From: Siphonodentalium dalli
Lineage: Eukaryota; Mollusca; Scaphopoda; Gadilida; Siphonodentaliidae
Assembly (NCBI GenBank): GCA_032622095.1
Contig: CP136062.1
Span: 53,859,849-53,923,848, forward strand
Direction: 5' to 3'
DNA: 64,000 bases
Shown: in pieces, positions 1 through 64,000 of the stretch
Layout: the number at the start of each line of letters is the position of its first letter
Position numbering within the stretch: the first letter of the stretch is position 1
Notes under the pieces: generated by a model
What the model saw: only the letters and a program-made list of their open reading frames with translations
The model's database searches: none
Told to the model about the DNA's origin: nothing
Position numbers and translations under genes: made by a program

Positions 1-60
1 ACGTATTTATGCGACCACAATTTTCTTGAGACTGAATTATTTCCATTTGAGAAACGTTTG

Positions 61-1463
61 TTGCCGACCCCTAGCAGGACGCAACATAAAATTATATTCA
101 CTTCTCCAATGGTACACACAAGACAATTATTTGCATCTTTGATGACACCACACCCTTTCCTATTCAATGCAGAAACGTTAACACAAAAAGGCAAACCTGG
201 TCTTCATCCGTTTGACCGATGGTCACTATATCATACTAACATGCACTACGTCGTGTCGCCCGATTCGGCCAATCAATGACGTCATGACGACAAGCATTGA
301 GACGCGTCATGAAACGATTCATCGATTCAGTCAAGTGGCCTCCCTTCAACATCCATATAATTAATTGTGTACATCATATGGTCACAAGTTTGGTATCATT
401 TGAATATACAGCTCATATCCCATCATATGGTGCAACAATGGTTAAATATCGTTAAAGGTACATATATCAGTAAAAAGAGGATTATTGGTCACGGCAACGC
501 AAGTCAAATCTAATGACTTGAATCCTTAATGTTCGAGTACTCTGTTTAGAGTACAATTTCAACAGTCGGACTAAAACAATAATTTCGGTCATGCATAGCA
601 CGATGCGTATACCGTTTCGCCACACAATGGTAATTTCATTCGGCATGATTATTAATTAATGAATGGTACGCAGAAACTGAAGTACATACGTAAAGACACA
701 ACATCTCTTCAATAGGTTAACACCCCATCTCACCAGATCGAAGGTAAGAACATGGAACATTTCATTTAAGACGCTGCTACCAAACCGGTTTCCAAGTACA
801 CAGTTGTATTCAAATTACTGCAGTCCGTACTTTACAACTGGAATATGCTACCACGTAATGTTTTCAGTATCGTATTGTTTGAAAATATCTTACCAATACC
901 ACATGGCATTGTGTACATAATTTATTCGGCTATTTTTAGGTGCGCTTAGTGGAATGGAATAAAAAGATATACGCATTCAGTAGATATATCTTAATCGTGC
1001 GCTCTCTATATGCTCAAACACGTTTCCGGTCAAAATAGCTACATTGGGAAATGTTCAGTTTTTGGACGCCGTTCGAGTACACACCGTTTGGTGGGATATT
1101 GGCTGCAGTCTCTAAAGGTACAAAACATATGGCCATACCATGTGCAAATGTAATTGTGTGGTTGTCAACAGGAGACCATTTGATTAAATCGGCGAATAAT
1201 TTCATGACAAGGCCGTCTCAATGCTTGCCGTCGTGGCGTCATTAATTTATCGAATTCAGAGACAGATGAATGTTGCTATGATAGAGTGACCATAGGCCAA
1301 ACAGAAAAAAACACCAGGTTTGCCTTTTTCTTTTAACGCATAATGTTTGCTACATTGAATAGGAAATGATGTGGTGTCAACTAAACATAAAAAATTTGAC
1401 GGGTGGGTACCATTGGAGAAGTCAAAATAATAGTTGTTGTGGGTCCTGGTAGGGATAGGCAAG
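61..1463. repeat. Large inverted repeat, possible transposon arms
   Basis: Bases 61-250 read forward resemble the reverse complement of 1262-1463. Shared landmarks are 'cttctccaatgg', 'gacaccaca', 'tttcctattcaatg', 'aaaaaggcaaacctgg' and 'atggtcact'. The arms are clearly diverged (roughly three quarters identical by eye), separated by ~1 kb, and the left arm may continue off the window edge. Both arms hold short related open frames containing GKPG, so they could be two inverted copies of one decayed coding segment rather than terminal repeats. The ~1 kb between them holds nothing I recognise. Confidence 0.6.
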
Positions 1464-1466
1464 ATC

Positions 1467-3390
1467 TTGATTCTCAAATGGGAACAGTTCAGCCTCAAGA
1501 AAGTTATATAAATTCGGTGAGGGGGTTCACATCGATTCAAATGGTGCCTCGACAATCATTTTCCGGTTTGCAAAAAGCTTCACAATTTGAGAAAAATCAT
1601 ATTTGTCACCACTTTTCCCTCAATATGAAATTGCATCTGATCATCTAGGTCCAGGTTTATTGAAAATAGCATGGCAATTACTGTATATTATTCCAGAGAA
1701 ACGTGGCTCGTCACCGAAATTAAGAGCACCTTAAGTCCAGACCTTGTGCTTGAACGGATTTATGACTAATCTTATGACTATGACATAATGTCATATCCTA
1801 CGACCAGACGATGTCATAATTTGCTCTCATAACACAATTCCCAAAATACAAATATATACACTGTTAGAAAATACTGTCGATTTGACTGTGACGGACAGTC
1901 ATAATACGCAGGTCCCATACCATTGCGTCAGTTGTACGGTAAATTACCTTTGTTTTATGCCCCCCTAAATGGTTAAAATGTGGGCGTTTCCAAATTCATG
2001 CCGACAAAATTCAACAATATATTTATCGGCGACAAAATTATATACGGCAGTGACTCTATACAGTTCAATTTTCAATTAAAACGTGTGGATATGAGACATT
2101 ATCGTCATTCACCATGTTATCGCCCAAGTTATTACGACAATTTACGGACCGGCAGTACACTATATATTTGATGGATGTTCTTATCAAGCTATCTTCGGCT
2201 GACTCATTGATATGGATGCTAAGTGTCATGATACCAGTATACAGATTGATGCTTCATGCTGTCAAATTTCATAAAAAATAAATGTGCGACTATAGTAGAA
2301 CATTGTCGCCAAGTAATCCCACACAGTTATTACTAGATCTACTGTTGTCTTGAAGTTTACAATCCCAACTATCTGTTATTGATATACAGTACCATTCAAA
2401 ATAACACTGTAAGTGGAAATGCTTATAGGCGCGCCGCTTGTGACATTATTACAATATTTTGCGCTTAATAACGCAATATAGCTCCTGACATTGCGACATC
2501 TTGCACTCAAAGTTTTGACAATTAAATAAAAAAATTGCTTCTTCTATATTGTTTTTTTTTTGCATTTATAGAGACAATGTTTTAAATTTGTATATAATTA
2601 TAGTTGTAAATGCTATATGTGCACTATATCTACACAATATGCACAGTATTTATCTAATATAGATATAACACTATCGGGTCTGTATGAAATTTAGCGCGCT
2701 TACTATCGCAATATTTTGCTTTCAATACCGCAATAATAAGCAGACAGATTTTTTGTATTGCACTATAACCGCGCCTTTTTCGAAATTAACGTGCCTAATA
2801 TCGCAATAAAGGCGACCCTCAATATACAAATTCTTCTGACTGGTACTGTATTGTCATGATGTATGGATTCACCTCTAAAAACAAAAACTGTGTTTACAAG
2901 TGACTGGACAGTTTCACGACTTACATGTAACCAAAAATTATGCCATTAAGATGTTTTACTTTCACATGTACATAAATTTGATTTTCAACTGTGATATACT
3001 TGTTTATAGCTTTGATCTTTTATGTCATAAAAGGCCATACCGATTCATGTTTTAGAATGGTCGAACTCAGCATTACTTGTGACGGAATAGTGATGGGTTG
3101 GCTTATCAGCTATTACTAGTATCGTTTTTTATTTACAGCCATATTTCATATAGTCAAAGCATATGGACACAATATTTCAATCGAAACACGTTGACGTGTC
3201 TCGTATCAAACTGTTATGACTCGTTCGAAGCCCAACATTATGTATATATACGATGGTAAAAGTTATCTCAAGACATACATGCGCTGAAGATTTCCAAACA
3301 ATTTCGTCGATACACATGTTTTGTTGCTGATATTTTTCGGTAAATTTGATAACGTTTCGTTTGTGGACTTCACGCTTGGGTTCGCGATGC
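1467..3390. other. No gene; weak repeat content
   Basis: No recognisable gene is present. Around 2443-2480 and 2699-2736 there is a diverged direct repeat sharing 'gcaatattttgc' and a run of 'accgcaata' or 'aacgcaata' phrases, which suggests an old AT-rich element. A T9 run lies near 2550. Confidence 0.4.
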
Positions 3391-3394
3391 CACT

Positions 3395-3780
3395 TGCCAA
3401 ATTTGCCAGTGGCAAAAATAATAAACATTTGGCAAAAATTATTTTCATTTGGCAACATTTTTGGCAAGTCACTTTTTAATTCCTCAGGCAATTGGAAGAT
3501 TATTGCTCAATCATTACCATTCATTCATGAAACTCTTACAACATGATTATATTAGTGGTGTTTTATATGGTTTACGGAAAATTAAAACCTCTATTAAAAT
3601 GCAGTTAATCTAATAGCATTTGGTTACTTATTCTTCTGTGGTGTGCCCTTCTGCTGAAGTAACCCTTCTACCACTGTTTTGTTCGCCGAAAATGATACTA
3701 TCACGTACAGCATTTGGCAAATGCTCAAATAAGTTGGCAAAAAAATATGTTTATGTGGCAAACTATTTGGTAAAGTAAAT
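3395..3780. repeat. Cluster of 'ttggcaaa' short repeats
   Basis: The phrase 'ttggcaaa' or close variants recurs about ten times in two groups (3395-3470 and 3710-3775). It looks like a simple dispersed short repeat or the subterminal region of an old element. Short overlapping open frames here are not convincing as coding. Confidence 0.45.
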
Positions 3781-4579
3781 TTCAGTCCAGTGCGGACCCT
3801 GTTTGTGGTGGTTCAATTTGTTTAGTCAGCGGCCATGTCAAACTTACAACTAAAGACAATCTTACAATGGAAACAACATCACGAGCTGTCATGTATGGCA
3901 TTCATAATGTTAATGTTTAAAATGTAGAGAGTGTATGTGTGAAGTATTTAAGTAGTTATCACGCAATATACGTTTTCCTGGCATTTCTGTTCCGGTTTAA
4001 TAATTATGATGAAGACAAATAGCACCTTTTTTGTTCGAGACCCGTACACTGTGTTCCAAATTGTATTTTTTTTATAACATATAATTCTCGTGGAAATGTA
4101 GATAGGGTATTTATATACTATAGTCGATAACACAAACACTTAAAAAGCGAAAATTATTAATTGCCTTTTTAGAGTGCTATAATATGTGTTTTTTTGCGAA
4201 ATCGTTTGAGTAGTTGGTGCAGATGTAAATAACGATGTGGATTAATAGTTTCCTTACCTGCAGAATCGAGTGATTATAACTAGTTCTGTCACAAGGCACT
4301 TCCACGATCAGCTACAAGGCTGAGATCCAAAGCGAATATTCCCTTCCGTGTGGTTTCTATCCTCAACATCAAAAGGTGTGGCCTTCTTTGCCACGCGATG
4401 AGCGCGGTGCTTTATGATTCGCTTTACGATTCCACGTTAATTGTTTGAGAAATCCAATAAGTTTCGAACGTTCGAACGTCAAGTCTCTCCATTTCAATGT
4501 TACAAGCCCCATTCTTATATATATATCGTCTCGATTGATTACCCGTGGGGCGTGTGTTTGTTTAGCTATATAAGTAATG
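3781..4579. other. No recognised feature
   Basis: I see no gene, hairpin or tandem repeat that I can support. The stretch is AT-rich with scattered short open frames. Confidence 0.4.
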
Positions 4580-4666
4580 GTTAGAGCACAAGAATAGTTC
4601 TTTACCAGAATAATTCGAGTCGAAGACGAGATTTATTCTGGTGAAGAACTATTCGCGTGCTCTGAC
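4580..4666. repeat. Foldback hairpin, ~33-bp arms
   Basis: The sequence beginning 'ttagagcacaagaatagttc' is mirrored by the reverse complement of 'gaagaactattcgcgtgctc' across a short spacer around 4616-4630. The arms are imperfect but strong. It abuts the next element, which starts with the same 'ttagagcaca' phrase, so the two may be parts of one element or a tandem insertion. Confidence 0.65.
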
Positions 4667-4670
4667 CGAC

Positions 4671-5014
4671 TTAGAGCACAATTGATCCCACATAATGCAA
4701 TCAAATGAAAATGTGCCATTGAACGTGTTTTGACCACGCCGCACAATATGTACGCTGGGCGCGATTGGACACAATAGCTGGTTAGTCACGCCCAACAACG
4801 TGATTATCATGTACTGATCGCCGTTGAATGTGGATAGATGTGTCCGAAACACAGCAGACTGGTCCCACTTTAAAGCGCCCGTGCAATTTATATGTTATGA
4901 GTCGCGCGTGTCCAACAATGGGATAATCACTGAACTATTCCTTCGCCAGCCTTGGGAATTGTTGTGCTTTACCAAAAATCAGGGAACGATTGCAACAATG
5001 GGATTGTGCTCTAA
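4671..5014. mobile_element. MITE-like element with TTAGAGCACAAT termini
   Basis: The left end 'ttagagcacaattgatccca' is matched in inverted orientation by 'tgggattgtgctctaa' at the right end. The ~344-bp length with inverted ends and no coding capacity fits a miniature inverted-repeat element. An internal 'caacaatggga' phrase near 4912 repeats the right end and suggests internal rearrangement. I could not identify a convincing target-site duplication, so the superfamily is unknown. Confidence 0.55.
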
Positions 5015-5412
5015 AGACTGGCACAGCACCTCTGACCTCTAGAAATCGTTTTTATCACATACGGCCTATATGTAAGGTTAGATGATAACAGTAATGTTTT
5101 GTCTGTTTCAAATACAATATCGGGAATGGACGTGTATTTTTGTCCTTGATATTTCGTCACTCAAATAGGCAAAACAAACAAGCGAAGTAATATGTATCTC
5201 TACGAATGTCTATCCGTCTGTATATCCATAATATACGTTAAAGTGTCACCATGCACATAACCCGAATGGGTCTAAGATGGGTAACGTGCTATGAGATATA
5301 TGATGGTGCATGTTGAAACTTTCAAAAGTGACGTCGGAGTAAGGAGTGGTAAGGTATGGGGCACAAAGTCGACGTAGCCCATTTCCACCAAACATATTAT
5401 ACCGACATTTCC
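5015..5412. other. No recognised feature
   Basis: No gene or repeat that I can support was seen in this stretch. Confidence 0.4.
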
Positions 5413-5907
5413 ATTATAACGAACCAAAGCCAGACGCTTTGGGTCGTATATAGACTATATCTGATTTTGTGACGTCACCAATTATTATCTAATACGACGA
5501 TGTTGTTTTGAATTTAAGCGAGTACTTTTGTCACACAGTAGATCGGTGGGCGTATAGCATTAATGTCGTAATCGGGAAAATTTTGTTACTGTGTCTATCG
5601 ATTGCTGGTATTCAAATATAAGGGGAATTACGATCGGAATTGTGAACAATTGAAGTATTTATTTATAAGCTGTTATTTTCAATACATATGTTCATTTAGA
5701 TAAATTTCCAATGTTTGTTTAATAGCAGAAATCCGGTTACGATGCCATGACGTCATTTGTCTTGGTGGGCCAGAATGCAGACAAGGCTGCAATTGTCATG
5801 TCGTATCCGGACAACTGTTTCGCCTTTGATTACGTTCCCTGGTCTCACTAGACTAGACATGTTTAGTATACATGTATATAAGTTTACGCAGGCACGCTTC
5901 AATATAT
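5413..5907. repeat. Dispersed repeat R1, copy 1
   Basis: This ~495-bp segment, from 'attataacgaaccaa' to 'cacgcttcaatatat', recurs in the same orientation at 21706-22178. Landmarks conserved in both include 'gtatatagactatat', 'attattatctaatacgacga', 'ggggaattacgatcggaatt' and 'cacgcttcaatatat'. Identity is high (near 90% by eye) with short indels. No terminal inverted repeat or open frame is conserved, so the type of element is unknown. Two overlapping open frames on opposite strands in and beyond this repeat look like chance frames. Confidence 0.8.
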
Positions 5908-6841
5908 ATATCTTTATTTCTTTATTTCCCTCCATAACTATAAATCCGTCTACTGTTAGCGAAATAAATGAAATATTTGAACATTTACAAATGACAAGCT
6001 GATAGACAGGCACACCCATGTTGATGTTCAGAATCTCACCCAAATCCACACAGACAAATATAAATAAGAAATCAATATACAAAGTTTAGATAAAGTAATT
6101 GGCACACGCCAATCTGGTACACGTTTACAAGCAGACATAGTCATATAGACGTCATATATATATACATCATATATACATTATCATATACACGAACACTCAT
6201 ATTGTTACTATATGCTTAATATGAGAATATAATATGAGACATAATATTACACACACGTATACGACCATATGTCAGAATAGATGGTATACACACTGTAGTT
6301 ATACAATGTTAGACACATGTCCGCCAGCATGTCATATTAAAATCGACCGAAAATATGGGTACGGAATCTAAGCTTATGTATAAATTACACTGCTAACAAT
6401 AATCTGCTATGGATTACGTCTCAAAATACCAAGTATTTAGTGTATCCACATTTTCCACAACTTCGATGTTGATGAGATAAAGAAACGACAAAAAGCGACT
6501 ATATCCTCATTATATTCATCTAGATTTGGTGGGATATACCCGAGGAATAATGCAGTTTGTTCAATCCAACTCATAATGTTGATGTACATGTAAAATTCAA
6601 CAGTCAATGTAGGGAATTTGACAATGGCCACATACAGATTCAGACATACACATTGGAATACACAGTAACCCTATTGTAATGAAAACGTCTTCTTTGGCCG
6701 AAGGGTGGTTTTTGCAGATAGTCCAAATATGACACATAGCAAGTTCTGGATTAACAATGTTAAATCGTATAAAATCGGGATCATCTCGCACCCGCATTTG
6801 CTATTGCGGTTGTATATAACATTATTTCAAAATTTGACTTA
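5908..6841. other. No gene; AT-rich low-complexity DNA
   Basis: From 6120 to 6260 the sequence is rich in 'catata' and 'atatat' phrases. The remainder holds only short open frames without recognisable motifs. Confidence 0.4.
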
Positions 6842-6990
6842 ATGGTCCGTTTACACGATTCGTTTGATAGTAGAGATAAGCTCACAACAAATGGTTCGTT
6901 TACTCGATTCGTTTGAGAGTAGAGATAAGCTCATAACTAATGGTCCGTTTACACGATTCGTTTGAGAGTGGAGATAAGCTCACAACAAAT
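6842..6990. repeat. 49-bp tandem repeat, three units
   Basis: Three units begin with 'atggtccgtttac' or 'atggttcgtttac' at 6842, 6891 and 6940. Each contains 'gattcgtttga' and 'gagataagctca'. Differences between units are single-base. Confidence 0.9.
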
Positions 6991-7275
6991 GACTTCCAAA
7001 GTTCAGCCATTCCAAATTTGATTAGAATGTTACGGATTTGAATGCTTCAGTGGGCCTCTTGAGAAATACCTTCTTGACTGCTTTCGTAACATCCAGCTTA
7101 CACAATGAAAAGAACAAGGACAGTTTCCGTTTTTGGATGTACATCGGAAGTGGGGACATGCCAAGCAACCCCAATACCATAACAGTTATTGTGCTGACAG
7201 GCAATCCCTGAATTGATTTCAAACACATTCTATGGGTTCGTTCTAACTTTTCACCATCTGCTGCGTTTGTGTTAA

Positions 7276-7794
7276 AGATACGGGCGGCGTTGGTGGTGGG
7301 TGTTCTGTTAAAATATTCACCTCCGCCAAAAACCGCCATAAACAGAAGGAATAGTAAGATATAGACATACTTTGTTCTTATAACAACCAGAACTATGGCA
7401 TTAACAGTATATGTTATTGTCGATTTCCCCCTTTGTTATGTCAACAAAAGCAAAAAAACGTAACGTTACCTGGCTTTTGTTTAGATCCGGATTTGGTAAA
7501 CATAAAAAGCTTTATTTGTTACTGTTTTCCTGACATGGAAATAATAAAGAGCGTTTATATCATTTGTGTGTGATCAACCGATATAATTGCGTTGTGTTAT
7601 GTACACAGAAGCACAACTTCTGTAACACGAGCAAGCTCTTGTATACGTACTCCATCGTACGTCTTGATCACAATATACTATTTACGCGCTGATTATGTTT
7701 GGCATATGAACAAAACTATATATTTTATATATTCCTTCTGTTGATGACGATTTGAACAGAAAGAATATTTCTGCAACGAACACCGCCCGTGCCT
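7276..7794 (-). mobile_element. TTAA-flanked MITE (Kolobok/T2-like) inside LINE
   Basis: A 519-bp non-coding element lies between TTAA at 7272-7275 and TTAA at 7795-7798. Its ends are inverted copies of each other: 'AGGCACGGGCGGTG' at one end and 'AGATACGGGCGGCGTTGG' at the other. It matches, in reverse orientation, the elements at 35380-35872 and 40234-42557, including 'cacacaaatg', 'aacgctctttatta' and the terminal 'acccaccaccaa' stretch. TTAA target duplication with a terminal TTAAAGG is the signature of Kolobok / Xenopus T2-type MITEs (established knowledge), although piggyBac also uses TTAA. Removing it rejoins two neighbouring parts of the LINE protein, showing it inserted after the LINE. 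Confidence 0.8.
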
Positions 7795-8109
7795 TTAAGC
7801 AGTAACTCTGAACCGTATAAACACCTCGGAAGTACAATAGATTCATAAATCTTTTTACAACTGGCGGGAGTTATACCTCCCGCATACATCACTGCATTAG
7901 ATAACACGAAGAATGCATTCCTTATGCGATCACATATTTGAGTTATGATTTGCGAGTTGAACTTTTGAGTGACAACAGGTACACCAAGGTGCGCAGTGCT
8001 TTGATAAACTGGTATTTGCATAGACCCCAGTTTCCATTCATAATTTATGTTTGTTTCATTAAAAATACGACTAACATATATTCCTTCATACGAGCGTATA
8101 TGCATATCG

Positions 8110-8221
8110 TATGTGATATCAATTATTCCTTATGTTGATATATGTTGTATTTATTATATGTGCAACTGCCCATTGGGTGTATATTGCATTAAAATCTTAT
8201 CTTATCTTATCTTATCTTACT
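8110..8221 (+). mobile_element. 5'-truncated retroelement tail ending in (TCTTA)n
   Basis: A short plus-strand segment ends in about five copies of TCTTA (8194-8219) and interrupts the minus-strand LINE between 'RWRYRYNAAK' and 'MHIRSYEGIYVS'. A 3' microsatellite tail with no coding capacity is typical of a severely 5'-truncated LINE or SINE copy. The exact left boundary and target duplication are not clear. Confidence 0.55.
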
Positions 8222-8880
8222 TGGCTGCATTGTATCTGTAACGCCATCTTTCGCTATATGAGAAACATATATTACACAAGGCCTGTAGACGACTCGGGGT
8301 TAATGATACCAGGACCATGTCATCATCATGTGTAGGAGATGCACAGCTTAATCCATACATTTTGAAACCACATTTGGATTTGCCGAGGTCATGTTACAGA
8401 TCATCAATACATATTGATGATTAAGCAGGAGATAGAGTACCTACTTGTCTAGTTCCTTGCAAAAACATTTATCCAGCTAAATGTGAAATTCTGAACAGAA
8501 GTACAACATTCAATTCCTTTTAAAAGATCACAAATTATACGTTGGCGGTTGAAAAGCTTGTAAAGAAGTCCGTCGATCCACACTGTATCGAATGCCTTCC
8601 ACATATCCAGGCAACATGCATACAGTTTGCTGTGCCTCTCGGATGTGTAGAGGATGCATTCCTTCATAAGGTAAGATTACACAACTTACTTTTGTCTGAA
8701 AACTATTTTGCAATGGATGAGTTGCATTTACAAATGGTGCATGGTCTTGTATGCCACATAGCAAAAGTTTCTCAAATATTTTATACATGACGTGCATGAG
8801 CGTTACAGCACGATAGCTATCAAAAGAGTCTTTAGGCTTTGGATTTACCTCGCTTTGCTTGACATGGAATATGTTCGAAT

Positions 8881-9062
8881 TTTATCATCATATTGAACAA
8901 TATACATGTTTTCTTTGCCAGTATATCACCACCACAAATAAAGTGTTTATAACTCAAGCGACCATCTCCAGATGCTTAGCCCAAGTTCAGAGTACTAACG
9001 AGACGACGGAATCATTCAGGCGTAACTGGGTACATAGTCAATGTGTCAGTTTTATCAGTATA
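8881..9062. other. Left flank of the foldback element
   Basis: Unique sequence without recognisable features. It ends immediately before the 8-bp duplication CTCGTAGA. Confidence 0.5.
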
Positions 9063-9070
9063 CTCGTAGA
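9063..9070. repeat. Target-site duplication, left
   Basis: CTCGTAGA is present here and again at 14571-14578, exactly abutting both ends of the 5500-bp foldback element. Confidence 0.88.
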
Positions 9071-9204
9071 CGGTGTGACTAATTACCGCCCGGGACCACC
9101 CGGGCGGCCCCACGGGCCAGTGGACACACTATCTCGACGGTATAACGTAGCGACATGCCACCTGAGGGCAACATAGAAAAATTTACTCGCTCGCTCGTCT
9201 CCGG

Positions 9205-12200
9205 CCGGTCATATTAACCCCACAAATGCCGATATTGGCTAAAAGAGCCTGCGTGATTACTGGTGTCTTCGTGTGTTTTCAGACAGATTATTTTGGTGAT
9301 TCTCGGTAGTGCAATACACCTGAGTGTTAATTCCATGTATTGACTCGTTGACGCGTCCACGGCCGATGTTATTAACCCCTCAAATTCAGGTAAAATAGTG
9401 TATAAACAAAAGAACATTGGAACCGCCCGGGACCGCCCGGGCGGACCCATGGGCCCGTGGACACTATATATCGACGTTATAACATAGCGACATACCCCAC
9501 GAGGTCAACCTAGAAAATGTTACTCGCTCGCTCGACCCCGGCCGGTGTTATTAACCCCTCAAAATCCGACAAAATGGTATATAAACAAAAAGAACATTGG
9601 GACCGCCCGGGTGGCCCCACGTGCCCGTGGACACAATATCTCTACCATATAACGTAGCGACATACTCCACGAGGTCAACATAGAAAATGTTACTCGCTCG
9701 CTCGCTCGACTCCGGCCGGTGTTATTAACCCCTCAAAATCCGATAAAATGGTATATAAACAAAAAGTACATTGGGACCGCCCGGCACCGCCCGGGAGGCC
9801 ACATGGGCCCGTGGACACTATATCTCGACGTTATAACGTAGCAACATACCCCACGAGGTCAAACTACAAAATGGTACTCGCTCGCTCGACTCCGGTCGGC
9901 GTTATTAACCCCTCAAAAACCGATAAAATTGTATATAGACAAAACGAACATTGGGACCGCCCGGGACCGCCCGGTGGCCCCACGTGCATGTGGACACAAT
10001 AACTCGACGTTATAACGTAGCGACATGCCACCTGAGGGCAACATAGAAAAATGTACTCGCTCGCTCGTCTCCGGTCGGTCATATTAACCCCCACACATGC
10101 CGATATTGGCTAAAAGAGCCTTGGTGATTACTGGTGTCTTCGTGTGTTTTCAGACAGATTATTTTGGTGATTCTCGGTAGTGCAATAAACCTGAGTGTTA
10201 ATTCCATGTATTGACTCGTTGACGCGTCCACGGCCGATGTCATTAACCCCTCAAATTCAGGTAAAATAGTGTATATACAAAAGAACCTTGGAACCGCCCG
10301 GGACCACCCGGGCGGACCCATGGGCCCGTGGACACTATATCTCGACGTTATAACATAGCGACATACCCCACGAGGTCAACCTAGAAAATGTTACTCGCTC
10401 GCTCGACCCCCGGCCGGTGTTATTAACCCCTCAAAATCCGACAAAATGGTATATAAACAAAAAGCACATTGGGACCGCCCGGGACCGCCCGGGTTGTCCC
10501 ACGTGCCCGCGGACACAAGATCTCGACGTTATAACATAGCGACATACCCCACGAGGTCAACCTAGAAAATGTTATTCGCTCGCTCGACCCCGGCCGGTGT
10601 TATTAACCCCTCAAAATCCGACAAAATGGTATATAAACAAAAAGCACATTGGGACCGCCCGGGACCGCCCGGGTGGCCCCACGTGCCCGTGGACACAATA
10701 TCTCGACGATATAACGTAGCGACATACTCCACGAGGTCAACCTAGAAAATGTTACTCGCTCGCTCGCTCGACTCCGGCCGGTGTTATTAACCCCTCAAAA
10801 TCCGATAAAATGGTATATAAACAAAAAGAACATTGGAACCGCCCGGCACCGCCCGGGAGGCCCCATGGGCCCGTGGACACTATATCTCGACGTTATAACG
10901 TAGCGACATACCACACGAGGTCAAACTACAAAATGGTACTCGCTCGCTCGACTCCGGTCAGCGTTATTAACCCCTCAAAATCCGATACAATGGTATATAG
11001 ACAAAACGAACATTGGGACCGCCCGGGACCGCCCGGGTGGCCCCACGTGCCTGTGGACACAATATATCGACGTTATAACGTAGCGACATGCCACCTGAGG
11101 GCAACATAGAAAAATGTACTCGATCGCTCGTCTCCGGTCGGTCATATTAACCCCCACAAATGCCGATATTGGCTAAAAGAGCCTTGGTGATTACTGGTGT
11201 CTTCGTGTGTTTTCAGACAGATTATTTTGGTGATTCTCGGCAGTGCAATACACCTGAGTGTTAATTCCATGTATTGACTCGTTGACGCGTTCACGGCCGA
11301 TGTTATTAACCCCTCAAATTCATTCAGGTAAAATAGTGTATAAACAAAAGAACCTTGGAACCGCCCGGGACCGCGGGGCGGACCCATGGGCCCGTGGACA
11401 CTATATCTCGACGTTATAACATAGCGACATACCCCACGAGGTCAACCTAGAACATGTTACTCGCTCGCTCGACCCCGGCCGGTGTTATTAACCCCTCAAA
11501 ATCCGACAAAATCGTATATAAACAAAAAGCACATTGGGACGGCCCGGGACCGCCCGGGTGGCCCCACGTGCTCGTGGACACAACATTTCGACGTTATAAC
11601 ATAGCGACATACCCCACGAGGTCAACCTAGAAAATGATACTCGCTCGCTCGACCCCGGCCGGTGTTATTAACCCCTCAAAATCCGACAAAATGGTATATA
11701 AACAAAAAGAACATTCGGACCGCCCGGGTGGCCCCACGTGCCCGTGGACACAATATCTCGACGATATAACGTAGCGACATACTCCACGAGGTCAACCTAG
11801 AAAATGTTACTCGCTCGCTCGCTCGACTCCGGCCGGTGTTATTAACCCCTCAAAATCCGATAAAATGGTATATCAACAAAAAGTACATTGGGACCGCCCG
11901 GCACCGCCCGGGAGGCCCCATGGGCCCGTGGACACCATATCTCGACGTTATAACGTAGCGACATACCCCACGAGGTCAAACTACAAAATGGTACTCGCTC
12001 GCTCGACTCCGGTCGGCGTTATTAACCCCTCAAAATCCGATAAAATTGTATATAGACAAAACGAACATTGGGACCGACCGGGACCGCCCGGGTGGCCCCA
12101 CGTGCCTGTGGACACAATATCTCGACGTTATAACGTAGCGACATGCCACCCGAGGGCAACATAGAAAAATGTACTCGCTCGCTCGTCTCCGGTCGGTCAT

Positions 12201-12370
12201 ATTAAACCCCACAAATGCCGATATTGGCTAAAAGAGCCTTGGTGATTACTGGTGTCTTCGTGAGTTTTCAGACAGATTATTTTGGTGATTCTCGGTAGTG
12301 CAATATATCTGAGTGTTAATTCCATGTATTGACTCGTTGACGCGTCCACGGCCGATGTTATTTACCCCTC
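9205..12370 (+). repeat. Left-arm higher-order array (four B blocks)
   Basis: B blocks begin near 9205, 10076, 11139 and 12194, giving higher-order periods of roughly 870, 1060 and 1055 bp. Between them lie about four, five and five A subunits. Corresponding A subunits in successive higher-order units are more alike than adjacent ones (for example those with 'ggtcaaactacaaaatgg' recur once per block), which is the hallmark of higher-order repeat expansion. Confidence 0.8.
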
Positions 12371-12376
12371 AAAAAA

Positions 12377-14425
12377 CATTTTCTAGGTTGACCTCGTGGG
12401 GTATGTCGCTACCGTATAACGTCGATATATTGTGTCCACGTGCACGTGGGGCCAACCGGGCGGTCCCGGGCGGTCCCAATGTTCTTTTTGTCTATATACC
12501 ATTTTATAGGATTTTGAGGGGTTAATAACGCCGGCCGGAGTCGAGCGAGCGAGTACCATTTTGTAGGTTGACCTCGTGGGGTATGTCGCTACGTTATAAC
12601 GTCGAGATATAGTGTCCACGGGCCCATGGGGCCTCCCGGGCGGTCCCGGGCGGTCCCAATGTCCTTTTTGTTTATATAACCATTTTGTCGGATTTTGAGG
12701 GGTTAATAACACCGGCCGGGGTCGAGCGAGCGAGTAACATTTTCTAGGTTGACCTCGTGGGGTATGTCGCTACGTTATAACGTCGATATATAGTGTCCGC
12801 GGGCACGTGGGGCCACCCGGGCGGTCCCGGGCGGTCCCAATGTTCCTTTTGTTTATATACCATTTTGTCGGATTTTGAGGGGTTAATAACGCCGTCCGGA
12901 GTCGAGCGAGCGAGTACCATTTTGTAGGTTGACCTCGTGGGGTATGTCGCTACGTTATAACGTCGAGATATAGTGTCCACTTGCCCATGGGGCCTCCCGG
13001 GCGGTCCCGGGCGATCCCAATGTTCATTTTGTTTATATACCATTTAATCGGATTTTGAGGGGTTAATAACACCGGCCGGGGTCGATCGAGCGAATAACAT
13101 TTTCTAGGTTGACCTCGTGCGGTATGTCGCTATGTTATAACGTCGAGATATTGCGTCCACGTGCACGTCGGGCCACCCGGGCGGTCCCAATGTGCTTTTT
13201 GTTTATATACCATTTTGTCGGATTTTGAGGGGTTAATAACACCGGCCGGGGTCGAGCGAGCGAGTAACATTTTCTAGGTTGACCTCGTGGGTATGTCGCT
13301 ATGTTATAACGTCGAGGTATAGTGTCCACGGGCCCATGGGGCCGCCCGGGCGGTCCCGGGCGGTTCCAAGGTTCTTTTGTTTATACACTATTTTACCTGA
13401 ATTTGAGGGGTTAATAACATCGGCCGTGGTCGCGTCAACGAGTCAATACATGGAATTAACACTCAGGTGTATTGCACTACCGAGAATCACCAAAATAATC
13501 TGTCTGAAAACACACGAAGACACCAGTAATCACCAAGGCTCTTTTAGCCAATATCGGCATTTGTGGGGGTTAATATGACCGACCGGAGACGAGCGAGCGA
13601 GTATGTTGCCCTCAGGTGGCATGTCGCTACGTTATAATGTCGAGATATTGTGTCCACGGGCACGTGGGGCCACCCGGGCGGTCCCGGGCGGTCCCAGTGT
13701 TCTTTTTGTCTATATACCATTTTATCGGATTTTGAGGGGTTAATAACACCGACCGCGGTCGAGCGAGCGAATAATATTTTCTAGGTTGACCTTGTGTGGT
13801 ATGTCGCTATGTTATAACGTCGAGATATTGTGTCCACGGGCACGTGGGGCCACCCGGGTGGTCCCGAGCGGTCCCGGGCGGTCCCAATGTTCTCTTTGTT
13901 TATATACCATTTTGTCGGATTTTGAGGGGTTAATAACACCGGCCGGGGTCGAGCGAGCGAGTAACATGTTCTAGGTTGACCTCGTGTGGTATGTCGCTAT
14001 GTTATAACGTCGAGATGTTGTGTCCACGGGCACGTGGGGCCACCCGGGCGGTCCCGGGCGGTCCCAATGTACTTTTTGTTTATATACCATTTTGTCGGAT
14101 TTTAAGGGGTTAATAACACCGGCCGGGGTCGAGCGAGCTAGTAACATTTTCTAGGTTGACCTCGTGGGGTATGTCGCTATGTTATAACGTCGAGATATAG
14201 TGTCCACGGGCCCATGGGGCCGCCCGGGCGGTTCCAATGTTCTTTTGTTTATACACTAATAACATCGGCCCTGGACGCGTCAACGAGTCAATACATGGAA
14301 TTAACACTCAGGCGTATTGCTCTACCGAGAATCACCAAAATAATCTGTCTGAAAAAACACGAAGACACCAGTAATCACCCAGGCTCTTTTAGCCAATATC
14401 GGCATTTGTGGGGTTAATATGACCG
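12377..14425 (-). repeat. Right-arm inverted array (two B blocks)
   Basis: From about 12377 the same subunits appear reverse complemented, starting 'aacattttctaggttgacct'. Inverted B blocks lie at about 13395-13578 and 14262-14425, with roughly six and four A subunits before them. The arm is ~1.1 kb shorter than the left arm, about one higher-order unit fewer. Confidence 0.8.
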
Positions 14426-14570
14426 GCCGGAGTCGAGCGAGCGAGTAAATTTTTCTATGTTGCCCTCAGGTGGCATGTCGCTACGTTATACCGTCGATAT
14501 ATTGTGTCCACGGGCCCGTGGGGCCGCCCGGGCGGTCCCGGGTGGTCCCGGGCGATAATTAGTCACACCC

Positions 14571-14578
14571 CTCGTAGA
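14571..14578. repeat. Target-site duplication, right
   Basis: CTCGTAGA, identical to 9063-9070, directly follows the last base of the foldback element. Confidence 0.88.
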
Positions 14579-14950
14579 TGAGAGAATATTATATATGTTG
14601 GATGTCACCCGTTGAAGTGATCATTACCAAACAATTCGTTATGAATTGGTTTTGAGAACATGTTCGCATAATACTCAATCCATGATTCATAAGTACAACG
14701 CGGACCCCTTAATGCCAGTTACATTAAATGTCGCCAGGGATACCATGTTAAATGTTAGTTGATCAAAACCACATAGTAAATGTATAAATATAAGGAAAAA
14801 AACAAGAAACGATGCTCTTAAGCCATTTAGACAATGAAGCCGATTACTGTGTTATGGATATTCAGTATACAGTAACACAAGATTGACCGTTAAAATCAGA
14901 CTCAGTACTCAATATCATGAGTGGCACGATTATAGTCCCGTTCATACGAA
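14579..14950. other. No recognised feature
   Basis: Unique AT-rich flank of the foldback element. No gene or repeat was seen. Confidence 0.4.
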
Positions 14951-15479
14951 TGTTGATCACGGTCGTCATCGCTGCGAAGGTTATTGTTAATTCAATTGCG
15001 CTGTGCTTCGTGTGTGTTCTTCGATAACCATCGCCGACAGCCTACCATTTCGGCCAGAATGCTGGATCTTCCTTCATATGTGTATCATCTTCCCATATGT
15101 TAATTCGCGCACACATTTGCCCGCGTTTGGAGCTTCACGTCAGTCGAACAATAGAAAACTGACAATTCATGTAGTTCAAATAGTTCGCAACTGTTTCAGC
15201 TGTTACAAAATCGTCCATGTTATAAACAAAGTAGCGAACGGTTTTTACAAATGGTTTGTGACGTCCTCTGTCACGATCATGACTGGATGATCGGCGGCGC
15301 AGCCTTATTGGAGAACAATGACGGCTATGATATATGCGTTCAATTGATATACTTCTCGACCCACTACGTCTTGCATGTGGATTCCCGTTTCTAGAATGAT
15401 GTGGTACATTTATCTGAGGAGATTTGTCAAATTTATATTCAGATAGATTACTGACTAATCGCTGTTCTATCCCAGTGGC

Positions 15480-15524
15480 CGCCAAGCCAGCGCTGCACTG
15501 AGCCAGTGCAGCGCTGGTTTGGCG
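15480..15524. repeat. Strong 21-bp-arm hairpin
   Basis: 'cgccaagccagcgctgcact' is mirrored by 'agtgcagcgctggtttggcg' across a 3-base loop (15501-15503), with one mismatch. It is GC-rich in AT-rich surroundings. It sits inside the ORF1-like relic and may be a small insertion or a local inversion duplication. Confidence 0.8.
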
Positions 15525-16326
15525 ACTGAGTGACCGCCGACTAGACAAGCATTTTATTATCAACCCAATGAGGTACTATCAGATCTGATTTCACGTCCTT
15601 ATTTGGTGCCATAACTGCACTACCACAATCATCAGCAGTCTGAAATCCCGGAGAAGAGGCTGAATCATACGAATTACATCGTAGAGGCTCGGAACTTCTG
15701 GCTTCAATCTTAGACTTGCTGGAGCTGATTTTTTATATATCGAGATTGGTTCTAATGCCAGTTTCCACTCCAAATAGGAAAAACTTTCGAGGATTGCATA
15801 TTCATTGGACTCGGTGTAGATGGACATTCATTGTTTTTATTATTGGAGTTAGCCGTTTTTGAATCATTGACAATATGCACTAACACGGAATTAGTGAATT
15901 CACCAAATCCAGTCGAGATTTGTCAACAACATCAGACACAGAAACATTTAAATTACAAGATTTATGCGATGACACTTTTCCTCTCATTTGTTTCATATCA
16001 TCTCTCAGCGTTCCAATGCAGCCTTTTTTGAGATTGGACATCCTTCTGCATTGAGTCAACTCCTTCTACGACGGAACCTATGTCATGCTCTATGAGCTTT
16101 ATTTTCGTTCTTAATGACGCAACTCCATTTAACTTTTAATCTGTAACCGAATTCATAGCACACGTGTTATTTTCAACATCATATTTCAGTAAAGAGACCA
16201 GGGATTCCATTTCCACTTGACGTGAGTTCAAGTTGGCTAGCATGCCTTCTATCTCGGGAATACATATTGCGACGGCTTCAGAGAGACGGATATCTGCATC
16301 TTTGGGAACAATAATGTCACCTTTAA

Positions 16327-16702
16327 CCCTTTACCCAACAGAACGGCCCCGTGCCAATGCGAGGCGACCTATGGTCGACTCGCATATATAAGAGAATGCA
16401 TTGGCTTAACACATTAAAAATTATAAAATTGTTAAAGAATGTAAGAAAAAATGGTAAAAAGTGTTAAAAAAAGATTATTTTTAGGCCAATGCATTCTCTT
16501 ATATATGCGAGGCGACCTATGGTCGACTCGCATATATAAGAGAATGCATTGGCACAGGGCATAACTGTAACTATCACAATGTGGTCAAGAAGCCGGTTCC
16601 AATGATATCCATATTTGTATGGTTCTATTGAGACAGACCTAAGATATTTTAGGCTGTTGAAGCTTTATTTGGCCGGTTTTGGCCGGTTTGTTGGGTAAAG
16701 GG
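16327..16702. mobile_element. piggyBac-type MITE, 376 bp, TTAA target site
   Basis: TTAA at 16323-16326 and 16703-16706 flank inverted termini 'CCCTTTACCCAACA' and its complement. The interior holds two copies of a palindromic module with 'gcgacctatggtcgac'. One copy is a perfect 26-bp-arm hairpin at 16485-16553 with a 17-base loop; the other (about 16351-16402) lacks part of one arm. TTAA duplications with CCC-starting termini are the hallmark of piggyBac elements. Precise removal, leaving one TTAA, puts the flanking ORF1-like frame back together, so the boundaries are well supported. Confidence 0.88.
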
Positions 16703-17228
16703 TTAATGTTTGTGAGGACGTTGATAAGTGAGCAAAAGTCTGTTTTTGTGGACTGATTCTTCATCTGAACGAGATTTTGGGATGTGGACGCTAAGCGACG
16801 AATATTTGCAGAACTAATTATCTCGCGTATATGATCTGGGTTCTCATGAACAAAATAAATGATATATGTCTTTGGCAAATGTGTAGCATACTGAGTTTGT
16901 GCCATTATAAACACCCGCGCAGCGATGGATTTGATTTTTTTAGACTAAACTGTGAATCAAACAGGAAACTAGGCAGCTTAATATATTCTTCAAATATTGC
17001 ATCCCGAACAATTTTCAATGTTGTTTCGAAATATATGGCTGCCGAAACAGATTGGCTTATGAAGTCATCTGCGGTCGTGTTGTGTAGGTAATTGAGCGCC
17101 CAACTTATACACATTGATATATCCGTGTTATCTTTATCGGCGGGCTGTTCATTGAATATAACGCTAATTATTATGTCCTTTTGCGGAGATACTCGACCGA
17201 TACAAGGAGTACCCGCGTTTTCAGCCAT

Positions 17229-17683
17229 GATCTCATACAGTTAAATATAAATTATAATATAAAATATATTGATTACATGAATGATTACTATTGCATGTTT
17301 CTCATTCACCGCACCAGAAAGTTTATAAATGATTATCAAAAATCGGAGGCATTATGTTCCCACCAAGAGCGCACGGCCCAGCCATTGTTCATACCTAAAC
17401 ATCGAAAGCAATTAACGCGGTCATAATAGTTACATACTGCAACTATAATACATCAAGCGAATACACACCCCACGAAATCACGAAACGTGTTGTTCTGTGA
17501 GATATCCCATCGCTATTGTTCAATTTGACACGGCCAGATTAGCCTTACTACAATATCCTAAAACAATAAAGCTTCTCAAATCATCGGCATAGTCAACAGA
17601 ACTTTCACGAACTTGGACATGAACACTTTCTAATCGCTCTTCATAAGCATTGCCAGACCTATAATCGAATAATGTAACTCTGC
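17229..17683. other. No recognised feature
   Basis: Sequence between two retrotransposon relics. No motif or repeat was recognised. Confidence 0.4.
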
Positions 17684-17894
17684 ATGGAGCCCACATCACA
17701 AATATCAAAGCATTGTGTTAGAGAAATACAAATAAAAGCAACGAAACTAGTTCGTCAAATCAAAACTCTATGCTACCGAGACCGAATGATAAGACTCATT
17801 CTGATGTCTTTAAAATATCGAATATTTAGAGGAGATCTAATCGAGGTATATCAACTGTTGAATGGTAATTACAATATCAATGACTATGTCCAAA

Positions 17895-18330
17895 TAGAAA
17901 GGATAGGATAGGATAATATTTTATTCCACAATACAATACATTAATACATTATAATACATGTCAATTTGTATACGTATTGTGTGGAGTGCCGTGGCCTATG
18001 ATGGCCGACTACCCGGCACCACTGACTGACAGAATACAATCATTAATGGCTACATAAAGACTTTAAATATTTAACTATAGTTTTCTGATTAGATTAATAT
18101 TTATATTGAATTTAATTATAGATATTGAATTCCAGTGAATAAACATATATTTTTAGTTGTTTGGATATAATTGGATATGAATGTATATGCAACTGTCAAA
18201 CATTCTCATTAAAATATTTGGAGTTTGTTTGGCTGTATTTACTAAGGGAATTTATAAAGATTTGCTCACACACTGTGTTTATAACTGTTATAGTTAAATT
18301 CCCTTAGTATATATAGCCATGCGTTGGACG
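17895..18330 (-). mobile_element. Insertion within LINE C-terminus
   Basis: This block separates two adjacent parts of the LINE protein. It begins with GGATA repeats, which on the minus strand would be a 3' microsatellite tail (TATCC)n, suggesting a retroelement copy in reverse orientation. The other boundary is uncertain. It includes the hairpin at 18229-18320. Confidence 0.45.
18229..18320. repeat. Hairpin with ~24-bp arms
   Basis: 'tactaagggaattta' near the left end is mirrored by 'taaattcccttagta' near the right, with 'ttggctgta' and 'tatagccat' extending the arms outward. It may be a very small MITE. Confidence 0.65.
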
Positions 18331-18739
18331 AGATTTTGCAGGATACAAGTCGCAGTACTCGGGTAATTTAATGTGAGACAATTTTAGCATTTAAGACATT
18401 CATCGGGAAGAACAAGAAGACATAATAAGAAGCTACATATGCCCATTGTTAACAAGGACATAGGAAAATATTTATTCACGCAGGGGTGGTAAATAGCTGG
18501 AACTCTCTGCCAGACTTCGCGGTTGAGGCTCCAACATTCGACCAATTCAAAATATACATAGACTCATTCTTCTATTATATAAAATACGAGTTCGTCATTC
18601 TTCTATTATATACAATACGAGTTCGACGACAATTATTTATGTTCAAGCGACTCACAAGTAAATATCGAATGAATATTTGTAAACAAGCATGGCAAATAAT
18701 TTTATTGGGACCAAAAGTATCAAAGACTTGTTCCGTATT

Positions 18740-18740
<1 letters not shown>

Positions 18741-18770
<30 letters not shown>

Positions 18771-18783
18771 CGATGATGATGAT
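18741..18783. repeat. (ATG)n microsatellite, LINE tail
   Basis: About fourteen ATG/GAT triplets, with one C interruption, follow directly after the LINE C-terminal sequence. A poly-histidine open frame on the opposite strand is an artefact of this repeat. Confidence 0.85.
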
Positions 18784-18799
18784 ATGGTTGATAGAACAA

Positions 18800-21705
18800 A
18801 CCACTATTATAATGATCGTGTCGTTATTTGTTTAAAATACGTATCAATTGACATACACGCACCCGTCCCTTCATTAATATCAACATATTTCGATCATTTT
18901 AGGGGACCTCCGCGAATTCGGAGACTTTTACAAATTTAGTGTCGCAATTAGGGGACCTACTGCAAACTATCATACCGATCAGCACTTAATTAACGAATCG
19001 GTAGTTGACTTAAAATACGCGTTTTACAAATTATTTTTTCATTTCTTCTATTTGTAATTGGCATAGCTTATCACAAACAAAAATCAACGACAATAAACGA
19101 AATTGAAATTCCAACTACACCTTTTACCGGACTCTGGGTCGCATTACAACGTCCCTGCGTCCAAAACAACCGAAAAAAAACATTATCTATAACTAAAACG
19201 CCCTGCGAACGATAGCTATCTAGAATATCTAGGATAGTATACACCTGAGGGCGCAAATAACAAATGTCAGCAAACAATGCATTGAAGACAGCGAAAAATG
19301 AAAAACTTCGATAATATAATCAATCAAGATTACTGCCATCAGTAAATGGGATCTACCAAAGATGTTACCATTTTAGGAATGGACATATCCAGACGAATGT
19401 CCAAAGAGAATAAACATAGATGAAAGATAACTGCTTAATAGGGAAAAATAGATAATTTGATGAGCAATTTTCAAAACATCCACACCCAAGGGGAGAGAAT
19501 GCAATGTCCGGAAAAAATGGTTTCTCAATAAAAAACGGACACTCCTATCACAACCAAATCAACGTGTCAATGGTAGACTGTCCTCACAAAATAAACTGAT
19601 TTTACCTCATGCGAATCAAACCCCATGCAGCGCACTCTACGTTATCATTGCGATATAGCACTGCCACAATGATGGTGCTTTGCAGACGATAAATCTATTT
19701 TTATATATCGTCGGTACTATCTTTAGTCACCTATTATATTATTTTGACCACCAAAAGTTTGAAATAATGGTAATTCTTTCGGTATTGACAATAACAATAT
19801 GAACTGAGCCAGACACAGACAATTTTAATCCTAAAACATAACAACTGAGAACACATGTCCTTATGGCAGTGGTATCTCAGCGGAGCGATGGGAGATAACT
19901 CTGCCTGGAGTTTGCATGCGAATATGATTATGTTTGGTCGGAGATGCCGTGGGAATTGGCTTTTTCCCATAAACAACTAGACTTGTGGCTGTATATAAAC
20001 TGTATAGGGTTAACATTGATTATATCAGATTTCATTGACACGTACGGCAAGTAACTACGCATATATGTCTGGGCCACACTGGTCTGCTGATCATTGAATA
20101 TTTAGTAGTTTGCATGGTGCCATATTGTGATGGGAGTGTGGCGTGTGGGTTGAATATAAGTTATGGGGCGGAGTAGGTTTTTGTCCTAAATTTGCTATAT
20201 CCCTTCATTGTGTTTTTGGAATATTCCGCATACATGCATGGTATATATTTTCTCGGAGTATTACCAATTTTGGCAATTTCAAGGCCGATTTAAAAACAAA
20301 ATGTAAAAATAATGCATAATATTTCCTTCAGTGTACAAAATTATATTCTGACTGAATTTGATCACATAAAAACGATTCAGACTCGATTTGATGTCATAGT
20401 TGTGAGGATTAAACAATAGCATAAATTCCTTTAAAAAATCGTGATTTTAGGGGTATGGTTAAGTTTTACCCGATATTTAAAACTTATCACAGCTTTAAAT
20501 TCTGGATTCTTATAGAGTTGTAAAGTGTAGTCAAAGTTGATGTTTTTAGTATAACCTCGTATTATCTGGATAGTTTTCTATAGGCATGGTGTCAAATTTC
20601 ACAAAAAAAGCTTTTTCTTTGCACCAATTCTACAATTTGAATGAGATTTTTCCGAAAACATGAAGACATATGTCAAATAATTATATAATGTTTCGTAGGT
20701 TATCATGTTTTGAACGACATATATACATTTTAGACCAGTGGTCCTTCAGTGACTGCCACCGTGGTCGGTAGACCATACTTGTGTAAAATCATATATTTTA
20801 ATAAGGGCAGGAGTTATCTCCCGTAATTGTTCCCATGTTTGGACACCTTGCCAGCATGGCAACATCTATTTTCTGACGCGGGAGATAACAGACTTCTATT
20901 TGATATATGGAAACCTTTGTTCAGTCAAAGTGGAGAAAAGGTGACCTTTTTATGTTGGCCCATTAAGGACTAAACGTCTAGCGCCTAACTAACTTCACGG
21001 ACATCACCAAGTACATGTAAGTAAGTTACGTGGGCTGATGCTTTCTTTTGAAGGGAATTTATCGCAAAGCGTCGATCGAAATAAGATAAATAGTCGACGC
21101 ACGTCATACTCTTCTAATTAAAATACCACAATTCTAAAGTCCGAGCTAATTGGGAAAACATTGAAAAGCGGTACTTAAGAAGAAGCATACATGTATGTTC
21201 TATGTAGAACTGAAACTTTCTCCTAATGAGGTGCACACATAATCAATTCTTCGGATTTAAGTTCGGCTCAGGAACCATTACCACCAATATCACTGGGGTG
21301 CAACGATTCCTGCAGTTTTGGATCAACACCACTTCCGTTCAGACTCTAACCAGATTTTAATTGTGATATTTTAAGAAAACAACTTGAAAATCGCGAACAA
21401 TGCTAAATATTAGTGCGATATTCTTAATTAGCTCTCTATCTTCTTGGTGCAATCAGTTTGTAGCAAGTACAAGGGCGTCTATTTGGCACCAAACGAAGAT
21501 TGGCGCTATTATTGTGCTCAATCGACGGCAGTAACAAAATCGCGAGAAAAGATCAAACTTCCAACTCCAATTTTTTCATTATAATTACTATATTGTTTAC
21601 TTCGTTCATAGAGCATTATGAGTTTATTTTGCACTCACCTATAGCTCAAGTAAATTCTTTCTCGTGAAATAGTTATTAAAGTTCTGTGGGGAAACTCCAT
21701 TATAC
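18800..21705. other. No gene recognised, 2.9 kb
   Basis: No coding similarity, tandem array or terminal repeat was found. At 20808-20892 'gagttatctcccg' and 'cgggagataacag' form a small inverted pair ~70 bp apart; 'gggagataactct' also occurs near 19888. The 'ggagataac' phrase is, in my recollection, common in mollusc interspersed repeats. Confidence 0.4.
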
Positions 21706-22178
21706 ATTATAACGAACCAACGCCACGCATTGGGTAGTATATAGACTATATTTGATTTTGTGACGTCGCCAATTATTATCTAATACGACGATGTTGTTTT
21801 GAATTTAAGCGAGCACTTTTATCACACAGTAGATCGGTGTGCGTAAAGTATTAATTTCGTAATCGGAAAAGTTTGTTATTGTGTATATCGATTACTGGTA
21901 TTCCAAAATAAGGGGAATTACGATCGGAATTGTGAACAATTTTTATTTATTTATAAGCAGTTATTATGAATAATTATGTTCATTTAGATAAATGACCAAT
22001 GTTTGTTTAAACCGGTTACGACGCCATGACGTCATTTGTCTTTGTGGGCCAGAATCCAGACAAGACAGCAATTGTCATGTATCTGGACAACTGTTTCGCC
22101 TTTGTTTACGTTCCCTGGCCTCACTAGACTAGACTATATTTAGTATATACAAGTTTACGCAGGCACGCTTCAATATAT
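21706..22178. repeat. Dispersed repeat R1, copy 2
   Basis: Same-orientation copy of 5413-5907, from 'attataacgaaccaa' to 'cacgcttcaatatat', about 22 bp shorter because of small deletions. The flanks differ completely, which fixes the repeat limits. Confidence 0.8.
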
Positions 22179-22650
22179 GGGGTATTGATAATGCGATCTA
22201 CCGGATCCCTCTCCATGTGAACCCTCATTTCTAGTTGTGACTCTCGGATTTCTCATATACCCGGATATGATATACGATTGACCAAATTTACACACTGAAT
22301 TGCTATTTGGGCCCCCTCTTTTGATGAGCCCTTATATCCGGAGTGTAATCAATAATAATCACCAAAACGAAATAAGGCCTAAGCGAATCTTATTTCATGT
22401 GAATACATATCAGTGAACTTATTTTGATAACATTAAAAAAGCTACATATATACCCGTATGTGTGTGATTTAGCTGCGGTTCGTTAATTACGCTAGCGTAT
22501 GGTCATATTACGGGGAATATAATTGTAGCGTTTAAATATGCAAACGTTTCTCAGTATGATTGGGGATGGGGTTCCTAGACTCCAAGTATTGTTCAATATG
22601 ACGTCATGTTATATTGTATAAAAAGACTTAAAAAAATCAATAAATGCAGT
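22179..22650. other. No recognised feature
   Basis: No gene or repeat was seen. Confidence 0.4.
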
Positions 22651-22939
22651 TTACTTACTCGTATTTAAATTCGCGCAGTACTATTTTTCGCGCACCCACA
22701 TGTGCGCGAATTTAAAAGTGAACGAAAAATAGGACGACTCATGAGTTTATACCAAATTTCCAAAGGGAAAATAAGAGGGTAATGTTAATGAGTTTGCATA
22801 CATTACGGAAATTTGGATTGAGTAGACATTTATATTCACATGCGGCCAATCAACCCTAACACCATTATTCACATGCAAAACGGTAAATTGTTCTATGTTG
22901 CGTTGCTTGTAAAACGTACACATGCATGGTAGCCAACGC

Positions 22940-25126
22940 CCTGGGTCCTGTTTCATGAAGCAAGGTCATAAGATTATCTTAAGATGGACTTAATCTAAGA
23001 TCTAAGGTGGATCTTATGATGTAACTTTTCCGTTTCAAGAACGCGTTTCACAAAACAAGATTAAGTCCTACTTAAGTAGTAAGTTAAGTTTCCGCTCATT
23101 TAGACTGGTTATCGACAATTTTCTACAGTCCTGAACGAAAAAATGTGGGCTTGTGCAATCTTTATGTACGGCATTGAGAAGTTATCGAGAAAGAGCCAAG
23201 TCCGAGTTGACATTATTGTGTGACAGGGATGCTGGATAGCGGCTGGGTGGGTGGGCGAATCAGCGCATGTATCTTAGTGTATATAGTCAATGCATGGCCT
23301 TATATTCGAATATGGATCTTAGACGTGTATGAGTTCCACGATGTGAATTCGAACATGAGTACATCGCAGGCTCTTAAAATGACGAGCTTTGCGTTTACTG
23401 ACGAGTGGCGGTGTCAGAAATAAGACAATATAATTATATGGATCGATGCATGACTGCGACCACGCATTCACACCGAGTTAATCAACTGAGAGCAATGATC
23501 AGGCGGTGATTTTATTATGTGAGCGGACATAACTCGTATATTATCGACCACCGCTCTCTACGTGTAGCAATAATCAAAATAAATCGGCGATGTCACCAGG
23601 ACACACATAGGTCATTTTTCGATTCAAAGGGAAATGAAAAATGTTTGTTAGAGTAACTTTTTTATTGTTTTTATGCAGATGTTTTATGCGGTTGTCATAC
23701 CATGGATATATATATAAAACTACGTTTTCGTTAGACCACTCGTATTAAGGGGTGTCATCGTTACAGGTGTGTATATCGTATATACAGTATGCTGTACAAC
23801 GGTCATCCCACCCCTGCAAAAAATAAACATGACAAAAATTTGGACAGCCTTGAAAATGACGACATATGGGCGTGGACATAAACTCAATAAAAATTATATT
23901 CTCTATAGAAAATTGTCACTATTTCTAAAACATATTTTGATAAAGAGCGTTTATGTTACCTTTCCTATATGACATATCTGCTTTGTAAACTGCCGACGGA
24001 AATTTAGAAAGAGGAAAGAATCAATACATTAATGGATCTCATTTTACCTCATCTCCCACACACACATGGAATAACATAGAGGAGATTGTGAGCTTTGAGC
24101 TAGGCCATAGTTCTTATCAAAAGTTTAATTCGTGGGTAATACAATTTTATAATATATATTATATATAGGTCACATACACAGCTGATAATTGACTATATCC
24201 TACATTCGACGATGCTCGGGGTGGCTATTTGGTCTCTGTGGGGGGGGGGGTACATCGTGCAATTTCCAACTGCACCCGCCCCTTAATTGAACCGGGCCAA
24301 ACTTCCATGTTCGCGAAATGCCATGTCCACCATACCCGTTGGATTTAAACTTTCCAATTGGTATCTCAACTATTCCAACAGTTCGAAATGTCTAACCTGA
24401 CGCCCCTAAAGTTGGTGACTTTCGGTTGCTGCTGTTTGTCTAAAACAACACATTCCTTTACAAGTTAGAAATTCAAACAATTGAAACCTATATATAGTGT
24501 ACGATTAATGTTCTTGTCAGGCATGAAATTTCCAATTGCTAAACATTTTAACTAAAGTGTGTGTGTGTGGTTGGGTGGGGGGGGGGGGGGTAGACAACAC
24601 ACAAACCCCATTCGCCACGTCCCTGATGATAAGTCTGTACTGTACTGTAATTGTTTTTGCCAAATTAACCCTATGGTTATACGGTGGGGGGGGGGGGGGG
24701 GTTGCCCTATCCAAACTTTGGTTTCGGAATGTTTGAGGTACCAGTTGGAATGTTTAAACCCAAAGATAATTTGGTGTTATTTAAGGGGTGTAGTCGGACA
24801 TTTCGAGGCGAACACCCCCTCTCACTCTGTAGCCACGACCCTGTATACCAGACGACGAATTTCCCACCCAGACAATGTACAGATATCTCCGTAATTGCAA
24901 AATAACATAGGCCGCCATACTTGTGATCGATATGCCACTTATCACGTGGGTCTTAACTTTAAGATTATCTTATGACACATCACAGCAGTCTTAAAGTTAA
25001 GACCAAAGTTAAGACCATCTTAAGTTAAGACCTTGTTCGTGAAACGCACTTATGACTGAAGTTTGAACTTATGACCATCTTAAGTTCCAAATATGTCATA
25101 AGTTGCTTTCATGAAACAGGGCCCTG
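22940..25126. mobile_element. Candidate inner element, hAT-like subterminal repeats
   Basis: The left end 'cctgggtcctgtttcatgaa' and the right end, read in reverse as 'ccagggccctgtttcatgaa', match. The subterminal regions (to ~23100, and from ~24945) both contain 'cataag', 'cttaag', 'gtttcac' and 'aagttaag' phrases. Ends beginning CAGGGCCCTGTTTCA are reminiscent of hAT MITEs. I could not find an 8-bp duplication, so this is tentative. The interior (23100-24940) has no recognisable coding. Confidence 0.5.
24240..24701 (+). repeat. Three long G homopolymers
   Basis: G runs of about 11 (24240-24250), 14 (24577-24590) and 16 (24686-24701) lie on the plus strand within 460 bp. They could form G-quadruplexes and are prone to sequencing-length errors. 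Glycine- or proline-rich open frames across them are artefacts. Confidence 0.85.
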
Positions 25127-25599
25127 GACTCCCATCGTGGTCGTACAGTCTGAGTTAATTATATGTCAACCCAACCATACAACTTTAAAATGCACGCGGC
25201 CAATTGTTGATTTGTCCTGAAGCCAGAGGCCTATATACGTGGTTTTGGCTACAATTCTTTCGCGTTCATTTCAATAAGGTCTATATCTATTTAAATAATA
25301 GAATAATAATCACTTGGAGCATATACACCCATCGTCAACACCAAAATTATGATACATGGACGTCCTGCTAGATGTAAATTTCTGGTGAGATTGTACTCAA
25401 TACACTTATGTGTCGTCGGGAACGATTAAAAAATTAAACTGTTATCAGATAGACAGATACAAGACTAGTACGAACATAATGTGTCTGTTTTGATTTCTCG
25501 CAGCACGATGCGCGAATTCAAAGTGCGCGAATTTCAAATTGAGCGAAAGTAGTACTTCGGAAATTTAAATACGAGTAAGGTACTTGGCACTTACTTTTC

Positions 25600-26615
25600 T
25601 TGTCGTTATATTTGCCCACCTTATGAAGTAACCTCAGAATCGGGTAAATTGTAGAGTGTTCTTTACGAAAGAAATATTGATCATGAAATAAAGCGTCAAA
25701 TTTGTTAAGAAATTCAATAGCTCTGAGGCAAACATTTTTTCTAGAATATCAGAAAAAGTAGGATCAATGCTAATAGGGCGTAGTTTTTCGGTCACCATAT
25801 TTCAAGGGAGTGACCCAATCTATCTTCTTATCATAAGGAATAATTCCAGTTTCCATAGATAAATTAATGATATTACTTAGCGGATGTGACATTTCACTGA
25901 TGACTCTCCTAATTAGCGAAGAAGTAAGACCACCAGTGTCAGTACTGTGTTTCACTTTAGAAGAAGTATTTTTATTTTGTATGTCTTCTTGTTGGTATGG
26001 CGAAAGAATAAAAATTATCTACAAGGTGTAGGTAAGTATGAGGAATAATGTTCACTGTTACCTGGTGTTTCAGCTTCAGAAGCAACCTTTTTGGGAAGTA
26101 GTAGTTAAAGTCTTTTGTGGCAATTTTACGATATGTGCTGATAATTACTCTAATAATAAAATACATAGGATATACCATTATGGCTGTGTTTGATTATTTG
26201 TCTGATGAGTCTCCATGTGAGTTCCACACCATTGTTATATTCATCTATCATGTGTTTATAATGTAAAGTTTTATTTGTTCATTTTATTCTATTTTAATAT
26301 TTCCAAATTCTTTATATTTTATGATACTCACTTCAGATGGGTAATTTAGTTTGATATGAAAGACATTAGCTTTGTGTTTGGATGATTTAATTAATATAGT
26401 TATTTAGTAGTCCATGGTTTCTGCTTGGTAGATATTGTTCTTAATTGTTTTAGTGGAAAGGCTATTTCAAAGGCAATCAAATAAATTTCAATAAATGACA
26501 TGTAGGATTCCTGGGGGCAACTTTGACCTATAACATTTTTATAATTAGTACATACTAATAATCGTTTAAAGCAGGATATATTTTCACTGGTATTGTATAT
26601 TGAGAAAATTACCAA
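25600..26615 (-). pseudogene. LINE ORF2 relic (CR1/Jockey-like), minus strand
   Basis: From 26615 downward, 'CPQESYMSFIEIYLIAFEIA' and 'FPLKQLRTISTKQKPWTT' match the linker between endonuclease and reverse transcriptase in CR1/Jockey-like LINEs. 'YLHLVDNFYSFAIPT' follows near 26030. The reverse-transcriptase start reads 'DTGGLTSSLIRRVISEMSHP' and 'METGIIPYDKKIDWVTPLKY' (25930-25780), then 'FDALFHDQYFFRKEHST' (~25690-25640), corresponding to the conserved QYGFRKxHST motif. Many stops are present. The catalytic core downstream is missing, so this copy is internally or terminally truncated. Confidence 0.82.
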
Positions 26616-26639
26616 AGTCGTCGGCTAAGCCAGTAGAGT

Positions 26640-28733
26640 CGAACTATCGTCAGTTACTCCCATGTGGGCCCGGGGAAGAAGAGGCCTACCCCCCACTACG
26701 ATTGGCAAGAATCCCCTGATGTGGCATCCTGTTGGTCGTAGGGTGCATACATGAGGTGTGGTGTATTTATGAGTCATTGATGTACTATGATGGCCGTATC
26801 ACACGAGGCATCGACCTGCGGGTACGGCTTAGCTCATGGTCCTCTTTGGTCCTACATCTCTCCCAAGACGGGCGAGTGAGTTGACCCGGCTCAGTCAATT
26901 GTCTACTCACGCTTCTCCACATTGTTTCAGATTGCATTTCTGCCATCTGTTCTATTATATTTCTGGTGTCTAGTTGTGTCTTCTGTGTTCATGTATGTTT
27001 CTTTCGTGTCATGTGTGCTTGCATTTCGTCTTAATCACATTAAATGTTTCAAGTATGAACTGTTCACGCCCATCGCACTGTGTCGGGATACCGAGAGGCT
27101 GCCATATGCAGTGGATAAACGGGTCACCGCTTCTGCTATGTACCAGCCTTTGGCCGACCATAATTGGAACGGTAGTCTTAGGTGGCTGCTGGGCTAGTTG
27201 TCGATTATTTGCTTTTCATATCGAAACTCATAACAAACAAAAACGTAAGAATGACGACCGCCAAGTTCCACTGATGCTGAGTTATATCCTCAGTACTTTG
27301 TACTTGGTTTTGATACCATCGATCAGGACTTGGCCACTCAGTGGGTCTCTTCTGATCGAATGTTCAAGAAAAGTTCCAGCTGACGCTCCTGTGAAATTAA
27401 CATCTATTTCAAACCAGTGTTGGTTATTCATCACAAGACATTGAAGAGTAGCAGAGCTGTGTTGAGAACTCGCAATATAGCTGATTCTTCTGAGTCCGAG
27501 ATATTGGCTGAGTTAGGACCACAGAGAGATACATAAGGCCGTAGAACAGCTCAGTTGAACAGAAAGTTATCTTCTGACCTTCAATCGATGCGACCATCCG
27601 CGACATTGAAGGTTGGGAATATGAAGATGGATTTAAGTACATATGTTCCAAATCGAATGCGATGTTTTAAATGTCAGGGTTGTGACCATGGCCAGGAACT
27701 TAGTAAAAGTAAAAAAAATATGTTTGCACGAAATTCTATTTCTTAAGGATTCTACGCATCTTAAGAGATGTTCAAGCTGCCAAGGTTCACAATCTGCAAT
27801 GGATGGTCCATGTGCCATTTGGGACTATGAATTCAAGATTAAACGATGTAAAGATGAGAAACATCATTCTGTCATATATAGATTCTAAGAAAATAGTTGG
27901 GTCCTCGACATCCATTCCACGTGTCACCAACTCAGCAATCGTGTGTTGATACCAGCACTCACTCACAGCATCAAAATAAACTCGTCAGTATATCACTACT
28001 TGTAGCAAAACAAATCGAGGATACTGATATTATTCTTGCTACAGAACGTGTAGCGCAGGTTATGGATACAACTTCTGTCGTTAAGACATTTCCTCCGAAG
28101 CAATATATGCAACTTGATCCTATTGTTCCAAAAAGATAAAATCGCATGCTGCTTCGAAACAAACCTTATTAAAGTCACCCAAACATTTCGACTCTCAGAA
28201 AGAGAGGTACATCTTTGAAATTTGAACATTTGACCGCATAATTGATTAAAAACGGTTAACTCTCAAAGACAAGAAACATTATTTGTGGACCAAGGCTGTC
28301 GGTTGTCCATCGTACCATTAGCTTAACGCACTGATAGTTCCAAGCGCGATTCATCAAATATTATAAATACCTTATGACTGCAAAATCTGATTTTAAGAAG
28401 ATACTTTACATAATTCAATGTGGATCATTGGTAATTTCGGGTTCTTTATTTGCTATCTATTATCTATTCTTGTACTAATTGTATACGTTTTATAGTATGA
28501 ATGCACACTAGTCAGTTCTTGAATTTATATTCCTGACTCCGAGTCAAACATTCCTCTTGGGAGTTTTAGTTGTACATACCAGACCATTGCAATGTTTTAA
28601 TCTAATCCACTGTCTGATTTATCTTCAGAGTTGCTTCGATACGAACTTATTTGATACCTGATTCTGTTCCTGGCCGTGATATGGCCTAGCGGCTAAAACA
28701 AAGTTAAACCCTCAATCAATCAATCGTCAATTG
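26640..28733 (+). pseudogene. LINE with gag-like ORF1 relic and 3' tail
   Basis: The block 26640-27000 looks like a GC-richer leader. From about 27430, 'HKTLKSSRAVLRTRNIADSS' and 'ESEILAELGPQRDT' match the RNA-binding part of Jockey-type gag-like ORF1 proteins. They are followed by 'MKMDLSTYVPNRMRCFKCQG' (~27615-27680), the PNPxRCFKCQ entry to the zinc knuckles. The first knuckle keeps C-x2-C-x4-H but lacks its last Cys; 'RCSSCQGSQSAMDGPCAIWD' (~27770) is the later knuckle. A frameshift lies between them. No ORF2 follows; instead a ~430-bp 3' region ends at 'ggcctagcggctaaaac' and an (ATCA)n tail. That tail closely resembles the tail of the SINE at 43984. Confidence 0.75.
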
Positions 28734-29227
28734 TGTTGGTTTTATTATTGTTGATAAGAAACTAGAATCAAATCTATAGTTGAGGCAGTTATTAATTTGA
28801 TCGTGGCTTCCATATTTTATTAAGGAAATATTGAAATAACCCATCTGTTTCTTGTACTCACTATTAAATCGAACCACTATTTCACTCATTAATTTAATTA
28901 ATTTGTCCATGTCGGCTTTGCTGCTGTGTTGTCCTGTAAATAGTTCATACAGTGTATGTTTTGTTTTCAACAAATAATGGCTTAAATGCACGAGGAACGA
29001 TTGTCGACATATCATATCTAATGTTATAGGATACATCACTCCGAATATAGATGCATACACCTCATGACAGTCATCTTTGACAAACCAACGGATGGTAACC
29101 GGAAGTCGGTGATATCAAGTGTTCTGAAAATTGCAGTGAGTTCAATTATTCCGACGTTTAAGTTGAACTCTGAACCCTTTTTAAGCAGGTCACAGTGCTT
29201 TCTTTTATTAGTTTCAGCCATAATCAA
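28716..29227 (-). pseudogene. Unidentified protein relic, two frames
   Basis: On the minus strand 'MAETNKRKHCDLLKKGSEFN' begins at 29221 and continues to 'SVGLSKMTV'. A frameshift near 29070 joins it to a second frame ('YPITLDMICRQSFLVHLSHY' to 'NISLIKYGSHDQINNCLNYR') that runs into the opposite-strand LINE tail near 28735. I do not recognise the family. Its end coincides with the LINE insertion point, so the gene was probably cut by that insertion. Confidence 0.4.
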
Positions 29228-29529
29228 ATATATTACCAGTATAAGGCCTCATTTTTATTGAAACAGTCAGATGATTTTACATGCAAAATGAATGGTTGTA
29301 TACTCAACTGAAGGGTGACTATAATTACTATAATTGAAGAGAGTAAGAAGTAGAACGGAAACATAATTCTTAAAGGAACATGCGCGAATCTGATGAGTAT
29401 ATATCAAGAAATGTATGCTTTTTTAATTTATAGCGCTTTCTATCAGGAACCAGTTTTTCTCAAATTCGGCAATCTTCATATTACAACGAGCATTGAATTT
29501 GTCACATCGATACCTGTATTGGAGGGCTG

Positions 29530-30158
29530 CTATAAAGCATTGACGGACAGCATGTCTGGGTTGAATTTAGTTCGATATATGTATTGTTTGACAAGCAGCC
29601 AAAACAAATTGGTGGTATAATTTCCTTCTGTTGGTGGAGAACCTAGAATAATTATTTGTTTCGAAGTTTTGAGATTAAGGTTATTTTTGGTTGACCAATC
29701 GTTAAGCTCACCTAGGAATTGTTGTACGCATGCGCAGTCCCAGAATATATGTGAGATGTTCTCATTATTATTTCTGCATCGATTACACTGGTCATCAGAT
29801 CTTACTTTTATTATTTTAAGAAATCTATTAGTTGATAATATCCGAGAAGTACTCCTAAACTGTAACCACTGGAGCTTTGTATCAGGCGCCGTGGAGTAAG
29901 GTAGGCGGTTGAAAGTTGTCCAGTCTATTTCTGGCTCCCCAAGTTCAATTGTCCATTTGCTATGGGGCTTGGGGAAAAATTTCATAGCATTCAAAATTTT
30001 ATAGAAGTCTTGCCCACCCTTTGAATTTTGCAAAAGTGGAACCATATTGCTGGGTTGTATGGGATTAGTACAACGAGTTAAGGTTTTCGTATATTGTTTG
30101 GCTAATGAATTAATTTGTCTGCGAATTGCGTTCAGATATATTAAGTTATGTGTTTATA
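29530..30158 (-). pseudogene. LINE C-terminal domain relic (L1/Tx1-like)
   Basis: The open frame from 30157 runs without a stop for over 200 codons. It includes 'INSLAKQYTKTLTRC' at the start, 'LQWLQFRSTSRILSTNRFLK' and a zinc-binding motif of the form C-x2-C-x7-H-x4-C ('CNRCRNNNENISHIFWDCAC'). That is the zf-RVT-like domain at the C-terminus of L1/Tx1-type ORF2. An upstream in-frame stop near 30158 and the absence of the reverse transcriptase show a 5'-truncated copy. The long intact frame suggests it is younger than the neighbouring relics. Confidence 0.8.
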
Positions 30159-30430
30159 ACTTAACATCAATAGAAACAAAATTACAGTCCCAGGTTGAAA
30201 CATAATTATATAATTAATACATGTGTGCAATTCCCCGTCGTATATTTAGAAACACAAATATATTTAAAAGACAGGATAAAAATTGGATAATTGTGATAAG
30301 AATTTTAGGAGCCACAGCCTACTTATTAGAACTGCAACTCCCGAACCGCCCATCACCCAACAGCAGTGATATAGGATGGATATATCTGATGACCAAACCA
30401 CTTCTACTGCAGCAGCACAGTTAGTACAGC
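30159..30430. other. No recognised feature
   Basis: Short AT-rich stretch upstream of the LINE fragment. Nothing was recognised. Confidence 0.35.
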
Positions 30431-30431
30431 C

Positions 30432-30540
30432 ACTAGAGTTATCCATCCTGATCCTTTGATGTCAATGGCGCATTACTTACAATAGAGGCAATAGAGTTAT
30501 CCATTTTGGCCCATTAGTGACACTGGTGCATTACTTGTAT
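30432..30540. repeat. Tandem duplication, ~55-60 bp x2
   Basis: 'tagagttatccat' followed ~30 bp later by 'gcattactt' occurs twice (30434 and 30490). Confidence 0.65.
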
Positions 30541-30860
30541 CATAATATGTTATGCTGGACAACATTAAACATTGGAATATCATAGTGTATAAACCGTACA
30601 AACAACTGATCGGATTACCAACAACTATGCACGTAATATATGTTTTACATTTGCCAATTTAAGCTAACGACTATTTTGATAGTGAAAAAAGGCCTTTCGT
30701 CACTTCATAAATTAATTTTCTCTACAAAATCCCCCTTCAAATGTCATTTTAACACAGATGTTAATCCGACTATTTTGCAACGGAAAGGCCGCTTCTTTTG
30801 CAGCTTGACTCAGGTGTGTTCACAATATGAAAATGGAGACTATCTATTTCATCGCCCCAT

Positions 30861-30899
30861 TCGCCCGGTGGTCTAGTCGCTCAAGTTGCCGATCACTAG
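30861..30899 (+). repeat. SINE head fragment
   Basis: 'cgcccggtggtctagtcgct' resembles the 5' tRNA-like start of the SINE at 43984 ('cccccggtggtccagtcggt'). The similarity fades after about 25 bases, so it is a fragment at best. Confidence 0.35.
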
Positions 30900-30910
30900 T
30901 TATCGAAATT

Positions 30911-30961
30911 ATATACCCCATGTTGTAATGTTGGGATATACCCCATGTTGTAATGTTGGGA
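30911..30961. repeat. 25-bp perfect tandem duplication
   Basis: The unit starting 'atataccccatgttgtaatg' occurs twice in succession with no differences. Confidence 0.9.
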
Positions 30962-31490
30962 CGCAAATATGAACTAGGTTTCCATTTTTCCATTTTAGAC
31001 ATGTTCCACCTCCCGATGGTTATTATTAACCTTCATGAATCATATGCAGGAATTGGGTGCAGGACGTTTCGGCACCTAGACGTTTCGGCACCTGGTTTTC
31101 TGGACGTTTCGGCACCTGGGTTTTCGACACTTGGTTGTTTCGGCCAGGTGCTTGGACGTTTCGGCACTTCATCGAAGACGTTTCGGCACTTGTTTCTTTT
31201 TCTTTTCTTATATAATATTGTCTTTGTTGCTGGCAGCATCGAACGTGCAGCATCGGCATTTCCCAATATGAATACCGAAAGGCCCAGATACAACAAACGC
31301 CAATCAACTTTACTTGTTCATCATGCCCAAACTAGTACATGTATATAAATTGGTTTCGACTTGTTCTACCGTGGGTAGGGGTGCCCATTCACTGTTGGCG
31401 TTTGTCCGCTGCACTATTTATGTGGCGCAATCTTTGCAATATTATTCTTGATTCACTCTTATATATCGCGAATATATCGGATGGTCTGTT

Positions 31491-31960
31491 TAGAGAGCTA
31501 TCGTGTTATGACGAAGGCGCTATCGACCAATTTGATTCTCACATCGACACGACATCAACAGCCCCTTGATATAAGGGTCGGGACTTCAAGCTCCTTACTC
31601 GCGTGAGGTATGTGAGTATATCAGGTATTGATGGACCTCTTATATATCGGGGACAGAGAACTATGATAGTATGACGTAGCGAATCGATCAACGGAATTTT
31701 CAAATCGACACCACGCCACCAGACTCTTGATAGAAGTGCCTGGACTTCAAGCCCCCCCCCCCTCGTGCAGTATATGAGTATCTTAGCAATATCAGTATTG
31801 ATGACCCTCTTATACATCGCGAACAGACAATGTTGTCTGTTCAGAGAGCTATCATAATTTGAAGTAGCGAATTGACCAACATAATTTTCTCTTCGACGCC
31901 GCAGCATCAGGCCCTTGGTAGAACGGCGATATATGTAGACGCCACAACCGTCCGATCTCG
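31491..31960. repeat. Diverged tandem repeat, ~165-187 bp x3
   Basis: Units start 'agagagctatcgtg' (31491), 'agagaactatgat' (31656) and 'agagagctatcat' (31843). Each contains a 'gaccaa' or 'gatcaa' phrase and a 'cttgatagaa' or 'cttggtagaa' phrase; the first two also contain 'ggacttcaag'. The middle unit contains a C13 run near 31750. Confidence 0.7.
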
Positions 31961-31974
31961 CTACTCTCACCTGA

Positions 31975-32123
31975 TGAATTGGTTTTGAGAATTACGTTAA
32001 ATAATTCACGAGCGGCAAGAGACGTCGGTAAGAAACGAGGGCGCATTAACTCACGAGTTTCTTATATAAACGTCTCTCGCCTCGAGTGAATTATTTAACA
32101 TAATTCTCGAAACTAATTGATTA
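31975..32123. repeat. ~150-bp palindromic element
   Basis: 'aattggttttgagaatta' and 'ttaaataattcacgag' at the left are mirrored by 'ctcgagtgaattattta' and 'taattctcgaaactaatt' at the right. The middle 'agagacgt' and 'acgtctct' phrases also pair. This is probably a foldback MITE. Confidence 0.75.
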
Positions 32124-32544
32124 CTCTATTTATTACACTTCTGCATCAATTTTGGTTCGCCAAATATGATTAAAACACCCATAATGAATGCATGAAAGTC
32201 TCGATGTGGAGAAAGATCAACCATAGAAAATTCAGTCTAGATCAGTAAGCGACACAATGTCAATGATGTCACGAGAAATTACGTAATTCACTAGTGGCAT
32301 TACCATTTTTAATTAACGGTGTTTTCAATGGAGAGTAATAAAAGACTGTAATCCGACTACGTGCTTAATTGTTATGTCATCAGTCACTGTCGAATTCGTT
32401 TTGTAATCAGGTAGTGTTATATTTACCAACAAAATAATGAAGAACGCCTCCCTGGATTTAAGCCAACGTCTCTGGGTTTTATTAAAATTGGTATACGTTT
32501 TCAAATTCGATCAATAGGCGCAAATCTTGAAGAATATACACTCG

Positions 32545-33310
32545 TATAACTAATGTGTAGAAACGATTACACATCAAATGTGTAAACCCGGTTAATACAC
32601 ATAGCAATGTGTAGTTTTACATACAAATACATTGACCAAGTACCGTTCTACACATAATGTGTATATTTTGTTACACAAAATTGTGTAAGAACGTAGAGCA
32701 TGCGCATTGCGGTGCCTCCAGTTTCATAGTCTGCTACGTGACGGCCATATTGTTTGAGTATATTTTTTGGAATACAAACTACAGCGACCGTAGACAAGGA
32801 TGTAAGTTCAGAATTCCAATTTGTGGGTTTAGTATTAATAGTATATGAGGATTTATTTGTTAAAACTTTCATGGCGATTACTGCCCTTAGACTCTTGTTA
32901 TGATTGTTGTAATAATACTAATATTATGCAATCACGCCTCGACCCTGGTTTGTTCATTCAAAGCAAAAACTCACAGTACAGAACAAAATACTACATACCA
33001 CTATGCGCCATGAAAGTTTTAACATATAAAACTATACCCACAGGTCAGACTACTGAACTTGCATTTCTTGTCTACGAACTGTGTGTGTAAGAACCTACAC
33101 AAAATGTGTAAGGGATATGTGTTGATTTTATACACACAGTTGTGTATAAATGTCTAAACCTTTACCCATTTATGTGTAAATATTGTTACACAATTTGTGT
33201 ACGAATATGAAACTACACATATACTTCACAAATATGTTTAAGATCAAAATTTAATAATGATTGTGTAGCAGGGCTACACATTTTGTGTAGAAACCCTACA
33301 CATTAGGCAT
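32545..33310. repeat. Two clusters of TACACA/TGTGTA motifs
   Basis: Clusters at 32545-32695 and 33080-33310 contain around twenty 'tacacat', 'atgtgta' or 'ttgtgta' motifs, many as small palindromes such as 'ctacacattttgtgtag'. They flank ~385 bp lacking the motif (32696-33080). Paired motif-rich flanks around a core look like an element with subterminal binding sites. I could not name the family. Confidence 0.6.
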
Positions 33311-33469
33311 AAGAGTGAACATATAAATCTTGTAATTTCAAAAAACACTTAGATACATTCATATAATATTAAACAACTGCTTGATATGCTAATACGCGGA
33401 CCATCTATACAACTATGAAGCTTAGATAAGTAATACGTCATCACTAATTTCAACAGTTCCAACAAATGT

Positions 33470-33540
33470 AAGCCAACGCTCTTTATTGTCTCAATTATCA
33501 TGATTTTTTACTAAACAATAAACGCTCTTTATTGTTCATG
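33470..33540. repeat. Two AACGCTCTTTATTG motifs
   Basis: Two copies ~47 bp apart (about 33474 and 33520) of the motif that recurs in the TTAA elements at 7276, 35380 and 40234. This may be a fragment of the same family as 41400-41780. Confidence 0.6.
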
Positions 33541-34029
33541 CGCAAAGTGAAGATGTACAATGCTATATCGCTTAGTGAGCACGTAGTGTGTATGATTAGT
33601 GATCGTTATGTTCACCAGCATCGTTATTGTGTGTTCCATTATAACATTTTATTGAAATAAAGAATGCATTTGTATTCATCACCGGTAGTTCCGTTGGTCC
33701 GAAAATTACCAGGTGCCAAAACGTCCGAAGTGCCGAACAATCATGTGCCGAATCGTTCAATTGCCGAATCACAAACACCGGTGCCGAGACGTCCAGGTGC
33801 CGAAACGTCCACCATTCCAGGAATGCATGCACTTTTCCGTTCTACGTCCGCTTTCCGATTTCTTGACAAAATATGTTCTTATTCAAGCACCTGACGCAGC
33901 TATGTTGAACGAATATATACCGTGATGAAATCTTCATCGAAACACATGGAATGCAATTGAAGACTTCTAGTATACACACCATGCATATTGCTTCTCAATG
34001 TTTCCGGTGACTCAAGAGATGAGACTAAC

Positions 34030-34905
34030 TTGTTGTCCGCCGACCCAACGGGTTCGGAGGACTATTATAATCAGCCTGTGCGTGCGTCCGTGTGTGTGTG
34101 CGTGCGTGCGTGCGTCCGAGGTTTCCGGATGATAACTTTAGTTAGAGTGAACCAAATTAAATTAAATTTGGTATGTGGGTTTACTAGTAGAAAAGACAGG
34201 TCAAGTTCGAATTCTGGTTCCGTCCGCCAATTTTAACCAGAGTTATGCCCCTTTTTCGACTTAGAATTTTACCGTCTGTAAACATTTTTGGTTTCCGACC
34301 GATAACTCCAGTTTGGATTATTTGATCTGAACCAAAGTTGGTATGTGTCTTTCTCCCAGCAAAACACAAGTCAAGTTCGAATTCGGGTTCCGCTCGCCAA
34401 TTTTCACCAGAGTTATGTCCCTTTTTGACTTAGAATTTTTTCCAATTTGAGGTTTCCGGATGATAACTTTAGTAAATGTGTACTGAATGAAATTAAATTT
34501 GGTATGTAGGTTTACTAGCACTAAAGACAGGTTTTTATGCGCAAACAACGGTCGTATCAAGCCGACACTTAGAGGCGGACATGAGGTCTACCGACCTTTT
34601 TCGACTTAGAATTTGACCGTCTGTTAACATTTTTGGTTTCCGACCGATAACTCCAGTTTGGATTATTTGATCTGAACCAATGTTGGTATGTGTCCGCCCG
34701 CATTTTTTCACCAGAGTTATGTCCCTTTTTGACTTAGAATTTTTGCCAATTTGAGGTTTCCGGATGATAACTTTAGTAAATGTGTACTGAATGAAATTAA
34801 ATTTGGTATGTAGGTTTACTAGCACTAAAGACAGGTTTTTATGCGCAAACAACGGTCGTATCAAGCCGACGCTTAGAGGCAGACATGAGGTCTACCGACC
34901 TTGTA
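34030..34905. repeat. Tandem-repeat element with 304-bp duplication
   Basis: It begins with a (GTGC/GTGT)n microsatellite (34075-34118). Alternating modules follow: 'gtttccggatgataacttta' (34120, 34451, 34757) and 'gtttccgaccgataactcca' (34291, 34637), plus 'ccagagttatg' phrases. The block ~34402-34601 is repeated almost exactly at ~34705-34905 (offset 304). Related open frames on the minus strand follow from this duplication and are not evidence of coding. Confidence 0.8.
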
Positions 34906-35375
34906 TTTAGATATAAGTACCAAAATCATTTCAAATAATATAATAATTAAACTTAATGCAAAACATAAAACCTCGTGTCTCGAATGGATATTATTCTCAG
35001 TGAAGATATTTGTTGACTAAATCGATAGGAAACCGAGATATACACGTACAACCACGATCGATATCTCATGTCATCTATCTTAAAGGGGTAATTCCCGTAC
35101 GTATCATACTTTTTGAGATCGATATTATGATCAGAAGTCCTAATTAGGCACAGTGTATCATAACAGTCTGTCTATCTAACTTTGTTTCCCTAGTTAACGA
35201 ACATTGACAATTGCGATATTGTCGGTCCCAATTTTAATACAGTGTGTCTTATCCAGACATAATGTTAGCCATGTCTACTTATGTTGTGATATGTGTTTTA
35301 TTGGAGACGCTGTAAACATGGTTACAGACAGACTCACCCTTCGCTTTGATAAAGTAAGAATAACGATGCTGTGCT
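34906..35375. other. No recognised feature
   Basis: No gene or repeat was seen. Confidence 0.35.
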
Positions 35376-35379
35376 TTAA

Positions 35380-35872
35380 AGGCACGGGAGGCATTAATTG
35401 TCGAAAAAATCATATTTGTTCCAAACACCGTAAACAGAAAAACATTAAAACGCATACAGTTGCGTTCATATATACCATGACCATCGCGTAAACAGCATGT
35501 TATAATAAAGACCTACTATATTTTACCTAAGCAAGAGCCTGATTGTGTTACAGAAGACAGCACCATGCTACTGGCTAATCACACACAAATGGCATAAACG
35601 CTCTTTATTAGTTCCATATAAGGAATTCAACAACAAAGAACGCTATTTATGTTTACTATCAAAATTTAAACAAACACCAGAAAAGTAACTTTTTATGCCT
35701 TTGTTTACATAACAATAGCCAAATATATCACAATAACATACTGTTTATGCGATATTTCTTATTTCTAAACGGACAAAGTATGTCTACATTTTGATGTTCT
35801 TTCTGTTTGTGGCGATTTTTGACAGGTGGAAATATTTTCACAGGATACCCACCGCCAAGGCCAACCGTACCT
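35380..35872 (+). mobile_element. TTAA-flanked MITE (Kolobok/T2-like), short form
   Basis: TTAA at 35376-35379 and 35873-35876 flanks a 493-bp element starting 'AGGCACGGGAGGCATTAATT' and ending 'GGCCAACCGTACCT', which form an inverted pair. It is collinear with the outer parts of 40234-42557 (both contain 'aaacaccgtaaacaga', 'gctactggctaatcacacac' and 'aagtaactttttatg') but lacks the 1.85-kb insertion of that copy. It carries one AACGCTCTTTATTA motif and a variant. Confidence 0.82.
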
Positions 35873-35876
35873 TTAA

Positions 35877-37695
35877 TGTGCTATGTTGTAAACACTAGTT
35901 GCTGACAGTTTTAATCGAAATGTTGTGGGGTAATGTATAATTGCGAGTAAAAATGCCAGCAATTGTTTGTTAAAAACAATAATTTTAATATATATCGCAA
36001 ACACTGGGCTGGTCAAAATACTCACATATTTTGTCTTAAATGTTTGCATAAATAAATAGTTGTGCAACCAGGGACTTAGTAAATGTGAGTGCTATCTGCC
36101 ACCCCGTGTTCTTGGGTCTAAAATTGCTTCGTTAAATATATAGAGACTCCGGATTCAGATTCCACACATGACACTATGGTCTCATGCAGTCGTAATATGA
36201 TGTTTCCGACTGAAATTTAACCCACATTTGAAATTTTTCAATATGAAACTAGATCGATTTACCAATGAAAAGGGGGTAAACCATTTTCTCCAATCGTTTG
36301 CTAGTGAGTCCCTGTCGGAAAATTCCAACCCAAAATGTGCAACTCGAAGCTCACACTTTTCGGGACTCGCCAGCCAGAATAATAATTCAGTTTTTTAGTA
36401 AATTCACAGGTATACACCATATACACATTTTCATCACATAATATAAGATACAGCCACACCCTATACATTTTGTTTACATGCGGTTTCGAATAAAAGTCAC
36501 TAATTGTTATAAGAATACCTTGTATGATTCAGGCAGAGTATATAAGTTCAACGGCGTGACATAAATTTTTGAAGACAGTTACTTTTAAATGGGTCGAAAG
36601 GAACATATCATTACTGCACGATGCATGTAATACGTCGCGACAATATTGGTGTCCTCGTACACGACTAGCATACAGTGAGTGACGAGTGAAGTGTAAAAAT
36701 GAATAGCCTCTACTTTCAGATTGTGAATGCACCAGAGCCCAGTTAATTTCAATATAATCTGGAAACATAACGGCCTTCCGTTTCAATAGAGTGACTTTCC
36801 GACAGATGCTGCATATGCGTTAAAATTCTCTTTGAAGAGGGTGTTTTTGTTAGAAAAGTATTTTCTGAGGTGATCAAAGGCAATTTTTATCTACAAAAGG
36901 CGTCATTCGCTCAATTGGAGTCCGCTTGCGATCGCCAAATATGTACTCACACTATACGCTTACGTTTATAGTGGTTGGTAATCCGTCTATTAAGTCAGAA
37001 TCTTGTTTTATATTATCTCTGTATTCAGCAATATTTTTATCTAAAATATAATTGGCTCGCCTCAGCGAAAGCTACTTCCGATCAGTTGTTTGTACGGTTT
37101 ATGCACTGTGGATATGGCACCAGGCTGATCTAGTAACCATGGAATTAGGTCATTGTATAAACCAGACCAAATAAATTAATCAAGATTGGCATAAGCATTC
37201 AGTTATATGGGCAGTACTAGAGTTTTAATTGTTCAACTCAGAATCCAGTTAAAATTACCACTACTCTTTTTTGTATTTTATGTAAATTTTGGGTTCTAAT
37301 TTTAGGAGTTATGTGTATTATAGTTAAATGTATAGCAAAGCTTCAATTGCTCAAAATGGTCTGATCAGACTTGTTCAGTTTAGTAATATTGTACTAATAT
37401 ACTTATATCAAAATTAATTTGTCAACATTCAACAATACATGCACAGTCCGCACCAAAACGCGAAACTGTTTTCAAGAACGGCCTCTCATAAGGTACATGT
37501 AGAACACATGATAAATACGTACATGTAGATAATATTATTCAAACATTTAAAATTCATACTGACAGAAGAGTCTAATATAAAAAGACCCAGTTCAAGGTAT
37601 CCTATCTACTTTTAAATTTTGTATCATTAATACAAGTTACGTAGGCATACTCGATGATGCTCGTGCCGTCATAAATCAATAAGAAATTTTAATTA
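35877..37695. other. No gene recognised, 1.8 kb
   Basis: AT-rich DNA with no protein similarity or structured repeat that I can support. Confidence 0.4.
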
Positions 37696-37795
37696 TTAAC
37701 CCTTTCACGACAGGAGCTGCGCCGTCCAATAGGGACCATAGCGCACATCAGATAATGAATGCACTGGCACAGGGATTTCGCAAAATTCAGGAAAG
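37696..37795. mobile_element. Solo end of a piggyBac-like element
   Basis: 'TTAACCCTTTCACGACAGG' resembles the 16323 MITE end (TTAACCCTTTACCC), and 'gaatgcactggcacagggat' matches that MITE's 'gaatgcattggcacagggca'. No matching right end was seen nearby, so this is a fragment or a diverged relative. Confidence 0.5.
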
Positions 37796-37959
37796 AAACA
37801 GACATGGATGTGATGGAAGAGATATGCAGTAGTCGAGCGGCGTTCAACTTTAAATAGACATACTACGTTTGAATTAAAGAATCAAAATACTGGAATATAG
37901 GGAAATAATCAGCAAATGATGAATATAAGAACAAATATTTAAGAAATATTCACTCCTTC

Positions 37960-38500
37960 ACTGTTTCCGAACACTTTCATCTGACATTCCAGTGTCTTCC
38001 TTTAGCATCCCAAGCTTCAGCAGCACCCTGGTTCCTGACACTCGATGTCGTGCTTTCTTTTCTTTTTGTCTGATCATGGTAAATGCTACTTTGGCACGTT
38101 TTTGCCCTCTCTCTTTTCAGTTCTGCGGGTGAGTCAGATCGAATTCTAATTTACAATTCCGATCCAGATTGACGATCGCACTTAGAATTGACTGCTTGTC
38201 ATGGTCTGTCCCCACATGAATGGTGATTAGGTCAGCAGCAGAACTGCACCTTTAATTTTGTCTGAATTTAAATGAGGTGATATAGGCAAACTGTGACAGT
38301 TTACAATCCTGTCTATAATTTAGTACGCTGTGGTCGCATAAATGTTTCCGATTTCCCACTAAAACTTCATACATCACCTCGTGTGAATGTTTGTGTTTGT
38401 TTACACCATGAACAAGCAAATTGTATTTGCGGTCATGTATTTCTCGGATTAGAACACCCTCAACCACCCCATCTTGGATTTCAGTTTTGTTTAACAACAC
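37960..38500 (-). pseudogene. Unidentified ORF relic near the TTAA end
   Basis: From 38500 down, the minus strand reads 'VVEGVLIREIHDRKYNLLVH', then 'NRKHLCDHSVLNYRQDCK', and after frameshifts 'VAFTMIRQKEKKARHRVSGT' up to a stop near 37965. The continuity of plausible protein in shifting frames suggests a decayed gene. Its position next to a piggyBac-like terminus suggests a transposon product, but I do not see piggyBac transposase motifs and do not recognise the family. Confidence 0.35.
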
Positions 38501-40229
38501 AGCCTACTGGCCATATCCCTTATCCGAACTTCACCAAACTTCATATGGATCCTTCGGATGACCTCTAAATGGGAGCTTACCATTAGTTCCGAATTCTGTG
38601 AAAACATATGGCTGCAAGCTCTTGGCATGACCAAATCATTTACCACACCATACAGGTCACATCCCTATACATAGCAATTGCTAGAACGAACCAGACTGAT
38701 TTTGTTTTCCAATTATTATGATTTAATAACTAACGTTTGGAGGGTTTGTCCCAAATAAGTTTGCCTGGAAAACAATTTCGCAGAGGGTGAAGAGTTTTCT
38801 TTAACAATGTTATGGAACGTGATTAGAATGTTTCGTGCCCAAAATAAATGTTCACACACATAAACCGTTTCATATACACACATCTGATACGCAGGGGCGT
38901 GATGACAAGGACTCGGGTCCCCCTGTGAAAATTATTTATCAGCTGGAAATCTCATCAACATGGGCATGGTGATAGGGGGTTTAGGGGTGTTGGGAACCCA
39001 ACGCCTGACAATTTACAGCTGTTACAGCTGTCACAACGCATCTGACCAACGTTGGTGATTGATGTACACGGAGTGTCCTCAGTGAGTGATCATTGCGGGA
39101 TTATAGTCACACAGTTAGCAAGTTACATGTACTTAATGAGCATTTGGGTATGGGTTCAAGGGATGTATGTTGAAATTATATGATGGATACCCCATCACCA
39201 AACGGAGCTCCTATAGCCACCTCTCTGCCTCGATATACATTGTATATGTTACTAGTTGATGTGCACGACTTCGTCCGCGCTAAGTCAACGATGACAAGAA
39301 ACCTTCAACCCAGGAAAGCAGACAATCTTCAGTTCGTAGGGGCTGCACGATTTACCATATATATCGTCGCCCCTGTTAACTATATCGAGATACGACACAG
39401 ACAACAGCTTAGAGCACCCGGAGTAGAGAGCTAATATAGCACAAGAAAACTAAGATGCATGCATCAGGTCACCCATGAACTATTTAGCAATAGAATAATT
39501 CAGTTCGGTTGCGGTTTCACAACGTTACAGCTGACATACGATTACACAAGACACACCTTGAATGTGGAACTGTGTAAGAGTGAATATTAATGTTCTAAAT
39601 CCCATGTTTAACCTTTAGTTGTGATTGGGGGGGGGGGGTGTCGTACTTTATTAACACGCAAGTAGTGTAATTAAGTACGGGTAATTAGAAGTAACAAATC
39701 GTTTAGTTTCTATCGTATCGACTGAAAGGGGTGAGCAGATTATTGGTGATGAATGTTCTCGTTAGCTGTCAATATAATATGCATATTTGCCCCGTTACGT
39801 TTATACACTGTAGCATTGGCGGGCCAGAGTGTGTTGACATGTTAATTGTTTGGTTCATTAATAACAGATCAGCGGGGATTTGTCGTGAAAACGTACACGT
39901 ATACGTGGAAATATGCTACGGTTACGGTTAAATTAATGGTTCTTCTATTACACCACCGTGTATACTCGGTTTAAATAGGTATATTATATAGGGACGTGTG
40001 CTCAATTTTGGTGTGGACCGATGATCGAAAAAACTAAATCGGAGGTAAATGTCGCAGGCCGGAGGACCATTTTTTCAATAATTTTTAAAGAAATTGAGCA
40101 GTTGCAACAGAAGCAGCAAAAAAGGGTGTACAATTGGCAAATGATGAGGGGCGGTGTGATGTGTAACTAGGATTGAAATTAGATATGCAATTTGGAGATT
40201 ATTGGATGAGGGATGTTATATTAATTATA
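38501..40229. other. No gene recognised; one G tract
   Basis: A G12 run lies near 39628-39639. Otherwise no feature that I can support. Confidence 0.4.
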
Positions 40230-40504
40230 TTAAAGGGACGAGAGGGTTTAGTTGTCGAAAATATTTGTTCCAAACACCGTAAACAGATCAATATTAAAAC
40301 GCATACATTTTGGTTCAAATATACGATCACTATCCCTTAAAGGAATACGGTCCTGAAAAAAACAAAATTATTTTCTTTCAATATACCGATAATATATATA
40401 TATAATGTCCATTGGGCGCATATAATCTAATATTCGGCCGCCAATCGTTATTTTTATAACGATTCAAAAAAAATCCGAAGTTAGCCGAAGATTTTGTTGT
40501 AGAC

Positions 40505-40585
40505 GAAGTCACGTGATCATCAGCCCGATCACGTGATTGTCACATGTAAACAGAAGCATAGCACGTGATCGATCACGTGGTAACT
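40505..40585. promoter_or_regulatory. Four CACGTG E-boxes, one 18-bp palindrome
   Basis: CACGTG occurs at 40510, 40530, 40562 and 40574. The last two form the perfect palindrome CACGTGATCGATCACGTG (40562-40579). GTCACGTGA-type sites bind bHLH-ZIP factors such as MITF/TFE and USF (established knowledge). Whether this is a promoter in the transposon is inference; the sites might instead be subterminal transposase-binding repeats. Confidence 0.5.
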
Positions 40586-41759
40586 CATTGACAACGCATA
40601 GATACGCGACGGCGGTATTTTAAGTTTGCATGTAGTCGATCGCGGCCTTTGACGATTGTCGCGTTATCACACTGCGAATGCAAAACTTCGCCGAAACATC
40701 GCCTTTCTCGTAATTAAATGTCGATCTTTATCGTGTTATTATTACTATTATTATATGTATCGCGATGTGTTGTTACTATAAAGCCATGCCCGTATATTAT
40801 TCAGTTTTGCGCGCATTTATCTATATAAACGCGTGCTCGTGTTTATATATATTTTTTCGTTACCGGAATAGTCCAAGTTATATTATATATGCATATCAAG
40901 ATTGCATATATACGCGAAGACTTGCACAGTTATTAGGCAATTATCATCTCGTAAACATTCCAATTTCCAGATGACATTAGTCGTGTGTCAATAAAGAGCG
41001 TTTCGTTTTAATTATCGTAACGCGGTAAAACAACACACAATTGGTTTATTGCTGTCGGATTTAATCAATTATAATCAAGTCATTCATTACCAATATGATA
41101 TGTTCATTTTTCCTTGGTTATGAATCATGTAATTATTTGGGCAATATGGTGTTTATATATATTTCGGAATATTGCTTCCCCCACCCCAAAACAATCTAGC
41201 CGACTGTCACTGGTGGAAATTTACTACATCTATGCATCGTTATTGACCTATTAAATTAGCACTCTAGCGATGCGGTCTATTGAATATCCAGGTCATAAAT
41301 CGACCTCTATGTGGCAATTACGCATAACAATAGGGTTATACACTTTTTGAAGGAGGGATAATAATCCGGTTTAATATGGAATCACATATTCAAGTGCTCT
41401 TTATTCGCAATATATCGTAATAGTGAACGCTCTTTATTGCGTCAAGGTAAAGGGACTCGACTTAGAACAGTTGTCATCGTGATTTTTTTTAATGATTACA
41501 CCAATACAGGTCAATACATGTACACGAACTTCCGATATGCATGCTTTATATATCCTTCCAAGTCATAGCAATTTCCGCTTTATTAAACTCTTTTTATTCG
41601 TACCATATTAGGAAAACTCTTAACATGGAACGCTCTTTATGGAGCCATGGTGAAGGAAATGGGGAATCGACTAAGAATAGTTGTTATCGTGATTTATTCA
41701 ACATACTCTCCACTTTAACTGCAATTGTATGTATTCGTAACCATGACTGACTTGTCAAA

Positions 41760-41978
41760 TTAAACGCTCTTTATTTGGTATATGTAATCGGTTTCTGATG
41801 ATTGCGCAACGGGTTTCCCACAGAAATGCCGCCAAATGGCACGTAAACGAACATCGTTTGGAAATGAATACAGCATTATACCTAACTGAGAGTCACTAGA
41901 CCGGCCACAGCCGAAAACACTGCATTTATATGGCAATGTTACGAATGAATGATTGTAAATACGGGACACTCGGGGCAT
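41760..41978 (-). pseudogene. N-terminal half of a THAP zinc-finger protein
   Basis: The minus-strand frame (72 codons) includes 'KCSVFGCGRSSDSQLG', the C-x4-C start of a THAP domain, then 'LYSFPNDVRLRAIWRHFCGK' with the conserved FP and W residues. The second half of the domain (C-x2-H) and the AVPTIF-type end are absent; the frame stops at 'YIYQIKSV'. Either an exon junction has been lost or the copy is truncated. THAP domains bind DNA and are found at the N-termini of P-element and Kolobok transposases and of host genes derived from them. Its place inside a TTAA-flanked element favours a Kolobok origin. An identical copy is at 50926-51144. Confidence 0.72.
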
Positions 41979-42561
41979 ATATACGGAAAATTAAAACAAC
42001 ATCGTGAACACGCGCCCGAATAGAGTTCACATGCGAGGTTTTGCGACGGAGATAGCCAACAACCGGTGGCGGTATTATTTATTTATTTCTCGGCTTAATT
42101 ATTACGCGATTTTTATGGGACTTGGATTATTGTGATCACAATAGGGGTGGCTTTCCGATAGAGTTTTGTTGTTTCATGAGCACTGTAATCCCTTAAACAT
42201 CATGCTTACATAAAGACCTAAATTTTACCTAAACAAGAGTCTGATTGTGTTATAGAAGGCAGCATAATGCTACTGGCTAATCACACACAAATGGTACAAA
42301 CGCTCTTTATTATTTCCAAATAAGGAATTGAGCAACAAAGAACGCTCTTTATGTTTACCATCATAATATAAAGAAACACCAGGAAAGTAACTTTTTATGC
42401 TTTGTTTACATAACAGTCGGCAAATTTACGACTATAACATAATGTTTATGAGATATTTCTCATTTGTATATTAACAAAGTCTGTCTATATTTGAATATTA
42501 TTTCGTTTGTAGCGGTGGAAATATGTTCACATGATACCCACCAAGGCCTTCATACCTTTAA

Positions 42562-42949
42562 GGTATACTACAACTGTTTTTCTTTTCAATAGCAGAATAC
42601 AGAATGCTATTAAGAAGTGACACAAAACACAGAACATTTGTTTTAATTATAAGTATTAAGAAGTGAGAGATATGTGAGTCAAGGAAACCAGTAACGAAAG
42701 GCAATATTAACATGATTTGTCAGAGAATAATTGTTTACGTTCCAATGAATATGTACTGGAAACAAACTGTCTGTACCAGACTTTCATAAACACAAATTAT
42801 GTATTAATGATCATTAATGGTGTAACGACATATTTCGTTCTTTAATGTCTCAAATGAAAGTGTCAATGACACTGTAGCTCAACTTTGAGAAGAAGTTAAA
42901 TTTGTGTGATGAGCAATGAATGGAAAGATTTAGAATTGAATTTGGAAAT
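42562..42949. other. No recognised feature
   Basis: Unique spacer between the TTAA element and the tandem array. 'gtaacgacatatttcg' near 42822 resembles the 'ttaacgacatttttcg' repeats at 43951-44470. Confidence 0.4.
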
Positions 42950-43900
42950 CCAAGATGGCCGCTGGCAGCCATGTTTTTTTGTCGGAATGTCCCCAAAATG
43001 ACTCATTCTCATCTACATTCCAATTTCAACAGCCATGAAAAATTTCATGATGATCAGACTAAAGGTACGACCTGTAGCCCGTGCTAAAGGATTTAGTCAT
43101 ACAAAGATTAAAATCCAAGATGGCTGCTGGCGGCCATGTTTTTGGGTCAAATGATCCCAAAATGACTCGTTCCCATCTACATGTCATTATTAACATTCTT
43201 GACAAATTTTATGATGATCAGACTGAAAGTACGACCTGTAGCCCGTGCTAAAGAATTTAGTCATACAAAGAGTAAAATCCAAGATGGCTGCTGGCGGCCA
43301 TGTTTTTTGGCCGAATAACCCCAAAATTACTCGTTCCCATCTACATGTCAATATTATCATCCATGACAAATTTCATGATGATCAGACAAACAGTACGACC
43401 TGTGGCCCGTGCTAATGGATTAAATTTTGAAATCCAAGATGGCCACTGGCGGCCATGTTTTTTGTCCGAATGACCCCAAAATGACTCGTTCCCATCTACA
43501 TTCCAATTTCAACAGCCATGACAAATTTTATGATGATCAGACTAAAGTTAAGACCTGTAGCCCGTGCTAAAGATTTAGTCATATAAAGACTAAAATCCAA
43601 AATGGCTGCTGCGGCCATGTTTTTTGGCCGAATGACCCCAAAAGGACTCGTTCCCATCTACATGTCATTATTAACATTCTTGACAAATTTCATGATGATC
43701 AGACAAACATTACGAACTGTAGCCCGTGCTAATGGATTGAATTTTGAAATCCAAGATGGCCACTGGCGGCCATGTTTTTTTTCCGAATGATCCCAAAATT
43801 AATAATCTGGTCTAAATGTTGATGTCAACAGCTATGACAAATTTCATAATGATCCGACCAAAGGTACGACCTGTAGCCTGCATTGTTGACGCCTTACGTA
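42950..43900 (+). repeat. Six-unit ~160-bp tandem array, 'ccaagatggc' core
   Basis: Units start at about 42950, 43115, 43279, 43434, 43597 and 43751 (periods 154-165). Each has 'ccaagatggc', 'ggcggccatgttttt', 'ccccaaaatgactcgttccc', 'atgatgatcaga' and 'gacctgtagcccgtgcta'. Alternate units share the variant 'taatggatt' versus 'taaagatttagtcat', so the array grew partly by duplicating a two-unit block. It ends in 'cacacatacacacggacgac' and 'ccatggcaatagctca', an ending I recall from mollusc mobile elements. Confidence 0.9.
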
Positions 43901-43950
43901 CACACATACACACGGACGACAAAGCCATGGCAATAGCTCAAACTTTACAA

Positions 43951-44470
43951 TTTAACGACATTTTCGGTCTTTAACAGTTTAATAGGGGCCCCCGGTGGTC
44001 CAGTCGGTAGAGTGCCAGGTGTTTTACGTCGTCCCAGGCCGTCCAGCGCTGACGAAGCTGGTTCTAACCCCACCATAGGGAGGGTGACCGGAATCGTGTA
44101 TCTGGGCAAGTTTGTCAATTGCTTTCCGGGGGTCGGTGGTTTCTACACGCAGTGGAACAACTTCCCGGTGAAATTGAGCCTCTGCGTGGTCTTTCCTCCA
44201 CCCGTAAAATTGACAACGTCGTGTGTGGCCTAGCGGCTAGAATGACGATAAACCCTAATAAACAACAGCAACAACAATTAATAGTTTAATGACATTTTTC
44301 GGTCTTTATAATATCTCAAGATATAGGGGGTATTTGGATCTCTAGTTTAACGACATTTTTCGGTCTTTATAGTTTAACGACATTTTTCGGTCTTTAATAT
44401 CTCAAGATAGAGGGGCCCTTAGGGGGTATTTGGATCTCTAGTTTAACGACATTTTTCGGTCTTTGATAGC
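43951..44470. repeat. 'tttaacgacatttttcggtc' repeats around a SINE
   Basis: The phrase recurs about five times (43951, 44284, 44345, 44371, 44440), with two copies of 'tctcaagata' plus 'gggggtatttggatctctag'. The SINE at 43984-44282 is inserted in this series. Confidence 0.8.
43984..44282 (+). mobile_element. tRNA-derived SINE, ~299 bp
   Basis: The head contains an A-box-like 'TGGTCCAGTCGG' (43996) and a perfect B-box pattern 'GGTTCTAACCC' (44060), the internal RNA polymerase III promoter of tRNA-derived SINEs. The body includes 'ctctgcgtggtctttcctcc', reminiscent of a conserved SINE central domain. The tail reads 'ggcctagcggctagaatgac' then (AACA)n-like repeats. Direct duplications AGTTTAAT at 43976-43983 and 44283-44290 mark the insertion. 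The body shows no frame worth calling. The tail matches the LINE tail at 28676-28733, a likely mobilising partner. The A-to-B box spacing is longer than usual. Confidence 0.88.
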
Positions 44471-45194
44471 AAAATGGAAGAAGTACATATTTGGAAGATG
44501 TGGTGGCCCTAAAAAGGAAAGTTGTTTGGTGGTCTTGAAATGCAGTTTTTCTTAACAGTCTTCCTTGATTAAAGTGATGTGAAACACTCCGGCAGACACC
44601 GGGCAGAGTGATCAAATAAATAGAAATTAAGAATAATCTTTCTCAAAGTAGTTATTTGTTACGAATATTAATCCAAATGGATGTTACACAACGTCATTCT
44701 TATATATTAGTTAAATGCAATGACTCTCGATGGCAAAATGATTTTTGTTTAATTACAGCCGATAGTTGCGCCCCGAATCGAGATGTAAATATTTACAATT
44801 TGGAGTAGTTCAGACGATGTTCTATATGAAGTGGTGTGGTAGATCTTTTTGGAAATTTTCAGTGATGTTAGTAGAATGATAACATTCCCCACGTTGGAAA
44901 AGTGCCTGAGCACTAACTTATCAATTTCTCGCTCCCGAAAAATTCCATAATATGTCTTTAAACATATATATAAATCTCCGAAAAAAAAAATTCTAAAGCA
45001 TTAAACGATTTGCTATATTTCCACTAGGGCATATATTTCATCTGATTTTGCGAGAATCCATATATACTTTTTCATGAGAATCCAGGGTAATTTGCGAGAA
45101 TCTAGATTTGGATTCTCGCCGAAATATAAGCCCAGATTTCACTCTGAAGTGTGCCTAAATGGCATAAATTGTACCTTGGTTCCCATGTTCGCTA
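44471..45194. other. No recognised feature
   Basis: Includes a cluster of 'gcgagaatc' phrases at 45048-45120 but no gene that I can support. Confidence 0.4.
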
Positions 45195-45925
45195 TAAACT
45201 AGCTTGAAATTCGCAAACCAATGAATTTTTTTTCTTCAGAAAATTTACATTTTTATGATTCGCGACATAAATTGTCACCAATAAAAACAAATTTGATTCA
45301 TCGTGGAAGTTAGTCGGTGACTATAAATAATGTCACCATTCAACTGAATGTTGTTGAATTCTATTGAGATGTGGAGCAGACAATATATTGGGAGGCTCTT
45401 AGGCTCCATAGCATGAGGCCCCCACCCCCCTTTTTCGTATGCCGTATTCCATGCCCTGTTATGAGGTACGCCGTATTTCCGGCCCCTCTGTTAGGAGGTA
45501 TTCGGTATTCCAAAAATACCGGTATTCGTACGCCGACCTTCCAAAAAATGAAGTTTTCATATATTTTTATGTATTCCATATGGTATTCCGTATTCCAACT
45601 TCTGTGTTAAGTGGTATTCCGTCTTCCATGGGGGTGGGGTGGGGGCCTCTAGCATCTGCTCCTCAATCCTTACCAGATGTCAGTAAAAGTTTCCCATTTC
45701 ATTATTTCAGTTCTTTAGCAATCTTAATCATTATATGTAATGCCCTGACCATGCTCAATACTAGCTTGAAATTGGCGAAACAATGAATTTTTTTTCTTCA
45801 GAAAATTAACATTTTTATGACTCGCGACATAATTGTCATCAATAAAAACAAATTTTATTCATCGTGGAAGTTAGTCGGTGACTATAAATAATGTCACCAT
45901 TCAACTGAATGTTGTTGAGCATATT
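45195..45925. repeat. Direct repeats flanking a MITE
   Basis: 'actagcttgaaatt' followed by 'tgaattttttttcttcagaa' and 'gttagtcggtgactataaat' occurs at 45195-45360 and 45761-45916 at over 90% identity. A third partial copy starts at 46092. The 235-bp MITE lies between the first two. Confidence 0.85.
45415..45649. mobile_element. 235-bp MITE with GAGGCCCCCACCCC ends, 6-bp TSD
   Basis: The left end 'gaggcccccacccccc' and right end 'ggggtggggtgggggcctc' are inverted. TAGCAT directly abuts both ends (45409-45414 and 45650-45655), a 6-bp target duplication. The interior is built from 'ggtattccgtattcc' phrases. I do not recognise the superfamily. Confidence 0.88.
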
Positions 45926-47148
45926 TCAACCAATTTTGGAAGTTTAAATGAATATTTTCTTCACACTCAAAGTCAATTGACAAATTTCAGGATTTTAGCC
46001 TGCTTCGTTGGGACCAAATATTTGTTGTGCACACTGAAGGAACGTCTACCATCACTCGATAGGCCAGATTATGCCCTGACCATGCTATAAAGTATTAAAC
46101 TAGCTTGAAATTGGCAAAACTATGAATTTTTTTGGTTGAACAAATTTACATGGGAATCTCCATAGAAAACGGTTATATTTCGATAAAAACGAAAGTAATG
46201 CGAAATGAAAGTCGGCACTGGCCAGAATTGTGCAGAATAACATATGAGTCAAGTTATATGCGAATATTTGACCTCATTCGATTAAATAGTCTCGTATTTA
46301 AGGAATCAATGCCAATGGCGCTCTGACATGTGGAAATTTTTTCCGTCGCACTCGCAGACTGTAAGGCGGAATTGTGAAATGTAAACACGCATTACCTTTT
46401 GTGAGAATAACACAAGCGCAGACTTTATCAAAGTAATGCAATACACAACAACAAATAGGATAAAACGGATATAAAAACGGTATAAGTGAGAATAAACGTG
46501 GAAACAGTTGACAACATTTGTTCGGTTATTCGGCAAAACCGAAGGTATAGATTTATGGTCACTAACAAGAAATTCAATTAATTGAGGAAAAACACCCACT
46601 GTCCTGAGTGGTATTGATAAGCTGTTGGGGGGGGGGGAGAGATATTAATTGTGTTAAAGTGCAATGGGAAGTAATTGCGGTTAAGGGTAATAAGAAATGT
46701 CTTATTGCATTCTCATTGGGCTTAATCATAATTAGAGATTCCTTAAGTTATTGCGGTTAATCGAAATTGTCTATTAAATGTCAATTTTGATTCCCATAGA
46801 GATCATCAATGATGTCTATGCGCAGGGTCAACGTGCCAATCTTCTCTATTTGGATTCCAATTGTTGGCTCATTAAATATGCACATATGCTTAAGATACAG
46901 TCGTGCACGAAGCGAGCTCCCGTAAGTCGGGTTTTGGATCCCATGCAGTTAATGAAAATATCATTGAAATAATCAGTTTCCCCCAATTGATAAACAACCA
47001 TATATTCAATATACATGTTTTGGAGCAGAATTAGGCAGTCCATATTGGACGCCATCATGGAATTTATTTTTTTTGGTTTAATTTTGACACATATTTATTA
47101 GTTATGTGGATGGAGTTCTCATTAAACCTCACATCCTTATATTGGTTA
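45926..47148. other. No gene; G-run at 46626
   Basis: A G10-12 run near 46626 differs between the two duplication copies. Small open frames here are duplicated exactly but show no family features. Confidence 0.4.
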
Positions 47149-47619
47149 CAGTAATGCCCAAAGTAATTGACCACTTAACCACATCAGAATTATTCGTAAT
47201 TTTTCAGCATTTAAAATCCTGACAAATTACCCATTATTCAGCTGTGGTAAATTACTTTGTACATTACTGTATGAGGATTGAGTTATCATTACACCTCAAA
47301 TCCTTATATTGGTTACATTAATGCCCAAAGTAATTGACCACTTAACCACAGCAGAATTATGGGTATTTTTTCAGCATTTAAAATCCTGACAAATTACCAC
47401 TAATTATGCTGTGGTTAAGTGGTCGATTACTTTGGACATTACTGTATGAGGATTGAGTTATTATTACACCTCAAATCCTTATATTGGTTACAGTAATGCC
47501 CAAAGTAATTGACCACTTAACCACAGCAGAATTATGTTTAATTTTTCAGGATTTAAAATCATGAAAAAATACCCATTATTTTGCTGTGGTTAAGTGATCA
47601 ATTACTTTGGACATTACTG
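47149..47619. mobile_element. Three tandem hairpin MITEs
   Basis: Each ~120-130-bp unit (starting 47149, 47316 and 47491) begins 'c(a)gtaatgcccaaagtaa', continues 'ttgaccacttaaccacagca', and ends with the complement 'tgctgtggttaagtgg' to 'tttggacattactg'. Units are spaced ~175 bp, joined by 'ctcaaatccttatattggtt', so the array probably arose by tandem duplication of one insertion plus flank. The 'aaagtaattgacca' core is shared with the 48476 element, suggesting related transposase specificity. Confidence 0.88.
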
Positions 47620-47929
47620 TATGTAGATGGAGTTAAACCTCACATCAGTGTGTTGGGGATTTGGACCTTGACTTGGGACCTTTTGTTTTTAACGCGACAA
47701 AAGCGCGTACACCTTATACACAAATTTCTTATGTAACCAGAGTTTTTCTTGGATAAGATGAGTTTGAAGCCTGCTTACATTTCAAAATGTTGTCAGTTTT
47801 ATATTGTCTGCAGCGGAACTCAACGCGTTGAAGCAAAAGTTAGAAAAGATAAAATGTGTACGTAATGAGACTATAATACAACTGAAAAAATAAACTGAGG
47901 GAGGGGTGGGCGATACAGGGAACTAAGGG

Positions 47930-48925
47930 TTGAACCGATATAAATTTGTAGAGCGATAACGACCGATGTTGACATAATATGCATCTGAACTCTACTGTTG
48001 CAACATGGCTATAAAATAGGGGGGTGTCAGAATGTTAGTCATCTCTATATAGTGCCAGAATAGTCATCTATAAGATGTTGGGTTGGTTATATGGACTCGG
48101 AGAAAAAGTGGTTTGTACCGATGAACTGACATAAATTAGTGGAGCGATGTTGCATCGCGACTGTACTAAAGCAGCAATGATGTAAAATGGGGGGGGGGGG
48201 GTCTGAAATTATCTATCTTTATAGATGGCACCAGGATTATATAGATAGGAATAGCAATTGATATACGTATACAGTATACTATAGTAATACCATAGACATA
48301 TAAGTACAAATATCACGTGATAAAATATTACGTTACGTGAATATACCGATGAAAGAAATAAATAAATTGGACCGGGATTAGAGGTTGGGTTGGTTATATG
48401 TGGATAATTGGATATGGAATTCATACCGATGAAACGATACAAATTAGTGGAGCGATAATGACCAATGTTGACACTTACCGCTATACTTAAAGTAATTGAC
48501 CACCAGCAACGTGGTGTCACCCCGTTAATACTGCGGTACTATACCGCGGTATCCTCAAATACCGCGGTACTGATACCGCTTGTTAACGTATGTGGGAGTA
48601 AATACCTCCCCTCAAAGTGTTCCATGAAAATCACTGCGGTATTCAAAAAAATTAATGCGGTGCCCGCTAAAAGACCGCGGTATCATCGCCCAATACCGTA
48701 ATTCCACTGCCATGACCGCCTCGATACAGCTACCGTTTATTACCGGTATCACCGTGGTCATGACCGGGGTATCACCCCGTTTTTCTGGTCAATTACTTTG
48801 AGAATAGCGGTAGTCAGGCTACGCGCGGGAGAAAATAGGGGTTGATACGATAGACCAAAATAAATTTGTCAGGTGATAATGACCAATGTTGACCTATAAA
48901 GTAACGCGACTATACTGTCGCATAA
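47930..48925. repeat. Diverged tandem repeat, four units
   Basis: The phrase 'gagcgataatgaccaatgtt' or variants recurs near 47950, 48140, 48450 and 48870, with 'gttgggttggttatatg' and 'ctgtactaaagc'-type segments. Period is irregular. The 48476-48812 MITE is inserted in it, and a G13 run lies at 48189-48201. Confidence 0.6.
48476..48812. mobile_element. 337-bp MITE rich in 'accgcggtat' palindromes
   Basis: The left end 'taccgctatacttaaagtaa' and the reverse complement of the right end 'taccgctattctcaaagtaa' match, and both continue 'ttgacca'. The interior carries repeated 'taccgcggta' palindromes and near-palindromic 'atgaccggggtatcaccccg' phrases, making it much more GC-rich than its surroundings. 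No clear target duplication was identified. Confidence 0.8.
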
Positions 48926-49029
48926 TTATCAGGTGTAACCGGTCAAATATGAACTCTAGTGACCAATATAGAACAGGTCAGAAAACATTCGCAGGGCCCT
49001 AATTGGCCTAAAATTTATTTAACACTCCA

Positions 49030-49365
49030 TTTGCCATTATTGGCATTAAAATTGATTTATGTCGATAAAACTGTCATTTTTCAAAATTTTAAGCTGAGAC
49101 TTGGAGTGTGTTGGTGGGATAGATACATATTCGTAAAATGACAGAGTACAGCACGCAATTATGTTTTAGATGGAAGAAATGAATTTTTTTCAATGATAAA
49201 ATTTAACATGGAAATTTGAATTTACCATTAACATCGATTTATGTCGATAAAACTGTCATTTTTCAAACTTTTAGGCTGAGACTTGGTGTATGTGCGTGTG
49301 ATACATATATGTTCCTAAAATGACCGAGTCCAGCGCGTAATTATGTTTTAGATGGAAGAAATTGA
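49030..49365. repeat. Tandem duplication, ~186 bp x2
   Basis: 'gatttatgtcgataaaactg' begins each unit (about 49051 and 49237), followed by 'ctgagacttgg' and 'aattatgttttagatggaag'. Identity is high. Confidence 0.85.
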
Positions 49366-49487
49366 ATTTGACATTTTCACAATAACACGCCAATTCCGAA
49401 TCAGAAAATATTTGTTCCAAACACCGTAAACAGATCAATATTAAAACGCATACATTTTGGTTCAAATATACGATCACTATCCCTTAA

Positions 49488-51358
49488 AGGAATACGGTCC
49501 TGAAAAAAACAATATTATTTTCTTTCAATATACCGATAATATATATATAAAATGTCCATTGGGCGCATATAATCTAATATTCGGCCGCCAATCGTTATTT
49601 TTATAACGATTCAAAAAAAATCCGAAGTTAGCCGAAGATTTTGTTGTAGACGAAGTCACGTGATCATCAGCCCGATCACGTGATTGTCACATGTAAACAG
49701 AAGCATAGCACGTGATCGATCACGTGGTAACTCATTGACAACGCATAGATACGCGACGGCGGTATTTTAAGTTTGCATGTAGTCGATCGCGGCCTTTGAC
49801 GATTGTCGCGTTATCACACTGCGAATGCAAAACTTCGCCGAAACATCGCCTTTCTCGTAATTAAATGTCGATCTTTATCGTGTTATTATTACTATTATTA
49901 TATGTATCGCGATGTGTTGTTACTATAAAGCCATGCCCGTATATTATTCAGTTTTGCGCGCATTTATCTATATAAACGCGTGCTCGTGTTTATATATATT
50001 TTTTCGTTACCGGAATAGTCCAAGTTATATTATATATGCATATCAAGATTGCATATATACGCGAAGACTTGCACAGTTATTAGGCAATTATCATCTCGTA
50101 AACATTCCAATTTCCAGATGACATTAGTCGTGTGTCAATAAAGAGCGTTTCGTTTTAATTATCGTAACGCGGTAAAACAACACACAATTGGTTTATTGCT
50201 GTCGGATTTAATCAATTATAATCAAGTCATTCATTACCAATATGATATGTTCATTTTTCCTTGGTTATGAATCATGTAATTATTTGGGCAATATGGTGTT
50301 TATATATATTTCGGAATATTGCTTCCCCCACCCCAAAACAATCTAGCCGACTGTCACTGGTGGAAATTCACTACATCTATGCATCGTTATTGACCTATTA
50401 AATTAGCACTCTAGCGATGCGGTCTATTGAATATCCAGGTCATAAATCGACCTCTATGTGGCAATTACGCATAACAATAGGGTTATACACATCCAATCAT
50501 ATATAACACTTTTTGAAGGAGGGATAATAATCCGGTTTAATATGGAATCACATATTCAAGTGCTCTTTACTCGCAATATATCGTAATAGTGAACGCTCTT
50601 TATTGCGTCAAGGTAAAGGGACTCGACTTAGAACAGTTGTCATCGTGATTTTTTTTAATGATTACACCAATACAGGTCAATACATGTACACGAACTTCCG
50701 ATATGCATGCTTTATATATCCTTCCAAGTCATAGCAATTTCCGCTTTATTAAACTCTTTTTATTCGTACCATATTAGGAAAACTCTTAACATGGAACGCT
50801 CTTTATGGAGCCATGGTGAAGGAAATGGGGAATCGACTAAGAATAGTTGTTATCGTGATTTATTCAACATACTCTCCACTTTAACTGCAATTGTATGTAT
50901 TCGTAACCATGACTGACTTGTCAAATTAAACGCTCTTTATTTGGTATATGTAATCGGTTTCTGATGATTGCGCAACGGGTTTCCCACAGAAATGCCGCCA
51001 AATGGCACGTAAACGAACATCGTTTGGAAATGAATACAGCATTATACCTAACTGAGAGTCACTAGACCGGCCACAGCCGAAAACACTGCATTTATATGGC
51101 AATGTTACGAATGAATGATTGTAAATACGGGACACTCGGGGCATATATACGGAAAATTAAAACAACATCGTGAACACGCGCCCGAATAGAGTTCACATGC
51201 GAGGTTTTGCGACGGAGATAGCCAACAACCGGTGGCGGTATTATTTATTTATTTCTCGGCTTAATTATTACGCGATTTTTATGGGACTTGGATTATTGTG
51301 ATCACAATAGGGGTGGCTTTCCGATAGAGTTTTGTTGTTTCATGAGCACTGTAATCCC
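49488..51358. mobile_element. Kolobok-like element, second copy
   Basis: Twin of 40341-42192, flanked by TTAA at 49484-49487 and 51359-51362, with 19 extra bases near 50489. The E-box palindrome is at 49709-49726. Confidence 0.7.
50926..51144 (-). pseudogene. THAP half-domain ORF, second copy
   Basis: Protein-identical twin of 41760-41978, with the same stop after 'YIYQIKSV'. Confidence 0.72.
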
Positions 51359-52118
51359 TTAAACATCATGCTTACATAAAGACCTACTAAATTTTACCTA
51401 AACAAGAGTCTGATTGTGTTATAGAAGGCAGCATAATGCTACTGGCTAATCACACACAAATGGTATAAACGCTCTTTATTATTTCCAAATAAGGAATTGA
51501 GCAACAAAGAACGCTCTTTATGTTTACCATCATAATATAAAGAAACACCAGGAAAGTAACTTTTTATGCTTTGTTTACATAACAGTCGGCAAATTTACGA
51601 CTATAACATAATGTTTATGAGATATTTCTCATTTGTATATTAACAAAGTCTGTCTATATTTGAATATTATTTCGTTTGTAGCGGTGGAAATATGTTCACA
51701 TGATACCCACCAAGGCCTTCATACCTTTAAGGTATACTACAACTGTTTTTCTTTTCAATAGCAGAATACAGAATGCTATTAAGAAGTGACACAAAACACA
51801 GAACATTTGTTTTAATTATAAGTATTAAGAAGTGAGAGATATGTGAGTCAAGGAAACCAGTAACGAAAGGCAATATTAACATGATTTGTCAGAGAATAAT
51901 TGTTTACGTTCCAATGAATATGTACTGGAAACAAACTGTCTGTACCAGACTTTCATAAACACAAATTATGTATTAATGATCATTAATGGTGTAACGACAT
52001 ATTTCGTTCTTTAATGTCTCAAATGAAAGTGTCAATGACACTGTAGCTCAACTTTGAGAAGAAGTTAAATTTGTGTGATGAGCAATGAATGGAAAGATTT
52101 AGAATTGAATTTGGAAAT

Positions 52119-53069
52119 CCAAGATGGCCGCTGGCAGCCATGTTTTTTTGTCGGAATGTCCCCAAAATGACTCATTCTCATCTACATTCCAATTTCAACA
52201 GCCATGAAAAATTTCATGATGATCAGACTAAAGGTACGACCTGTAGCCCGTGCTAAAGGATTTAGTCATACAAAGATTAAAATCCAAGATGGCTGCTGGC
52301 GGCCATGTTTTTGGGTCAAATGATCCCAAAATGACTCGTTCCCATCTACATGTCATTATTAACATTCTTGACAAATTTTATGATGATCAGACTGAAAGTA
52401 CGACCTGTAGCCCGTGCTAAAGAATTTAGTCATACAAAGAGTAAAATCCAAGATGGCTGCTGGCGGCCATGTTTTTTGGCCGAATAACCCCAAAATTACT
52501 CGTTCCCATCTACATGTCAATATTATCATCCATGACAAATTTCATGATGATCAGACAAACAGTACGACCTGTGGCCCGTGCTAATGGATTAAATTTTGAA
52601 ATCCAAGATGGCCACTGGCGGCCATGTTTTTTGTCCGAATGACCCCAAAATGACTCGTTCCCATCTACATTCCAATTTCAACAGCCATGACAAATTTTAT
52701 GATGATCAGACTAAAGTTAAGACCTGTAGCCCGTGCTAAAGATTTAGTCATATAAAGACTAAAATCCAAAATGGCTGCTGCGGCCATGTTTTTTGGCCGA
52801 ATGACCCCAAAAGGACTCGTTCCCATCTACATGTCATTATTAACATTCTTGACAAATTTCATGATGATCAGACAAACATTACGAACTGTAGCCCGTGCTA
52901 ACGGATTGAATTTTGAAATCCAAGATGGCCACTGGCGGCCATGTTTTTTTTCCGAATGATCCCAAAATTAATAATCTGGTCTAAATGTTGATGTCAACAG
53001 CTATGACAAATTTCATAATGATCCGACCAAAGGTACGACCTGTAGCCTGCATTGTTGACGCCTTACGTA
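52119..53069 (+). repeat. Six-unit ~160-bp array, second copy
   Basis: Twin of 42950-43900 with the same six units; one difference seen is 'taacggatt' for 'taatggatt' in the last unit. Equal unit number in both copies argues that the duplication is recent. Confidence 0.9.
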
Positions 53070-53152
53070 CACACATACACACGGACGACAAAGCCATGGC
53101 AATAGCTCAAACTTTACAATTTAACGACATTTTCGGTCTTTAACAGTTTAAT

Positions 53153-53451
53153 AGGGGCCCCCGGTGGTCCAGTCGGTAGAGTGCCAGGTGTTTTACGTCG
53201 TCCCAGGCCGTCCAGCGCTGACGAAGCTGGTTCTAACCCCACCATAGGGAGGGTGACCGGAATCGTGTATCTGGGCAAGTTTGTCAATTGCTTTCCGGGG
53301 GTCGGTGGTTTCTACACGCAGTGGAACAACTTCCCGGTGAAATTGAGCCTCTGCGTGGTCTTTCCTCCACCCGTAAAATTGACAACGTCGTGTGTGGCCT
53401 AGCGGCTAGAATGACGATAAACCCTAATAAACAACAGCAACAACAATTAAT
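53153..53451 (+). mobile_element. tRNA-derived SINE, second copy
   Basis: Twin of 43984-44282 with the same AGTTTAAT duplications (53145-53152 and 53452-53459). It was therefore present before the segmental duplication. Confidence 0.88.
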
Positions 53452-54583
53452 AGTTTAATGACATATTTCGGTCTTTATAATATCTCAAGATATAGGGGGT
53501 ATTTGGATCTCTAGTTTAACGACATTTTTCGGTCTTTATAGTTTAACGACATTTTTCGGTCTTTAATATCTCAAGATAGAGGGGCCCTTAGGGGGTATTT
53601 GGATCTCTAGTTTAACGACATTTTTCGGTCTTTGATAGCAAAATGGAAGAAGTACATATTTGGAAGATGTGGTGGCCCTAAAAAGGAAAGTTGTTTGGTG
53701 GTCTTGAAATGCAGTTTTTCTTAACAGTCTTCCTTGATTAAAGTGATGTGAAACACTCCGGCAGACACCGGGCAGAGTGATCAAATAAATAGAAATTAAG
53801 AATAATCTTTCTCAAAGTAGTTATTTGTTACGAATATTAATCCAAATGGATGTTACACAACGTCATTCTTATATATTAGTTAAATGCAATGACTCTCGAT
53901 GGCAAAATGATTTTTGTTTAATTACAGCCGATAGTTGCGCCCCGAATCGAGATGTAAATATTTACAATTTGGAGTAGTTCAGACGATGTTCTATATGAAG
54001 TGGTGTGGTAGATCTTTTTGGAAATTTTCAGTGATGTTAGTAGAATGATAACATTCCCCACGTTGGAAAAGTGCCTGAGCACTAACTTATCAATTTCTCG
54101 CTCCCGAAAAATTCCATAATATGTCTTTAAACATATATATAAATCTCCGAAAAAAAAAATTCTAAAGCATTAAACGATTTGCTATATTTCCACTAGGGCA
54201 TATATTTCATCTGATTTTGCGAGAATCCATATATACTTTTTCATGAGAATCCAGGGTAATTTGCGAGAATCTAGATTTGGATTCTCGCCGAAATATAAGC
54301 CCAGATTTCACTCTGAAGTGTGCCTAAATGGCATAAATTGTACCTTGGTTCCCATGTTCGCTATAAACTAGCTTGAAATTCGCAAACCAATGAATTTTTT
54401 TTCTTCAGAAAATTTACATTTTTATGATTCGCGACATAAATTGTCACCAATAAAAACAAATTTGATTCATCGTGGACGTTAGTCGGTGACTATAAATAAT
54501 GTCACCATTCAACTGAATGTTGTTGAATTCTATTGAGATGTGGAGCAGACAATATATTGGGAGGCTCTTAGGCTCCATAGCAT

Positions 54584-54817
54584 GAGGCCCCCACCCCCTT
54601 TTTCGTATGCCGTATTCCATGCCCTGTTATGAGGTACGCCGTATTTCCGGCCCCTCTGTTAGGAGGTATTCGGTATTCCAAAAATACCGGTATTCGTACG
54701 CCGACCTTCCAAAAAATGAAGTTTTCATATATTTTTATGTATTCCATATGGTATTCCGTATTCCAACTTCTGTGTTAAGTGGTATTCCGTCTTCCATGGG
54801 GGTGGGGTGGGGGCCTC
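54584..54817. mobile_element. MITE with TAGCAT TSD, second copy
   Basis: Twin of 45415-45649, one C shorter in the terminal C run, flanked by TAGCAT at 54578-54583 and 54818-54823. Confidence 0.86.
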
Positions 54818-56317
54818 TAGCATCTGCTCCTCAATCCTTACCAGATGTCAGTAAAAGTTTCCCATTTCATTATTTCAGTTCTTTAGCAATCTTAATCATT
54901 ATATGTAATGCCCTGACCATGCTCAATACTAGCTTGAAATTGGCGAAACAATGAATTTTTTTTCTTCAGAAAATTAACATTTTTATGACTCGCGACATAA
55001 TTGTCATCAATAAAAACAAATTTTATTCATAGTGGAAGTTAGTCGGTGACTATAAATAATGTCACCATTCAACTGAATGTTGTTGAGCATATTTCAACCA
55101 ATTTTGGAAGTTTAAATGAATATTTTCTTCACACTCAAAGTCAATTGACAAATTTCAGGATTTTAGCCTGCTTCGTTGGGACCAAATATTTGTTGTGCAC
55201 ACTGAAGGAACGTCTACCATCACTCGATAGGCCAGATTATGCCCTGACCATGCTATAAAGTATTAAACTAGCTTGAAATTGGCAAAACTATGAATTTTTT
55301 TGGTTGAACAAATTTACATGGGAATCTCCATAGAAAACGGTTATATTTCGATAAAAACGAAAGTAATGCGAAATGAAAGTCGGCACTGGCCAGAATTGTG
55401 CAGAATAACATATGAGTCAAGTTATATGCGAATATTTGACCTCATTCGATTAAATAGTCTCGTATTTAAGGAATCAATGCCAATGGCGCTCTGACATGTG
55501 GAAATTTTTTCCGTCGCACTCGCAGACTGTAAGGCGGAATTGTGAAATGTAAACACGCATTACCTTTTGTGAGAATAACACAAGCGCAGACTTTATCAAA
55601 GTAATGCAATACACAACAACAAATAGGATAAAACGGATATAAAAACGGTATAAGTGAGAATAAACGTGGAAACAGTTGACAACATTTGTTCGGTTATTCG
55701 GCAAAACCGAAGGTATAGATTTATGGTCACTAACAAGAAATTCAATTAATTGAGGAAAAACACCCACTGTCCTGAGTGGTATTGATAAGCTGTTGGGGGG
55801 GGGGGAGGAGATATTAATTGTGTTAAAGTGCAATGGGAAGTAATTGCGGTTAAGGGTAATAAGAAATGTCTTATTGCATTCTCATTGGGCTTAATCATAA
55901 TTAGAGATTCCTTAAGTTATTGCGGTTAATCGAAATTGTCTATTAAATGTCAATTTTGATTCCCATAGAGATCATCAATGATGTCTATGCGCAGGGTCAA
56001 CGTGCCAATCTTCTCTATTTGGATTCCAATTGTTGGCTCATTAAATATGCACATATGCTTAAGATACAGTCGTGCACGAAGCGAGCTCCCGTAAGTCGGG
56101 TTTTGGATCCCATGCAGTTAATGAAAATATCATTGAAATAATCAGTTTCCCCCAATTGATAAACAACCATATATTCAATATACATGTTTTGGAGCAGAAT
56201 TGGGCAGTCCATATTGGACGCCATCATGGAATTTATTTTTTTTGGTTTAATTTTGACACATATTTATTAGTTATGTGGATGGAGTTCTCATTAAACCTCA
56301 CATCCTTATATTGGTTA

Positions 56318-56788
56318 CAGTAATGCCCAAAGTAATTGACCACTTAACCACATCAGAATTATTGGTAATTTTTCAGCATTTAAAATCCTGACAAATTACC
56401 CATTATTCAGCTGTGGTAAATTACTTTGTACATTACTGTATGAGGATTGACTTATCATTACACCTCAAATCCTTATATTGGTTACATTAATGCCCAAAGT
56501 AATTGACCACTTAACCACAGCAGAATTATGGGTATTTTTTCAGCATTTAAAATCATGACAAATTACCAATAATTATGCTGTGGTTAAGTGGTCGATTACT
56601 TTGGACATTACTGTATGAGGATTGAGTTATTATTACACCTCAAATCCTTATATTGGTTACAGTAATGCCCAAAGTAATTGACCACTTAACCACAGCAGAA
56701 TTATGTTTAATTTTTCAGGATTTAAAATCATGAAAAAATACCCATTATTTTGCTGTGGTTAAGTGATCAATTACTTTGGACATTACTG
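56318..56788. mobile_element. Three tandem hairpin MITEs, second copy
   Basis: Twin of 47149-47619 with a few substitutions, for example 'aatcatgac' for 'aatcctgac' in the second unit. Confidence 0.87.
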
Positions 56789-57622
56789 TATGTAGATGGA
56801 GTTAAACCTCACATCAGTGTGTTGGGGATTTGGACCTTGACTTGGGACCTTTTGTTTTTAACGCGACAAAAGCGCGTACACCTTATACACAAATTTCTTA
56901 TGTAACCAGAGTTTTTCTTGGATAAGATGAGTTTGAAGCCTGCTTACATTTCAAAATGTTGTCAGTTTTATATTGTCTGCAGCGGAACTCAACGCGTTGA
57001 AGCAAAAGTTAGAAAAGATAAAATGTGTACGTAATGAGACTATAATACAACTGAAAAAATAAACTGAGGGAGGGGTGGGCGATACAGGGAACTAAGGGTT
57101 GAACCGATATAAATTTGTAGAGCGATAACGACCGATGTTGACATAATATGCATCTGAACTCTACTGTTGCAACATGGCTATAAAATAGGGGGGTGTCAGA
57201 ATGTTAGTCATCTCTATATAGTGCCAGAATAGTCATCTATAAGATGTTGGGTTGGTTATATGGACTCGGAGAAAAAGTGGTTTGTACCGATGAACTGACA
57301 TAAATTAGTGGAGCGATGTTGCATCGCGACTGTACTAAAGCAGCAATGATGTAAAATGGGGGGGGGGAGGAGTCTGAAATTATCTATCTTTATAGATGGC
57401 ACCAGGATTATATAGATAGGAATAGCTATAGTAATACCATAGACATATAAGTACAAATATCACGTGATAAAATATTACGTTACGTGAATATACCGATGAA
57501 AGAAATAAATAAATTGGACCGGGATTAGAGGTTGGGTTGGTTATATGTGGATAATTGGATATGGAATTCATACCGATGAAACGATACAAATTAGTGGAGC
57601 GATAATGACCAATGTTGACACT

Positions 57623-57959
57623 TACCGCTATACTTAAAGTAATTGACCACCAGCAACGTGGTGTCACCCCGTTAATACTGCGGTACTATACCGCGGTATC
57701 CTCCAATACCGCGGTACTGATACCGCTTGTTAACGTATGTGGGAGTAAATACCTCCCCTCAAAGTGTTCCATGAAAATCACTGCGGTATTCAAAAAAATT
57801 AATGCGGTGCCCGCTAAAAGACCGCGGTATCATCGCCCAATACCGTAATTCCACTGCCATGACCGCCTCGATACAGCTACCGTTTATTACCGGTATCACC
57901 GTGGTCATGACCGGGGTATCACCCCGTTTTTCTGGTCAATTACTTTGAGAATAGCGGTA
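57623..57959. mobile_element. Palindrome-rich MITE, second copy
   Basis: Twin of 48476-48812 with one substitution noted ('cctccaatacc' for 'cctcaaatacc'). Confidence 0.8.
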
Positions 57960-58549
57960 GTCAGGCTACGCGCGGGAGAAAATAGGGGTTGATACGATAG
58001 TCCAAAATAAATTTGTCAGGTGATAATGACCAATGTTGACCTATAAAGTAACGCGACTATACTGTCGCATAATTATCAGGTGTAACCGGTCAAATATGAA
58101 CTCTAGTGACCAATATAGAACAGGTCAGAAAACATTCGCAGGGCCCTAATTGGCCTAAAATTTATTTAACACTCCATTTGCCATTATTGGCATTAAAATT
58201 GATTTATGTCGATAAAACTGTCATTTTTCAAAATTTTAAGCTGAGACTTGGAGTGTGTTGGTGGGATAGATACATATTCGTAAAATGACAGAGTACAGCA
58301 CGCAATTATGTTTTAGATGGAAGAAATGAATTTTTTTCAATGATAAAATTTAACATGGAAATTTGAATTTACCATTAACATCGATTTATGTCGATAAAAC
58401 TGTCATTTTTCAAACTTTTAGGCTGAGACTTGGTGTATGTGCGTGTGATACATATATGTTCCTAAAATGACCGAGTCCAGCGCGTAATTATGTTTTAGAT
58501 GGAAGAAATTGAATTTGACATTTTCACAATAACACGCCAATTCCGAATC

Positions 58550-60539
58550 CAGATGACCTACTTGCAGACGAGCGCTCGTTAATATTCATGCCAAGAAATA
58601 CAGGCGTCAAACTCATCTTTTTGGAAGGTTAATCCGATATACACATATTGAAATAATCCTTCCAGAACACCTTCCAAGATATAGAAGAATATTTTAATAG
58701 ATTAGGACGCCAAAACAGTCGTAATGAAAGAATTAAAATGCACATCGCGTCCGCTTCGATTGTCATCGGCATTGGAAAATTAGACCATTGTATCTGTTTT
58801 GCGCATGCGCAAGTCACTTTCCATATATGGGATTTGTGTTAACATGATCACCGATCAACCCATTAACCAACAAATTACCACGCAATTATCTTAGCATAAA
58901 AATATATTGTAATTTATGCAACTACGACCCTGGTAACCCTGATAACTAATAAAATATACCGGCCAATTCATTTTAAGATCGTTATTTCACTTTGCTTTAA
59001 GCATAAATACACTCTTAAACGCACATAAACGACCCATTGGCGTTAAAATTAAATATACTCGGTATTTATTATATTAGTTTTTTATTGCTCAGTATAGAGT
59101 TAGACCCTTGACACCTGTCAATATATTTGGGCTGAATTCATATGATGCGGTATTATTCCTCGAAATAAACAACAAAGCAGTCGTTACTTCGAAATGTCGT
59201 TTGGGCTAACATTTACACAAATCCTTCGCGTGTTCTCCTCAATTGGCACGCATGTTCTCAGTCGACACACAGGTTATCCCAGAAAGTCGTGTGAAATAAA
59301 CACCCAAGGTTTGGGTGAAATGAAGACTTAGAAGTATACAACGCAATTTACGGGTAAGCGCGAGTAGCTATCGCCGAGAAGATGACCATTGGAAACTAAT
59401 GAAGGACGCTATATGAGAAGAGAAACATATAGAAGACATATAAGGATGACCCTCGCCTGATTACTCTAGGTACGCCCAGATTGATGTGCCGTGAAATACG
59501 CCCTGGGCTAACCAAATCCCAACTGCGTATAAAGTTACAGGAAATGTGGTACTCGATGTCCAGTTCTCAGCGAGCAGCAAGCAGTGACCAACGGCTCTCA
59601 TGGCGATAAGAAGACAACTAGGATCACCCACCAGAAACATGGATAGGAATACATGGTAATCACTACAATCTTGTATTTATAACAACGCTACCCCGATATA
59701 GCAACGAAGAAGAGAAGCAGACGACAGGCCGACGAACTCAACTGGATATCAACCACGCAGACGACGAGCAGACACGCCCAACTTATGAGAACGCGAGTAG
59801 ACCCCTCCCGAGCAAATGGCAGGAAGACGACCACAACTAGGAGGAGCCAGATGCCGACGAAGAAATACCATTGACTTGTTTGTTATTAAATAATCAAATC
59901 GTTTTGATTGTCTAAGCGTTATATGTACCCCGTCCTGGCACACTGGATCAAAGTGGGTCTACATACCACATTTGAGTTTGATCGGTAGAGTAGTTTTCGA
60001 TTCTATAAGACACATATATACATGCACACAGACAGACAGGCAGACAGAAATTCCAAGATATAAAATAGGTAAGATATCGGAGCCTCGATATGTTATGATA
60101 AGAGTGGCGTTGTAATCATATGATGGTCATAATATATATAATGTAGTACCATCAAAGTAATATTTTGTGTTCACAAATTGATTGGTTGTAATTTGTGAAA
60201 ACACATGTACCAAATCAGTTGTAGTTCCCGATACGACAGCGATTTGTACTCTAGTATACATGTACATAATTTACAAACATACAATGTATTGATTAACTTT
60301 GCAAAGGCAAGACTTAGTGCTCGTCGATTTAATACACCAACTACCGAGTGGGTGGCTCTGATAAGCGATCGTTCTCAATTTACGATTGGCTAAGCCATGC
60401 CATGATACAACGGTAGTAAATCGTTCACATGCGATATATCGCCCGATTTTTGTTAGCTCATAGTTTCAAACGATTGGCGATATCACTAACCACAAAATGA
60501 TAGCGCGCCTTGTATCTTTCCCTTACTAATTGTGTGTCA
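58550..60539. other. No gene recognised, 2 kb
   Basis: Unique sequence after the duplication. At 60000-60075 a 'cacatatatacatgcacacagacagacaggcagacag' type run (a CAGA-rich microsatellite) follows 'gagtttgatcggtagagtag', which looks like an old repeat tail. No coding similarity was seen. Confidence 0.4.
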
Positions 60540-61749
60540 ACTGTTGAATTCTTAACGTGGACTGCACTGGTCTTTTGTCCAGTACTTTGTATATGAGTGA
60601 ATTTTTTAGGGAACTTGATATAGACATATGTGGAGTATCGGAGCACTGTCTACACAATCACAATACTCATATCATCAATACGATAAACTCTAATTACAGT
60701 TATCAGGTGGTATGCGATTACTCACAACGCTTACCAATGCAACGAGGTCGATTCAAAGGTGGAATATTGTTAATGTGGAAAGCAAAATACAACGATTGCA
60801 TTACAGTTCTCGATTTAAATGATGACAGGATATGTGGTATCCAATTAAAATTTCAGATAGCACATTTTGGTATATATTCCAGGTCTACTTCCCCTCTACG
60901 AACTACACAGACACCTTTACACAGAATACCTACAGAAGCTAAAGGACATTCGCGATATTTTCTCGGTCCTTAGTCAAGTGATTTTCATGGGTGATTTTAA
61001 TGGAAATATCAACAAACGTAGCTCGCCCAATCTTGAATTTACAGAATGCATTCAAAGATGTAAATTGATCTCTATAAACAGCAACGCTATTTGCAGAGGG
61101 CCACAATCGACTTTCGTACACGCGATCGGTGGCGTCAGAACAAAAATTGATAACATCATTATGTCGTTGCATAGTATACATAGGATATATCATGCAGAAG
61201 TACTAGATGACTCCGCACTGAACGTTTCCAACCACCGACCGATATTCATGAGACTGGAATGTAACCAAGAGGCGCAATACGAATCAGAACCAGACTCGAA
61301 GCCTCTCAATTACAATTATAATTGGGAAATGATACAAACATCACCTGAAATCATCATTAATTACTAGGCGCTGTTGAACTCAAAAATTTAGTACTGCCCA
61401 ATTGACAGTGTTGAGAACCTTAATCAGTGCTACGATCGCCTAGTCGGAACCATACACGAAGCTGCGCGAGAAACAATCCCTACCGACACTTTAAACCATT
61501 TTGGGATAACACATTAACTTTGTACATAAAGATATGAAAATGAATAGGCGCGCATGGCTCGCCGCCGGTAGACCCGCGACACAAAATACCAAATATATCA
61601 GAGATACAAGGAATCAAAACGTCTATTTCGTCAGCGACTCAGACAATCTAATGTGAAACATCTTCGCGATGTCGACCAAAAGCTCGACAAATTGGCCGAA
61701 GTTGACATCAAAAAATATGTTAGAGAGTTTAACAAGAGACCCTCCAGTA
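60540..61749 (+). pseudogene. LINE ORF2 relic: endonuclease and linker, 5' part
   Basis: Two overlapping frames (60557-60973, then 60867-61367) give an APE-type endonuclease: 'FRELDIDICGVSEHCL', 'GGILLMW', then 'VIFMGDFNGNINKR' with the GDFN catalytic motif, 'STFVHAIGGVRTKIDNI', and 'NVSNHRPIF', where the usual SDH motif reads SNH, losing an acidic residue. Beyond a stop at 61365 the linker continues through 'DSVENLNQCYDRLVGTIHEA' and, in another frame, 'DKLAEVDIKKYVREFNKRPS' to 61747. Frameshifts near 60890 and 61500 and the altered motif show it is inactive. The 5' end is truncated. It continues at 63484. Confidence 0.87.
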
Positions 61750-62184
61750 GGTTACAGTGGTGTAAATAGGGTTGGGAGTGACATCTAGCGAGAGAATAAC
61801 ATGGGCCCTGATTGGGCCCTGATTGGTCAATAGCCGTGTGCGCTTTTTGCATACAAAATAATCATCACACCTCTTCCCTATAATTTCACATAGGTAAAAT
61901 ACTCATTAGCACAGGAATTAACTCTTTGTAGTGAAGTTTGAAATTTTTGGTGCGGTCTAAAATATGACAGTATTTTTTTATGGGGGTCTGACACTAGTTA
62001 CGAAAACACAACACTTAAAGGCGAATTCCCTGCTAGACAGACATGATTTATTTTGCGTAAAAGTTTTCCTAAATGTCATTTTTTCAGATTTAAAGAAAAG
62101 TTTGGATCCAAAATTGTTACTGCCAACAGTATACGCTAAAACGTTAGCACTGAGGCCTGTGGAACACTTTACACCAGTGTAACC
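61750..62184. mobile_element. MITE copy 1 (GGTTACAGTGG ends, TA-flanked)
   Basis: A 435-bp element from 'GGTTACAGTGGTGTAAA' to 'TTTACACCAGTGTAACC', with TA directly on both sides (61748-61749 and 62185-62186). TA duplication with such ends fits a Tc1/mariner-type MITE. It aligns along its whole length with 63079-63483. Confidence 0.85.
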
Positions 62185-63078
62185 TAAAGGGAAACAATTA
62201 GCTTTTTGGAATTTGTTATTCCTGGGAGTCACTTTAAAGTATGTTATTGCATTTCTCACAGCCTGATCTTTCAGTCCAATGAATCTCTCATCCACGGTGT
62301 GGCTATTCTTGTGGCTGATGTCTTCTTTCACTTACATCAGCCAAAAAAATAGTATGATTTTTCATAAAAAATGCCAATTTTTCAAGGTATTTAAAAAAAA
62401 ATTTCAAGGTGGTAATAGTCACATAATAATTCAAATGACCCATAACATGAGCATGTCAATGACAAAATATCAATTGTTATAAGAAGCTAATCTAACCAGC
62501 ATTTTATAGCCAGTGATATACAGATATATATGATAAAAGTGTGCCATTTCCACTGTTGGGTATGGCCATTTGAAGGTTAATAGCACTAAAACTGGGACAC
62601 ATTTAAGAAAATGCTTCAGCAGTTCAAAGAGAGCATATCTTTGTTCAAATAATTCAATATACACCCAAATCCAGTTATCTTGGATCACCCTTGCAGACCT
62701 AAACATGTCATATTTTAGTCTTCCATGTAGAGATAAAGTCGTGCGCTTGATGCTCAGCTGATCAGATCTGGACTCAATGACCTCACATCACCAGAAGTCC
62801 TCCATTGGAAAGAATCTTGCAATTGTACAGTCTTCAATAGCTGATCCAAGTTTTCAACGCCAAACCCATAAAACGGTGTGAAAATGGGACCTGAACATGA
62901 CTGGTGGTGGAAACTTTTTCTTTTTTGATGAAATATTTGTTAAAGGGTTAACTTATTTGTGATAAACAAAGAACCACAGAAGTGATATTGTTTTTGAACA
63001 AATTATTTCCATTGATGGGTAATTCTGAAGAAATGTAGGGAGTTACAATTATTCCGTGATAAACGGGCTGTCGCTTAA

Positions 63079-63483
63079 GGTTACACTGGTGTGAATAGGG
63101 TTCGGAGTGACATATATAGGAGAGAATAAAATAGACACTAGGCCCTGATGGGTCAATAGCATTTTGTGCTTTTTGCATAAAAACACCATTACACCTCTTC
63201 CCTATGATTTACCATAGGTAAAATAGCCATTGGCACAAACATTAACCCTTTGTTTTGAAATTGTTGGTGTCGTCTAAAATATGACAGTATTTTTTATGGG
63301 ATTCTGACACTATTTACGAAAACACAAGATTTAGACGGACATGATTTTTGTTCATATAAAGTTTTCCCAAATGTCAATTTTCCAGATTAAAAGAAAATTT
63401 TGGACCCAAAATTTATATTGCCAACAGTATACGCTAAAACGTTAGAACTGAGGCCTATGGAAAACATTTACACCAGTGTAACC
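63079..63483. mobile_element. MITE copy 2 (GGTTACACTGG ends)
   Basis: A 405-bp element from 'GGTTACACTGGTGTGAA' to 'TTTACACCAGTGTAACC', a same-orientation relative of copy 1 at roughly 80-85% identity with indels. Shared landmarks include 'atgacagtattttt', 'cacctcttccctat' and 'ccaacagtatacgctaaaac'. Confidence 0.85.
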
Positions 63484-63740
63484 AGAAGAGGGGCGCCATC
63501 CAATAACTTATTTGAAATTAATGGCTCTATACTGAGGGAACCGGCACAAATAATTGACGTGTGGGCTGATTATGTAGAGACAATTTATTCTCCGCTTGAT
63601 GATGGCACATTCATCACTTCCCATTTTCAATCTGTAAATTCCCGATGCACGGATCTATGCAATCGCGAAGACCCTTCTGGTCTTGATTTATTGCTTATGT
63701 ATTGTATCACCGAGGAAGAGGCCACATTATAGTCCTACGC
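63484..63740 (+). pseudogene. LINE ORF2 relic, continuation after insert
   Basis: The frame 'RRGAPSNNLFEINGSILREP' followed by 'VWADYVETIYSPLDDGTF' (63490-63630) is the linker between endonuclease and reverse transcriptase of the LINE begun at 60540. It ends in a stop at 63730, after 'CITEEEATL'. No reverse-transcriptase core is visible before the window ends. Confidence 0.8.
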
Positions 63741-64000
63741 ACATCAGGCATATATTTCTGCAAACTTTACGGACTCTTATAAAGACGATTATATTGCCAC
63801 ACTGATCGTGTAATTTTGATGATCAAAACACTACAATAATTATGTGTTCGTTGCCACAGTCGTGTTATAATTGTAACATTTAAAAATTTATACCTATGTA
63901 TCTATACCATCATAATGCTGTGTTTACGCTATAATTGACTTTGCTTGCACAATTTATACATAATCGCTCGCAACCGGCGAAACAATTATATGCACTATCG
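63741..64000. other. Window end, nothing recognised
   Basis: AT-rich sequence without recognisable coding. The LINE might continue in decayed form. Confidence 0.3.

Follow-up and report, generated by a model that had tools for sequence, protein, structure and literature searches.

A satellite-armed foldback element in a scaphopod genome, very probably a deleted Mutator-superfamily transposon

The nearest described model of a satellite-seeding transposon is Tetris, a foldback element of Drosophila virilis that was assigned to Mutator by the length of its target duplications and whose transposase was reportedly not found (PMC4079207). Tm1, of root-knot nematodes, is a Mutator/Foldback element (PMC3169594). 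Mutator-like elements (MULEs) make target duplications of 8–11 bp, and the MULEs listed as Phantoms include some without the FLYWCH zinc finger (PMC6446971). Foldbacks of this kind are already known (Tetris, Tm1, Galileo), and with Tetris the layout as such, for which a preliminary description of the element studied here knew of no mollusc example, is not new. Our literature searches turned up no published element with the present combination of features.

Our element lies in a window of 64 kb, the whole stretch of DNA analysed, from the scaphopod Siphonodentalium dalli. It is a palindromic unit of exactly 5,500 bp, flanked by identical octamers that have no other exact occurrence in the window. 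It consists of repeat units throughout, and no gene was found in it. Its features are as follows:

9063..9070, no strand: left copy of the 8-bp target duplication, CTCGTAGA (octamer search, chance estimate)
14571..14578, no strand: right copy of the 8-bp target duplication, CTCGTAGA (octamer search, chance estimate)
9071..14570, no strand: entire foldback, 5,500 bp, very probably non-autonomous (flanks, ends, arm alignment)
9071..9085, + strand: left end, CGGTGTGACTAATTA, outer base C (inverted-end match; terminus copies in the genome)
14556..14570, - strand: right end, read inward GGGTGTGACTAATTA, outer base G (inverted-end match)
9071..12373, + strand: left arm, with a truncated D, A-B-C1-E-D, two A-B-C2-C1-E-D, an A and a 21-bp B remnant
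12374..14570, - strand: right arm, with the left arm's unit types inverted; shorter and rearranged
12373..12374, no strand: spacerless head-to-head arm junction, where the B remnant meets a truncated C-like unit
10076..11138, + strand: higher-order repeat copy, A-B-C2-C1-E-D, 1,063 bp (unit order and spacing)
11139..12193, + strand: higher-order repeat copy, 1,055 bp (unit order and spacing)
Repeat-unit sequence stretch: GGTGTTATTAACCCCTCAAAATCCGA

The element starts with CGGTGTGACTAATTA and finishes with TAATTAGTCACACCC, and its unique outer part spans 15 bp. Inside the outermost base, the two ends are perfect inverted copies over 14 bp (9072–9085 and 14556–14569), with no further match in the window at up to two mismatches. 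The outermost base is C on the left and G on the right when read inward. The arms (3,303 bp on the left, 2,197 bp on the right) are 94.8% identical over 2,166 aligned columns. Both are made of inverted tandem units of ~180 bp, mostly 170–190 bp, except for the diverged type A (158–159 bp). The type names (A, B, C1, C2, D and E) were coined in this analysis. The order A-B-C2-C1-E-D gives a higher-order repeat of ~1.06 kb, and in the left arm the distances from one A unit to the next are 870, 1,063, and 1,055 bp. A single mobile unit of exactly 5.5 kb with an 8-bp duplication, a foldback layout, tandem subunits in inverted orientation, and a higher-order structure had all been proposed from a first look at the letters, and all are borne out. 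The insertion had also been called young. The perfect duplication supports youth, but the high arm identity gives no date, because elements of this kind exchange sequence between their arms.

Among the C1, E, and D units, left-arm copies share 95.5–98.9% identity with one another and 92.9–96.1% with the right arm. An expansion of the left arm that followed the separation of the arms would produce this pattern, but types A, B, and C2 lack the excess. In a conserved-block test, the least-variable blocks of the units were within the permutation range and so offer no evidence that binding sites are under selection. The outer 15 bp, CGGTGTGACTAATTA, match the unit start, CGGTGTTATTAACCC, at 10 of 15 positions. 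This likeness was reached in 198 of 200,000 shuffles in fixed register and in 4,048 of 20,000 at any place of the unit; the corresponding counts for a 12-base version, trimmed post hoc once the data had been seen, were 19 of 200,000 and 146 of 20,000. A resemblance between outer end and unit start is thus suggestive only. A translated arm frame tried as a gene had no homologues, and three arm frames with only sub-cutoff fn1 matches were rejected as chance frames. The exact unit pattern had 0 matches in viral_contigs and 0 in genome_contigs, collections in neither of which the host is expected, and an Rfam search returned nothing. Elsewhere in the window, a LINE-like frame lies at 29530–30153.

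Random flanks seldom produce such octamers: a given pair of 8-mers matches with a frequency of ~2.4e-5 (78 of 2,000,000 random flank pairs). A search of the window for inverted ends of 14 bp that directly adjoin an 8-bp direct repeat gave 45 hits, 44 of which start within the element. Among the matches listed (11 of these 44), the 8-mer is the palindrome CCCATGGG, a component of the arms. The sole hit with a direct repeat outside the arms is the element at 9063–14578. Twenty mononucleotide shuffles gave no hits, even with 10-bp ends.

In the host genome (2.2 Gb, chromosome-scale), exact matches to the terminus GGTGTGACTAATTANCGCCCGG number 660 (324 forward and 336 reverse), against 0 + 0 for the control. 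Of the first 41 rows listed by a similarity search, 40 are non-self; 36 of these start at query base 7–10, i.e., at the terminus, and the remaining four at bases 2, 23, 23, and 24. Both ends were read in 47 elements, including the window copy, and 34 of them have a perfect 8-bp target duplication: 10 of 15 among the window copy and 14 fetched loci, 22 of 30 in a second set, and both large elements of a third. The preliminary description had staked its reading on other copies sharing these termini, and the genomic copies do end at the same base with 8-bp duplications of their own. The 13 elements without a perfect duplication are diverse. The two octamers differ by one mismatch in L020, L045/46, and L087/88 and by two in L039/40, and are offset by one base in L065/66. 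A short insert containing GGGTG interrupts the right copy after ~5 bp, as read by eye, in L028, L063/64, L083/84, and the 18.2-kb element (L085/86). No duplication was seen in L022, L024, L026, and L079/80; arm-like sequence follows a terminus in L022 and L080. The size series of the family runs from arms-only copies up to ~18.8 kb.

Three elements of 16.4–18.8 kb with the same termini carry a transposase exon that is 99–100% identical among them. The exon, P0001, was found in the 18.2-kb element C1:120936968-120955166. Full-length copies are enclosed by C4:99481104-99499952 (18,849 bp, flanked on both sides by GTACCCAT) and C9:48927894-48944283 (16,390 bp, flanked on both sides by AACAACAC). 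The genome has four full-length copies at 99–100%, three of them stop-free; the fourth, on C3, is interrupted by one in-frame stop, and no right end was found in the sequence fetched around it. P0001 matches PF10551 at E 5.7e-6 and 27.1 bits, 0.5 bit below the curated cutoff of 27.6, PF00872 at 0.0011, below cutoff, and the IS256 model at 3.7e-6, far below the equivalog cutoff. Many of its 79 homologues match PF10551 or PF00872. In an alignment of 20 sequences including P0001, the DDE residues are kept, with D81 nearly invariant and D159 and E278 invariant. The few named relatives are from molluscs (Haliotis, Littorina, Mytilus), a coral (Paramuricea), and a record labelled tubeworm endosymbiont. 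A second exon, P0002, read in the C1 element only, matches the N-terminal part of the homologue P0014, and the intron borders between P0002 and P0001, read by eye, are GT and AG. Frames encoding an OTU protease and a PHD finger are also on the transposase strand. The PHD finger (1.1e-6), in a 16.3-kb element, is in a frame separate from the transposase exons; the frame recurs in L013, which belongs to the C4 element, and its pattern was not found in L091/L092.

We assign the window block, with a probability of about 0.93, to the non-autonomous, internally deleted MULEs with foldback arms of ~180-bp satellite. The transposase domain with DDE residues (carried by large copies and absent from the window copy), the 8-bp target duplications, and arms that form long terminal inverted repeats (TIRs) are those of Mutator, and long inverted arms composed of tandem repeats are those of a foldback. 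The N-terminal FLYWCH zinc finger of Phantom is absent from P0001, P0002, and the long homologues P0008 and P0014, though a first exon elsewhere may encode one. The 34 perfect duplications span 8 bp, not the 9 bp of Rehavkus. Merlin, with 8–9-bp duplications and terminal GG (PMC8101967), was rejected because the transposase is MULE-type. We infer that a transposase from a large copy acts in trans on arms-only copies: it would bind their ends, perhaps also the tandem units, cut the copy out, and insert it at a staggered 8-bp target. Unequal exchange would lengthen or shorten the arms, giving rise to the higher-order repeat, and deletion of the middle would reduce an element to a pure foldback, as in the window copy.

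Palindromes are a known assembly artefact, which could arise here from a read folded on itself. Yet the arms are of unequal length and only 94.8% identical, the flanks are unmirrored, and there are further copies in the genome; flanking sequence and other copies refute this reading. A satellite array inverted and duplicated in place, with no transposon, would account for an element made wholly of spacerless repeat units and devoid of a recognised gene. It is likewise refuted by the other copies, since the CTCGTAGA direct repeat lies beyond the arms, the terminus occurs at 660 places, and the majority of the insertions read carry a duplication of their own.

The transposase expected by the preliminary description was of P (Galileo-like) or hAT type. 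Duplications of 8 bp also occur in these superfamilies. Galileo has tandem repeats in its long TIRs (PMC3688188, PMC3573991). However, elements with these ends contain a MULE/IS256-like transposase, a scan of 13 open frames from large copies found neither a P (THAP) nor a hAT domain, and Galileo duplications are of 7 bp (PMC3573991). This largely refutes mobilisation by P or hAT, which we regard as very improbable. Slightly less remote, though still improbable, is that the MULE genes are passengers within termini moved by another transposase. MULEs are known to acquire extra open reading frames (PMC6446971), and our scheme itself infers action in trans. Against this, the 8-bp duplication fits the MULE range (PMC6446971), and three large members that share these ends carry the exon at 99–100% identity; in two of the three the target duplication is perfect.

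The outermost base pair is the sole conserved difference seen between the mirror-image ends. C on the left and G on the right are found in 45 of 47 elements, including 34 of 34 with a perfect duplication, and this fixed pairing comes from the end readings of the 47 elements. A relation between the outer base and the orientation of the middle, found in 6 of 6 elements at first, failed once the satellite was masked: 8 of 12 agree (L009, L012, L013/C4, L016, L021, L024, the 16.3-kb element, and C9), and L020, L023, L025, and the 18.2-kb C1 element disagree. The 16.3-kb element was the direction reference, C9 was scored by transposase strand, and the ambiguous L014 and L022 were left out. The middle may flip through inter-arm exchange. 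A possible but doubtful extension is that a distinct animal MULE lineage, with transposase, OTU protease, and PHD finger, spreads a higher-order satellite in the form of its arms. On this view the arrays would be transposase-loading sites, and the outermost base pair would let the transposase bring one left end together with one right end. Neutrally, inter-arm exchange might simply be unable to reach the last base.

Bivalve Helentrons resemble our family in dispersing satellite-like tandem repeats within mollusc mobile elements (PMC5139131, PMC11136912). They belong to the Helitron group and are not known to have long foldback arms or 8-bp duplications. Galileo has foldback-like TIRs and tandem repeats with extra transposase binding sites, and differs by its P transposase and 7-bp duplications (PMC3688188, PMC3573991). 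Rehavkus is MULE-like, with a PHD finger and a minisatellite preceding the 3' TIR; it has 9-bp duplications and is known from insects and annelids (PMC6446971), whereas our family has 8-bp duplications, arrays of ~180-bp units in both arms, and a PHD frame apart from the transposase exons. Tm1 has composite foldback TIRs with variable tandem repeats; rare copies carry a MULE transposase, the outer motifs differ between the ends (CGGTTAA vs CCTACCC), and one exceptional same-end copy is without duplication (PMC3169594). Its repeats are of 14 bp, its duplications mostly of 9 bp, its transposase of the FLYWCH-type Phantom kind, and its asymmetry of 7 bp, against one base here (PMC3169594).

In this one genome, numerous elements with satellite arms coexist with near-identical copies of a candidate MULE transposase, which makes testable the role of tandem units in transposition and a foldback-arm origin of dispersed higher-order satellites. 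Tetris comes closest, with long inverted repeats, ~220-bp tandem repeats, 8–10-bp duplications, non-coding copies, and a stretch common to outer domain and tandem unit (PMC4079207). It has an outer flanking domain of up to 866 bp, a middle domain, and three structurally complete copies only, and its transposase was reportedly not found (PMC4079207). In our family the unique outer sequence is limited to 15 bp, the terminus occurs 660 times, and a candidate transposase is identified.

The octamer CTCGTAGA occurs at 9063-9070 and again at 14571-14578 of the window, bracketing a 5,500-bp unit (9071-14570). The reading of this unit in the preliminary description, as one mobile unit with a target duplication, holds up: perfect 8-bp duplications flank 34 of the 47 elements of the family in which both ends were read, and it is well supported that the window element is a real transposon. 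Its ends are inverted, with 14 identical bases and a differing outermost base (C on the left, G on the right, read inward), and the outer ~400 bp of the two ends align closely save for three gaps. Without any spacer, the arms join head to head at 12373/12374, and 1 kb of single-stranded DNA across the centre folds at -394 kcal/mol, against a mean of -151 kcal/mol for 20 shuffles. Chance does not explain this layout. The element also has a higher GC content (51% vs 37% outside) and a CpG observed/expected ratio of 1.29 (about 1.0-1.06 outside).

The arms consist of repeats mostly of 170-190 bp, the diverged type A having 158-159 bp. We assigned the unit types by start motif and pairwise identity.

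Unit order in the arms of the window element
Left arm: D(truncated)-A-B-C1-E-D, A-B-C2-C1-E-D, A-B-C2-C1-E-D, A-B(remnant)
Right arm: unit types as in the left arm; shorter and rearranged

Units of types C1, E and D are more similar within the left arm (95.5-98.9%) than between arms (92.9-96.1%); in the same comparison, types A, B and C2 show no such excess. The excess in C1, E and D is consistent with unequal exchange that took place later within the left arm, together with exchange between the arms. Support for the proposed youth of the insertion is weak: its duplication is perfect, but arm identity is no clock here.

Elsewhere in the window, a ~9.15-kb segment is duplicated in tandem (40257-49402 and 49404-58549; 99.3% identity by BLAST, with 17 mismatches and 50 gap columns), reflecting either a recent duplication or assembly doubling. 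Within it lie tandem arrays with unit lengths of 164 bp and 175 bp (42946-43878 and 52115-53047; 47103-47635 and 56272-56804), the 175-bp one also matching its own reverse complement. A fragment with a zinc-binding reverse-transcriptase domain (29530-30153, minus strand; PF13966, 2.3e-6) is probably a LINE remnant.

Positions 9063-9300 of the window matched the host genome at least 79 times (40 of 2,036 candidates scored), and the terminus GGTGTGACTAATTANCGCCCGG occurs 660 times, against 0 for the reversed control. For end reading we fetched 20 loci and, from the first 100 of these 660 places, 30 +/- pairs whose two ends lie within less than 20 kb; these are all the neighbouring pairs among the 100 places except L023 and the window copy. 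At L079/L080 there were two + ends, 91 bp from each other, of which the farther was taken and the nearer left out. For three more loci with a transposase, we also fetched the outer parts. The 47 elements include the window copy, L022 (counted once) and the elements on sequences C4 and C9; one-ended loci (L009, L010, L014, L018, L021 and the element on C3) were left out. Perfect duplications were found in 10/15, 22/30 and 2/2 elements by set. The span of the 30 pairs ranges from 211 to 18,199 bp, with a median of 4,400 bp. Three of these pairs (L033/L034, L067/L068, L069/L070, on C1 and C2) have identical immediate flanks, GGCA GTCCAACC ... AAAC, and may represent one insertion copied along with its surroundings, likely after insertion into a larger repeat. 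At four sites (the right flank of L028, L064, L084 and L086), a short GGGTG-containing insert interrupts the right target duplication about 5 bp in; the insert is similar to the right end of the element itself and is a possible footprint. Locus L021 carries a 7.5-kb tandem duplication (1-2490 and 7508-10000, 99.9%) that includes one family-member end.

In 45 of 47 elements, the top-strand base between the duplication and GGTGTG is the same at both ends (C/C or G/G); this holds for every one of the 34 that have a perfect duplication. Since this base lies outside the duplication, the two termini of the element are distinct, CGGTGTG on the left and GGGTGTG on the right. Both exceptions (L022 and L079/L080) lack a duplication and their end pairing is doubtful. 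The outer base may have a role in the pairing of ends, or may merely lie beyond the reach of inter-arm exchange. Passages of PMC3169594 describe a like asymmetry in the Tm1 family, with a single same-end copy lacking a duplication that was attributed to crossing over.

A middle segment of ~1.4 kb, whole or partial, is common to L012, L016, L013, L009, L021 and L024. The orientation of the middle relative to the ends is not fixed: it agrees in 8 of 12 elements and is opposite in 4 (L020, L023, L025 and an 18.2-kb element on C1), which look as if flipped by exchange between arms. Larger copies are candidates for the autonomous form. In a 16.3-kb element (C2:38309124-38325429; duplication 7/8), the middle measures ~9 kb and holds, on a single strand, an OTU frame (PF02338, 2.4e-6) as well as a PHD finger (PF00628, 1.1e-6). 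In the 18.2-kb element, one strand carries an OTU frame together with two transposase exons, P0002 of 361 aa and P0001 of 404 aa; the intron between them is bordered by GT and AG. P0001 matches MULE and IS256 models; of its 79 homologues most are unnamed, and those with a name include Haliotis rufescens, Littorina saxatilis, Mytilus edulis and the coral Paramuricea clavata. The homologue alignment gives D81, D159 and E278 as candidate triad residues, which we take to be the DDE triad as they fit MULE/IS256 motifs. At least four full-length genomic copies of P0001 have 99-100% identity, three of them stop-free (103 of 1,458 candidates scored; at least 110 matches); among the matches scored, the next full-length ones are at ≤80%, with some partial copies between. 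Two of these four, other than the one on C1, are enclosed by elements with perfect duplications, of 18,849 bp on C4 (of which L013, with OTU and PHD frames, is part) and 16,390 bp on C9. Diverged relatives of the MULE transposase are also numerous in the genome, with identities between 80% and about 33%; some of them lie in open frames that are long (about 900-1,280 aa), suggesting several MULE families in S. dalli.

The ends, duplications and copy number are documented in the genome, as are transposase exons within elements with matching ends. The transposase of the large copies would act in trans on arms-only copies, and the window copy would have arisen by loss of the middle. By analogy with Galileo, whose tandem units were shown to be extra binding sites (PMC3688188), the tandem units here might play the same part.

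The family is apparently new, of a kind already known. In the titles and abstract openings listed from the open-licence literature, we found neither a mollusc foldback with satellite arms nor a MULE combining these parts. In PMC6446971, the mollusc MULEs listed have TIRs of 48 bp or 296 bp or lack them, and one MULE from a cnidarian bears an ovarian-tumour (OTU) gene; there is thus a precedent for each part. Among described systems, Tetris is nearest in layout, Tm1 is the nearest with a transposase, and Rehavkus is the nearest by its PHD finger and minisatellite.
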